Positions 1-46,226 of a DNA stretch of 46,226 nucleotides are shown here, one piece after another (positions within the stretch are counted from its first letter, which is position 1; the number at the start of each line of letters is the position of its first letter). The stretch spans positions 1 to 46,226 of the forward strand of contig NZ_JARWSK010000012.1 in assembly GCF_031081985.1 (NCBI RefSeq), given 5' to 3'. The notes beneath the pieces were generated by a model. The model did no database searches. It saw only the letters and a list, made by a program, of their open reading frames with translations, and was not told the DNA's origin. Made by a program: the position numbers and the translations under genes. Source of the stretch: Komagataeibacter xylinus. Its GTDB lineage: Bacteria > Pseudomonadota > Alphaproteobacteria > Acetobacterales > Acetobacteraceae.

Positions 1-1
1 G

Positions 2-73
2 CATGAGAGCATGAGAGCATGAGAGCATGAGAGCATGAGAGCATGAGAGCATGAGAGCATGAGAGCATGAGAG
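2..73. repeat. Tandem 8-bp repeat array, left part
   Basis: Nine perfect head-to-tail copies of CATGAGAG, ending at CATGCTG. The same unit fills the right end of the window (46150-46226), so the two parts are probably one array of about 18-19 units on a circular plasmid. It lies upstream of parA on the other side of the junction. Arrays of short direct repeats beside a ParA/RHH operon are typical centromere sites; that role here is inferred. Confidence 0.9.
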
Positions 74-164
74 CATGCTGACATCATATTTGCTCTATAT
101 ACAATAGCCTAATAATGTTCTGGCTGATCTGCAATGAGAGCTGTCAAGTCCCGACCTTCATTGA

Positions 165-353
165 TCAGAGGGCAGGCGGCAGATGAGCGAGGATCTTGAG
201 ATACCGGGTCACGTGCCGCAGTTCGTCTAGCTGCTCGGTCGAAGTCAGTAACTCGCATTGTCCTGCCTGCCATAGCCCGAGCAGATACGCTGGCAGGGAT
301 TTTTCAAAAAGCAGGGCACTGATGAGAAGATTGGTCTTGGTGGCCAGACGCAC
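165..353 (-). pseudogene. Truncated PIN-domain toxin (62 aa)
   Basis: The protein starts with GTG 3 nt after the stop of the upstream RHH gene, as in COG1569-type antitoxin/PIN toxin operons. The N-terminus aligns by eye with PIN toxins (typical start VLDTNVLISALLF; here ATKTNLLISALLF, then GLWQAGQCELLTSTEQLDEL). The family is usually about 135-140 residues, so this is under half. The first catalytic aspartate of the PIN fold, normally in the DTN motif, is lysine (KTN). Loss of the C-terminal half and of this metal ligand means it is very unlikely to be an active ribonuclease. The antitoxin next to it is intact. Confidence 0.7.
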
Positions 354-356
354 GCT

Positions 357-611
357 TTAGCTGGACTTGTCTGTTGCCAGCGTGGCGGTCACGGCCTCAC
401 CGATTAGGTCCTCCAGCGCGTCCGGCTCCATATCTGCGAACCCACTCCGGGCTTCCGCCATCGTCCTGTCGAACACATGCCAGCGCACCGCCTCCTCGAT
501 GAAGCGCGACAGGTCGCCTTTCTTCATGCCATGCTGCGCCAGGAAACCACGTACGGCGATATCGGTTTCGCGGGAGACCGAAACCGTCCAGCGGACCATA
601 TCAGTCGACAT
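357..611 (-). CDS. Ribbon-helix-helix antitoxin-type protein
   Basis: A small protein with an RHH N-terminus (MVRWTVSVSRETDIAVRGFL, then a helix with LSRFIEEAVRWHVF) and an acidic C-terminal tail, the layout of antitoxins that bind DNA through the RHH and block a toxin with the tail. It stands directly before a truncated PIN toxin, so it is now an orphan antitoxin or repressor. The open frame extends upstream to a TTG at 650; the ATG at 611 was chosen because it fits RHH family length, but no strong ribosome site decides it (ATG at 599 is also possible). Confidence 0.65.
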   Translation of the reverse strand: MSTDMVRWTVSVSRETDIAVRGFLAQHGMKKGDLSRFIEEAVRWHVFDRTMAEARSGFADMEPDALEDLIGEAVTATLATDKSS

Positions 612-656
612 GTCGGTGCTTATACGCTTGTTGTGATTTCCCTTTCGCAAAATGCA

Positions 657-1292
657 TTACCCCCACATTTTCCGTGCGATATCCTGCTCCTCGGCGCCGA
701 CGGCATCGGCGTAGATGGCGGTGGTGGAGAGCTGGGCGTGGCCGAGCCATTTCTGCACCATGTTGAGGGGGATGCCGCTGGAGACGGCGGCGACGCCGAA
801 GGCATGGCGCAGGCCCTTGGGGGACGCGGCCGGGCCGGACAGGCCGGCGGCGGCCATGACCGCGTGCACCGCCCGCCAGCCGGTCATGCGGGACCAGGGC
901 CACAGCCGGACAGCCGCTCCACGCCCTCGCCGGCGCTGGGCCTCGCGGATGCCATGCACCAGGTCCAGGGCCTCGAGCAGGGACGGGGGCACCGGCACGG
1001 CGCGATAGATCCCGTCCTGGCGCTTCTTGAGCGTGGCGAACACCAGCACGCCGCCGGCCAGGTCCACCCGGTCCGCCGTGAGGGCAAGGGCCTCGGACAG
1101 GCGGCAGCCCGACCAGGCCAGGGTCATGCACAGCGTGCGGGCCTCGCGCGGCGCCTGCTCGGCCGCGCGCAGGAACCGCGCCCGCTCGGCAACCGTGAGG
1201 TATTTGCGGCTCCCGTCGCGGTCGAACAGCTGCATCCCGCCGGGGGCGCCGGCCGGGATCGCCCGCTGTCCCGGTTTTCGGGGGCCGCTCAT
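657..1292 (-). CDS. Tyrosine recombinase, catalytic domain only
   Basis: A 211-residue integrase-type protein. It shows the first catalytic Arg (WSGCRLSEAL), the second Arg in KGLRHAF (the preceding His of HxxR is Lys, as in several integrase subfamilies), the GH box WLGHAQLSTT and the Tyr nucleophile in TAIYADA. The usual N-terminal SAM-like DNA-binding domain is missing; only about 30 residues precede the catalytic domain. Its start overlaps the stop of the WGR gene by 4 nt, so the two are translationally coupled. It could resolve plasmid multimers or move a cassette; the target site is not visible. Confidence 0.8.
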   Translation of the reverse strand: MSGPRKPGQRAIPAGAPGGMQLFDRDGSRKYLTVAERARFLRAAEQAPREARTLCMTLAWSGCRLSEALALTADRVDLAGGVLVFATLKKRQDGIYRAVPVPPSLLEALDLVHGIREAQRRRGRGAAVRLWPWSRMTGWRAVHAVMAAAGLSGPAASPKGLRHAFGVAAVSSGIPLNMVQKWLGHAQLSTTAIYADAVGAEEQDIARKMWG

Positions 1293-1585
1293 CCGGCCGC
1301 CCTGTCGCGGTAGCCCCGCCGGCGCTTGGCCCGGAGCTGGCGGGCGAGGGCGTCGCGCGCCTGCCCGGCATCATGATGCAGTTCGCAGACCTGCCGGCCG
1401 GCCGTCCCGATCCGCCCCCACTGCCGCACCAGGGCGGTGCCGCCAAACAGGTCGGGCTGCAGCGACAGATGGTAGAAGCGCCAGCAGTTGGCGGCCGGGT
1501 CCACGCGCACCAGCGCCGCCGTTTCGGGAAACAGCGACAGCTGGCAAGGCGGCCGGACAGGGGCCTTCGGGGCAGGTCTGGGCAT
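1289..1585 (-). CDS. WGR domain-containing protein
   Basis: About 98 residues with the WGR signature (ALVRQWGRIGTAGR, followed by a CELHHDAGQARDALARQL helix). WGR domains are nucleic-acid-binding modules known from PARPs and from small bacterial proteins of unclear role. The gene overlaps the recombinase start by 4 nt, suggesting an accessory DNA-binding factor for that recombinase (inference). The ATG at 1585 follows a GGACATC ribosome site; an upstream ATG at 1609 is also open. The promoter region upstream contains repeated GTGTA/TACAC elements. Confidence 0.7.
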   Translation of the reverse strand: MPRPAPKAPVRPPCQLSLFPETAALVRVDPAANCWRFYHLSLQPDLFGGTALVRQWGRIGTAGRQVCELHHDAGQARDALARQLRAKRRRGYRDRAAG

Positions 1586-1678
1586 GATGTCCTGAAAAGT
1601 GTAACACATATCCCCCGCCCAGGACAGGAAAACCGCTGCAATCGCGGGACAGGCCGGCCGGTTTCAGGCCCGACCTGT

Positions 1679-1753
1679 TACACTATTGCCCATAGTGTAC
1701 CCTCCCAAACCCTCCCTGCGGGAGGCTTCGGTAACGTACACCCATATAGTGTA
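1679..1753. promoter_or_regulatory. Palindromic operator-like elements upstream of the WGR/recombinase pair
   Basis: A perfect inverted repeat TACACTAT-N5-ATAGTGTA lies at 1679-1699. A second, looser copy, TACAC-N7-GTGTA, is at 1737-1753 (its right arm again ATAGTGTA), and a GTGTAACAC palindrome sits near 1599-1607 close to the WGR start. Repeated dyads in a promoter region suggest a dimeric regulator. A GC-rich CCTCCC-TGC-GGGAGG hairpin lies between the two copies. The regulator is unknown; the nearby RHH protein is one candidate. Confidence 0.5.
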
Positions 1754-1901
1754 TCATATCATGGGCCTGCTGCCCCTTGCGACGTTATCACTCTCAATCC
1801 AACAGAGCCGACAACTTTGGGAGGGGTAACAGAATGTCGGTTATCAAGCGACAAGGCTGGCAAAGCAGTCATTCATGGGAACATTTGTGAGCTTTTCGTC
1901 G

Positions 1902-2522
1902 TCACCGTAATGGCGAGAAAGTTTCCGGTAAGCAAAGGCAGGACTGGGCATGAATAATTTGCTCAGGCCCTCCTTTTGGCGGCCAAAGTCCGTCCACGTA
2001 ATGTTGCTGACGCAGAATATTGCGTTGTTCAAAGCTGTCGAAGGCCCAGATATGGCAGATGCGTGACGCACCATCCAGCGCGAACATGTTGGTGATCAGG
2101 TGGCGGGTATAGGCTTGTGCAGGCTTCAGAGCACTCTGCCACGCTTTCAGGGTCGGTTCCAACCCTCCAGCTTTTAAACTGTAAGTTCGGATTTCATAGA
2201 GTCCACCACATTCACCAAACTCCGGGGGTTTAAGAAACGGAAAGCCTTCAAACGCCTCAGCTTCTATTAAAACGTCGTTCATCTTGATACCGAAGGGCGT
2301 TCTGGACTCCAGTGTTCTGTGCCGCGCCTTAAGCAAGGCATCCTGACAGGAAAAGGAACGCAGCAGGAGTAGCGTTCCAAGTTCACCGATCTCCGTTCGC
2401 CATACCCCTGTGAGGCTTCCCGCAACAGGATTCAGGGTATCCGAGAACCGTGCTTTCAGGAGACGGGAGAGGGCTGGCACTCCCAAAACATCCGTCCGAA
2501 AGCGAATCATTTCATAGATCAT
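1902..2522 (-). CDS. NIPSNAP family protein
   Basis: About 206 residues with NIPSNAP-type ferredoxin-like signatures: MIYEMIRFRTDVLG at the N-terminus and GGLYEIRTYSLKAGGLEPTL near residue 110, so two tandem domains. The family is structurally known but biochemically poorly defined, and often sits beside small dimeric alpha/beta-barrel proteins. The ATG at 2522 overlaps the stop of the upstream YciI gene (ATGA), so the two are co-translated. The pair is divergent from a LysR regulator, the usual arrangement for a LysR-controlled catabolic or detoxification operon. The substrate cannot be read from sequence. Confidence 0.75.
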   Translation of the reverse strand: MIYEMIRFRTDVLGVPALSRLLKARFSDTLNPVAGSLTGVWRTEIGELGTLLLLRSFSCQDALLKARHRTLESRTPFGIKMNDVLIEAEAFEGFPFLKPPEFGECGGLYEIRTYSLKAGGLEPTLKAWQSALKPAQAYTRHLITNMFALDGASRICHIWAFDSFEQRNILRQQHYVDGLWPPKGGPEQIIHAQSCLCLPETFSPLR

Positions 2523-2863
2523 GAGTGTTCTTCGGATGGGAATAGAGATTGCAGTTCCACGGGCGGTTTGCCGGTCGATAGGTTGGACAGGCAACCGAAC
2601 AGCGGATCCCACTCTTCAATTCGAAGATCACAGATCAAACCTTCCGGCGAGAACGGATCCCGAGCCACCATCGCTTCAATCTCCTGCCGATTGGCACCTT
2701 TCATGATCAGAAAACCTGACCGCAATGGGGTGCCTTTCAGCGGACCAGAAGCCAGAAGACTACCTTCCTGAATGAGGCGCTTGAGATACAGCACATGCGC
2801 CACGACATGCTGCCCCCACCCGTCGCCGTCCGGATGATCCATTCGCACAAGATAAATAGGCAT
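2519..2863 (-). CDS. YciI family protein
   Basis: About 114 residues starting MPIYLVRMDHPDGDG, with the YciI-like central HVLYLKRLIQEGSLLASGPL stretch (the conserved HxxYL...G.l..sGPl pattern) and a later DPFSPEGL motif. YciI proteins are small ferredoxin-fold proteins, some with hydrolase or dehalogenase activity. The start at 2863 was chosen for family similarity and a GGAGC site upstream; the frame runs on to 2917. It is the first gene of a two-gene operon with the NIPSNAP gene and faces lysR across a short intergenic region. Confidence 0.75.
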   Translation of the reverse strand: MPIYLVRMDHPDGDGWGQHVVAHVLYLKRLIQEGSLLASGPLKGTPLRSGFLIMKGANRQEIEAMVARDPFSPEGLICDLRIEEWDPLFGCLSNLSTGKPPVELQSLFPSEEHS

Positions 2864-2979
2864 TCTAAAGAGCTCCATCGGAGAAGATGCTTGCCGATCA
2901 ATCAGCAGGCTCAACATATTCCTCTTTTTTAAGAGATAAATTGTCGATAGAAGATGTCAGTCACAACTGAGGATGATGA

Positions 2980-3876
2980 ATGCTTGATCGTTTGACCAGT
3001 ATGAAGGTTTTCATCAAGGTTGTGGAACTGGGGTCTTTTGCCGCGGCCGCTCAGCGTCTGACCTTATCGCCGCAGATGGTGGCCAAACATATAGAGGCTC
3101 TGGAGCGTCATCTTGGCACGCGCCTGCTCCATCGGACGACACGTCGTCAGAGCCTCACAGAAATAGGGAGTCTTTACTGCGAGCAATGTCATCTCGTCCT
3201 GAAGGCTGTCGAGCGTGCTGATAATCTTGCCGCCAACACGCTGGGCGAACCACGTGGTACACTTGCTGTCAGCGTACCAGTTACCTTCGGGCGGACCATG
3301 TTCCCCATGTTTCTACATAATTTTCGGAAGAAATTCCCGAAGGTACGATTACAAGTATCCCTTACGGATCAACTGGTTCATCCGACGCTGGATGGCCATG
3401 AAGCTGTCATTCGTATTGGCGAGCCAGATCCCGATCTTACGGTCGTCAGTCGCCCTCTGGCCTCATATTCCCTCACGGTCTGCGCAGCGCCTGCCTATCT
3501 CGAAAAATTTGGCGCTCCGGACAGTCCTGAGGAACTCGCCCGGCATCAGTGTCTTGTCTACGAAAACTCTGCAAATTCTGTACGAACAGCATGGCACTTT
3601 ATACGAAAGACCTGCACACGATCTGTCATGGTTTCTGGCACTGTGACGTCCAACGACTGGGGCTTTCTATTGGCCCTCACCTTGTCAGGAGAGGGCATAG
3701 TATTGGGTTCTGAACAGGCCTTGAAGCCCGAACTTGATTCTGGCCGCCTTGTCCGCATTCTATCCCAGTGGAGAGTTCCTGGTCGCCCGATGCATCTGCT
3801 TTACAATGCCGGCCCTGCTATGACCCCAAAACTGCGGAGTTTCGTTATCGAAGTTCAAAACGCCTTTCCGCCATGA
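2980..3876 (+). CDS. LysR family transcriptional regulator
   Basis: A 298-residue protein of standard LysR length. The N-terminal winged HTH is clear (LTSMKVFIKVVELGSFAAAA, then LTLSPQMVAKHIEALERHLG and LLHRTTRRQSLTEIG). The C-terminal effector domain begins near residue 90 (GTLAVSVPVTFGR). It is closest in style to the CrgA/DmlR-type subgroup. It is transcribed divergently from the YciI-NIPSNAP pair, which it most likely controls; the inducer is unknown. Confidence 0.9.
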   Translation: MLDRLTSMKVFIKVVELGSFAAAAQRLTLSPQMVAKHIEALERHLGTRLLHRTTRRQSLTEIGSLYCEQCHLVLKAVERADNLAANTLGEPRGTLAVSVPVTFGRTMFPMFLHNFRKKFPKVRLQVSLTDQLVHPTLDGHEAVIRIGEPDPDLTVVSRPLASYSLTVCAAPAYLEKFGAPDSPEELARHQCLVYENSANSVRTAWHFIRKTCTRSVMVSGTVTSNDWGFLLALTLSGEGIVLGSEQALKPELDSGRLVRILSQWRVPGRPMHLLYNAGPAMTPKLRSFVIEVQNAFPP

Positions 3877-4051
3877 CATCTGAGATATCCTACGATGCTC
3901 CGGCGCGTCGAAAGGTCCATGCTCTTCGACGGTACGCTCAAGCCCACACGGCAAGCTGCCAGCTGATTTCACAGTTTGAAAGATGCCCCTAACAGATTTC
4001 ATCTCCACTCAAAGCCAGAAAATTCCGGATCCCAAAAGACAGACAATCTAT

Positions 4052-4879
4052 TCATCGTAGTTTACTCACGAAATATCTGAGATGATCTGCAATAAAACTG
4101 GCTACAAAATAATAGCTGTGATCGTAATCAGGACGAAGATTCAGGATGAGTTCCTGCCCTGCATTCTGTGCGGCTTCCTGGAACAGTTCTGGCCTGAGCT
4201 GTTCTTTCAGAAACTGGTCCGCCAGACCCTGATCTATCAGAACAGGCAGTCTTTCCTTCGCTGTCCGCACAAGTTCAAGCGGGTCATAGGCTGCCCAACT
4301 GGCACGATCCGGCCCCAGATAAGCACTGAATGCTTTTTCACCCCATGGTACCTGCGTTGGTGCCACAATGGGTGAAAAGGCTGACACAGAACGATAGCGG
4401 CCAGGATTACGCAGCGCGATCATGATGGCGCCAAATCCACCCATCGAATGTCCCGCAATGCCTCGCTGCTGCGTAACCGGAAAGCTCGCCTCAATCAGCG
4501 CAGGAAGTTCCGTGACGACGTAATCATACATCCGATAATGCACAGCCCACGGCTCCTGCGTCGCATTGAGGTAAAATCCGGCACCCTGTCCAAGATCGTA
4601 CGCATCGTCATCAGCCACACCCACGCCCCGTGGACTGGTATCCGACGCGACAATGGCGATGCCCAGTTCTGCGGCCACGCGTTGCGCGCCAGCCTTGCCA
4701 ATGAAATTCTGCTCCGTACATGTCAGACCGGAGAGCCAGTAAAGAACGGGAACCTTTTCAGTTTTTGCCTGCGGCGGCAGGTAGATCGCGAAGTTTGCTT
4801 CCACACCCAACGACACGGACTTGTGTCGCCAGACTTCCTGCACGCCCCCAAAAGAGGCGTGTGTTTCCTTGCGTTCCAT
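4052..4879 (-). CDS. fghA: S-formylglutathione hydrolase
   Basis: An esterase D-family serine hydrolase of about 275 residues that splits S-formylglutathione to formate and glutathione, the second step of glutathione-dependent formaldehyde oxidation. Visible motifs: LSGLTCTEQNF near the oxyanion hole, nucleophile serine in GHSMGG, acid Asp in LIDQGLADQF and catalytic His in DYDHSYYF. It is the last gene of the frmR-adhC-VOC-fghA operon. The ATG at 4879 is preferred over a GTG at 4888 because the AAGG site is too close to the GTG. Confidence 0.93.
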   Translation of the reverse strand: MERKETHASFGGVQEVWRHKSVSLGVEANFAIYLPPQAKTEKVPVLYWLSGLTCTEQNFIGKAGAQRVAAELGIAIVASDTSPRGVGVADDDAYDLGQGAGFYLNATQEPWAVHYRMYDYVVTELPALIEASFPVTQQRGIAGHSMGGFGAIMIALRNPGRYRSVSAFSPIVAPTQVPWGEKAFSAYLGPDRASWAAYDPLELVRTAKERLPVLIDQGLADQFLKEQLRPELFQEAAQNAGQELILNLRPDYDHSYYFVASFIADHLRYFVSKLR

Positions 4880-4903
4880 GGCTCTCACTGCCTTTTGCGC
4901 ATG

Positions 4904-5305
4904 TCAGTTACCGTCCGTGAAGGTATAAGTGCAGATCTTGTTCCCTGCCGGATCCCGGAGATAGGCAGCGTAAGCGCCCGGTAAGTGGCTTCGCGGACCG
5001 GGTGCGCCTTCATCGGCTCCCCCATTGGCAAGACCTGCGGCATGAAAAGCCTCCACTTCGGCGGGTGTCGCTGCTGCAAAACCGATGGTGACACCGTTGC
5101 TTGAGGGCGCTTCACCGTTGCCTGGACGTGCAATGATGAAGGCTGGCTTTTCGCGGCCATACAGAATCCACCCATGCCCGAACGGCCCCAGGTTTTTTAT
5201 GCCCAGAGCCGCAAGCGCGGCGTCATAGAATTTCGCGGATACCGCAGTATCCACTGCCCCAAGAAAAACATGAGAGAAAACACCGTCACCGGAAATAACT
5301 GCCAT
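4904..5305 (-). CDS. VOC (glyoxalase/bleomycin-resistance fold) family protein
   Basis: About 133 residues with a VOC fold: VFSHVFLGAVDTAVSAKFYDAAL at the start, AFIIARPGNG in the middle and YAAYLRDPAGNKICTY at the end, giving the typical metal-site pattern His, Glu/Asp, Asn-Lys. It starts at ATG 5305 after an AGGAG site; the frame runs back to 5332. It lies between adhC and fghA in the formaldehyde operon, a position where a glyoxalase-like protein recurs in proteobacteria. It may act on a glutathione adduct; the exact substrate is not known. Confidence 0.8.
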   Translation of the reverse strand: MAVISGDGVFSHVFLGAVDTAVSAKFYDAALAALGIKNLGPFGHGWILYGREKPAFIIARPGNGEAPSSNGVTIGFAAATPAEVEAFHAAGLANGGADEGAPGPRSHLPGAYAAYLRDPAGNKICTYTFTDGN

Positions 5306-5364
5306 GATCGTTCTCCTGTAATTTCCAACCATTGGAAATGATGTTGCGCGGTGAGACGCAGACC

Positions 5365-6791
<1,427 letters not shown>

Positions 6792-6809
6792 GAACGCTTA
6801 CTCCCGAAT

Positions 6810-6850
6810 ATACTACCCTTGAGTATCCTTTTCATACTATGGGGCAGTAT
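6810..6850. promoter_or_regulatory. Two FrmR-type operators
   Basis: Two 17-bp dyads of identical design: ATACT-ACCCTTG-AGTAT (6810-6826) and ATACT-ATGGGGC-AGTAT (6834-6850), centres 24 bp apart. Each has AT-rich arms and a C- or G-run core, the pattern expected for CsoR/FrmR-family tetramers. They start 19 bp upstream of the frmR start codon, so they should cover its promoter and give formaldehyde-inducible, autoregulated expression. Confidence 0.75.
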
Positions 6851-7333
6851 GTAAGGGATATAAGGAACGTGCTTGTCATATGATCCGATCACAATTCCGT
6901 ATTGCTGAAATTTTCACCATAACGTCCATGGGTTGCCTGTCTGTGTCTTGGGATCATTCAATAGGTGCAATCAGTGAGATCCAGACAATCTCTGCAACGA
7001 GGCTTTGAAGCGCTGATGTCCGCTATTTGGCAAACAACCTTGTGGTCCAAACGACCGAGATGAGGCGTAAGCTGCCATCCTACTTTTGATAAATGTCATT
7101 ATCAGAGGTAGCGATGCGCGACGGATTTCTACGTCAAACCTGCCGATCAAAGAAATGGTCCATACACTACAAAGAGGACACTTCCGGTAGAGCTGCTCCT
7201 TCTTTCACATCAAACGCCCAAACACGAAATTCCTGACAGGTCCGTTTTACGCCACTCGGGAGGACCTTACTCCATCGCCATGTAACTTACATACCTCGGT
7301 CTCCGCCAATCCCGGTGCGATTCAATTCATAAA
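6851..7333. other. Non-coding stretch between the formaldehyde and secretion operons
   Basis: About 480 bp with no convincing reading frame on either strand and no recognisable relic. It separates the frmR promoter from the 3' end of the lipoprotein gene. No strong terminator hairpin with a T-run was found. Confidence 0.5.
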
Positions 7334-7957
7334 TCAAGGCGTACATTGATTTTTATTCAATACCCCAAACCAAGAAACGAATGGAACTGTCTGCCCATCA
7401 ATGGTTGTTATTTTTTGCACGGTAACTGCCACAGCATTGTCTTCTTTGGTTGCATTATATCCAGCCACTATATACCAGTTTCCTGCAGGAAGATTATTAA
7501 AATTAAAATGCCCTCTCGATGGGCAAGTATTAGGGCCATCTGCAGGGCACGAAATATGAGGAATAAATGGCATAACCGAAGATTCAACCCATCGGGGATC
7601 ATTCAATGTATGATAGCTATGCAACAAGTAGTAATGTTTCATTTTTTCTGAAAGATTATACATATAATCATTTTCGGGAAGAAGGTCTATTGTAAAATTT
7701 CGAGAAGGGTTATCGTGATATGAACTTTCTATTGGATAAGAATCATATGTTCCATTAGGAACTTGATAGTTATGATATTTTTCAAAATATCCTCCACTAA
7801 CACATCCTTTAATAGAAGCACTCCCTTTTTTCTTTGCCCATGATACTTCATTTATATTTAATGGTATTTTTGGTGGCGTAGGCTGCACACAACCAAAAAG
7901 AAGAAGCGACGAAGATATTGCAAAAAACAATCCTTTAACATTGTTATTTTTTGTCAT
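7334..7957 (-). CDS. Putative outer-membrane lipoprotein, last gene of the two-partner secretion operon
   Basis: A 207-residue protein with a lipoprotein signal (basic start MTKNNNVKG, hydrophobic stretch, LLFGC lipobox, Cys23). The residue after Cys is Val, not Asp, so outer-membrane sorting is likely. The mature part has several cysteines, and near its end HFNFNNLPAGNWYIVAGYNA resembles a small beta-sandwich (carboxypeptidase-regulatory-like) segment. No named family was recognised. The gene is strikingly AT-rich compared with its neighbours and overlaps the 3' end of tpsA by 14 nt, so it is translationally coupled and probably acquired together with that 3' end. It occupies the position an immunity gene has in CDI loci, but nothing shows that function. 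Confidence 0.65.
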   Translation of the reverse strand: MTKNNNVKGLFFAISSSLLLFGCVQPTPPKIPLNINEVSWAKKKGSASIKGCVSGGYFEKYHNYQVPNGTYDSYPIESSYHDNPSRNFTIDLLPENDYMYNLSEKMKHYYLLHSYHTLNDPRWVESSVMPFIPHISCPADGPNTCPSRGHFNFNNLPAGNWYIVAGYNATKEDNAVAVTVQKITTIDGQTVPFVSWFGVLNKNQCTP

Positions 7958-10900
7958 TTTCTATCCTTTCTTGATCTGTCAAATTTTTATTGCTTGGCAT
8001 TGCCTTTACCGCATTTGACTCGTTGTACGCAGCCTTGACCGACTTTTCGAAACTATTCGTTAGGGACAAAATCTCGCCCGCTTCATTCGTATCAAAATCA
8101 TTACTGATCGCATGGTTTGCAGTTGATGGATCACGGGACACGACACCTGACGTAGATCCGGAATTAATTGTGATATTTGACCCAATAGAAGAGAGGCTGT
8201 TCGATGAAGTCATACCAATTACTGGTGCCGCAAATCCGCTTACATTAGCTCCTCCATCAAAAGTTTTTCTTTTTGTATTTTCTATTCCTTGATCCGGTCC
8301 TGTATTCCCTCCACTCCCCAGATTACCGTATGAGATACTGGCAGATGCGCCGGCATATTCTGATTTATTCTGTTCATCATTCGCCGTCAGGCTACCCGTT
8401 GTAACCATGTTGCCGGATGCCGCCGTGCTTTCCATGACGCCGGCATTGAGGGTCGTGCTGCTGGCAACATCGACATCAAGGCCGCCCTGACCTGCATAAA
8501 GCCCGGAAAGGCCACTGGCTTCCGTCGAGGCGTAAGTGTCAGACAGAACCCCTGCCGAGGCATTGACCGAAAAACCCATCTCCCCGCCCGTGCCATAGAC
8601 GGGAACGGCAAAGCTGAAGCCTGCGCTCTCATTCGTGCTGAGATAGCTTGCCGTATTCTGTGCCGAGGTAATATTCAGGTTACCCGCCGCCACATCTACG
8701 GAACCACCGGATACCCTGGCCCCGTCCAGCGTGGTCGTCCCCGCCCCATTATCGATGCTCACATTCTGCGCACCCGTGACCGTCGTATCTACCTGTGTCG
8801 TGCTTTGTGAATTCGTGTGGGAATGGGAGGCACTGAGTTGCCCCGTAACACTGACCCCCCACTGCAGATTGGCGTTCAGCGAGGCCGTCGCGCCGACAAA
8901 AGCGGACAGGGCCGTCTGGCTGGTAGTCGTATGCGTGGTGTCCTGTCCCGACTGGAGCTGGATATTGCCCGGCGCCGCCAGCGTGACACTCTCACCTGAC
9001 AGGCTCGCGGCCGTGGCGATGATATCCCCGGCATTGCTGTCTGTCGCAGGCTGCGCCCCGGTCGCAGTCATGGTCAGTCCATCGCCAGCTTCTGCTTCAG
9101 ATCCCTTTGCCGTGGTCGAAATAGTTTCGGATGTCTTGCTGTCATGCTCGAATCCGACTTCCGCCTGTACTCCTACCAATTCTATGTTGGATTTCGTTAC
9201 GTCTGATGTTGTCGCGGCCAGCTTGGTATCCACGAGCGTGGCCACAGTCTTCCCGATACTGACGCCGCTCTCCGCAGTTGACAGGGCATCCAGTGACTGG
9301 GTCGCCATGTCCTTGTCGCTGGCAGTCTGGGCCGCCGACAGGGCCAGATTGGCGGCCTGTCCGACAAGGGAGGTATCCGACAGTCCGACCTGCACGCCAA
9401 TGAACTTGAAATCGCTGGTCTGCTTCGTGCTGGATACATCAGACAGTGCGTTGAGCAGGACAGAGGATCCGGTTACGTTCAGATCCTTCGCGGCAACAAG
9501 ATCAGAAGCGTTGATGACTACTGGGCCGCCGCCGGTAGCAGACAGGGTGCCCCCAGTCGCCACAATCATGCTCGGAGTCCAGGTCGTGCTGCTGTCACTG
9601 ACGCTTTCTTTGGAAGATCCGAACCCAACCCTAGCCTTGGCACCGTCAGTATCAAAATAAAATCCTTTACTTTCCTTATCGTAATATGACTGCGCCGTGC
9701 TCTGGAGCGCATTCTCCGTAAGACTGCCACCTGCCTGAAGCGTGACATTGCCGCCGCCTGCGACAGTGCCCGCCACGGACATGTCCTTGCCCGAGACCAT
9801 GGTGACATTGCCATTGGCCGCCACCGTGCTGCCGACCTGGTCGGTGGAACTCTCGCTCGAGGTCGTGGTGGTCCTGTTCAGGAAGCCGTGCTCGACGGTG
9901 CGGGTATAGGAGGACTGGCTGTCGGTGACCGCGTTGAGGTTCACGTTGCCCGTCGCCATCAGCGTGGCCGACTTCCCGGCCGCGACCGTGGCGCCCGCCA
10001 GGGTGAGGTCGCCGCCGAGGGCGGCCGCCGTCAGGTTCCCGCCCGTGCTGACCGACGCCCCAAAATTCTCCGTCTCGGCCGCGCGGTGGCTGTAATCATG
10101 CTGCTCGATGTCCTGCGACGCGCTCGCCGCAACCGAACCCAGCGTGATCCCCTGCCCTGCCACAAGCGTGGTATCGCCCAGCGCGCTGAGCGACCCGCCA
10201 TCAAACGTGATGTCCTTCGCCGCATGGATCTGCGCATCGCCCCCCGAGGTGATGGTGCCCTGCGCGCCCAGTGACTGCGCCTTCCCGCCATCGACCATGA
10301 AGGTATTGAGCTGGTCCTCGTTGACGACCGAGCCGTTCAGCGCCGCCAGCGCCACGCTGCCGCCCGACAGCGTCCCGCCGGCATTGACGATATCCCCGCT
10401 GGTCGCGGTCAGCGACAGCGCGTTGCTGGCGTTGATCGTGCCGGTATTGTTGATGCTCGAGCCGGTCAGCGACACGTTGGTCGCCGAGATCTCCGCCCCG
10501 TCCGTAAGCGTCGCCTGGCCTGGGGCCAGATACAGCTTCGGCGCCAGCACACTGCGCCCGTCCACCGTCTCGGGCACATACCAGACAATGTTCTGCGTCA
10601 GCGCCGCCTGCTGGCTGGCCGTCAGCGCTGCGCCAAAGGTCAGGTCAAGCGCATTGGATTCCGAGACCGCGTTGTTGAGCAGCAGTTCCATCTGCTCGTT
10701 GGCCGTCTCGTAGCTGCTGCCAAGGAAGGTCTGGCCCGTCGACGCCACGATCTGCTGCTGGATGAACTCCGTATCGAAATACGAATCCCCCAGGAACTCG
10801 TAATCCGCCGTGTTGTCGCCCAGCCGGTTGACCAGGTATTGCGAGCCATAGAAGCCGCTGAAGGTCGCGTATTTCGGGTTGGTCTCGATCAGGTAATGCG

Positions 10901-13900
10901 CGCTGGGGTCCGGATCGGCGATGAACAGCGCGCTGCCGCCCGGAATGGCCGAGATCACCGTCGGGATGGTCGGGTCGCTGCTGGTGGCAAATCCCGGCAG
11001 CGTCATCGCGGCTTCCTGGGCCGTCGCCGACGCCTTCACCTGCGCGGTCTCGACCCCCTGATAGGCCAGGGTGCCGCCCGTGGTGGCGGGCGCCGCCGCA
11101 CTGCTCCGCGTGCCGGCCGCCCCCGCGACCCCGGTGCTGACATCCGCCAGGGCCGCCGTCGCCCCGCCGTTCAGCGCGGCGTCAGCCGCAACCCCGGACG
11201 CAGACGAAGCGGCAGCCACCGGAGACAGGCCGCCCGGCGTCTCGCCGGTATAGCTGGTATATTCACTGGAACTCGCGTTGGCGATTTCCGTCTGGTTGTT
11301 GATCGTGCCCGTGAAGGTGCCCGTGATATTGTCTTTTGCAACGATGGTGCCGGTCGGGCCGTAATAGGTCTCGCTCGAACCCCATTTTTCCTTGGGCTGC
11401 GGAGCGGCCGTCCAGTAATGGCCGACCGTAATGAGGCCAAACTTCTTCTTGTGCCTTACGGCCGACGTCGACCCGCCCTTGAAGGCCGGGTCGGACTGAC
11501 TGGTCCAGCTACAGCCGTAGAAGGCCTTGCAGGTTACATAGAAAGCATGCTGGACGGCGTAGCCGATATTGTCGAGGCTGCCCCCGCTGAGATTGATGTC
11601 GCGCCCCGCCGCGATATGGCTGGCATCGTTGATGATGCCACCTGTGGTTGTAATATCCACATCACGCCCGGCCGAGATCAGGGAGGCGGCGTTGTTGAGC
11701 GTGGCACGACCACCATCTTCCTGCACATAGATCGTGCCGCCCTGGGAATGACCGACAAGCTGGCCCGTGCCCTGTGCGCCGGTCACGGTATCCAGCAGGC
11801 CTGCCGGCACGGGAATATCGACATTGCTGCCGCCCGCGTAACTATGGCTCCACAGGACGGCATTGGCGACGACCGTCACCCCGCCCAGGACATCATTGGT
11901 GACCGTGCCAGCGTTGATCAGGACATCCCCGCTGGCGCTGTCAGCCACGATCTCGCCGGAGCGGTTGAACACGGCGGTGGCCGCCCCGCTGGCGCCATTG
12001 CCGATCCCGATCGACCCGTTATCCGAAAGGATGGCCCCAAGCTGGTTGGTCAGGGTGCCGGGCAGGTCCAGGGCCACACCGGCCACACCATCAATGAGGC
12101 CGGTATTGGTGATCGCCCCGCCCGAGGAGACGTCCAGGACGCCGCCTTCGGCCATCAGGGCGCCGTTATTGGTGACCGATGCCGCCGTGATGGTGACGTT
12201 GCCCCCGGCCAGCACGCCGCCACCGGCCTCGGCCGTGTAGTCGCCCCCGACCCGCAGCAGCGTGTCGCCCCCGGACTGGAACAGCATGCCACTGTCGAGG
12301 TCCCCCGTGAGCGTCACGGCCAGCGTGTTCCCTGCGACCAGCTGCGCAGCACCACCGAGCGAGGTCGTATCAAGCGATAGATTGCCCGCCGCCTGCACCA
12401 CGCCGTCCGTATCGCTGAACCCGGTCATCGCGCTGCCGCCAGCATTTGCAAGCGACAGGGTATTCTGGCCGGAGCGTTCGATCACGCTGCCGCCGTCATT
12501 GTCCAGCCCGTTCGCCACCAGGGTCAGGTTGCCCCATGACTGCAGCGTGCCGCCCGCGTTATTGATGCTGGCGGCCGCCTGCGTGCCGCCGGCGGAGAGC
12601 AGCAGGCTGCCATCGGCCGCGTTGACCAGGCCGCCCGACCCGTTGGTCAGGCTGTCGGCAACCAGCGTGATATCCTGGCCCGCCTGCAGCGCGCCACCGT
12701 CATTGGCAAGCTGCGCCATCGCGCCGCCGCCTGCATTGCGGACATCCAGCGTGCCGCCGGTGCTGACGATCCGGCCGGCGCTGGTGTTATCGAGCGCCGC
12801 CGCCGCCAGCGCGACATTGCCCGCGCCCTGGATCGCACCGCCTTCATTGCCCACTGCGCCGGTCGTGGTGACGCTCACGGCGCCCGCACCCGAGATGACC
12901 GCGCCGGATGTGTTGGTCAGGCTGGCCCCCGAAAGGGCGACCGCGCCATTGCCCCCGATCCGTCCATCGGTATCGTCGATCGCGCCGCCACTCTTCAGGG
13001 TCACGCCCTGCGTGCCGTAGACCAGGCCGGAATTCGACACGGAGCCGGACAGGGTCGCGTTCATCTGGTCGGACGCCACCAGCGTCCCGGTATTGGCAAG
13101 GGAGGCCGCGTTGAGGTCCACCAGGCCAGCCAGCGCACCGATCTCGCCGCTATTGGTCACGCCCTGCGCCGCAAGGGTGACATCGCCCTGCGAGACGAGC
13201 GTGCCGCCATTGGCCAGGGCCACCTGCGTCGTGACGTCGAGGGTGGCGCCACGGCCTTCGGCCTCGATCCGCCCGGCATTGGACAGGCCATCACCGCTGC
13301 CCGTTCCGGTCAGGACGAGGGAGAGCACGCCGTTTTCGGTCGCCATCAACCCGCTGGAAGCGGTCGTCAGGCCAGCGGCCGTAAGGCCCAGCCCCTGCCC
13401 GCCCACCAGCGTGCCCGCAACAGCCATGTCGCCCGCCGCCACCACGGACAGGCCCTGACCGGCACTCATGACGCCCGTGGCATCATCGGACCAGGTCCCC
13501 GTCACCAGCGACAGGTTCCCGGCCGCCTTGACCGCGCCACCGGCGTTCGAGAAAGCCAGGGCGGATGCGGGCGCGCTGTCGGCATCCAGCGCGATGTTGC
13601 CATCGAGTGCGAGGATGCGGCCATTGTCATTGCCGATCGTGCCGGCCGCGATCGAGACACTCCCGGCCGCCTGGATGATGCCGCCCGACGTGTTGTCCAG
13701 TGTCGCCATCAATGTGGCGGGAGACCCTGCGGAGAGCGTGACGTTGCCGCCCACGCTGACCAGGGTGCCGGCGGTGTTGGCGAGGCTGGCCGCCGCAATG
13801 GTCAGGTTGCCACCCGCCTGCACCGCGCCGCCGCGGTTATCAAGGGCGGTCAGCGGCGTCGTGGCATCGCCATTGCGGATCCCGATGGCGCCTCCCGCGA

Positions 13901-16886
13901 GGATCGTGCCGGCTTCGTTATCGAGGCCTGTGGCGGAAAGCGCGAGGCTGGTCCCGGCCTGGATCGTACCATTGTCATTGGCGACCTGTGCCGCCGTCAG
14001 GGCCAGCGCGCCCGCAGCCCCCGTGCCGATGGTCCCGCCCTGATTGGACGTTGTGCCCCCTGACCCAAGCGTCAGTCCGGTCGCACCATACAGCGTGCCG
14101 GTATTGATCAGGTCATCCGTCGTGGACACGTCAAGCCCTGCCGCAGTCGCGATCAGGCCGCTATTGGTCAGACCTGCCGCCGAAAGCGCGCTACTACCGG
14201 CAAGTGAGGCGATCTCACCGCTATTGAGCAGGAGGCCGTCGGCGTCGACGCTCTGGTTCCCCTGCGAGATGATCGTACCCGTGTTGGCGAGCGACGTCGC
14301 ATCAACCTTCAGGACACCGGCGACATCCGCGTCCTCGATGGCGCCAGCGTTGGACAGGGCGGGCGATGCCGCATTCCCATGGACGGCAATCATCGTGTCA
14401 CCGGCGAGGGCGCCAATGGTGCCCTTCGCGCCATTGACCAGGCTGGCCGCCGAAAGGCTTAGCCCGTCACCCGCCGTAATCGCCCCTTCGTTATCGGCCG
14501 CCCCCGTGACCGACAGGTCAAGCGCGGTTCCTGCCTGAAGGGCAGCCGATGTGTCACTGGCATACTGGCCGGTCGCAAGCGTCAGCGCGCCACCCGCCTG
14601 GACCGCGCCATCCGTATTGGTGAACAGCCCCTGCCCCGACCCGTTATCGGTGATGGCAACAGAACCGGTTTTCCCGACCAGGCCACCGGATGTATTGTCA
14701 ACGCTCACCGCGCTGATCGTGAGGTCATTGCTGGCCTCGACCAGGCCCGATGCGTTCGTCAGGTGGTCAAGGGCCGCACCCGTCGCATCGCGGGCAAGGG
14801 TGACGGATGTCCCGCCCAGCACTGTCCCGCCGGTATTGTCGAGCGCGGTCGTCACGATGGACATGAGGGCGGCTGCCTGCAGCCAGCCGTTATTATTGGC
14901 GACACTGGCGGCATCGATGTTCAGGCCACCATCCGTCGCGATGATTTTGCCCCCGGTATTGTCGAGGCTGGCGGCGGCAAGCTGCACCACGCCCGTATCA
15001 CTGCCAAGCTGCCCGCCCCTGTTGGACAGGGCGCCACCCGCCGCAAGGCTCAGGCCGCCTGCCCCATATAATGTACCCGTATTGGTCACCGTACCGGCCG
15101 TGCGCACGCCAAGCGTGCCGGCGGCAAGGATGCTGTCACTGTTGGCCAGCGTGGCGGCGTCGATCGTCAGGCTGCCCGATGCCGACTGGGATTTTATGAC
15201 CCCCGTATTGGCCAGGCCACCAGTCCCCGCCGCGTTGAGGGTAAGGTTGCCCGCGGTTGCAAGCAGCAGGGCGGATGCTCCGTTGGCGATGTGGTCCGCC
15301 GTCACGGTCACGCCCGTGCCGCCACCCAGCGTGCCTTCGTTATCGACCGCCCCCGTGGCGGTGACGGCAAGGGCCTGCTGCGCCGTCAGCGAAGCCGTGG
15401 TGTCGGATGTATAGCTGGCCAGTGCAGCAGTCAGGCTGCCCCCGGCCTGGATGGCCCCGCCATTATTGGTGACGGCCTGCGCTGACAGCGTCATGTCACC
15501 CGACTGGTCGAGGATCTTCCCGCCCGTATTATCCAGCGCCCCCACGGCGGCAATCGAGGCCAGACCGGTCGTGCTCGATATCTGGCCACCGGCATTGGAC
15601 AGCGTGCTGGCGCTGGCCAGCGTCAGCCCCGCCTGGGCTGCGATCGTGCCGGTATTGGCGAGCGACCCTGCCCGGGCGGACAGGGCGCCACCGGATGCGC
15701 CGATGCCGCCACTGTTATCGAGCGCACCGGTCGCAGAAAGCGACAGCGCGCCAGCCCCGGCCGTCACCGTCCCGCTATTGCCGATCGCAGCCGCCCGGGC
15801 GGCCAGGGTCGTACCGCCGCCAATGGTCCCGCTGTTATTCAGGGCGCCGCCTGCCGCCAGCTGCATCCCGCCACCTGACTGCAGCGTCCCGGCATTGCTG
15901 ACCTGCCCGCCCACCTGCGCCTGCAGGTTGCCCGAAGCCGCCATGGAACCGTTGAGCACAAGGTCGCCGGCATCGGTCAGCGTCATGTCGCCTGCATTGG
16001 CCGCCATGGTGCCGTCAACCCGCACGCCGGCGCCGGCCTCGTTGACCACCATGTAGATCCGGTTGGCGTACATCCCGCCAAGGGCCGCCGTATCAATCGC
16101 GAATTCCGGTGCGGCCGTGCCGTCGGACGCCAGCGGATGGGCCGCGTTGGTGCCGTAATCGACCCGGTTGCGCCCGGCCACGATAGTGGCCGTCTCCGCA
16201 TTGACCTGCGCCTTGAGCGTCACCGAGCGCGACAGGATGTCGAGCACCGGCACGGTGGTGAAGTCTCCGCCCTTCCCCTCGAAGGTGATGTTGCCGCCCC
16301 GGACGACGATATCCTTCAGGTTGCCGCTGGCATCCATCTCCGGCGTGCCGGTGGCAAGGGTCACATGGGCGGTGTTGATGAACCCGCATCCCGCACAGGT
16401 GATGCCGTTGGGGTTGGCCACCACCACCGAGGCCTGGTGCCCCGCCACTTCCGTATAGCCCAGCATCTGTGTCGGCAGGGTGCCGGTCACCTCGTTGAGG
16501 ATCAGGCTGGCGGCATGGCCGTCAAGATTGGTGTTGCCATACACCACGCCCCCGATCTTCGTCTCGGTCGCCGTGGTGGCGTTGTTCAGGATCACACCGC
16601 TTTCGGGCACGCCATACTGGATGAAGTCATTATGCGACACGCCCGCCGCGTTGGGGGTGGCGATATTGACCTGGTCGATGCCGTTCTGGGTCTTGTCCAG
16701 CGTCGGCTCGGGGCCGCCGGCATGGGGATCGACCACGATCTGCGGCTCCGCCTGCTGGGCGGATGCGGCGGACACGGTCGAGGCCAGGAACAGGGAGACG
16801 GCGGCAAAGACATGCACGCAGCGCTGAAGACGTGACGGACCCGGAATGATATCGGGTGCGGCAACCCTGCGGGGCGTCTTCATCAT
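7944..16886 (-). CDS. Two-partner secretion exoprotein, CdiA/FhaB-class filamentous haemagglutinin
   Basis: A 2980-residue TpsA protein. Order of parts: basic extended signal peptide ending near ASAQQ (residues 1-44); TPS secretion domain to about residue 300 with the NPNGI motif (VVVANPNGITCAGCGF); a long filament of degenerate roughly 20-residue beta-helix repeats (LSNTGTL, LDNTGGKI types) to about 1700; a non-repetitive conserved block near 2000 with LFIADPDPSAHYLIETNPKY and DIVWYVPETV, as in CdiA/FhaB proteins; then haemagglutinin repeats to about 2830. The C-terminus has no VENN motif and no recognisable toxin domain; it stops after about 40 AT-rich residues. It is exported by the adjacent TpsB and probably acts in adhesion or cell-cell contact. 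It starts at the ATGATG overlapping the tpsB stop. Confidence 0.9.
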   Translation of the reverse strand: MMKTPRRVAAPDIIPGPSRLQRCVHVFAAVSLFLASTVSAASAQQAEPQIVVDPHAGGPEPTLDKTQNGIDQVNIATPNAAGVSHNDFIQYGVPESGVILNNATTATETKIGGVVYGNTNLDGHAASLILNEVTGTLPTQMLGYTEVAGHQASVVVANPNGITCAGCGFINTAHVTLATGTPEMDASGNLKDIVVRGGNITFEGKGGDFTTVPVLDILSRSVTLKAQVNAETATIVAGRNRVDYGTNAAHPLASDGTAAPEFAIDTAALGGMYANRIYMVVNEAGAGVRVDGTMAANAGDMTLTDAGDLVLNGSMAASGNLQAQVGGQVSNAGTLQSGGGMQLAAGGALNNSGTIGGGTTLAARAAAIGNSGTVTAGAGALSLSATGALDNSGGIGASGGALSARAGSLANTGTIAAQAGLTLASASTLSNAGGQISSTTGLASIAAVGALDNTGGKILDQSGDMTLSAQAVTNNGGAIQAGGSLTAALASYTSDTTASLTAQQALAVTATGAVDNEGTLGGGTGVTVTADHIANGASALLLATAGNLTLNAAGTGGLANTGVIKSQSASGSLTIDAATLANSDSILAAGTLGVRTAGTVTNTGTLYGAGGLSLAAGGALSNRGGQLGSDTGVVQLAAASLDNTGGKIIATDGGLNIDAASVANNNGWLQAAALMSIVTTALDNTGGTVLGGTSVTLARDATGAALDHLTNASGLVEASNDLTISAVSVDNTSGGLVGKTGSVAITDNGSGQGLFTNTDGAVQAGGALTLATGQYASDTSAALQAGTALDLSVTGAADNEGAITAGDGLSLSAASLVNGAKGTIGALAGDTMIAVHGNAASPALSNAGAIEDADVAGVLKVDATSLANTGTIISQGNQSVDADGLLLNSGEIASLAGSSALSAAGLTNSGLIATAAGLDVSTTDDLINTGTLYGATGLTLGSGGTTSNQGGTIGTGAAGALALTAAQVANDNGTIQAGTSLALSATGLDNEAGTILAGGAIGIRNGDATTPLTALDNRGGAVQAGGNLTIAAASLANTAGTLVSVGGNVTLSAGSPATLMATLDNTSGGIIQAAGSVSIAAGTIGNDNGRILALDGNIALDADSAPASALAFSNAGGAVKAAGNLSLVTGTWSDDATGVMSAGQGLSVVAAGDMAVAGTLVGGQGLGLTAAGLTTASSGLMATENGVLSLVLTGTGSGDGLSNAGRIEAEGRGATLDVTTQVALANGGTLVSQGDVTLAAQGVTNSGEIGALAGLVDLNAASLANTGTLVASDQMNATLSGSVSNSGLVYGTQGVTLKSGGAIDDTDGRIGGNGAVALSGASLTNTSGAVISGAGAVSVTTTGAVGNEGGAIQGAGNVALAAAALDNTSAGRIVSTGGTLDVRNAGGGAMAQLANDGGALQAGQDITLVADSLTNGSGGLVNAADGSLLLSAGGTQAAASINNAGGTLQSWGNLTLVANGLDNDGGSVIERSGQNTLSLANAGGSAMTGFSDTDGVVQAAGNLSLDTTSLGGAAQLVAGNTLAVTLTGDLDSGMLFQSGGDTLLRVGGDYTAEAGGGVLAGGNVTITAASVTNNGALMAEGGVLDVSSGGAITNTGLIDGVAGVALDLPGTLTNQLGAILSDNGSIGIGNGASGAATAVFNRSGEIVADSASGDVLINAGTVTNDVLGGVTVVANAVLWSHSYAGGSNVDIPVPAGLLDTVTGAQGTGQLVGHSQGGTIYVQEDGGRATLNNAASLISAGRDVDITTTGGIINDASHIAAGRDINLSGGSLDNIGYAVQHAFYVTCKAFYGCSWTSQSDPAFKGGSTSAVRHKKKFGLITVGHYWTAAPQPKEKWGSSETYYGPTGTIVAKDNITGTFTGTINNQTEIANASSSEYTSYTGETPGGLSPVAAASSASGVAADAALNGGATAALADVSTGVAGAAGTRSSAAAPATTGGTLAYQGVETAQVKASATAQEAAMTLPGFATSSDPTIPTVISAIPGGSALFIADPDPSAHYLIETNPKYATFSGFYGSQYLVNRLGDNTADYEFLGDSYFDTEFIQQQIVASTGQTFLGSSYETANEQMELLLNNAVSESNALDLTFGAALTASQQAALTQNIVWYVPETVDGRSVLAPKLYLAPGQATLTDGAEISATNVSLTGSSINNTGTINASNALSLTATSGDIVNAGGTLSGGSVALAALNGSVVNEDQLNTFMVDGGKAQSLGAQGTITSGGDAQIHAAKDITFDGGSLSALGDTTLVAGQGITLGSVAASASQDIEQHDYSHRAAETENFGASVSTGGNLTAAALGGDLTLAGATVAAGKSATLMATGNVNLNAVTDSQSSYTRTVEHGFLNRTTTTSSESSTDQVGSTVAANGNVTMVSGKDMSVAGTVAGGGNVTLQAGGSLTENALQSTAQSYYDKESKGFYFDTDGAKARVGFGSSKESVSDSSTTWTPSMIVATGGTLSATGGGPVVINASDLVAAKDLNVTGSSVLLNALSDVSSTKQTSDFKFIGVQVGLSDTSLVGQAANLALSAAQTASDKDMATQSLDALSTAESGVSIGKTVATLVDTKLAATTSDVTKSNIELVGVQAEVGFEHDSKTSETISTTAKGSEAEAGDGLTMTATGAQPATDSNAGDIIATAASLSGESVTLAAPGNIQLQSGQDTTHTTTSQTALSAFVGATASLNANLQWGVSVTGQLSASHSHTNSQSTTQVDTTVTGAQNVSIDNGAGTTTLDGARVSGGSVDVAAGNLNITSAQNTASYLSTNESAGFSFAVPVYGTGGEMGFSVNASAGVLSDTYASTEASGLSGLYAGQGGLDVDVASSTTLNAGVMESTAASGNMVTTGSLTANDEQNKSEYAGASASISYGNLGSGGNTGPDQGIENTKRKTFDGGANVSGFAAPVIGMTSSNSLSSIGSNITINSGSTSGVVSRDPSTANHAISNDFDTNEAGEILSLTNSFEKSVKAAYNESNAVKAMPSNKNLTDQERIENDKK

Positions 16887-18628
16887 ATCTTCGCTCCAAC
16901 CTGAAACAGCGGGATCAGCCCTTCCGAGGGAAGCGGGCCGGTATACATGGAATGGGTCAGGGAGACGTTCCAGAAGAACGGCCCCGTGGTCTTGCGCAGC
17001 CCCAGGCCACCGCCCGCCATCTCGCCGCCCTTCAGCGCAGGCGGCGTGGAGGAGGAGGCAAAACCCGCGCGCACGACGCCGACATCAAGGGCGGCGTAAA
17101 GCTGGGTGCCCTCGATGACCTGGTGGCAGATGAAGGCGAACTTCCCGCACTTCAGGCCCTTTGTGGGCAGCTGCCACGAGAAGTCGTTGCGCATGTAGCC
17201 GCCGTCATTGCCCAGCAGGACCTGCTCGAGGAAGCCGCGCACCGAATAGGGGCCACCCACCTGCAGTTCATTAGTGGGAAACTGGTCGCGCGTGCTGTAT
17301 TCGCCGTGCAGCGTGGTATGCCACAGCACGCCGCGCGCAAGCGGCTTGTAGCCGTCAATGTCGAGCGAGGGCTTGAGGTAGGAGGAATGCGGGTCCTGCC
17401 AGCCTGGACGGATGAAGTTCGACCACGTGCCCGCGCCATCCACCGCGACCTTGAGGCCACCGGTGATGTACCACACCCCGCCCCAGCCCTTGAGCGATTC
17501 ACTGACCTGCACGTTGACGAAGGCCTGCCGCGCCGTCTCGGTGTCGATCACCGTATGGTTGATCTCCGAGCCGAACGACTTGCGCTCGTAGCTGGCCTGG
17601 AAGGTGGTCACGCCGATACGGTTGCGCAGCAGCACGCGCGAGATGCCCAGCCGCCAGTCCCGTCGGCCGCCGCCAAGGTGGTAGATGTCGCTGAGTGTTG
17701 CGAGCGGATAGTCATCCTGCGAGCGCCACCACGACCCGAACACGGTCCAGTAGCCGAACGGGATCGACCCGTTGACCGACAGGTAGGACGTGCCGCGCTG
17801 CCCGGCATGGCCGACAAGCGAATGGTCGTATTCCACTGACCACAAATCCAGCAGCCCCAGCGGGTTTTCCGCCGTGAGCATGGCATGGCCCGTCTCCTGG
17901 CCGGTGATCTGCTGGCCGTAATTGTCGAACCAGACCTGGCCGTGCAGCACGCCCCGCTTGGGCGCAGTCACCACCACGGTGGACGCCCCCGCCCTGCCGC
18001 CGGGGGCGATGCGCATGCGCGCGCCCCAGTGGCTCAGCCGGTTCATGTCCTCGATCCCCTGTTCCAGGTCCCGCAGGTTGAGGATCTTCCCGTGCAGCCC
18101 GGGGAAGGCCATGACGGTCGCCAGCCGGGCCGGGCGGCCCTGTAACTGGATACCCGCCAGTTTCCCTTCGATCACCACGATCCGCAGGTGCCCGCTGGAA
18201 AGCTTCTGCTCGGGCAGGTAGGCCCGCGAGGTGATGAAACCCTGGCGGATATAGGCGGCATTGAGCGCGTTGATCAGTCCGTTGAGATCGCGCACCGACA
18301 TGCAGGTGCCGACATGGGGACCGGTGATCGCATCGCTCAAAGCGCGCGACAGGTGCTGCGCACCTTCGACCGTGATGTCATGCACCGTAACACAGGTTTT
18401 TGATGCCTGTGGCAGGGCGGACGGCCTCTGGATCTGGATGTCGTTTGACGGTGGCGGCAGCGCGTCAAGCTGCTCCTGGTGCTGCTCGAAGCGCTGGAAC
18501 TGGTCCTGCGACGAGCCCGGCCCCGCCGGCATCACGCCGCCGGGCAGGCCCGGCACCTGGGCCATTGCCACACCGGGCAGCGCCATCATGGCCGCCGCCG
18601 CCCCAACCTGCCAGCGCATCACGCGCAT
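16883..18628 (-). CDS. TpsB outer-membrane transporter (ShlB/FhaC/HecB family)
   Basis: A 581-residue Omp85-superfamily transporter that secretes the TpsA partner across the outer membrane. Seen: signal peptide to about AMA (residue 23), a proline-rich linker, a POTRA region (TVHDITVEGAQHLSRALSDA), a second POTRA-like segment (HLRIVVIEGKLAGIQLQG), and the barrel with the L6-loop VRGF motif (VGGPYSVRGFLEQ). It ends with FQVGAKI, a phenylalanine-containing barrel terminus. The stop overlaps the tpsA start (ATGATG), so the two are coupled. It lies 20 nt downstream of the IalB-like gene, making one operon. Confidence 0.92.
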   Translation of the reverse strand: MRVMRWQVGAAAAMMALPGVAMAQVPGLPGGVMPAGPGSSQDQFQRFEQHQEQLDALPPPSNDIQIQRPSALPQASKTCVTVHDITVEGAQHLSRALSDAITGPHVGTCMSVRDLNGLINALNAAYIRQGFITSRAYLPEQKLSSGHLRIVVIEGKLAGIQLQGRPARLATVMAFPGLHGKILNLRDLEQGIEDMNRLSHWGARMRIAPGGRAGASTVVVTAPKRGVLHGQVWFDNYGQQITGQETGHAMLTAENPLGLLDLWSVEYDHSLVGHAGQRGTSYLSVNGSIPFGYWTVFGSWWRSQDDYPLATLSDIYHLGGGRRDWRLGISRVLLRNRIGVTTFQASYERKSFGSEINHTVIDTETARQAFVNVQVSESLKGWGGVWYITGGLKVAVDGAGTWSNFIRPGWQDPHSSYLKPSLDIDGYKPLARGVLWHTTLHGEYSTRDQFPTNELQVGGPYSVRGFLEQVLLGNDGGYMRNDFSWQLPTKGLKCGKFAFICHQVIEGTQLYAALDVGVVRAGFASSSTPPALKGGEMAGGGLGLRKTTGPFFWNVSLTHSMYTGPLPSEGLIPLFQVGAKI

Positions 18629-18648
18629 TCCGGACTATGCGGCCGGCT

Positions 18649-19296
18649 TCAGGCAGGCGCTTTCTGGCTGGACCAGGTCTCGATTGCGCCAAAGGCGTCG
18701 GAGAAATGGCTCATGTCATAATTGATCGTCACCGTGCCGCCGCCCTGCGCGGGCACGCGGCTGACGCGGATGTGGCCGGTCCTGCCCGCCTTCAGTGCCG
18801 TGATCATGGCGGGCGTCGCCTGCAGCGTCGACAGGCAACCCGATGCGTTGCACACCAGATAGGGCAGGCTGACCGGCTTGCCGTTATCCATCGACAGGGT
18901 GGCAGGCTTCGTGAGGTCGAAGCCCAGCGGGGTCATGATGCTCAGCTCGTAGGGGCGCGCGGTGATCGCCACCCTGTCGGTCGCGGCCCGGGCGACGATC
19001 ACCATGCCCAGCGGCACGGCCTTGCCCTGCTGCTGCATGCTCAGCTGCTGGGCCGCCACGCACAGCGAAGCCGCGCGTGTCGCGGGCGCATAGGTGCAGT
19101 TGGCCTGCCAGGTGCCAAAAGCCTGCTGCGTGGTGATCGGCGAAGGCTGGGCCGGGGCCTGCGGAGAAGCAGAGGCCCCTTTTGCGGGCGATGGCGCGGC
19201 AGACGGGGCCGGGACCGCTGCCGTTCCCGCAGCATGGGATACGCCCGTCAGGGAAGCAGAAAAAAGAAAAGCACAAGCCACGGCCCTGAACTGCAT
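18649..19296 (-). CDS. Invasion-associated locus B (IalB) family periplasmic protein
   Basis: A 215-residue exported protein: signal peptide to about SHA (residue 22), an Ala/Pro-rich linker, then the IalB domain (AFGTWQANCTYAP, LGMVIVARAATDRVAITA, LPYLVCNASGCLS). Four cysteines in the domain fit the disulfide pattern of this family, first described as a Bartonella virulence factor and common in alphaproteobacteria. It is the first gene of the two-partner secretion operon, with a GGAGG site before its ATG. A periplasmic helper for TpsA transit is a reasonable inference; this partnership is not one I know as established. Confidence 0.8.
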   Translation of the reverse strand: MQFRAVACAFLFSASLTGVSHAAGTAAVPAPSAAPSPAKGASASPQAPAQPSPITTQQAFGTWQANCTYAPATRAASLCVAAQQLSMQQQGKAVPLGMVIVARAATDRVAITARPYELSIMTPLGFDLTKPATLSMDNGKPVSLPYLVCNASGCLSTLQATPAMITALKAGRTGHIRVSRVPAQGGGTVTINYDMSHFSDAFGAIETWSSQKAPA

Positions 19297-19660
19297 CAGT
19301 AACCTCCCGAACGGTCAGCCTGACCGGCGATGACCGGTCGGTCCTGTATTGAATGGAACGTCGCCTTTAAAACGACATATTTCGTCATTCATGGATACAG
19401 TTTGACATGGAAGGCAGCAACAGAAGAATTCATTCAACTAGCGGTTGAATAACGGCATACCTCATACATTTTATGTGGAAATATCCTGATACAACCAACA
19501 AATATGCACTGTATTCGTCTATACAATACATAATGTATAATAGTTATTTATTTTTGGTCTGAAATTTTCATTTCCAAAGACAGTCATCGTGGCAGCCAGA
19601 CCGCAGCGCAGCTGCTCTCCGCTTTTTCTTGCCGATCTGCCCAAAATAAACTAAGTTTGT
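19297..19660. promoter_or_regulatory. AT-rich divergent promoter region
   Basis: About 360 bp between the secretion operon (leftward) and the Phd/VapC module (rightward). The stretch from about 19365 to 19570 is much more AT-rich than the flanks, with many TATAAT-like words, and should hold the promoter of the IalB-TpsB-TpsA operon. No coding frame was seen. An exact promoter cannot be fixed by eye. Confidence 0.45.
19648..19658. promoter_or_regulatory. Palindrome upstream of phd copy 1
   Basis: AAACT-A-AGTTT, a perfect dyad 26 bp before the phd start codon. Phd/YefM antitoxins bind short palindromes at their own promoters, so this is a candidate autoregulatory operator. Confidence 0.45.
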
Positions 19661-19684
19661 ATGACCAAGTCAATGAGGGATGCC

Positions 19685-19930
19685 ATGCGTGTCGTCAATA
19701 TCCATGAAGCCAAGACCCACCTGTCCCGGCTGATCGATGCCGCCACAAAGGGTGAAAGCTTCATCATCGCCAGGGCCGGCAAGCCGGTTGTGCGGGTCAG
19801 CCCTGTCTGTGCCCCTGAGGAACAGCACAGGCAGCGTCTGGGCTTTCTGACTGGCAAAATCCAAGTCCCGGACGATTTTGATCATATGGGACACGAAGAG
19901 ATCGGCGTGCTGTTCGACGGGCAGGCATGA
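19685..19930 (+). CDS. Phd/YefM family antitoxin, copy 1
   Basis: An 81-residue antitoxin beginning MRVVNIHEAKTHLSRLIDAA, then KGESFIIARAGKPVVRVSP: the Phd fold that dimerises on DNA, followed by an acidic tail (DDFDHMGHEEIGVLFDGQA) that neutralises the toxin. ATG 19685 follows a GAGGGATGCC site; the frame opens at 19661. The stop overlaps the vapC start by 4 nt. A near-identical module lies at 36494-37122. Confidence 0.9.
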   Translation: MRVVNIHEAKTHLSRLIDAATKGESFIIARAGKPVVRVSPVCAPEEQHRQRLGFLTGKIQVPDDFDHMGHEEIGVLFDGQA

Positions 19931-20313
19931 GGCTTCTGCTCGATACCCACCTGCTCCTGTGGGCAGCCGGAAACCCGGGGAAACTCTCCGCCGATGCCCG
20001 GACATTCATGGAAGACCCTCTGAACATCCTGATGTTTAGCGCCGCAAGCCTGTGGGAAGTCACGATCAAGGCCGGGCTTGGCCGGGCAGACTTCCAGGTT
20101 GATCCGCATCTGTTGCGTCGTGGCCTCATCGAGAACGGGTATGAAGACCTCCCCGTCACCAGTCAGCATGCCGTGGCAGTTGGACAGCTTCCCGATATTC
20201 ATCGCGACCCTTTTGACCGTATCCTTGTCGCCCAGGCCACGGTCGAAGGGCTCCTCCTCCTGACCCATGATCCACTCGTGCAGTCCTATCCAGGCCCCAT
20301 CAGGGCCGTCTAA
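19927..20313 (+). CDS. VapC-type PIN-domain toxin, copy 1
   Basis: A 128-residue PIN ribonuclease. Acidic active-site residues are seen in LLLDTHLLLWA, in SLWEVTIKAGLG, in DPFDRILVAQA and in LLTHD. Full family length and all motifs suggest an active toxin held by the upstream Phd protein. It differs from copy 2 at about one residue in ten, so each antitoxin may also bind the other toxin. Confidence 0.92.
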   Translation: MRLLLDTHLLLWAAGNPGKLSADARTFMEDPLNILMFSAASLWEVTIKAGLGRADFQVDPHLLRRGLIENGYEDLPVTSQHAVAVGQLPDIHRDPFDRILVAQATVEGLLLLTHDPLVQSYPGPIRAV

Positions 20314-20654
20314 AAAGAGCAGCAGCACTCTCTTCTCCTTTCCTGTGACCGCTACCGGGAGCCTGGGCGGGTGGTGCTGCCAGACAGCATGTGGTATTTT
20401 GAAAGAGGCGCGTAGAAACGCCTTTTCCAAAAGGGCGGCCTCCTTGTCGGGTGGCCTGCCCAATACAACACCCGGACTATGTCCAGCGGTGAACAGGGAG
20501 ACCTGTCTGCCGTAGTGGAAATAGGCAGGGCGTGCTTTTGCCCTTTTGGAACACGTTTCTACCCGCCCGACGCCAGGGCGGGCAGGAGGCGTGTGCCTGA
20601 TTGCCCGCTTTCCCGGCTGTCGTCACAGGACAGGCGTGAAAAAAGGACGGACAG
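20314..20654. other. Non-coding stretch with two hairpins
   Basis: About 340 bp without a supported gene. It holds a weak terminator-like hairpin (AGGCG-N8-CGCCT followed by TTT, 20406-20426), placed to end the Phd/VapC transcript, and a strong GC hairpin CCCGCCC-N7-GGGCGGG (20562-20582) without a T-run, which may lie in the leader of the next operon. Confidence 0.4.
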
Positions 20655-20930
20655 ATGGCAGGTTCAGGAATAAAGCAGGCCCGTGACCTTGAGATCATGG
20701 ATACAGACGCCATGACGGTAGCCCTCCTGCGCGAATACGGACTACCTGGCGCCAGGGAACGGGCGCGCCATCACGTTGGCCGGTGTGTCGAGGCTGGCCT
20801 TGTGGATGACGCCGCCTTCTGGATGCGCGTCAGCAACCAGCTCGAAAACCTGGCCTCCTCGGACTATGGTCCCGGAAACCTTTTCACGCCTTCGGGGCAG
20901 ATCAGCCCGACTGCCACGCGACTTGGCTGA
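20655..20930 (+). CDS. Small hypothetical protein upstream of an Rrf2 regulator
   Basis: A 91-residue mostly helical protein with TDAMTVALLREYGLPGARER and a following RHHVGRCVEAGLVDDAAFW stretch; no family was recognised. ATG 20655 follows AAGGACGGACAG. Its stop shares one base with the ATG of the Rrf2 gene (TGATG), so the two are coupled and probably work together. Confidence 0.6.
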   Translation: MAGSGIKQARDLEIMDTDAMTVALLREYGLPGARERARHHVGRCVEAGLVDDAAFWMRVSNQLENLASSDYGPGNLFTPSGQISPTATRLG

Positions 20931-21337
20931 TGCACCTCACCTTGCGTACCGACTACGCCTTCCGCGTGCTGATCCATCTGGCCCGCCATGGACACACACA
21001 GAACCGCATAACGGTCCGGCACATCGCCGAGCGGCACAATATCTCCCATAACCATCTCGTGAAGGTCGTCAACGACTTGTGCCATCATGATCTCCTGGTG
21101 GGAACCCGGGGGCGGAATGGTGGCGTCAGCCTGGCCCGCTCCCCGAAAGACATCAATGTCGGGCATGTCATCCGCCTCATGGAAACCGAAGGTGAAGTCA
21201 TGACCGGCTGTGCGCCGCTTCAGGGCAGACCCTGCATCCTGGCAGATGCCTGCCGTCTCCGTCACCTGACCAGACAGGCAACCGATGCTTTTATGGCCAT
21301 CCTCGACGGCATGAGCGTGCATGATCTCCTGTCCTGA
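20930..21337 (+). CDS. Rrf2 family transcriptional regulator (NsrR-like)
   Basis: A 135-residue winged-HTH protein: MHLTLRTDYAFRVLIHLAR, ITVRHIAERHNISHNHLVKV, LVGTRGRNGGVSLARSP. Three cysteines (GCAPLQGRPCILADACRL, spacing C-x7-C-x5-C) sit where NsrR/IscR/RsrR proteins bind an Fe-S cluster, so it likely senses nitric oxide, redox or iron state. No obvious target (such as an hmp gene) is on the plasmid; its targets may be chromosomal. Confidence 0.88.
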   Translation: MHLTLRTDYAFRVLIHLARHGHTQNRITVRHIAERHNISHNHLVKVVNDLCHHDLLVGTRGRNGGVSLARSPKDINVGHVIRLMETEGEVMTGCAPLQGRPCILADACRLRHLTRQATDAFMAILDGMSVHDLLS

Positions 21338-21345
21338 CAGGACGC

Positions 21346-22014
21346 TTATGACCCATCCGGCCGGACGGTCAGGACACAGGACTGGTCCACCTTCGTCTCG
21401 TTGGCCGTTTTCTGGCAGCCAGCGATCCGGTCCCGACTGGCGTCCACAAGCCGGTTGGCCCGGACCATATGCCGCAGGCTTTCGGGATTGTCGGCCTCCA
21501 TCATCAACGCACCAGATTCCCACCGATCCTGTCCGCCCACGATAAAGGAGGCCACCCGCGTCCCTAGTGACGATGGTAGGAGATAGGTCAAGGCAGGCGA
21601 GAACCCGATCCCGACAGCCAGACAGGCCAGCCCGACCTTCAGCACCCACCAGTTCTGACGGTCCTGGGTACGGGCCTGTCCGACAATGTCGGTCAGTTGC
21701 TGCCGCTCCACCTGAACCGCACGGATCGCGGTATGAAAGGCGGCCTGCATGTCCTGACAGACGGAAAGCCCTGCCTGTCGTACCCCCTGCCCATAGGCCT
21801 GCGGCGTCATCTTCAGCGTCGGACTGGCCTCGATCGCCTTCATGCGCGCGCCCACGTCGTTCAGGGCCTTGACCAGCCTGGCCAGGTCCGGCGTGTAGTC
21901 AGGCGGCCGGTTGTCCCGCCATGCCTGGGGCAGCGCTTCCACGCTGCGCCGGAGCACCGTCATTTCGGCGCACAGATCCTCAAAGGCGCGCGCGGCCGGA
22001 TCCGTCTCGCTCAT
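21346..22014 (-). CDS. DUF6118 family protein with one membrane segment
   Basis: About 222 residues: MSETDPAARAFEDLCAEMTVLRRSVEAL start, an extended helical region, one transmembrane segment (WWVLKVGLACLAVGIGF) near residue 140, and a C-terminal soluble part with two cysteines. It resembles DUF6118 proteins, which I associate with mobilization regions of alphaproteobacterial plasmids. The function is unknown. ATG 22014 was chosen for family similarity and a GAGGGGG site; the frame opens at 22032. It overlaps none of the neighbouring TA genes. Confidence 0.65.
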   Translation of the reverse strand: MSETDPAARAFEDLCAEMTVLRRSVEALPQAWRDNRPPDYTPDLARLVKALNDVGARMKAIEASPTLKMTPQAYGQGVRQAGLSVCQDMQAAFHTAIRAVQVERQQLTDIVGQARTQDRQNWWVLKVGLACLAVGIGFSPALTYLLPSSLGTRVASFIVGGQDRWESGALMMEADNPESLRHMVRANRLVDASRDRIAGCQKTANETKVDQSCVLTVRPDGS

Positions 22015-22024
22015 GATGGAAAGC

Positions 22025-22068
22025 CCCCTCATCCAGATTCAGTTTTCCGGCACGTCCAGACGATCATC
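22025..22068. repeat. 44-bp direct repeat, copy 1
   Basis: 44 bp identical to 23697-23740, same orientation. It covers the last codons (DDDRLDVPEN) of the YefM-like ORF, the same residues that end the RHH gene at the other copy. The two copies bracket about 1.65 kb of TA genes, a possible site of homologous deletion or insertion. Confidence 0.9.
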
Positions 22069-22275
22069 ATCCTGACCAGCCTCTTGCGTTCCGGCCCTTT
22101 CCTGCTTCCCGAAAAGCAGCCGCCTTCGCCCTTCTTCCATTGCCAGGAGCGTAAGCCTGTTTGGCCGACTGTCTGAAGCCGCGTTCTGAATAGTCCGTCG
22201 CAATCTTTCCGCATTACGCGGACTACTCAGAAGATGCGCTGTCTCCTGACAAACGGCTTGTTCTTCTTCCTGCAC
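22039..22275 (-). CDS. Small ORF with YefM-like C-terminal motif, probably a chimera or relic
   Basis: 78 residues starting with GTG behind a good GGGAGGG site. QETAHLLSSPRNAERLRRTI resembles the end of YefM antitoxins (ETLYLLRSPANAERL), but the DNA-binding N-terminus of YefM is absent and the last ten residues equal the end of an unrelated RHH antitoxin, through the 44-bp repeat. It may be a remnant fused by recombination. Expression is possible, function doubtful. Confidence 0.45.
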   Translation of the reverse strand: MQEEEQAVCQETAHLLSSPRNAERLRRTIQNAASDSRPNRLTLLAMEEGRRRLLFGKQERAGTQEAGQDDDRLDVPEN

Positions 22276-22306
22276 AACATCCCTCCCCCGGTAGCCTGCC
22301 CCCCGA

Positions 22307-22699
22307 TCAGGCAGCCCGTTCCAGCCCCAGATGTGTCACAAACGGATCAAAGTCCCGGTCACTGTAAAGAAGCCGATACCCGCTTACGATGCATCGTGTG
22401 GCAATCAGGGTATCAATGGTCTTCCGGATGGTGATGCCTCTGCCGCGCAGGTCACGAAAATATCGTGCCGCCTCGATCATGACATCACGTCCCCCGATCT
22501 CCACCAGATCCAGGGCACCAAGCATCCGCCGTGCCGTGTTGAAATCCCGCTCACTCGCAAATCCCTGGAGAACTTCCGTCATCATCAGATCCCCAATGGC
22601 GACAGGTTCTTCTCCCAGAAGCCGGTCTAGAACATCAACCTGTGGCGTCACCGTACCCCGGAAAAAATCGATCCAGACCGAGGAATCCACCAGGATCAT
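22307..22699 (-). CDS. vapC: VapC PIN-domain toxin
   Basis: A 130-residue PIN ribonuclease of the VapC type: ILVDSSVWIDFFRG with the first Asp, DLMMTEVLQGF with the Glu, IRKTIDTLIATRCI and LYSDRDFDPF with the last acidic residues. All four acidic positions are present, so it is likely active. It follows vapB with a 4-nt overlap. Confidence 0.9.
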   Translation of the reverse strand: MILVDSSVWIDFFRGTVTPQVDVLDRLLGEEPVAIGDLMMTEVLQGFASERDFNTARRMLGALDLVEIGGRDVMIEAARYFRDLRGRGITIRKTIDTLIATRCIVSGYRLLYSDRDFDPFVTHLGLERAA

Positions 22700-22890
22700 G
22701 CGTCGGAACGCATGGCATCAAGATCACCCTGCCAGTCGAGCTTCCCCCGCAAGGTACGGAGTTCCCGCTGCTGCTTCAGCCTGATCAGCGTCCGCAACCC
22801 GAGTTCGACCGCTTCCTTCTTGGTTTTGACACCAGACGCCTTCAGCGCATCTGTCATGAGGGCATCGTCAATGATGATGTTTGTTCGCAT
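22696..22890 (-). CDS. vapB: VapB antitoxin (DUF2191 type)
   Basis: 64 residues: MRTNIIIDDALMTDALKASG, KTKKEAVELGLRTLIRLKQQ, then a C-terminal tail with LDWQGDLDAMR, the typical VapB tail that wraps the PIN toxin. ATG 22890 was chosen on family start; the frame opens at 22905. A perfect inverted repeat directly upstream is the probable operator. Confidence 0.9.
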   Translation of the reverse strand: MRTNIIIDDALMTDALKASGVKTKKEAVELGLRTLIRLKQQRELRTLRGKLDWQGDLDAMRSDA

Positions 22891-22891
22891 G

Positions 22892-22921
22892 ATGTGTATC
22901 TCCAATAGAAATCATACACAT
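22892..22921. promoter_or_regulatory. VapB operator candidate
   Basis: ATGTGTAT-N14-ATACACAT, perfect 8-bp arms starting 1 bp upstream of the vapB start codon. The spacing fits binding by two VapB dimers, so autorepression is likely. Confidence 0.6.
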
Positions 22922-22954
22922 TAAATCATCCGCTCTCAAGCATGCCGCAGGACA

Positions 22955-23377
22955 TCAGGTATCCTCCCACGGATTGAGAACCCGCACACCAGCCGCCTCG
23001 AAAGGCGACACGTCGCGACTGGCCACGACATAACCACGGGATGCGGCAGTCGCGGCAATATAGCCATCTGCCTTGCCAATCGCCCGACCCTCTGACCTGG
23101 CCCGCACCATCAGTTCGGCATAGGCCTGGGACGCCGCCAGATCGAACGACAGGACACGCCCCGCGAACAAGGGCAATACCTCCTGTTCCAGCCGCTCATG
23201 CAGTACAGAACGCCGCCGACCGGTCGGCATCGCCCCGATCCCGAAACGCAGTTCCGCCACCGTGACGGCAGACAGGAAAAGCGTCTCGATCGCCTGTCCA
23301 TCGATCCAGGCCAGAACACGCGGCTCCGGGACGGGCTTCCACGGCTCCGAGATCACATTGGTATCGAGCAGGATCAT
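22955..23377 (-). CDS. FitB/VapC-type PIN-domain toxin
   Basis: A 140-residue PIN ribonuclease: MILLDTNVISEPWKPVPEPR, LSAVTVAELRFGIG, GRAIGKADGYIAATAASRG, VASRDVSPFEAAGV. These are the hallmark motifs of the FitB-like VapC group, including Asp in LDTN, Glu in AELRFG and Asp in KADGYIA. It overlaps the antitoxin by 4 nt. It is apparently intact. Confidence 0.92.
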   Translation of the reverse strand: MILLDTNVISEPWKPVPEPRVLAWIDGQAIETLFLSAVTVAELRFGIGAMPTGRRRSVLHERLEQEVLPLFAGRVLSFDLAASQAYAELMVRARSEGRAIGKADGYIAATAASRGYVVASRDVSPFEAAGVRVLNPWEDT

Positions 23378-23625
23378 TCGAAGGACATCGGCTCGGCCGG
23401 GGTCTGATCGCGGGTCTGCAAGGCCGCAATATCCTGATCACACATACCGGCCTCCCGACCGATGGACGCCAGAAGCGATCCCAGCCGGACCCGCTGCGGC
23501 GGCCGGACGGCCGCTTCCAGAATGGTCCGGATCTCTGCTTCCGTACTGCGCCCATGCAGCATGGCCTGCGCCTTCAGCGCCCGATGCGTCTCTTCCGGAA
23601 GATTACGAATAACCACAGAAGACAT
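23374..23625 (-). CDS. FitA-type RHH antitoxin
   Basis: 83 residues: MSSVVIRNLPEETHRALKAQ and GRSTEAEIRTILEAAV are the FitA/Arc RHH signature; the tail (ETPAEP-type, ending PAEPMSFE) binds the PIN toxin. ATG 23625 follows GAGGAG. An ATGATATCAT palindrome (23649-23658) with flanking GATATC words upstream is the likely operator. Confidence 0.88.
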   Translation of the reverse strand: MSSVVIRNLPEETHRALKAQAMLHGRSTEAEIRTILEAAVRPPQRVRLGSLLASIGREAGMCDQDIAALQTRDQTPAEPMSFE

Positions 23626-23648
23626 GACAGGACTCCTCATTTCCTGGA

Positions 23649-23675
23649 ATGATATCATAAATATCATTTCGATAT
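23649..23675. promoter_or_regulatory. Operator-like palindromes of the FitAB-type module
   Basis: A perfect 10-bp palindrome ATGATATCAT is followed by further ATATC and GATATC words. Its position just upstream of the antitoxin start suggests cooperative RHH binding. Confidence 0.5.
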
Positions 23676-23696
23676 CTTTCCAGAAAAACCCGACAT

Positions 23697-23740
23697 CCCC
23701 TCATCCAGATTCAGTTTTCCGGCACGTCCAGACGATCATC
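23697..23740. repeat. 44-bp direct repeat, copy 2
   Basis: Identical to 22025-22068. It overlaps the 3' end of the RHH antitoxin gene at 23711-23974, where it reads naturally as that protein's C-terminus, so this copy is probably the original. Confidence 0.9.
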
Positions 23741-23974
23741 GTCCCTGATCTGCCCCCTTGTTCCGATCCGCTCCAGAAGAGCTTTGGCACGAGCAGGCGT
23801 GGTCCGTGTCGCCCGTGCGGAAAAATACCGTTCCGCTTCTGCCTGCCCACCCAGCCGGGCCGCGACAGCCGTCGCAACAAAAAGGTTCATGCTGACACCT
23901 GAAAGCGCCGCCTGACGCGTTGCGGCTTCCCGCATATCTTCCGGAAGCCGAAGCTGGATTTTACTGCTACTCAT
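23711..23974 (-). CDS. RHH antitoxin paired with a COG1569-type PIN toxin
   Basis: 87 residues: KIQLRLPEDMREAATRQAAL, then SMNLFVATAVAARLGGQAEA, an RHH fold, followed by an acidic tail. The gene lies after the toxin gene, overlapping its stop by 4 nt, which is the reverse order usual in the COG1569 PIN group. Its last codons form the second copy of the 44-bp repeat. Confidence 0.85.
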   Translation of the reverse strand: MSSSKIQLRLPEDMREAATRQAALSGVSMNLFVATAVAARLGGQAEAERYFSARATRTTPARAKALLERIGTRGQIRDDDRLDVPEN

Positions 23975-24393
23975 CCTCTCATCCTTCGCAAAAGAACACC
24001 TGGCCGCACTGCTGGAATACCGAACCGTGATACAGCCCGCTGCATGTCTTTCAGATTGAACGTGGCGATCGCATCCGCATTTCCGTTGATCGCTGTCTCA
24101 ACCACAAGTTCATCATCACCGTGCGCTCCTGTCGGTCGCCACCTGTAATCAAAAGAAACCGGCACGCAGCACCCTGCAAGTCCATCAAGAACCTCCAGAA
24201 CTTCATCCCCCTGAACGCCCATTCGAAAAAGGTTTTCAGAACGACGCAACACCGCCTCGTATTCGACCAGGAGGGTCGTGGAGAGCAGCAGACTGAAATT
24301 CCTATCCAAGGCCCCCAGCAAAAGCTGCCGGGACGCTCCGTCCGGTGACATGAATCCCGAAAGAACAACATCCGTATCAAGAACAACGCGCAT
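23971..24393 (-). CDS. PIN-domain toxin (COG1569 type)
   Basis: A 140-residue PIN protein: MRVVLDTDVVLSGFMSPDGASRQLL, LSTTLLVEYEAVLRR, GDDELVVETAINGNADAIATFN. The first Asp, the Glu in VEYE and the paired Asp residues in GDDE and NADAIAT are all present, so it appears intact. It is the first gene of the pair. Compare the truncated relative at 165-353, which lacks the first Asp. Confidence 0.9.
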   Translation of the reverse strand: MRVVLDTDVVLSGFMSPDGASRQLLLGALDRNFSLLLSTTLLVEYEAVLRRSENLFRMGVQGDEVLEVLDGLAGCCVPVSFDYRWRPTGAHGDDELVVETAINGNADAIATFNLKDMQRAVSRFGIPAVRPGVLLRRMRG

Positions 24394-24417
24394 AGTGACA
24401 TCATATATGACGTCACT
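24394..24417. promoter_or_regulatory. Operator-like 24-bp palindrome at the PIN/RHH promoter
   Basis: A near-perfect dyad AGTGAC-ATCATATATGAC-GTCACT abutting the toxin start codon; only one base pair breaks symmetry. It is a strong candidate binding site for the RHH protein of this module. Confidence 0.65.
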
Positions 24418-24439
24418 GCTTAACGTAAATCAAAATCTC

Positions 24440-27400
24440 CTACATCCCCATATCCATATCCCGCCCCCTGGAACGCGACAGCGAGCGCGTGCGCTGCGGC
24501 TGCAATCCATGATCGAGCGTCGATCCCTTCCGGACGCCCAGTTCATGCCCCTTCTGCCGCAGGAGGGATTCAAGCTGCACGTCCCGCTTCAGCTCCCTGA
24601 GCGCCACACCCTGCTGCTCGCGGCTCAGCCCGTCCCACGCCTTCACGAACCGCGCCGCCCGCAACTCGGGGGAATGCCGCACCTTGTCCTCGTGTTCCAG
24701 CCCCTCGACCAGCCTGCGCGCCCGTGCCGGCCCTTCCAGCCCGTACAGGGCCTGCCGGATCTCCGGCTCATGCTTCACGGCGGTTTCCAGAGCGATCACC
24801 GCCCCGGGCCGTAGCCGTTCGAGGGCCGTGCTGGCGTCAAGCCATGCCTTCTTCTGGTGCTCCAGCACCGGCAGCTCCTGCTCCACCATGCGCCCGATGT
24901 CCCGCACCGCCCGCGCATACTGCTCCACCGCCTGGTGGAGCGGATCACCACCCGGCACAAACCCGCCCAGCCCGGCAGGCACCTGCGCGCGCTGCACACG
25001 CGGCAGCCGCAACCCGGCAAAGGGCGAGGCGGGAGCTTCACGCTCAACCCCACTTTCCCCCTTACTGGCCCCGGCATCCACCCCGGCCGACACGTCTTTT
25101 TCCGCCGTCTGGCCACGCCCCCGCACGGACAGGTCCAGCCCGTCGAACATCCCGCGTTTCCGCTGCGCCGGTGCCGGATCTAGCGTATGGACAGCTTCGG
25201 CCTGCCTGTCCTTCTGGGGGCCAGAGGCCGTCTCGCTGCGCTCCACCACGATCTCGCTCTCGGGGACATGCAGCCCGCGCCGTCGCGCAAACCCGGCATC
25301 CCGATCCCGGACATGCGGGTAATCCAGCGTGGTATCCTTCAGCCGCTCGCGCGACAGCCGCCGCACCAGCCCGTCCCGGTCGCCCACATCATCCCGGCCC
25401 CAATGAACGGACACGCTCTCCCGATGGCGCGACAGCGCCACATAGGCCCCATGCCGGTCCATGCTCCCCGTCGCCAGCACATGCGCCCGGTCCACCGTCA
25501 CACCCTGCGATTTGTGGATGGTGGCGGCATAGCCATGATCCAGCGCGTCATAATCCGCCACCGACACGGACACGACCCGGCCACGTCCGGCTCCCTCCTT
25601 CCCATCAAGCTGGACCGATAACGCCAGATCCCCAGCCTCAGCCGACCCCACGATACCCCGCACCGTCCCCAGCGTACCGTTCTTTACCCCCAGCTCCCGG
25701 TCATTGCGCAGGAAGTAGATACGCTCCCCGTCCGCGAACACCCGCTCGCCCTGGGCGGTCGGCACCAGCACATCATCACCCAGTTCACCCGCGTCCCGCC
25801 GGATCTCCCGCGCCGCCTCGTTCAGCGCCCGCACATCGACACGCCGATGCGCCAGCATGATCTGGCTTTCCTCTGGCGCGGCCTGACGCGCTTCATCCCA
25901 TCCGGCCACCACCCCGGCCCGCGCCTCTTCCAGCGTGTCATGACCGCGCACCAGGCCGGCCGCCTCATAGCGCCCCAGCGCCTCATCCGTCCGCCCGGTC
26001 GCCAGCTCCTTCGTGGCCACCTGCTGCCAGCCTTCACGCTGCCGGCGCACGGTCGTGATTTCCACCGACCCGACCCGCTCGGCCACCGCCCGGAACGCAC
26101 CGCCGGCCTCGATCGCCTGCAACTGCTCGGGATCACCTACCAGCACCACCTTTGCCCCGACACCGCGCGCGGCCGACAGCACCCGCTCCATCTGCCGTGA
26201 CCCCACCATGCCGGCCTCGTCCACCACCAGCACGTCCCCGCGCTCCAGCAGGTCGAACCCACGTTCCCACGCACGCTCCAGGGAGGCCAGCGTCCGGCTC
26301 TCGATCCCGGACCCCGCTTCCAGACCTTCCGCCGCGATCCCCGACAGCGCCGCCCCGCGTACCCGATACCCGGCCTCTTCCCATGCCGCGCGGGCGACAC
26401 CCAGCATGGTGCTCTTCCCCGTCCCGGCATACCCGACCACCACGGACAGGTCGCGGGACTTCGTGACCTCGCCCACCGCCAGCGCCTGCTCGTCCCCAAG
26501 CCCGTCCCGCGCCATCGCCGCCCGACGCACCGCCAGCGGCACCACATGCCCCTGGGACTGCCCCATCGCGAGCGATGCCTCTTCCAGACGCTGCTCGACC
26601 CCGATCATCTCCCGTGTGGAGAACCGTTCCCGCCCATGACCATCTTTCCCGAGCGCGACCAACTCTGGACACGCCTCCACCCGAACCATGACAGCACTGA
26701 ACTGTTCTGCGTCTGCCGTATGCCGGTCCACGAACCGCGCCAGGTCCCGCCGGGTAAACGTGCTCTGCTGTCGCGTCAGCGCCTCCAGCGCCACATGCGG
26801 CTCGGCCAGCAACCTTTCGCCATTGCACCGCGCGATCTCCAGATGATCGGCAACCCGCTCCGCGTCCTCGCCCCGCTCTTCCCGGCGCATCCCGGCCGGA
26901 CCGATCTTGTTCTGTGGCTCAAGGTCGATCCCCTGTGCGGCGAACGACCGATGGTCGATCCGCACATCCAGGTCCAGCTCGGCCAGCCGTTCATTGGCGA
27001 GCGACGCCCACCGCTCCCGCCACGTCAGCAGCAGATCCCTGTCATTCCATGAACGCTCTTTCGCACCGAACCCGATGGAAGGCTGATCCTGCGCCAGCCC
27101 CAGGCCTTCATGCCGCAACCGTGCCGCAGCAATCAGTCGCGCTGTTCTTCCAGCCGCTGCAAGCGCTTCTCCAGCGTCGAGAGCTTCAGCAGGATGCCGC
27201 GCTGCGTCTCCCGAATTTCCGTCAGCAGACGGATCATGAGCTTGAGTGGATCGTCCTCCCCTTTCTGCTCCATCAGGTCCAGGATCCGGCGTGATGTCGT
27301 ATGCGCCCCCGCCGCCTCGTTCAGGATGCGGGATTCCGTTTCGTCTTCCATGCACAGCCTCTCCGGTTCTGACTTCGATCCGCCGCGTGGACAGCATCAC

Positions 27401-27817
27401 ATGCGCATGGGGCTTCGCCTGTCCATCTTCGCCAATATCCCAATGCACATTGAGATCGGCCACCATGCCGCGTTCCACGAACTGCTCCCGCACAAAATCC
27501 CGTGCCAGCGCGATCCCCTGCGCCTGGGTCATTTCACGCGGGATTGAAAACTCCACCTCGCGGGCAAGCTGGGCATCCCTGCGCTTCTCGATCGCCTCGA
27601 CCTCGTTCCATAGGGTCGCACGATCAAGAAACCGTTCCGGCGCGCCATCGGGCAGCAGGATCTCGGAATGCACCACGCCGCTCTTGTTGGAAAAGTCATG
27701 GTCGCGATCCAGCCGCAAATCATGCAGGCGGGATGCCGCGCGATAGGCCGCCGCCGCCACGGCGCTCCGGCCGGTGGCGCGGCTGATGACCTTTGCATGC
27801 AGGTGATAGATCGCCAT
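24440..27817 (-). CDS. traA: Ti-type mobilization relaxase/helicase TraA
   Basis: 1125 residues. N-terminal MobA/MobL relaxase (MAIYHLHAKVISRATGRSAVAAAAYR, metal-binding HAHVML with the upstream HW), then a TraI-type helicase: Walker A VVGYAGTGKSTML, Walker B DVLVVDEAGMV, LVGDPEQLQAIEAGGAF, GYAATIHKSQGVTVD and YVALSRHRESV. It nicks oriT and unwinds the transferred strand. Residues about 150-230 form an extra low-complexity Gly/Arg/Pro-rich insert between the relaxase and the GFGAKERSWND segment; a second gene is encoded there in another frame. It is divergent from traC, with the probable oriT in the 88-bp gap. Confidence 0.93.
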   Translation of the reverse strand: MAIYHLHAKVISRATGRSAVAAAAYRAASRLHDLRLDRDHDFSNKSGVVHSEILLPDGAPERFLDRATLWNEVEAIEKRRDAQLAREVEFSIPREMTQAQGIALARDFVREQFVERGMVADLNVHWDIGEDGQAKPHAHVMLSTRRIEVRTGEAVHGRRNGIPHPERGGGGAYDITPDPGPDGAERGGRSTQAHDPSADGNSGDAARHPAEALDAGEALAAAGRTARLIAAARLRHEGLGLAQDQPSIGFGAKERSWNDRDLLLTWRERWASLANERLAELDLDVRIDHRSFAAQGIDLEPQNKIGPAGMRREERGEDAERVADHLEIARCNGERLLAEPHVALEALTRQQSTFTRRDLARFVDRHTADAEQFSAVMVRVEACPELVALGKDGHGRERFSTREMIGVEQRLEEASLAMGQSQGHVVPLAVRRAAMARDGLGDEQALAVGEVTKSRDLSVVVGYAGTGKSTMLGVARAAWEEAGYRVRGAALSGIAAEGLEAGSGIESRTLASLERAWERGFDLLERGDVLVVDEAGMVGSRQMERVLSAARGVGAKVVLVGDPEQLQAIEAGGAFRAVAERVGSVEITTVRRQREGWQQVATKELATGRTDEALGRYEAAGLVRGHDTLEEARAGVVAGWDEARQAAPEESQIMLAHRRVDVRALNEAAREIRRDAGELGDDVLVPTAQGERVFADGERIYFLRNDRELGVKNGTLGTVRGIVGSAEAGDLALSVQLDGKEGAGRGRVVSVSVADYDALDHGYAATIHKSQGVTVDRAHVLATGSMDRHGAYVALSRHRESVSVHWGRDDVGDRDGLVRRLSRERLKDTTLDYPHVRDRDAGFARRRGLHVPESEIVVERSETASGPQKDRQAEAVHTLDPAPAQRKRGMFDGLDLSVRGRGQTAEKDVSAGVDAGASKGESGVEREAPASPFAGLRLPRVQRAQVPAGLGGFVPGGDPLHQAVEQYARAVRDIGRMVEQELPVLEHQKKAWLDASTALERLRPGAVIALETAVKHEPEIRQALYGLEGPARARRLVEGLEHEDKVRHSPELRAARFVKAWDGLSREQQGVALRELKRDVQLESLLRQKGHELGVRKGSTLDHGLQPQRTRSLSRSRGRDMDMGM
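27133..27351 (-). CDS. Small coiled-coil protein encoded inside traA in the +1 frame
   Basis: 72 residues, same strand as traA but one base out of frame. The protein looks real: an acidic start (MEDETESRILNEAAG), then TSRRILDLMEQKGEDDPLKL and a heptad-rich helix ETQRGILLKLSTLEKRLQRL. The ATG follows a good GGAGAGG site. The traA frame over the same bases is low-complexity and looks like a linker, suggesting this embedded frame carries the stronger constraint. It may be a regulator or accessory of mobilization; no family was recognised. Confidence 0.6.
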   Translation of the reverse strand: MEDETESRILNEAAGAHTTSRRILDLMEQKGEDDPLKLMIRLLTEIRETQRGILLKLSTLEKRLQRLEEQRD

Positions 27818-27840
27818 GAGTGCGATCCTATCACACCACT

Positions 27841-27895
27841 TAAGCGCACGTCACGAAGTGACGTATAAGCGCGCACTCACATTTTACTGCGCCAC
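27841..27895. other. oriT: Candidate origin of transfer (oriT)
   Basis: The short gap between divergent traA and traC, the place oriT has in Ti plasmids. It holds a perfect hairpin ACGTCAC-GAA-GTGACGT (27848-27864) flanked on both sides by the direct repeat TAAGCGC (27841-27847 and 27866-27872), then GCGCACT and TACTGCGCC, resembling the nick region of IncQ/Ti-type oriTs (TAAGTGCGCCCT). The exact nick is not defined. Confidence 0.6.
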
Positions 27896-27979
27896 AAGGG
27901 TTGATTGCTCTGGATGAGTGACGCGGTTCTCGCCTGCGTGATAGAGTATGCCACAGACCAGCAGGACAGAGGGCGGAAA

Positions 27980-28273
27980 ATGCGCAGGCCACGGGACATT
28001 GATGCGGAACTGAAGGCGCTTCAGGAAAAGGCAAAACAGCTTAAGGCGCAACGGACCCTCCAGCTCGGCGAACTGGTCGAGGCGACGGGAGCCGATACCC
28101 TGTCGATCGAGGCGCTGGCCGGGGTGCTGCTTGCGGCTGTCGAACAGGCGGACGGCAAACCAGAAGCCGTCGCGAGGTGGACCGAACGGGGGACGGCGTT
28201 CTTTCAGGCTGGCGCAAAAAAGGGCGGCCGGAAAGGAACCGGAAACGATCAGAACGGAGCTTCTGGCGCTTGA
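27980..28273 (+). CDS. traC: Mobilization accessory protein TraC
   Basis: 97 residues: RRPRDIDAELKALQEKAKQL coiled start, LGELVEATGADTLSIEALAG, and a Lys/Gly-rich tail with FFQAGAKKGGRKG, the usual TraC layout. TraC assists the relaxosome at oriT. ATG 27980 follows GAGGGCGG; the open frame extends to 27905. The 3' part overlaps the traD frame. Confidence 0.8.
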   Translation: MRRPRDIDAELKALQEKAKQLKAQRTLQLGELVEATGADTLSIEALAGVLLAAVEQADGKPEAVARWTERGTAFFQAGAKKGGRKGTGNDQNGASGA

Positions 28274-28604
28274 AAGACGGATCAGGAAGCAGGAAGCCCT
28301 GATCCATCGCCATCAGGCACGAAAGGCACGCACCGACATGCGCGACTGGGCGAAGGCGCGACGGGAACGCACCCATCATCTGATCGAACTGGGCGGCCTG
28401 GTCCAGAAGGCGGGACTGGTCGATCTGACCGATGATGACCGCGCCACCCTGCTCGGGACTTTTCTGGATATTGCAGGACAGCTCCAGGGCAGCAATGATA
28501 CTGCTCCGGTTGACCTGAAAACACGCTGGAGGCGTGCGGGACTTCATGCCTTCGACAGGGACCGGGAACATGACAGGACAACAGGCAGACGTGACCATGA
28601 CTGA
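28131..28604 (+). CDS. traD: Mobilization accessory protein TraD (start uncertain)
   Basis: The conserved core is ARTDMRDWAKARRERTHHLIELGG with an LVDLTDDDRATLLG segment, a TraD hallmark, preceded by a basic helix. No good ATG exists before the core: the frame opens with TTG 28131, deep within traC; an AAAGGAA site at 28231-28237 precedes only an ATC (28248); the first ATG is 28338, inside the core. The coordinates give the maximal frame. It is likely translated by coupling to traC. Confidence 0.7.
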   Translation: MRLSNRRTANQKPSRGGPNGGRRSFRLAQKRAAGKEPETIRTELLALERRIRKQEALIHRHQARKARTDMRDWAKARRERTHHLIELGGLVQKAGLVDLTDDDRATLLGTFLDIAGQLQGSNDTAPVDLKTRWRRAGLHAFDRDREHDRTTGRRDHD

Positions 28605-29100
28605 CCACGAGACACGATCATCCGAAGCTGACACGCTGCGGGAGCTTACGACCCGGATTGTCGCTGCCTATGTCAGCAGCAATACGGTTCCGGCGGAGAC
28701 CCTGCCAGGCCTCATCGCCTCGGTATTTCAGGCGCTCGGAAGTCTGGGACAGGCGATGACCGAAACACCAGATCTGGTGCCGGCCGTGCCTGTGAAGAAA
28801 TCCGTGTTTCCAGACTACATTGTCTGTCTGGAGGACGGAAAAAAAATGAAGATGCTCAAGCGCCATCTTCGTACTGTCTATGGCATGACACCCGAGCAGT
28901 ATCGGGAGAAATGGGGCCTGCCGGAAAGCTACCCGATGACCGCCCCATCCTATGCAGCTCGACGTTCTGCCCTGGCACAGGAGATCGGACTGGGGCGGAC
29001 CGTCAAGGAGACACCGGCCCCTTCGGAAACATCAGGAACTGGGGTGCCGGTCACACGCCTGCCAGAGAAGAAACGCGGACGCAGGCCGAAACTGGCCTGA
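28597..29100 (+). CDS. MucR/Ros-family zinc-finger regulator
   Basis: About 167 residues: LTTRIVAAYVSSNTVPAETL start, then DYIVCLEDGKKMKMLKRHL, YGMTPEQYREKWGLP and YPMTAPSYAARRSALAQEIG, the MucR core, plus a basic C-terminus (KKRGRRPKLA). The finger has Cys then Asp in place of the second Cys, as in several MucR/Ml proteins. It overlaps the traD stop by 8 nt, so it belongs to the mobilization operon and may control it. ATG 28570 in the same frame is an alternative start. Confidence 0.85.
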   Translation: MTDHETRSSEADTLRELTTRIVAAYVSSNTVPAETLPGLIASVFQALGSLGQAMTETPDLVPAVPVKKSVFPDYIVCLEDGKKMKMLKRHLRTVYGMTPEQYREKWGLPESYPMTAPSYAARRSALAQEIGLGRTVKETPAPSETSGTGVPVTRLPEKKRGRRPKLA

Positions 29101-29125
29101 AGGTCCAGACCGGGAGAAACGGGAC

Positions 29126-29191
29126 ATGAAGGCATGGGCCGCCAGCCTCGGCACGGATAACCCGCTCCCCCTGCCACAACCCGGGCAATAA
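29126..29191 (+). pseudogene. C-terminal relic of a short CopG-type antitoxin
   Basis: A 21-residue frame, MKAWAASLGTDNPLPLPQPGQ, whose last 20 residues differ at only two positions from the end of the intact small antitoxin at 30473-30637. The upstream part of that gene is missing here, so this is a leftover of a second copy. Confidence 0.6.
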
Positions 29192-29246
29192 GGGGGACGC
29201 TCTCGCACACCGCAGGAAGGTAACGAGGCGTACATTGGTCACGGCT

Positions 29247-29345
29247 ATCCGTCAGGTCATACCGGATCAGATCGGTGGTTACGACGAAATCCTCGGCCGC
29301 TTCGTCACTGTGCAGCGAGGGCATGGACCTGTTTTTGCTGCTCAT
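29247..29345 (-). pseudogene. N-terminal relic of a CopG/BrnA-like antitoxin
   Basis: 33 residues starting at an ATG with a strong AAGGAG site: MSSKNRSMPSLHSDEAAEDF, then TTDLIRYDLTD, which match the start of COG5304-type antitoxins (paired with BrnT-like toxins). Beyond this the frame runs into unrelated sequence, so the RHH part is lost. It lies back to back with the relic at 29126-29191. Confidence 0.5.
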
Positions 29346-29401
29346 GGTGGTCGATCTCCTTCTCGTGCAGGAAAGTGGGCAAAGAAAGATCAGAGCCACT
29401 C

Positions 29402-29743
29402 TTATGCGTGTACCGTCTTCCCGCGCCGTGAAGATCGTGCAGATCCCGCGTCTGTTTTCGTGGGCGCCTTACGTAAGGCGCGATTCATAATTTCACGCAG
29501 CGCATCATTCATACGTGTCTGATAGCCAGGCCCGTCCTTCTCGAAGAAAGCCACGACATCAGCGTCAAACCGCACGGTTTTCTGCACTTTACGGGGTCGA
29601 TAGAAGCGCCCCCGTTCCGCATGTGACCAGTCACGAATTTCTGGGGCTTCATCATCCGTCACAATCTGATTGTCAGGCATGGCCTCCACAGCCCGTAACG
29701 CCTGAAGCAGTTCAGAGTCCATTTTCGTATGCTTTGCGCTCAT
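29402..29743 (-). CDS. brnA: BrnA-type antitoxin
   Basis: 113 residues: acidic N-terminal part (MPDNQIVTDDEAPEIRDW) that contacts the toxin, then FYRPRKVQKTVRFDADVVAFF and YQTRMNDALREIMNRAL, the BrnA RHH signature. It overlaps the brnT 3' end by 32 nt (11 nt if the ATG at 29722 is used). The basic, Ser/Arg-rich tail may aid DNA binding. Confidence 0.9.
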   Translation of the reverse strand: MSAKHTKMDSELLQALRAVEAMPDNQIVTDDEAPEIRDWSHAERGRFYRPRKVQKTVRFDADVVAFFEKDGPGYQTRMNDALREIMNRALRKAPTKTDAGSARSSRRGKTVHA

Positions 29744-30008
29744 GGGCAGTTGCCTTTCTTACGCTGATAATACGACCGTATTCTTCGCCATCCTCCTCGT
29801 CTTCCACGGGTTCTGTATGAACGACGAAGAGAGTTGTGATGCCCCGTATCTTCCCTATGGTTCGCCACCTGTCCCCATCTGGATGGGGATCAGGGACAGA
29901 CAATGCGAGCGGATCGCCGTCGAGAACAAACCTGCCGGTTTCCAGAGGCAGCTTATGCTTCTCCCTGTTTTTTGAATCCTTTTCAGGATCCCATACCCAT
30001 ATGGTCAC
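29712..30008 (-). CDS. brnT: BrnT-type ribonuclease toxin
   Basis: 98 residues: WDPEKDSKNREKHKL, RWRTIGKIRGITTLFVVHTE, GRIISVRKATAHERKAYENG, the BrnT core in the RelE/BrnT fold with the conserved WD..K...N..KH and R.ISaRkat..Er..Ye motifs. It begins with GTG at 30008. Upstream lies a TTGTA-GT-TACAA palindrome (30032-30043), the likely BrnA operator. The module appears intact. Confidence 0.92.
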   Translation of the reverse strand: MTIWVWDPEKDSKNREKHKLPLETGRFVLDGDPLALSVPDPHPDGDRWRTIGKIRGITTLFVVHTEPVEDEEDGEEYGRIISVRKATAHERKAYENGL

Positions 30009-30031
30009 AATCCGCTCCAGTAGTTACGGAA

Positions 30032-30043
30032 TTGTAGTTACAA
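30032..30043. promoter_or_regulatory. BrnTA operator candidate
   Basis: TTGTA-GT-TACAA dyad, with GTAGTTAC occurring twice (30020-30027, 30034-30041), 24 bp before the brnT start. Typical of autoregulation by the BrnTA complex. Confidence 0.5.
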
Positions 30044-30147
30044 CAGTATGATTTTTCAAGCCCGCATTCCTGCAACGGATTAACTCAATTCCCGATGACA
30101 GGATTCTACCACAGGCTCCCAATGTTCTCTGCCGAAGCAAGAAAAAC

Positions 30148-30318
30148 TCAGTCTTCCTGTTGAGATATCAGCCGGATCTGGGCGATCATTTCATCGGCTG
30201 TGATCTCTCCGCACTGGCGGGCATCCATGATTGCGGTGAGCGAGCGTATATCTGTGCCCGCCTTATGTAACGATAACGTAATAATTATCTGCGGGTTTCC
30301 TGTGGCCGGAAAACTCAT
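30148..30318 (-). CDS. Small hypothetical protein (56 aa)
   Basis: MSFPATGNPQIIITLSLHKA, then TDIRSLTAIMDARQCGEITA and a DEMIAQIRLISQQED end. ATG 30318 has a strong GGAAGGAAGAG site, supporting real expression although the gene is short. No family was recognised. It is divergent from the short antitoxin at 30473, from which it is separated by about 150 bp. Confidence 0.5.
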   Translation of the reverse strand: MSFPATGNPQIIITLSLHKAGTDIRSLTAIMDARQCGEITADEMIAQIRLISQQED

Positions 30319-30472
30319 ATCTCTTCCTTCCCCTGCTTCAGCGAAACGTCCTGATCCCATCGAACATGGACATTGTCGATGACGCACAGGGTTCTCGGGC
30401 GCTGCGGTCACCAGAAACACGTGGACACAGACCGGAACGGGCCTGATGATCCGGCCTGGGAGGAACACCATC

Positions 30473-30637
30473 ATGGAAACAGGTCATTCCGATCGGGAAG
30501 CCGAAAAGAACGAAGCGACACGCCAGGCACTGGCCCAGGCGGATGCCGGATTGTTCATCAGTGGTGAAGCGGTGAAGGCATGGGCGGCCAGCCTCGGGAC
30601 CGATCATCCCCTTCCCCTGCCTGAACCCGGGCAATAA
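30473..30637 (+). CDS. Short CopG-type antitoxin-like protein (54 aa), orphan
   Basis: METGHSDREAEKNEATRQAL, then AQADAGLFISGEAVKAWAAS and LGTDHPLPLPEPGQ. The ending resembles the SWGT.xELPPP tail of small antitoxins paired with RelE/ParE toxins. ATG 30473 follows GGGAGGAACACC. No toxin gene follows, so it is an orphan. A relic of a second copy is at 29126-29191. Confidence 0.55.
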   Translation: METGHSDREAEKNEATRQALAQADAGLFISGEAVKAWAASLGTDHPLPLPEPGQ

Positions 30638-30993
30638 GGCGGCCGCAGTGCCGTAGAAGGGTGAATGTGACGGCCTATCGCAGGCCGGTGACAAGGACCG
30701 CTGCGCCTGGCGCCAGGGCAGCTTTCGGTTTCCTGGATCCTGGCCCTTCGATTTCGTCCTCCCAATTATGGAAAATCATTGGAAAGCCGCCATTGTCAGT
30801 GTCGCTAATCGGACCCCCCTTTAATATGTCTGTCCATGGCCTACGCCTTTCTCCAGTCCCGGCACCTCACAACGGTCGGACGGGAAAAAAGAGTCACGGG
30901 TCCACCTCCACAGCCCAGTCTGCCAGCCTTACGACCGGCCATTCCTGATCGCATCCCACGGACCACCCACCCGCACTATGGAAGCCTTCCGCC
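30638..30993. other. Non-coding stretch
   Basis: About 355 bp with no supported gene. It contains a GGCCT-ATCGC-AGGCC hairpin (30672-30686) and, near 30796-30825, TGTCAGTGTCGCTAATCGG followed by six C, which reminds of a terminal repeat of an IS21-like element but has no matching partner here. Confidence 0.3.
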
Positions 30994-31905
30994 TCAGTGG
31001 TGCTGGTTTTTGTGCCCGTATGTCGCTTGCAGTCTTTCCTGCAGGTAGTCATGCCCGGTGACGGGCGGATAATGCGCATGCTCGCCGGCGCGGGTTACGA
31101 TCGGCTCGACCAATGCATCCGCATCGGGATCGAGGAAGAAAGCGATCGAATACCGCTCGCCTGCAGGGCGCAGTACCCGATGCGGGGTCGAGACATACAC
31201 ATCATTGCTCCACCGCATCAGGCAGTCACCGATATTGCAGATGAACGTGCCGGGAATCAGCGGGGCGTCCGTCCAGTCGCTACCGCGCGGACGTACCTGC
31301 AGGCCCGATACGCCATTAACCGCAAGGATCGTGACATTGCCGTAATCGGTATGGGCACCCGCCCCCGGTGCCGTGCTGGCCTGTTGCGCGGGCGGATAGC
31401 GCAGCAGGCGTAGCGTGGCCATGGGGTGCCTGAATTTATCGACAAAGAAATCCTCATCTACCCCCAGGTCACGGGCAAAACCGCGATGCAGTGCCGCGCC
31501 GAGATCAAGGCAGGTGGCGAAATATGCCATCATCAGATCCTGCCATCCCGGTAGAGCAGGCCATGCGTCCTGGCCACCGGGCTGGTTAGGGCTGATGTTG
31601 AAGGCTTCCTTGCGGTCGGGCAGGGAAGTCGTATCAAGCCGTTCGACCCCCAGCCCCACATAGCCCCGGTTCTGGCCCACGCGGCTCATGGCCACGGCTT
31701 CCTTGGCGGCGGCGGGCTGGGTGAAGAACGTGTGCGAGGCCTCGAAGAGCTTTGCTATCGTATCGGGAGATACGCCATGGCCGGTAATGTAGAAAAAGCC
31801 GGTCTCGCGGCAGGCCCTGCCGATGGCGCTGGCCACGGCCTCCCGCTCCGCACCGTTACCCTGGCGCAGGGGGGCAATGTCGATAACAGGAATGTCATGA
31901 GTCAT
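30994..31905 (-). CDS. 2-oxoglutarate/Fe(II) dioxygenase, isopenicillin-N-synthase-like
   Basis: 303 residues: MTHDIPVIDIAPL start and CRETGFFYITGHGVSPDTI form the DIOX_N domain; the catalytic domain has the iron ligands in AHTDYGNVTIL (HxD) and YVSTPHRV (His), and the 2-oxoglutarate-binding RYSIAFF (RxS). It matches the bacterial isopenicillin N synthase/ethylene-forming-like family, which oxidises small molecules. The specific substrate is unknown and no biosynthetic partner is adjacent. Confidence 0.88.
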   Translation of the reverse strand: MTHDIPVIDIAPLRQGNGAEREAVASAIGRACRETGFFYITGHGVSPDTIAKLFEASHTFFTQPAAAKEAVAMSRVGQNRGYVGLGVERLDTTSLPDRKEAFNISPNQPGGQDAWPALPGWQDLMMAYFATCLDLGAALHRGFARDLGVDEDFFVDKFRHPMATLRLLRYPPAQQASTAPGAGAHTDYGNVTILAVNGVSGLQVRPRGSDWTDAPLIPGTFICNIGDCLMRWSNDVYVSTPHRVLRPAGERYSIAFFLDPDADALVEPIVTRAGEHAHYPPVTGHDYLQERLQATYGHKNQHH

Positions 31906-32138
31906 GGGACTGCTCCTATTTACCTCAGGACCGGCACAAAACCGTTACAGGTCCAAAATGCATAAGAGTATTTTTTAAATATTACATAATGGAATTTTAA
32001 ATGTATACATTCGTTATTTATATATCTTTTAGTACTTTTTGCTATTTTTTTGGTGTCTGTGAACTTTGGTCTTGTATTGATACATTTTAATTGTGTGGTA
32101 TTTTAAAAAACTAATTCATTATTACCTCAATATGTGAG

Positions 32139-32546
32139 TTATGCGACCTTTCTTGGTCGGCCGCCTTTGACACCATTTCGACGTGCCGCTGCGGCTTTTG
32201 CTGGCGATGCCTGTCGGCCTGCCTTTGCCGCCATGTAAGCACGGGACCCAAACAGGCCCGCCATCAGTTCCGGCACCAGTAGGTCAGCATCCAGTGCCTC
32301 CCAGTGCAGGCCGTAGCCACCCATGATTTCTACCTGAGCCAGTTGCTCTGGCGTTGCTCTCTCAAGGCCCTGAGCCTGTGAGGCAGGGAATTCAAAGCGG
32401 GTGCCATTGGACAGCTCAACGGTTACGCGCCCTGTCGTGGCATCGTACCCAGCAGCAATCGCCTGGGGCACCGTCTCGCGCCGAATGCGACCACGTTCAT
32501 AAGCGGCATCCATCTGCTTTTCGATGTCATGATCGTTGCGCATCAA
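32139..32546 (-). CDS. DUF2442 protein, probable antitoxin-like partner
   Basis: 135 residues with the DUF2442 pattern GRVTVELSNGTRFEFPASQAQGL, QLAQVEIMGGYGLHWEALDADL and MAGLFGSRAYMAAKAG; the C-terminus is basic (KGGRPRKVA). DUF2442 genes usually follow DUF4160 genes, as here, with a 20-nt overlap. The pair is widely regarded as a TA-like module, but the activity of either protein is not well established. A second DUF2442 gene lies at 41004-41330. Confidence 0.8.
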   Translation of the reverse strand: MMRNDHDIEKQMDAAYERGRIRRETVPQAIAAGYDATTGRVTVELSNGTRFEFPASQAQGLERATPEQLAQVEIMGGYGLHWEALDADLLVPELMAGLFGSRAYMAAKAGRQASPAKAAAARRNGVKGGRPRKVA

Positions 32547-32775
32547 TCGTCCTCCATGCGGCCAATAGGGCTTCGCGTTGTTCCACCGCGATCCCGAACG
32601 CCTCGCGTACGTCTGCTCGCTTCACGCCGGGGGCAATCTCCCGGACCGTTGCCTTGGTTTCCCCAAGGTTGATGATGATTTCACGGCCATCACAGAACAC
32701 ATGGACATGGGCCGGATCATGGTCATTTGCATAGATCATGAACCTGAATCGGCCCACTCGGTGAACTGTTGGCAT
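32527..32775 (-). CDS. DUF4160 protein, probable toxin-like partner
   Basis: 82 residues: MPTVHRVGRFRFMIYANDHD, PAHVHVFCDGREIIINLGET, then VKRADVREAFGIAVEQREAL. The HDPAHVHV motif is the DUF4160 signature. ATG 32775 has an AGGA site at good distance; GTG 32781 is also possible. It forms an operon with the DUF2442 gene. Confidence 0.82.
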   Translation of the reverse strand: MPTVHRVGRFRFMIYANDHDPAHVHVFCDGREIIINLGETKATVREIAPGVKRADVREAFGIAVEQREALLAAWRTIDAQRS

Positions 32776-32850
32776 GGTCACATCCTACCACAAAACCCAA
32801 CAGGATGGGTATTTTTATTATGACCAGGGTAGGGATCGGTACATAGAACG

Positions 32851-33252
32851 GGCACAGATATACGCTGTGTCGTCACCAACCTGCGTGGCGGGAATGCCGG
32901 ATGGCTTTACGACACCCTCTACTGCGCCCGGGGACAGGTGGGAAACCTGATCAGGCTGCACAAGGGGCAACTGGCCTCAGACCGGACAGGCTGTCGCTCG
33001 TCTCGCGCAAATCAGGTCCGCCTCGTGTTGCACACCGCCGCCTACTGGCTGATGCTGACGGTGCGCGAGGCCATCCCCAGACCCCAGCCGCTCGCTACGG
33101 CCGAATTCACCACGTTACGCATGCGCCTGATCAAGGTCGCCGGCCGGGTTATCGAGACCGCAACCCGGGTTCGCATCGCATTCGCCGCAGCATGCCCCGA
33201 AGCCGCACTCTGCGCCGGTATCGCCCGGGGTCTGCAACCCGCCGGACCGTGA
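32851..33252 (+). pseudogene. IS1380-family transposase, 3' fragment
   Basis: 134 codons in frame matching the transposase end: TDIRCVVTNLRGG, GNLIRLHKGQLASDRTGC, ANQVRLVLHTAAYWLMLTVR, and RLIKVAGRVIETATRVRIAF. The N-terminal two thirds, including most of the catalytic DDE region, are missing, so the fragment is dead. The inverted-repeat end follows at about 33381-33406. Confidence 0.8.
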
Positions 33253-33380
33253 CAGGCGGGGCTGTCGCCCCCGAACCCGCCCCAGCCCGCCAACTCAAGC
33301 GCCGACCAATCCTCACTCTGAAATCAGCCTCCAGGATCGCGTAGACCCCGCGCGTCCAGAATCAGGAAACCTCAAAAAGT

Positions 33381-33406
33381 CACAACCCGTGAATAAGACG
33401 GGCTAG
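33381..33406 (+). mobile_element. IS1380-type terminal repeat (one end only)
   Basis: ACCCGTGAATAAGACGGG lies about 135 bp after the transposase stop, the position and sequence type of an IS1380 terminal repeat (CCCGTCTTATTCACGGG on the other strand). The opposite end of the element is absent, so only the right part survives. Confidence 0.55.
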
Positions 33407-33705
33407 TCACTGCATACCCTCTCTTGGCACTGTCTCGGCCCCGTTCTGGTACCTGACTGACACCGCATTCGGGGCTGCATTGGACCCGGCCTACTAGGGG
33501 CTCTTCATACACCATTGCACCGTTGGTGCGGGCAGCATGGAAAAGGAGCCATTAATAATGGCCCTTGGGGAAGGCCCCGCCCGCTTGGATCCCACTGATG
33601 AAGACAATTCGGCTGGAGATGTTTTTTTATGCCTGGTCGCATGACGGTCATCCAGCCTTTCGCGATCCGGCTGCTTCTGGCTGGCATGATCGTGAGAAAG
33701 ATTCC

Positions 33706-34137
33706 ATGCTTCAACCCGCTCCTGCTTTCCTGCATGCGGCCGACTTCAGGAACCTGCCCCTGCGCTTCTTCGCGCCACCGTCCGGGCGGCCTGATCTACC
33801 CTGGGTCGCGATCAGCGATCTTCCGGCCCTGTCACGCCTGACCAGACATCAGCAACAGGTCACACTGACCATGTTCCGCAACGGCGACTTCCAGGCGCTC
33901 TTTCGGACCGTGACACATGACGACGATATTCTGAAGGTCTGCCCGGTTCTTTATGCCCGGGAGATCTGTTATGCTTTCCAGGATGAGGGACTGATCGATG
34001 CAGACCTCAATGATTTTTTCATTCGAACGAACAAGACGGCTTTCAGGAAACAGCAGGAGAGCATGCCGGACCGTGACCCGGCATGGTTTTTCCAGGCCAT
34101 GGGTGCCCATGCCGATTTTTCATGGCCTCAGACATAG
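33706..34137 (+). CDS. Hypothetical protein upstream of the PLD-ATPase gene
   Basis: 143 residues: LQPAPAFLHAADFRNLPLRF, LPWVAISDLPALSRL, ILKVCPVLYAREICYAFQDE, DADLNDFFIRTNKTAFRKQQ. It appears to be a small soluble protein; the style of the first part recalls phage antirepressor-like N-terminal domains, but this is not certain. ATG 33706 has a GAGAAAG site; the frame opens at TTG 33565 and also has ATG 33601. A strong hairpin directly after the stop would end its transcript. Confidence 0.5.
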   Translation: MLQPAPAFLHAADFRNLPLRFFAPPSGRPDLPWVAISDLPALSRLTRHQQQVTLTMFRNGDFQALFRTVTHDDDILKVCPVLYAREICYAFQDEGLIDADLNDFFIRTNKTAFRKQQESMPDRDPAWFFQAMGAHADFSWPQT

Positions 34138-34150
34138 CGTCACCTGATCG

Positions 34151-34187
34151 GCATGAAAGGAAGCCTGTGCATGGCTTCCTTTCATGC
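34151..34187 (+). terminator. Hairpin terminator after the 33706-34137 gene
   Basis: Perfect 15-bp stem, GCATGAAAGGAAGCC with its complement, around a 7-nt loop, 13 bp after the stop codon. The following T content is moderate (TTCCGTTCTTTCC), not a pure T-run. It may insulate the PLD-ATPase gene. Confidence 0.65.
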
Positions 34188-34210
34188 GAATTCCGTTCTT
34201 TCCCGTTCTA

Positions 34211-34246
34211 TCGAAATTTACTCTGTATGGGCATATGCTTTACGTA
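34211..34246 (-). pseudogene. Relic of the 3' end of an XRE-type gene
   Basis: 36 bp matching 41416-41451 at 31 positions. On the minus strand it reads RKAYAHTE-stop, compared with VREAYAHTE-stop at the end of the XRE gene at 41423-41950. The rest of the gene is absent. Confidence 0.5.
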
Positions 34247-34389
34247 TCCACCGCCCTCAACCGCCGTGTGGCAACAGGCATCACCTGACGCCGAAAAAAA
34301 TGACATTTCTCCCTATCGTGATCCCACGCTGGTCCCCAGTCGCGCAATCGTAGGTGGTCTCATCCCCTTCATGCCTGCCGGAGCCCCGC

Positions 34390-36450
34390 ATGACGGACCT
34401 GCTTTCCAACCTGCCCTCACGACAGCCTGCCCCCCTGACTGTTTTTCAGGCCCGACTGGACGCGCATGCCCAGCAGAACTGGCAGGACGTGTTCGCAGGT
34501 TTTTCCACGCTTCGGGCCATTACCTTTTCCAGCTCGCTGGAATTCCTGCTCGACCTTGCCGAACAGTTCGAAGACATGGAAATCATCTTCGGCGCCGAGC
34601 ATATCCTGACCAAGACCCACCTGGCCCTTGTCCAGGCCAGCCAGGTTTTTGAAGCCTACGGTTTCCGGGACTGTCTGGCTGACCAGAAATCCCTTGTGGA
34701 AGGGCTGCGCCAGCTCCTCGGTCCACGCAGCAGCCTCTTCCTGCCGCGCCTGCATGATGGCACGCTGCGCTTCCGGCTGATGACCGGCCGCCCCAGTCAT
34801 GAAAAGCTCTACCTTCTGTCCGGCCCCGATGGCCACCGGGTGGTTACGGGGTCCGCCAATCTCAGCCTGTCCGCCTTCCATGCCCGCCAGCACGAAGTGA
34901 TCATCACCTTTGATGACCCAACCGCATGGCACGTGTTCGAAGACTATTACCAACGCGATTACAAACAGAGCGTGCCGGTTGAAGACGAAATCCTGATTGG
35001 CGTTTCTCCCACTGCGAAAACAGGGCAGGCGGATATCCCGACGGACCCGATCCCCTACGAGGACGTGCCCATCGTCCGGGCCATCCGGGCCGGGCTTGCG
35101 CATGTCGAACAGGGCGGCATCCCCATGCCGGACGGCTTTTCCGCCACGGCCCTGCGCATGGCACAGCGCCTGCGGCAGGAACTGGAAACCGTGCCCCTGC
35201 CCATGAACCGCAAGGGCATGGCCCTTGTCACGCCCCGGACGGTCTCGACCTTCCTGCAGGCCCGCAACAACCTGCCCGCACCGGATCGTCCGGCAGATGA
35301 CATCCCACACGCGACCCTGTCGGTCCGGACGGGCGAAGTCCATCTGAATGACCGGTTATGGCTGTCGGAAAAGGAGACCATACCAGCCGCGCAGGTCGCG
35401 CGGGATGCGCGCATGCTGGTCACCTATATCAGCAGTTTCGCGGCGTTTTATGGCAACAGCCAGAGTGCCATGGCATCCTACTGGGCTTTTCTGGTCTGGC
35501 TCTATATGGCGCCTTTTGCCGCTTTCCTGCGGCAGGGCGCCGTCATCAACCATATCGACCCGTGGCTCTATCCACCCTATGCCGTGTTGTATGGCCGCTC
35601 CAGCGGGGGCAAGACCTTGTTCACGCGGATCATCGCCCAGTCCATGTTCGGGATCGTCAAGAGCATCCGCTCATCGGACTTTACCGCACAACGTGCGCTG
35701 GCCCTGCGCTTCGGGCTGGGAGCCATTCCATTGCTGATCGACGATGTCACTCCTGACCGGATGGGCAAATACGTGCCGGACATGGTCCGTACCGATCATG
35801 ACATGGCCGAACGCTATGCCCCGATTGTCCTGACCACCAACAAGGATGTCACCAGCATTTCCGCCGATCTCACCAAGCGGATGGTGACCTGCCATATCGA
35901 TGCCTCTCTGCCCGACAGTCGTGCGCTCCAGACGGAAAGCCCCCGCCGCCTGCAAAAGGAGATCGGCACCGCCCTTTACCGCCAGTATCTGACCCTCATG
36001 CTCCCCCAGATCCGCGCCATGCGGATCGAGATGGATCAGGGTGCGGGCAAGACCATTCCGGATGCCTTCGCCATCTCCTCACGCATCCTGCTTTCCCTGC
36101 TGGAGCAGCACGTCTCTCCCCGCCCCGACTGGGCCTGTCCGCTCTCGTACCGGACCTATCAGGCAATGCGGGCCATCCAGTTCCAGCGCATCCTTGTCGA
36201 GATGATCGGAAGCCACCCTGAAAACATCATCCTGTCACGGGACAAACGTTTCATGCGGGTGCGCTTTGGCGGTGACATTCGCCAGGCCGTGGCCTTCGAG
36301 AAATCCGTGCCGGAATTCGTCTTCAAGGGCCGTATCGCGGATACGGTCAAACTGGACCTGCTGGCCATGGAAGAAGAACTGGGCTTCTCACCAGTCCGCA
36401 ATACCTCCCTGCTGGGGCGTGTCGTAAAAGCCTGGAAGAAACCCGGATAA
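34390..36450 (+). CDS. PLD-like nuclease domain fused to a P-loop ATPase
   Basis: 686 residues from ATG 34390 (GGAG site). Residues about 30-200 form a single PLD phosphodiesterase unit: HEK at 137-139 and GSANLS at 154-159 (HxK...GSxN). A linker follows to about 320. Residues about 395-515 carry a P-loop NTPase: Walker A YGRSSGGKT (401-409), Walker B LLIDD (448-452), sensor-1-like TTN (482-484) and a candidate Arg finger in LTKRM (497), reminiscent of SF3/DUF5906-type ATPases. A helical C-terminal part follows. A one-motif PLD unit implies dimerisation. Nuclease plus ATPase in one protein beside TA modules suggests a plasmid defence or DNA-processing role; the function is unknown. Confidence 0.75.
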   Translation: MTDLLSNLPSRQPAPLTVFQARLDAHAQQNWQDVFAGFSTLRAITFSSSLEFLLDLAEQFEDMEIIFGAEHILTKTHLALVQASQVFEAYGFRDCLADQKSLVEGLRQLLGPRSSLFLPRLHDGTLRFRLMTGRPSHEKLYLLSGPDGHRVVTGSANLSLSAFHARQHEVIITFDDPTAWHVFEDYYQRDYKQSVPVEDEILIGVSPTAKTGQADIPTDPIPYEDVPIVRAIRAGLAHVEQGGIPMPDGFSATALRMAQRLRQELETVPLPMNRKGMALVTPRTVSTFLQARNNLPAPDRPADDIPHATLSVRTGEVHLNDRLWLSEKETIPAAQVARDARMLVTYISSFAAFYGNSQSAMASYWAFLVWLYMAPFAAFLRQGAVINHIDPWLYPPYAVLYGRSSGGKTLFTRIIAQSMFGIVKSIRSSDFTAQRALALRFGLGAIPLLIDDVTPDRMGKYVPDMVRTDHDMAERYAPIVLTTNKDVTSISADLTKRMVTCHIDASLPDSRALQTESPRRLQKEIGTALYRQYLTLMLPQIRAMRIEMDQGAGKTIPDAFAISSRILLSLLEQHVSPRPDWACPLSYRTYQAMRAIQFQRILVEMIGSHPENIILSRDKRFMRVRFGGDIRQAVAFEKSVPEFVFKGRIADTVKLDLLAMEEELGFSPVRNTSLLGRVVKAWKKPG

Positions 36451-36493
36451 GCCAACAAGGATGCCTGCATGCACGATCATCCGGTTTCAACGC

Positions 36494-36880
36494 TCAGACG
36501 GCCCTGATGGGACCTGGATAAGCCTGCACGAATGGATCATGGGTCAGGAGGAGCAGGCCCTCCACCGTGGCCTGGGCGACCAGGATACGGTCGAAGGGAT
36601 CGCGATGGACATCGGGAAGTTGTCCGACCGCCACGGCATGCTGGCTGGTAACAGGCAGTTCCTCGTAATCGTTCTCGATGAGGCCGCGCCGCAACAGGTG
36701 CGGATCCACCTGGAAGTCTGCCCGGCCGAGCCCGGCCTTGATGGTGACTTCCCACAGACTGGCGGCACTGAACACCAGCATGTTCTCCGGATTTTCCATG
36801 AGAGCCCTGGCGTCAGCGGAGAGTTTCTCAGGTTCTCCAGCCGCCCAGAGGAGCAGATGGGTATCGAGCAGAAGCCTCAT
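36494..36880 (-). CDS. VapC-type PIN-domain toxin, copy 2
   Basis: 128 residues, about 90% identical by eye to copy 1 at 19927-20313, with the same length and catalytic motifs (LLLDTHLLLWA, SLWEVTIKAGLG, DPFDRILVAQA, LLTHD). Differences are scattered (AGEPEKL for AGNPGKL, MLVFSAA for ILMFSAA). It overlaps its antitoxin by 4 nt. It looks active. Confidence 0.92.
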   Translation of the reverse strand: MRLLLDTHLLLWAAGEPEKLSADARALMENPENMLVFSAASLWEVTIKAGLGRADFQVDPHLLRRGLIENDYEELPVTSQHAVAVGQLPDVHRDPFDRILVAQATVEGLLLLTHDPFVQAYPGPIRAV

Positions 36881-37122
36881 GCCTGCCCATCGAACAGCGA
36901 ACCGATCTCGTCCTGTCCCATGTGATCGAAATCGTCCGGCACCTGCATCCTGCCTGCAAGGAAGCCCAGGCGTTGCTTGTGCTGTTGTTCCGGAGCAGAG
37001 ATAGGGCTCACCCGTACAACCGGTTTACCGGCCCTGGCGATGATAAAGCTCTCGCCTTTCATTGCAGCGTCGATCAGCCGGGACAGGTGCGTCTTGGCTT
37101 CATGGATATTAACGGTTCGCAT
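36877..37122 (-). CDS. Phd/YefM family antitoxin, copy 2
   Basis: 81 residues, MRTVNIHEAKTHLSRLIDAA start, near-identical to copy 1 through KGESFIIARAGKPVVRVSP and with the same acidic tail (DDFDHMGQDEIGSLFDGQA). ATG 37122 corresponds to the start chosen for copy 1. The promoter DNA is not conserved between the copies, so regulation may differ. Confidence 0.9.
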   Translation of the reverse strand: MRTVNIHEAKTHLSRLIDAAMKGESFIIARAGKPVVRVSPISAPEQQHKQRLGFLAGRMQVPDDFDHMGQDEIGSLFDGQA

Positions 37123-37132
37123 GGGGCACCCC

Positions 37133-37147
37133 TTTGGCTTAGCCAAA
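37133..37147. promoter_or_regulatory. Palindrome upstream of phd copy 2
   Basis: TTTGGC-TTA-GCCAAA, a perfect dyad 10 bp upstream of the phd start and different from the dyad at copy 1. Candidate Phd operator. Confidence 0.5.
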
Positions 37148-37224
37148 TCAACTTAGTCAGGTTAAGCTGAATGAGCAAGAAAACAGCTTTTGTCGATCTC
37201 ATCAACGACAATCGTATCATCATG

Positions 37225-37250
37225 CCCGCCTGCTTGCGGATGGCGGCGAC
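37225..37250 (-). pseudogene. Short relic of a hicA 3' end
   Basis: 26 bp matching the hicA 3' end at 42980-43005 with two differences. On the minus strand it reads VAAIRKQAG, the end of HicA. Nothing else of the gene is visible, so it is a scar of a lost HicAB module or a shared recombination point. Confidence 0.5.
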
Positions 37251-37293
37251 AGTGGTTGCTATCGAAGCAATATCTGGCAATGGAGACATGATC

Positions 37294-37446
37294 ATGACTG
37301 ATCTTTTCAATGAACTGGCTGCCAAAAGGGTTGCAATTCGCCAGGCCCGGGCCAGCACGAAACCCGCTGTCCCGGCCGATCAGGTGCTTGTGATCCTGAA
37401 AGCCGATCTGGCAAAGGTTCAGGCAGCAATTGACGCCACAACATAA
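37294..37446 (+). CDS. Small hypothetical protein (50 aa)
   Basis: MTDLFNELAAKRVAIRQARA, then VPADQVLVILKADLAKVQAA: two short helices, otherwise featureless. ATG 37294 has a GGAGA site at 7 nt. A longer frame from 37171 runs through the hicA relic and is less credible. Function unknown. Confidence 0.4.
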   Translation: MTDLFNELAAKRVAIRQARASTKPAVPADQVLVILKADLAKVQAAIDATT

Positions 37447-37475
37447 CCTGCAAATGCCCCTGGGAAAGGATGGGC

Positions 37476-37799
37476 CTACGCCAGTCCGAGGAAAAGGGCG
37501 AGCGCCCGACTGACAGACAGCATGAGGGTATCGCTGGCGATCCCGAAAGCCGGGCCAACCTTCTCGCGGTTGATGGTGGTCGGCTTGTCGATCATGACCT
37601 GTGATGGCTTACGTAGCCCATTGTGCTCATCGGGTCGGATTGTCAGGCGAAACAGGGCAGCGTCCACAAGGGCGCTGGAGAGGGGCAGGAGGGTCACGAC
37701 AGCTGTCATGTCGAACCGATCAGCCTGCACCACCAATGCAGGCTGGGGTTTGCCGAGATCGTCCTGCAGGGCAACGGTTACAAAGTCGCCTCGCTTCAT
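37476..37799 (-). CDS. MazF/PemK family endoribonuclease toxin
   Basis: 107 residues: MKRGDFVTVALQDDLGKPQPALVV, VTLLPLSSALVDAALFRLTI, KPSQVMIDKPTTINREKVG, the CcdB/PemK fold with the conserved KxGDiv start, the RP-like proline region and the Q..D...t i.r motif. It overlaps its antitoxin by 4 nt. It probably cleaves mRNA at short sites. Confidence 0.9.
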   Translation of the reverse strand: MKRGDFVTVALQDDLGKPQPALVVQADRFDMTAVVTLLPLSSALVDAALFRLTIRPDEHNGLRKPSQVMIDKPTTINREKVGPAFGIASDTLMLSVSRALALFLGLA

Positions 37800-38014
37800 G
37801 CCTCCCAGCCATCCAGATCGGCGGCAGCGGCATCGAGGAAAGAGGCAATATCTGGCTCATGCGTGTCAGCCAGGGCTACCAGCATGGCCTGCCGGCGGCA
37901 TTCCTCGTCAAACCCCTTTGCCCGTGTATCGGGAACCCAGATTTGGACAGGGCGCAGTCCAGCCTTGCGGAGCGTGTCTCGACGCTTCTTTACGCGAATG
38001 GCAACAGGGGTCAT
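37796..38014 (-). CDS. MazE-type antitoxin (DUF3018 family)
   Basis: 72 residues: VAIRVKKRRDTLRKAGLRPV, QIWVPDTRAKGFDEECRRQA, then an acidic end (DAAAADLDGWEA). This is the DUF3018/antitoxin-MazE family that precedes PemK-like toxins. A perfect 12-bp palindrome upstream is the likely operator. Confidence 0.88.
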   Translation of the reverse strand: MTPVAIRVKKRRDTLRKAGLRPVQIWVPDTRAKGFDEECRRQAMLVALADTHEPDIASFLDAAAADLDGWEA

Positions 38015-38028
38015 GGTGCATCCTCTCC

Positions 38029-38040
38029 GTTACATGTAAC
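38029..38040. promoter_or_regulatory. MazEF-type operator candidate
   Basis: GTTACATGTAAC, a perfect palindrome 14 bp upstream of the antitoxin start. A likely binding site of the antitoxin. Confidence 0.5.
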
Positions 38041-38140
38041 ACAATGAGCGCTCAGGTTTAATGTTTCTGGTTGAGCAGGAACTCATTGTTTGAGGGCACC
38101 GCACGATCTGCACGCCAAGCCGCCAATGCGCACGTCCCGC

Positions 38141-38548
38141 TCAGTCATACTCAACCGGGAGACCATGCATTTCATCGTCCAGGAGCATGCTGGCGTCGAT
38201 GCGCGAAAGTGTACGCTCTGGCGCACGCCAACCGGGGATGGCAACGACCTCGGCGGAGCACCCCGTCAGCAGCAGCAGCACGCCATCAAGGTCGAAGCAC
38301 GCACCGCCATCCGCTCTGGTCATCACGGGACAGTGCAGCAGCAACCCCTGCAACATGTACTCATAGGTATCGATCTCCAGCCACAGGTCTGGCTGCGTCG
38401 CGCCGGGATTTGCGCGCACACGACCCATGCGTTCCCAGATTTCACGCGTGCCCGCCTCTTCCTTGAAATCCATCACAACACGGTACTGCCTGCGCGTCAG
38501 GACGATTGAACCCAGCGCATCAGCGCAAATCGGGGTATGTATGTTCAT
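38141..38548 (-). CDS. Hypothetical protein, third gene of the PDDEXK operon
   Basis: 135 residues: IVLTRRQYRVVMDFKEEAGT, PDLWLEIDTYEYMLQGLLLH, DLDGVLLLLTGCSAEVVAIP. A mixed alpha/beta protein without recognised domain. It lies 51 bp after the 194-residue gene, same strand, with AAGGAGG very close to ATG 38548, so the true start may be slightly different. Membership of the nuclease operon is its only functional clue. Confidence 0.6.
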   Translation of the reverse strand: MNIHTPICADALGSIVLTRRQYRVVMDFKEEAGTREIWERMGRVRANPGATQPDLWLEIDTYEYMLQGLLLHCPVMTRADGGACFDLDGVLLLLTGCSAEVVAIPGWRAPERTLSRIDASMLLDDEMHGLPVEYD

Positions 38549-38599
38549 GCCTCCTTGGCCATTCTCCGATGGGGGATCGTTGCTGGGTCGCACCGCGTG

Positions 38600-39184
38600 T
38601 CAGTCAAGTTCCTGCCGCAACCGTGCGACTACCTTTGCCAGTGCGGGCTGGCTTGCCACAAGCCGGTCGAGCGTTTCGTGGAACTGTCGCAGGCCATCAA
38701 CCAGGTCATTGTCCGCCACTCCTCGGACCAGGACGTCCCTGTCCACGTGAAACGGCAGAATCAGCTGCTTTTCATGCAGTACGAAGCCAGTATCCTGCAA
38801 CAGTTCCACCAGTTCAGGCAGGATACGGTTCCACTTGTTAGCCTTGAAGTTGTGACAGAGTTCCAGCCCCGCGCGCCCATAACCATTCTGGCACAGTCGT
38901 GATATCACTGTGATCTCGCTGTCATCAACTGAGTCGAAATCAGTCCACTGAAGGTAGAAAACGACATCTTCATCCGCGCAACTAGGATCATTCCATTCGG
39001 GGACTGCCAGCCAGAATTCATCCCCCCGTGTATCGCCGCGCCAGTCATGTTCCTTGATCCAGTCCGCCGTCATGGCATCGAGCGTAGTGTCCACGGCCGC
39101 ATCGAGGGCTTCGACATGGCGTAGCGTCAGTTCGATATCAGGAAGGTTTTCAATCAGGGCAGCATTGAGTTCGGGCATGTTCAT
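38600..39184 (-). CDS. Hypothetical protein, second gene of the PDDEXK operon
   Basis: 194 residues, acidic: PDIELTLRHVEALDAAVDTT, DEFWLAVPEWNDPSC, FYLQWTDFDSVDD, LELCHNFKANKWNRILPELV, KQLILPFHVDRDVLVRGVAD. No family was recognised. The acidic character and position directly behind a nuclease gene fit an inhibitor or cofactor of the nuclease (inference). It starts 18 bp after the nuclease stop, with an AAGGA site. Confidence 0.65.
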   Translation of the reverse strand: MNMPELNAALIENLPDIELTLRHVEALDAAVDTTLDAMTADWIKEHDWRGDTRGDEFWLAVPEWNDPSCADEDVVFYLQWTDFDSVDDSEITVISRLCQNGYGRAGLELCHNFKANKWNRILPELVELLQDTGFVLHEKQLILPFHVDRDVLVRGVADNDLVDGLRQFHETLDRLVASQPALAKVVARLRQELD

Positions 39185-39202
39185 GTCATGATCCTTGTAT
39201 AT

Positions 39203-39898
39203 TCAGAAACCGTCTATGTGGTCTGCAAACTGCCGTGCCAGCACGCCGTTGAAGCCCGTGGCAGGCAGGCGGCGCAGGATGGCGGCGATATCATGCCAGT
39301 CGATGCAGGCAACCCCTGCGGGAGGCCGCTCGGGCAGACGGGGGGCAAGGTACAGAACGGCCGCCCATGCATGTCCCATCGCACGACGTCTGGCCTGCGC
39401 GCTTTCGACATAGCGGGTCAGTTGGTCGGGACCTTCCGGGGCATGGATCTTGACCTCGACCAGCAGCGTGAAATCCTGCCCGTCAATGGCGATATCCACC
39501 CGGTTGCGCAAGCTTGCCATCGGCCAGTGTTCCGTAAGGACCCCCGCTGCGTGCAGCATCCCGTCCTCTGCTACGTCCGCAGGCAGGTCCATGCGGCGGC
39601 GCAGCAGTTCGATTACCCCCCGCAGGACCGCAGCGCCATAGCCATGGGTACCACGCGGGTCTAGCAACCATGCCAGAACGCCGGCGTTGCGCTGCTCGTC
39701 GTGTTTCAGGCTCGCCACGTCCCAGACATTGATTGCGTGACCCTGTGCGCGGGCATTGCGCACATATGGCATGACCTGGTGCAGCCATGCCTGAACCTGT
39801 CGCGGGGTCTGATCTGGTAGGGGCCGCGTCTGCATATGGCGCAGTAGTCCCATGATGCGCGGAAGCCATGCGAGTACGGGCTCATGCTCATATGCCAT
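39203..39898 (-). CDS. PD-(D/E)XK nuclease superfamily protein (PDDEXK_4)
   Basis: About 231 residues. The N-terminal part (LKHDEQRNAGVLAWLLDPRG followed by THGYGAAVL) is the PDDEXK_4 signature. The catalytic core is seen in NRVDIAIDGQDF (Asp) and LLVEVKIHAP (ExK), with the following DQLTRYVESA motif (Gln-x6-Tyr type). All catalytic residues are present. ATG 39898 has an AAGG site; the open frame extends to 40201 but that part overlaps the divergent exonuclease promoter. First gene of a three-gene operon. Probable DNase. Confidence 0.8.
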   Translation of the reverse strand: MAYEHEPVLAWLPRIMGLLRHMQTRPLPDQTPRQVQAWLHQVMPYVRNARAQGHAINVWDVASLKHDEQRNAGVLAWLLDPRGTHGYGAAVLRGVIELLRRRMDLPADVAEDGMLHAAGVLTEHWPMASLRNRVDIAIDGQDFTLLVEVKIHAPEGPDQLTRYVESAQARRRAMGHAWAAVLYLAPRLPERPPAGVACIDWHDIAAILRRLPATGFNGVLARQFADHIDGF

Positions 39899-40113
39899 CA
39901 TTGCCTTGGCGCTACCTTTCCTGTCGTATCGGCGGCATTCTGATGGAAAAGGGGAACTGGAACATCCATGTCCCAAGGCATGACTGATATGCAGCGATGG
40001 GCGAAAAACGGAATGAAAGTTTTCCCTTACCCGCCTTGCAGGAAGGATTTTTTGCACTTTCCCGACGTCCGGGGTTTGACAGGGGCACGCCTGCGCTAGA
40101 CGTTGCCGGTCCC

Positions 40114-40683
40114 ATGACACGACATGCCCCGGCCCCATTCCTGTTCGTCGATGTAGAGGCATCTTCCCTGCACGAGGGAGGATTCCCCATTGAGGTCGCA
40201 TGGGTAACGCAAGACGGGGTGCCTGAAAGCTATCTTGTCCATCCGCAGGAGGGGTGGGCCGAATGGTGCACGCAGGCGGCGCGACTGCATGGCCTGACGC
40301 TTACTATGCTGCATGCACACGGGAAGGCGGCACAGGATGTCGCCCATCGTTTCGTGCAGGTCGCGCGCGGGCGGCGGGTCGTCAGCGATGCAACGGCATT
40401 TGATGGCGCGTGGCTATCGATGCTGTGCGATGCGGCAGGACTGGCGGCTCCACCACTGCTACCGGTGCAGCTTGCCTATGCCGAAGCGGTAGGGCCGCTG
40501 CTCGACCATTCCGCGTCCCGCTCGGTACAGGCACGTATGGCATTGCAGATTGTCGACCATCATGAAGCAGATGAAGATGCGCGCAACAGGGTGCGCCACC
40601 GCGCGCTGCACGATGCATGGTCGCTGTTTCGCATATGGCGCGCGATCGCGGGTGTACCCGCCTCGCCGGACCCGCCGGTCTGA
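40114..40683 (+). CDS. DEDDh-type 3'-5' exonuclease
   Basis: 189 residues from ATG 40114 (frame opens at 39997). Motifs: FLFVDVEASSL (DxE), RRVVSDATAFDGAWL (second Asp), and HRALHDAWSLFRIW (HxxxxD): the DEDDh exonuclease core found in RNase T and DnaQ relatives. It is transcribed divergently from the PDDEXK_4 operon, so the two may share control. Substrate (RNA or DNA) unknown. Confidence 0.82.
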   Translation: MTRHAPAPFLFVDVEASSLHEGGFPIEVAWVTQDGVPESYLVHPQEGWAEWCTQAARLHGLTLTMLHAHGKAAQDVAHRFVQVARGRRVVSDATAFDGAWLSMLCDAAGLAAPPLLPVQLAYAEAVGPLLDHSASRSVQARMALQIVDHHEADEDARNRVRHRALHDAWSLFRIWRAIAGVPASPDPPV

Positions 40684-40790
40684 TCAGGTCGTATGGTCTG
40701 GCCCATGCAATGGCATCCGTCATAACCTGTTTTCGGCCTCTGTGGTGATCTCGGTCGACGAACAGCCAGACAAAGGTCATGTTGGGGAGT

Positions 40791-41008
40791 GGTGAGAGGA
40801 TGTTCGAAAACGTACGCTAAGGCTCGGGCTGACCTAAGAGATGACCGAAGATAGCTGTTTTCGAAGTTACCTGTCACACAAACGAGCGTTTATGTGACCG
40901 TAGTCTGATATGACGAAAACAAGCACAATCCGGTCATATAACCCGTCTTATAAATCTGCGTCTCGCATACGGTATCGCTTACGGTACGTTTTCGAACATC
41001 CTCTCACC
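40791..41008. mobile_element. Tn3-derived miniature inverted-repeat element (TIME/MITE-like)
   Basis: 218 bp bounded by perfect 25-bp inverted repeats (left 40791-40815, right 40984-41008) starting GGTGAGAGGATGTTCG. The left end continues as a 38-bp unit from GGGG (40784) to ACGCTAAG (40821), the format of Tn3-family inverted repeats; the right end mirrors it with CCGTAAG. Inside is a GTCACA-N14-TGTGAC dyad (40873-40898) like a resolvase site. It encodes nothing. No clear target duplication. Its right repeat provides the stop codon of the DUF2442 gene. Confidence 0.8.
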
Positions 41009-41330
41009 GGCCTCCCATTTGTGCTGCCATCCAGCTTCGGGAACCATAGATACCGTGGGTCAGGCCTTCGACCAGAACATCGGCATCAAGGCGGGGCCAG
41101 TGAAGGCCGTTACCAAGCGGGGTCATCTCGATCTTGGCCAGATCATTCAGGGAAGCGCCCTGCAAACCCTGCAACAAGTCCACTGGCACACTCATCTCAA
41201 CGCCATTCGAGAGCGTGACGTGAATGGCGCGGCGTGCACGGATAAACCTTGCAGACACCGCATGGGGAACAGTCGCTCTATGGAGCGCACCTGCTTCACG
41301 AGCAGCCTGATAGTCCACTTCATTCATCAT
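41004..41330 (-). CDS. DUF2442 protein, 3' end replaced by a miniature element
   Basis: 108 residues: ALHRATVPHAVSARFIRARR, AIHVTLSNGVEMSVPVDLLQGL, DLAKIEMTPLGNGLHWPRLDADV, GIYGSRSWMAAQMGGR. It matches the DUF2442 protein at 32139-32546 up to GSRxxMAA, then stops within the terminal repeat of the adjacent element, missing about 24 C-terminal residues. No DUF4160 partner is present. It may be non-functional. Confidence 0.75.
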   Translation of the reverse strand: MMNEVDYQAAREAGALHRATVPHAVSARFIRARRAIHVTLSNGVEMSVPVDLLQGLQGASLNDLAKIEMTPLGNGLHWPRLDADVLVEGLTHGIYGSRSWMAAQMGGR

Positions 41331-41422
41331 GTCTCTTCCCCGCCGCTTCCTATGACCGACGCCCCGGCGGTATCGGGAGAAATGGGACCTGAGGATCCAG
41401 AACAAGCCGGACCTGTCGAAAT

Positions 41423-41950
41423 TTACTCCGTATGGGCGTAGGCTTCACGCACGGCTTCCGGCCGATTGGAAATGGCCCGCAGATAACTTTTTGCAGCGGT
41501 ATCTGGCGTACGTTCCCCGCTTTCCCATCCTTTGATGGTTTCCTCTTCCAGACCATACCAGAGCGCGAACTGTCGGCGACTGAGCTTCAGACGCCGACGG
41601 ATCAGGGCCACATCCACATCGGCCTTGTGATCGACATGGATCGCCCTGATCCCGGCTTTTGCAAGGTCGGAGATAACCGCCTCGATCGTATCAGTCATGG
41701 GCAGCAGAACGATTGCATGCCCTTCCGCCTGTTCCGAGGATTGCCTGATGAGGTCTTCCACCGTCTTCTTGGCGGCCAGCATCGTCAGGCCACGCCTGGA
41801 CAGCGCCATCGTGGCGGCAATGGAATTGAGATCAGGCCACCCCTCACGCGTCAGGGTCAGGGCGAATCTGGCGCGTGAACCGGAACGGACGCGGGATATG
41901 GCCCGGACAGGCCCCAGTCGTGCGAATTCCGCCTTCAATGATGATTTCAT
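41423..41950 (-). CDS. XRE-type helix-turn-helix regulator
   Basis: 175 residues: an N-terminal domain (FARLGPVRAISRVRSGSRAR, LTMLAAKKTVEDLI), then a C-terminal HTH (LIRRRLKLSRRQFALWYGLE with EETIKGWESGERTPD). This layout is common in HigA-like regulators encoded after a small partner. It overlaps the upstream gene by 107 nt. Its 3' end has a diverged relic at 34211-34246. Confidence 0.8.
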   Translation of the reverse strand: MKSSLKAEFARLGPVRAISRVRSGSRARFALTLTREGWPDLNSIAATMALSRRGLTMLAAKKTVEDLIRQSSEQAEGHAIVLLPMTDTIEAVISDLAKAGIRAIHVDHKADVDVALIRRRLKLSRRQFALWYGLEEETIKGWESGERTPDTAAKSYLRAISNRPEAVREAYAHTE

Positions 41951-42200
41951 CGAGATCCATTCCTTCCAGAACGGCCTGTGCGATCGTTTTCAGATTGGCG
42001 AACCCAACCCCATTAGCTGTTGCACCGTGGATGTGAGTCTTGGCCAGCTTCATGAATCCTTGGGATCGATCGACACTGAATTCAGCCATGACCATCAGAA
42101 CGACACCGGGAGCCTGAATAACCAGGGTTGCGATCGGATCACTGCTCTGGTCATCGTCCATTTCGAACGACAGGTCTTCGACCGTCCACCGTGACTTCAT
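41844..42200 (-). CDS. Hypothetical protein paired with the XRE regulator
   Basis: 118 residues: MKSRWTVEDLSFEMDDDQSS, PIATLVIQAPGVVLMVMAEF, GVGFANLKTIAQAVLEGMDL, then IEGGIRTTGACPGHIPRPFR. No family was recognised. It overlaps the XRE gene by 107 nt in another frame, an unusually long overlap. A 31-bp palindrome lies right upstream, so the pair is probably autoregulated like a TA module. Confidence 0.6.
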   Translation of the reverse strand: MKSRWTVEDLSFEMDDDQSSDPIATLVIQAPGVVLMVMAEFSVDRSQGFMKLAKTHIHGATANGVGFANLKTIAQAVLEGMDLDEIIIEGGIRTTGACPGHIPRPFRFTRQIRPDPDA

Positions 42201-42202
42201 GC

Positions 42203-42233
42203 TGAATTATAGGTTCAATGAACCTATAATTCA
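42203..42233. promoter_or_regulatory. Perfect 31-bp palindromic operator
   Basis: TGAATTATAGGTTCA-A-TGAACCTATAATTCA, 15-bp arms, 2 bp upstream of the 41844-42200 start codon. The central TTATAGGTTCAATGAACC-type core is like HigA/XRE operators. It also contains the stop codon of the upstream gene (42224-42226) and would cover the ribosome site. Confidence 0.75.
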
Positions 42234-42469
42234 AGCAGATCCCGTCGGCGTCCTGCCGGCAGCAGGGCCGGCCCGTACAGGATCTCGGCCTGGGTCAGGT
42301 GCGCAATATGCCTGTCATGATGACGGCCAGGGCGGATATCGTGCAGATGGCTGTACCAGTTTGGAGATTCAGAGGCATCACGTGAGCCTCCATAGCCACA
42401 GCGATCCGGCCGGTTGGCCCAGCGATGGTCCCGGCTGTGTCTGCGGCTGTGATGATAGGTGCGAGACAT
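42224..42469 (-). CDS. Small basic plasmid/phage-type protein
   Basis: 81 residues, rich in Arg and His: MSRTYHHSRRHSRDHRWANR, SPNWYSHLHDIRPGRHHDRH, then AEILYGPALLPAGRRRDLLEL. It resembles small phage/plasmid proteins with an MSRT.rH start and a PxWYxRLhhxrPRR core, function unknown. ATG 42469 follows GGAGGGG. Its stop lies in the palindrome before the next operon. Confidence 0.6.
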   Translation of the reverse strand: MSRTYHHSRRHSRDHRWANRPDRCGYGGSRDASESPNWYSHLHDIRPGRHHDRHIAHLTQAEILYGPALLPAGRRRDLLEL

Positions 42470-42545
42470 GGGAGCTTCCCCTCCATGACGCACGGAGTGA
42501 TTTCCGGGCGTACCTACATCGCCCGATCTCCCCTGTTCTGGTTGT

Positions 42546-42962
42546 TCATTTGCTCCTGACCACCGGCTTAAGCCTTGCCTGCAGGGTCATGGCCGCGATC
42601 ATGCCGGAACGGCTCTCATGGGATGATCTGGCAAGCGCATCCAGCCGCTCCAGAACGCGCCTGGGAAGGGAGATGTTCGCCCGTTCCACCCGGTCATCGA
42701 GAACGGCCGGATCAATGGTGACAAAGCCCACTGTCCAGCCCTCATAATCCGGGTTGTTCTGGATGGCGTCGAGCGTGCTGGGAGAAGGCACAGCCTCTCC
42801 GGCATCCAGCGTGGCATCGATCCATGCCGCAGCGGCCTCTTCCGCATTGGAAATGGCTTCATCGAGCGTGTCGCCTGCCGAAAAGCAGCCGGGAAGGTCA
42901 GGAAAGACAACACCAAACGCCGTTGCCTCGCTGCCCCGTTCGATAACAACCGGATAGCGCAT
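42546..42962 (-). CDS. hicB: HicB family antitoxin
   Basis: 138 residues: MRYPVVIERGSEATAFGVVFPDLPGC opening, SAGDTLDEAISNAEEAAAAW is the HicB fold; the C-terminus has an RHH-type DNA-binding part (ANISLPRRVLERLDALARSS, SRSGMIAAMTL). ATG 42962 was chosen at the family start. It follows hicA by 10 nt. Confidence 0.92.
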   Translation of the reverse strand: MRYPVVIERGSEATAFGVVFPDLPGCFSAGDTLDEAISNAEEAAAAWIDATLDAGEAVPSPSTLDAIQNNPDYEGWTVGFVTIDPAVLDDRVERANISLPRRVLERLDALARSSHESRSGMIAAMTLQARLKPVVRSK

Positions 42963-42972
42963 GATGATCCTC

Positions 42973-43152
42973 CTAGAGACCCGCCTGTTTGCGGATGGCG
43001 GCAACCAGACCGGTGCCCAGATCCTTTTTGGGATGAGGGACGACCACGATCCCTGGTCGCGACGGATGTTTGAAGACGTTGTGTGAACCGCGCACGCGAT
43101 CCAGCTTCCAGCCTGCTTTTTCCAGCTCCCGGATCAGATCGGCACTTTTCAT
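42973..43152 (-). CDS. hicA: HicA family mRNA interferase toxin
   Basis: 59 residues: MKSADLIRELEKAGWKLDRV, RGSHNVFKHPSRPGIVVVPH, then KKDLGTGLVAAIRKQAGL. The GSH motif with catalytic His and the VPHPKKDLGTG segment are diagnostic of HicA. First gene of the HicAB module. It lies just before hicB on the same strand, as usual. Confidence 0.93.
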   Translation of the reverse strand: MKSADLIRELEKAGWKLDRVRGSHNVFKHPSRPGIVVVPHPKKDLGTGLVAAIRKQAGL

Positions 43153-43470
43153 TTACACATCATACACACGGCCTGACCCCTGTTCAAGAAGGCAGGTAAA
43201 AGGATGTGACCAGGCCGTCAATTCCCTGCAATGCCCGTAGAGCACTCTGGGAGGCCGCACAGAGCGTAATTCCCTCTATGGTCTACCCTGTGCCAGCCAC
43301 CACGTTCGATAACGCCTGTACGGTCATCCTGTAGTGCCTGGTGGGCATGCTGCAACATGTGAGGCGCTGAATGACCGTCTGAACTCCGTTGTGTCTTGAG
43401 CAGATTGCGGTCTTGCCCGGTTTTTCTGGCGTTGCAGGTGTCGGGCGAGCGCGGAGCGGGAGCCCCGTAG

Positions 43471-43656
43471 GGCGCCGAAGGTGCCGACGCAGGCGGGGAG
43501 GATGCGTTTATCGCATTGTCATATGATATTTTCACGCCGAAGGCGTGTCCGTTTAGCGCAGCCCGGAAAGGGCGAGCAGGGGGATGCCGGGTGGGAGATC
43601 GCGCGAAGCGCGATCGGGGCGGCCGTAGGCCGCGAGCCGGCGGGGGCAGAGCCCCC
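43471..43656. repeat. Cluster of GC-rich mini-hairpins with three-base loops
   Basis: Five short hairpins within about 190 bp: GGCGCC-GAA-GGTGCC (43471-43485, one G-T pair), CACGCC-GAA-GGCGTG (43533-43547), GATCGCGC-GAA-GCGCGATC (43597-43615), GCGGCC-GTA-GGCCGC (43619-43633), GGGGGC-AGA-GCCCCC (43642-43656). The uniform three-base loops are notable. They lie directly upstream of the DnaA box and iterons, so they may belong to the origin or halt transcription. No gene was seen in 43153-43954. Confidence 0.7.
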
Positions 43657-43704
43657 AAGAGGCGGTGATCAAATTTAAATTTGGAATTTTTAGGATTTGA
43701 GAAA

Positions 43705-43713
43705 TTATCCACA
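43705..43713 (+). promoter_or_regulatory. DnaA box
   Basis: TTATCCACA, a perfect consensus DnaA box in an AT-rich stretch between the hairpin cluster and the iterons. It supports placing the origin here. Confidence 0.8.
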
Positions 43714-43826
43714 GGATGAAAAACCAAAGACGGTGTTAAATATGTGTTAGATTCTGTGTTAAGGGATTCCAATGGGTCCATAAGCAGATGATTTAAAAAG
43801 ATAAATTATCGTAATTCCGCTGTTTT

Positions 43827-43976
43827 GGTATTTAAAACCCCGAATCTTGGTATTTAAAACCCCGAATCTTGGTATCTGAAACCCCGAATCTTGCTTCCGG
43901 TATTTAAAACCCCGAATCACTTGACACGGGTATCTGAAACCCCGAACGTAAGTTATGGTATCTGAAACCCCGAATC
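43827..43976 (+). repeat. oriV: Replication iterons (six copies)
   Basis: Six direct repeats of the 20-bp type GGTATYTRAAACCCCGAAYS, starting at 43827, 43849, 43871, 43899, 43929 and 43957. Three read TATTTAAAA and three TATCTGAAA. The first three are spaced exactly 22 bp; later spacings are wider. The last one contains the rep start codon region. A TTGACA lies at 43921. With the DnaA box this marks an iteron-controlled origin. Confidence 0.92.
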
Positions 43977-45010
43977 AGCCAGTTGTTTATGAGGCTCTTT
44001 TACCGGAGCGTCATCCTCAGCATGACCTGTTCATCTGCGACGTGGCAGATGCGGTACTTAAGGATGTGATGCCCCAAATGGAGCATCCGTTCTATTCCTT
44101 GTCCAAAAAACCTGAGACTTCCATTCGCCGCTATGAGCATAATGGGCAATGGCTGGAAATCACGCCAAGCGTGAAGGGTCTTGCTACAATCTACGACAAG
44201 GATATTTTGATCTACTGCATTTCACAGATCATGGCGAAGCTAAAAGCCGGGGAGAAGGTATCGCAACGGGTGCGGATCAGCAGCCGTGACTTACTTATCT
44301 TCACCAATCGCGGTACGGCAGGTAAAGACTATAAGGCCCTCATCGAAGCCCTCGACCGCCTTGAGGGAACCCGTATCCGCACCAACATTGTCACAGGCGA
44401 CGAAGAACAGGTGGACGGTTTTGGCCTGATCGACGCTTCATCCATCCGCCGTAAACTCGGCCTCGACGGCCGCCTGTTGCATTGCGAAATCAAGCTGTCG
44501 GATTGGGTCTTTAACGCAATCAAGAGCAATGATGTTCTGACACTACACCGTGATTATTTCCGGCTACGCAAACCGTTGGAACGACGCGTTTATGAACTAG
44601 CCCGCAAGCATTGCGGTCAGCAAACAGCATGGAAAGTCTCTCTTGAGATTCTGTTGAAAAAATCAGGCTCTCAAAGCCCAGAAAAGCTATTCCGACAGAT
44701 GATAAAAAATCTCGCAGCGAGCGATCATCTGCCAGATTACCGTGTCGAATTCGATCTCCAGAAAGACATGGTAACATTTATCAATCGCGGCACGATGAAA
44801 GCTGCCGAGCCCGCAGCAGAGGCTTGGATGGGCGCGCTCGATCCTGATATTTACGGGGATGCTCGGAACGTCGCACCAGGTTGGGATGTACACCATCTCG
44901 AAAGAGAATGGCGTATGTGGCTGGGTGATAACGAGATCGCCCCGAAGAATCCCGAGCGGCATTTCATCAAGTTCTGCGAGACGTGGTTTGCTAAGCGCGG
45001 TCAACCCTGA
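43955..45010 (+). CDS. repA: Replication initiator protein A (RPA family)
   Basis: 351 residues with RPA-family signatures: ALLPERHPQHDLFICDVADA, MEHPFYSLSKKPE, ITPSVKGLATIYDKDILIYC, RDLLIFTNRGTAGKDY, LERRVYELARKHCGQQ. It binds iterons and opens the origin. ATG 43955 is the only good start in frame; the last iteron begins 2 bp after its first base, so Rep binding should repress its own translation start region. Full length, apparently functional. Confidence 0.93.
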   Translation: MVSETPNQPVVYEALLPERHPQHDLFICDVADAVLKDVMPQMEHPFYSLSKKPETSIRRYEHNGQWLEITPSVKGLATIYDKDILIYCISQIMAKLKAGEKVSQRVRISSRDLLIFTNRGTAGKDYKALIEALDRLEGTRIRTNIVTGDEEQVDGFGLIDASSIRRKLGLDGRLLHCEIKLSDWVFNAIKSNDVLTLHRDYFRLRKPLERRVYELARKHCGQQTAWKVSLEILLKKSGSQSPEKLFRQMIKNLAASDHLPDYRVEFDLQKDMVTFINRGTMKAAEPAAEAWMGALDPDIYGDARNVAPGWDVHHLEREWRMWLGDNEIAPKNPERHFIKFCETWFAKRGQP

Positions 45011-45050
45011 TTGTGCAAATATACAAGCATACTTCTACGTGAAATAGGGG

Positions 45051-45308
45051 TCAGCGCTCTCCAAAAGGATGGCGCCCGTGCTTACGCATCAGGTCATCAA
45101 TGGCTTCCCCAATCAAACCCTGAATAGTTGTATCAGTATCAAGGGCGAGTTGATGTAGTCCCTTGCTAACCGCTGGGGAAAAATATCCCACCACAGCCCG
45201 CTTACCTTCTCTCGGATTGCGCGAGCGGGCTTTCTCTACCACTGCTTGCGCTTCCGGTTCCACAACCGATGGCGCGACCGTCTTTTTGAGACCAGCAAAC
45301 CGACTCAT
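45051..45308 (-). CDS. RHH partition protein (ParB-like/ParG-type)
   Basis: 85 residues: a flexible N-terminus (FAGLKKTVAPSVVEPEAQAV) and a C-terminal RHH fold (KRAVVGYFSPAVSKGLHQLA, DTTIQGLIGEAIDDLMRKHG). It follows parA by 27 bp, the layout of type Ib partition operons where a small RHH protein binds the centromere and stimulates ParA. It likely binds the CATGAGAG array. Confidence 0.82.
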   Translation of the reverse strand: MSRFAGLKKTVAPSVVEPEAQAVVEKARSRNPREGKRAVVGYFSPAVSKGLHQLALDTDTTIQGLIGEAIDDLMRKHGRHPFGER

Positions 45309-45335
45309 GCTGTACGTCCTTAACTTAGAAATTTG

Positions 45336-45995
45336 CTAACGTGTTTTTGTATCATCTTGTTTGTGTGATGGCATGTTAACTTGATCACACACCCAATTCC
45401 ACAACCGTGCCACATCAGCAGCAGCCTTGCTGTCCGGCTCCGCTTCCTGCGCAGTCTGACCGGAACCAACGCTATGATGAAAAATCGCACGCTCTGACAA
45501 GACAACAGGAGCAACAGGGATGCCGAACTGCGCCACGACCGCAGCCGCCTCTCTATAAACTTGAGGCGCACGAGGAGGCCCTGCAGTAAAAATCACAAAG
45601 GCAGGCTTGCCACTGGCTCGCACAAGTTCTGCCGTTGTTCTGACAGCATCCATATCGAAAGCGCGTGGTCTACATGGAATCAATAAGAAGTCAGCGACAC
45701 GGCACGCCTCACGCGCCATAATATCGGCATGAGGCGGGGTATCTATTATTGATAGCTCTGCGCCTAGTTCAGAGGCTTGCTCCAGCTTTCTTGATAACAA
45801 GGCGTGGGCTGCACAATCCACCACATCCGGGTCGGCATCCCCTCGCCACGCTTTCCATGAACTTGCAGTCGCTTGAGGGTCTGTATCGAGGATAAGAGAA
45901 ACGTATCCAGCGGCACTGGCACTGGTCGCCAGGTGCAGGGCAAGCGTCGTCTTCCCAGCCCCCCCCTTCTGACTAATGATCGCGATTGTTTTCAT
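45336..45995 (-). CDS. parA: ParA family partition ATPase
   Basis: 219 residues, small type Ib ParA without N-terminal HTH: deviant Walker A SQKGGAGKTTLALHL, LILDTDPQATASSWKAW, ELSIIDTPPHADIMAREA and FLLIPCRPRAFDMDAV. It drives plasmid segregation with the RHH protein. ATG 45995 matches the family start; the frame opens at 46019. Upstream lie a GTTAA-CATA-TTAAC dyad and the octamer array. Confidence 0.93.
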   Translation of the reverse strand: MKTIAIISQKGGAGKTTLALHLATSASAAGYVSLILDTDPQATASSWKAWRGDADPDVVDCAAHALLSRKLEQASELGAELSIIDTPPHADIMAREACRVADFLLIPCRPRAFDMDAVRTTAELVRASGKPAFVIFTAGPPRAPQVYREAAAVVAQFGIPVAPVVLSERAIFHHSVGSGQTAQEAEPDSKAAADVARLWNWVCDQVNMPSHKQDDTKTR

Positions 45996-46011
45996 GCCAT
46001 CATGTTTCCGT

Positions 46012-46025
46012 GTTAACATATTAAC
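46012..46025. promoter_or_regulatory. Dyad in the parA promoter region
   Basis: GTTAA-CATA-TTAAC, 16 bp before the parA start. The related word GTGTTAACAT recurs at 46144-46153 at the edge of the octamer array. Possible regulatory site for parA. Confidence 0.45.
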
Positions 46026-46149
46026 TCATTATCATGATATTTTGATAACTCAATATCTAACTCACAAAAAACGAATAATTTAATCGAACCGAACATTTCA
46101 TATATCTCCAGCCGATGTGTTGGCACTCATTTCAATGTCATCGTGTTAA

Positions 46150-46226
46150 CATGAGAGCATGAGAGCATGAGAGCATGAGAGCATGAGAGCATGAGAGCAT
46201 GAGAGCATGAGAGCATGAGAGCATGA
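46150..46226. repeat. Tandem 8-bp repeat array, right part
   Basis: Nine perfect CATGAGAG units plus a partial unit, running to the window end. It lies 155 bp upstream of parA and continues at 2-73 if circular. Candidate partition centromere bound by the RHH protein. Confidence 0.9.

Follow-up and report, generated by a model that had tools for sequence, protein, structure and literature searches.

The closest described relatives of the gene analysed here lie in the APAP systems of haloarchaea, which consist of a long-A Argonaute and a protein named AgaP that was described with an N-terminal phospholipase D-like (PLD) domain (PMC11442185). Without its Argonaute AgaP is strongly toxic, an effect that depends on residues H105, K107, G157, S158 and N160; the Argonaute suppresses this toxicity, and the archaeal test host tolerates AgaP only in its presence (PMC11442185). 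Together the two proteins restrict plasmids, for which the PLD residues of AgaP are needed, and AgaP enhances immunity against a single-stranded DNA virus (PMC11442185). A stretch of about 50 residues leading from HxK to GSxN was called unique, the word 'ATPase' occurs 0 times in the main text, and the uses of 'helicase' shown there refer to separate proteins or genes (PMC11442185). Salt adaptation kept the authors from obtaining the archaeal proteins in soluble form in E. coli (PMC11442185). A PLD orthologous group is also listed among the neighbours of Argonaute genes (PMC6299218).

Domain architecture of the Komagataeibacter protein

The window (the whole stretch of DNA analysed, 46,226 nucleotides) is contig 2 of a Komagataeibacter xylinus genome of 3.53 Mb in 16 contigs, where the PLD-ATPase gene is present in a single copy. 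The gene is one long frame on the + strand that ends at 36450 and can start at a GTG (34354) or an ATG (34390). The ATG was chosen because GGAG lies 6 nt upstream of it and close relatives align from the same Met. The features of the gene are as follows.

34390..36450, + strand: PLD-ATPase gene, encoding 686 aa distantly homologous to haloarchaeal AgaP
34462..35034, + strand: PLD nuclease domain, residues 25-215 in the profile (Pfam match 130-194)
34798..34806, + strand: HxK motif, H137-E138-K139 (H and K invariant in 11 rows)
34849..34860, + strand: GSxN motif, G154-S155-A156-N157 (invariant in 11 rows)
35305..36024, + strand: SF3/Cch/MCM-like AAA+ ATPase domain, residues 306-545 in the profile (VIA-align; 11/11 haloarchaeal proteins matched)
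35590..35616, + strand: Walker A, YGRSSGGKT, residues 401-409 (G402, S404, G406, G407 and K408 invariant in 11 rows)
35731..35745, + strand: Walker B, LLIDD, residues 448-452 (L448, D451 and D452 invariant in 11 rows)
35833..35841, + strand: motif C or sensor-1-like TTN, residues 482-484 (T483 and N484 invariant in 11 rows)
35875..35883, + strand: KRM, residues 496-498, putatively arginine-finger-like (invariant in 11 rows)

The labels Walker A, Walker B, sensor-1 Asn and arginine-finger-like are those that we presume to apply to the ATPase motifs of this protein. The Pfam family RE_NgoFVII (PF09565) scores 24.5 bits on residues 130-194, above its cut-off of 23.8, and PLDc_2 scores 24.2 bits on residues 124-190, below its cut-off of 27; both match 10/11 family members scanned, the exception being the ATPase half from Thermus. 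In an alignment of 11 family rows (A5) the PLD positions H137, K139, G154, S155, N157 and E169 and the ATPase positions G402, S404, G406, G407, K408, D451, D452, N484, K496 and R497 are invariant. The ATPase half matches an SF3/Cch-like fold over model residues ~304-645 (VIA-align) and is closest in fold to the initiator helicases of SCCmec and of SaPIs; a lack of further folds among the matches was not counted as evidence. The sequence-only reading had listed the motifs HEK...GSAN, YGRSSGGKT, LLIDD, TTN and KRM and a distance of about 260 residues from HxK to the P-loop, and all of these were confirmed. Its proposal of a PLD nuclease and an SF3/AAA-like ATPase in one chain was likewise borne out by Pfam, by the invariance in A5 and by the fold match. 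The sequence shows a PLD nuclease domain and an AAA+ ATPase domain joined in a single chain with the catalytic residues of both kept.

Whole-gene dN/dS is 0.147 against the K. rhaeticus copy (L021), 0.146 against that of K. melaceti (L022) and 0.127 against that of K. nataicola pKNA08 (L003). By gene part the values lie mostly between 0.05 and 0.27, with an exception of 0.51 for residues 531-686 against the K. melaceti copy. One pair (with L024) gave no dS value, and dS exceeds 1 in most other distant pairs.

Comparison with other PLD nucleases and SF3-type helicases

Several known systems resemble the protein in part. Restriction endonucleases of the NgoFVII or BfiI type share the PLD domain, as the score above the PF09565 cut-off indicates, but the C-terminal half of the window protein is an ATPase; no methyltransferase appears among the neighbours tabulated for 7 plasmid loci in PLSDB, whose gene tables are incomplete. 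SauUSI, CglI and other restriction enzymes that combine PLD with an SF2 helicase are similar in coupling a PLD nuclease to an ATPase, whereas the motifs and fold of the window protein are SF3/AAA+-like. An SF2 helicase reading was rejected, no SF2 family of Pfam matching at E ≤ 5. The best match of profile A6 in the PDB is 7clg ('Putative helicase'), which we take to be SauUSI; it is non-significant (E 0.12) and covers profile positions 130-280 only. DrmC of DISARM shares the PLD domain (PADLOC, E 0.0054) but has no fused ATPase, its profile being of 153 positions, and DrmA and DrmB are absent from the same 7 incomplete neighbour tables. The ATPase half has the fold of SCCmec Cch, of the SaPI replication initiator helicases and of the D5/E1 SF3 helicases, and it shares with the SF3/Cch-like AAA+ helicases the Walker A, Walker B, sensor-1 Asn and arginine-finger-like residues, invariant in 11 rows. 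We know of no PLD nuclease in SCCmec Cch, SaPI initiator or D5/E1 SF3 helicases.

Over 11 members Pfam gives no significant ATPase family, and beyond the two PLD families it gives Tyr-DNA_phospho (0.014), VRR_NUC (0.046, in 2 members), Toprim_3 (0.13) and DUF927 (0.33), with the others weaker or equal. The PADLOC model ZacB matches weakly in the PLD part of 6/6 proteins (2.1e-6 to 0.0056); further weak matches in that part are to DrmC, REase_II, PDC-M27B and PLD_Helicase, and no AgaP-named model is among the PADLOC matches. The best PHROGs match is 0.013 on residues 21-50. An NCBIfam match to BriC (0.0071), far below the cut-off, was taken as chance. Against PDB sequences the single protein has no match at E ≤ 5, and the profiles reach 0.12 and 0.59 at best. 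The passages available of PMC10853773, PMC12839542, PMC11090510 and PMC2743648 do not describe a PLD-ATPase fusion.

Relation to haloarchaeal AgaP

The link to archaea emerges from the ATPase half of the Thermus relative. At E 6e-3 it matches a 'phospholipase D-like' protein from Natrarchaeobaculum, which is encoded by a gene that overlaps a Piwi gene at the end of the latter. With the Natrarchaeobaculum protein as query 22 plasmid records are found, 19 haloarchaeal and 3 from Arcobacter, and the loci were opened in 11 of the 19 and 1 of the 3. The profiles of the bacterial proteins (A5) and of the haloarchaeal proteins (A7) match each other over 576 columns, with a probability of 99.5 (E 2.9e-23). 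Taken separately, the profile of the PLD part (25-215) and that of the ATPase part (306-545) each match 11/11 haloarchaeal proteins, the weakest ATPase match being E 0.0022 (L052), while the best values among 220 shuffled control sequences are 0.17 and 0.71. In the same profile search the middle and C-terminal parts alone give no significant match to the haloarchaeal proteins. By BLASTP the window protein aligns with one haloarchaeal protein (P0007) at 24% identity in two main segments.

A frame of Natrinema pellirubrum (L058:3998-6151) carries the published AgaP residues at the published numbers and has a Piwi gene upstream, and it is for these reasons taken as the published AgaP. Its C-terminal half, in which the P-loop lysine is K453, matches the ATPase profile of the window family (E 7.8e-11). 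Although this frame is open throughout, its annotation in the record NC_019963.1 is limited to short hypothetical proteins, of which one lies on the same strand and two lie on the opposite strand. The window protein is like AgaP in having an N-terminal PLD domain with HxK and GSxN followed by a C-terminal P-loop ATPase of the same family, and in its length (686 against 717 aa). It differs in that the identity is remote and the carrier genomes searched hold no Argonaute gene. The distance from the H of HxK to the G of GSxN is 17 residues in the window protein, 52 in N. pellirubrum AgaP and 18 in six other haloarchaeal relatives (L043 and L051-L055), three of which stand beside a Piwi gene; long spacing is therefore not a mark of the whole family. 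On this homology of both halves the window protein is placed in the AgaP family, within a bacterial branch that lacks Argonaute. The gene had been put forward as undescribed, which fails for AgaP in APAP (PMC11442185) and holds for the bacterial Argonaute-free branch and for the ATPase half, neither of which was found described in the open-access literature, as far as its accessible text goes.

At 6 of the 11 haloarchaeal loci viewed (L043, L048, L049, L051, L053, L058) a Piwi gene lies upstream, directly or with one gene between. For this one branch, homologues do belong to a described defence system, an outcome that the sequence-only reading would have counted against itself. The other five (L050, L052, L054, L055, L057) have no adjacent Piwi gene, nor do their plasmids hold a Piwi match above the cut-off; that of L055 has one match below it (E 1.6e-6), about 77 kb from the gene. 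Two of the five (L050, L057) have helicase and PD-(D/E)XK nuclease genes among their neighbours, and a third (L054) metallophosphoesterase, SMC and NurA genes. Loss of PLD residues, which the sequence-only reading had named as evidence against itself, is seen neither in the 11 A5 rows nor in the 11 haloarchaeal proteins.

A tree was built from 9/11 A5 rows (leaving out L022 and L032), the 11 A7 rows and Arcobacter, with a midpoint root only. The nine bacterial and the 11 haloarchaeal rows each form one supported clade, and the solo haloarchaeal copies are nested among the Argonaute-linked ones. Arcobacter is a long branch whose placement is unsure; its protein matches the haloarchaeal profile with a probability of 99.2 and has a weak PADLOC match to mad8 (0.0021) in the ATPase part. 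This very distant relative (L056:5758-7851) adjoins ParA/ParB genes on its plasmid, near a replication gene.

Piwi (PF02171) was found neither in the window's own genome (0/1) nor in 13 other carrier genomes (0/13), many of them drafts or metagenome bins and two (G254, G281) with cut or broken gene copies only. The window gene is accordingly not an APAP system. A Piwi scan of 14 plasmid records returned only the known positive above the cut-off.

Distribution and broken copies in bacteria

Among plasmids tblastn finds 8 records, 3 from Komagataeibacter, 4 from Acetobacter and 1 from Thermus oshimai. A scan of genome contigs finds 14 loci at 38-100% identity in Komagataeibacter, Acetobacter, other Alphaproteobacteria and Acidobacteriota; A5 took 10 of them, omitting L019, L020 and L023 (99-100% identical) and L025 (gene cut by the contig end). 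All full-length rows keep the single-chain PLD-ATPase architecture. The gene is rare: 5/299 genomes of the family carry it, the window's own included and one (G078) with a match of 77 residues only, confined to residues 2-78. In the class it is found in 3/385 genomes, again including the own, the other two matching the PLD part only, and in the Acidobacteriota search in 1/297, the seed genome itself. By eye, the contig neighbours of the Acidobacteriota copies look chromosomal. No phage matches the PLD-ATPase protein, and 4 scans of viral contigs confirmed no relative.

Several copies are broken. In the Thermus gene an insertion sequence separates the PLD half, which precedes it, from the ATPase half, which follows; the pGX4 copy is broken by an IS, and a second pKOB3 copy is split into two ORFs. 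Two Thermus plasmids have a transposase insertion at the same gene position (L007 about 6733-7860 and L044:5783-6873, ends by eye), and in T. thermophilus JL-18 a different protein follows the insertion and the ATPase half was not seen. An internally deleted remnant (G281:C1:1638267-1638893) sits on a 3.53-Mb contig in a genome of the window's genus; its open frame of 221 aa joins residues 1-79 to residues 556-686.

Plasmid setting and neighbouring genes

Window positions 24000-46226 are covered to 75-76% by plasmids pGX4 and pKOB3 at 97-98% identity, and the contig is, judged by such matches, plasmid-like. K. xylinus NBRC 15237 (L023) and the window share 17 kb at 99.2% identity. At 1817-7072 lie 5.2 kb with formaldehyde-detoxification-type genes, 99.9% identical to K. 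xylinus and K. saccharivorans plasmids, an identity that marks this part as a recent transfer. Roughly 7400-22000 holds large hemagglutinin-repeat and ShlB/FhaC-type secretion genes common to several Komagataeibacter plasmids. Two features concern the immediate surroundings of the gene.

34151..34187, + strand: inverted repeat, terminator-like, 15 bp with a 7-nt loop, 3′ of the small gene upstream; not part of the smallest shared block
34245..36591, + strand: smallest shared block with the whole gene, common to K. nataicola pKNA08 (L003)

TA-type genes lie on either side of the PLD-ATPase gene. Downstream, 36877-37146 encodes a Phd-type antitoxin (TIGR01552, 8.2e-7), and 36494-36880 has no VapC match in NCBIfam, its pKOB3 counterpart being annotated VapC. 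Upstream, 32527-32781 has a DhiT match far under the cut-off. In L002, L008, L019, L020 and L023, but not everywhere, the PLD-ATPase gene is accompanied by the small upstream gene and by the TA genes downstream: L002, L008 and L023 have much of the window neighbourhood in common, and the block shared with L019 and with L020 starts near 33500 and thus includes the small upstream gene. The block shared with K. melaceti (L022) is 34244-37247 and that with K. rhaeticus (L021) only 34477-36447, so that the shared block can shrink to about the size of the gene. With the block narrowed to these extents in L003, L021 and L022, neither the small upstream gene nor the TA modules are fixed partners, and both readings of this kind are ruled out by the block boundaries. 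The sequence-only reading was right that a small upstream gene with its terminator and flanking TA modules are present; as fixed partners they do not stand. One K. rhaeticus plasmid record of 13.4 kb, p9b2, aligns with window 24000-33534 at 97.3% identity. The PLD-ATPase gene is absent from this record (16 features; tblastn), which ends 89 bases past the match and is possibly cut.

A candidate Argonaute-independent nuclease and its alternatives

We favour, with a probability of about 0.6, the explanation that the protein is a stand-alone defence or plasmid-conflict nuclease of an Argonaute-free AgaP branch, targeted or restrained by its own ATPase and not by Argonaute. The defence role would come to the window protein by homology to haloarchaeal AgaP, which supports the suggestion of defence or plasmid conflict made earlier from the sequence. 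In PLD enzymes of the Nuc type a dimer builds one active site, and SF3 helicases form a ring on DNA. Because each chain has only one HxK/GSxN motif, the predicted form is a pair of chains that together make one PLD active site, as in the Nuc-type dimer. The ATPase may form an SF3-helicase-like ring that loads onto foreign replicating DNA at forks, single strands or ends; it would restrain the nuclease until loaded and then deliver it to cut. The ATPase would in this way take on the two tasks, targeting and restraint, for which the archaeal operon has Argonaute, and in haloarchaea Argonaute could be added as a partner. As Argonaute is absent in the bacteria searched, restraint and targeting in bacteria must lie in the protein itself or with an unlinked factor.

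Such a factor would be at hand if the system were split, with an unlinked host partner replacing Argonaute. AgaP does need Argonaute for tolerance in the archaeal test host (PMC11442185), and adjacent Piwi is missing also in 5/11 haloarchaeal relatives viewed, but an unsystematic look noticed no co-occurring gene, and we consider a split system quite unlikely. The same toxicity of AgaP without Argonaute (PMC11442185), the position of the window gene amid TA modules and the several broken copies would suit a toxin or addiction role, in which loss or gain of the element would expose cells to damage by the PLD domain and the inhibitor is unlinked or is the protein's own domain. The loci viewed share no conserved neighbour as a possible antitoxin, and 686 aa with an ATPase are unlike the small TA toxins, which leaves this role rather unlikely.

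Plasmid housekeeping, an unlikely role, would have the protein serve replication, resolution or transfer as a helicase like Cch or SaPI Rep, with a PLD domain that processes ends. It draws on the likeness of the ATPase half to SCCmec and SaPI initiator helicases and on plasmid copies near ParA, RepA or TraA in some records; yet pKOB3 and pKNA08 carry RepA and ParA genes of their own, the related p9b2 record (possibly cut) has no such gene, the Acidobacteriota copies lie among chromosomal-looking neighbours (by eye) and plasmids retain disrupted copies. Highly improbable is a role in DNA repair, in which the protein would clean ends in the manner of a tyrosyl-DNA phosphodiesterase and have an AAA+ motor. 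That enzyme name is the annotation of several haloarchaeal relatives, and PF06087 is above its cut-off in P0007, but the extreme patchiness and the Argonaute-linked copies misfit housekeeping repair, and the above-cut-off PLD match of the window protein is RE_NgoFVII, with Tdp not listed.

The favoured reading of a stand-alone nuclease can be carried further to a one-protein, Argonaute-independent immunity. Here the PLD nuclease would take both guidance and restraint from its own SF3-type ring ATPase, which would sense foreign DNA by its mode of replication. Such immunity would be the widespread original state, and haloarchaeal APAP would have developed from it through recruitment of an Argonaute gene; the interleaving of solo and Argonaute-linked haloarchaeal copies in the tree is in keeping with this origin and leaves either direction of change possible. 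This we put forward tentatively, at under even odds.

Implications for the AgaP family

The AgaP family now extends from haloarchaea to several bacterial phyla, its relatives spanning Alphaproteobacteria, Acidobacteriota, Thermus, haloarchaea and, remotely, Arcobacter, and in the bacterial branch the nuclease is separated from Argonaute. AgaP itself has a conserved motor domain that is not named in the main text of the 2024 paper (PMC11442185). It thus becomes testable whether the motor of AgaP, and not Argonaute alone, chooses the DNA to be destroyed, and a bacterial homologue might escape the salt-adaptation problem that limits the solubility of the archaeal proteins in E. coli.
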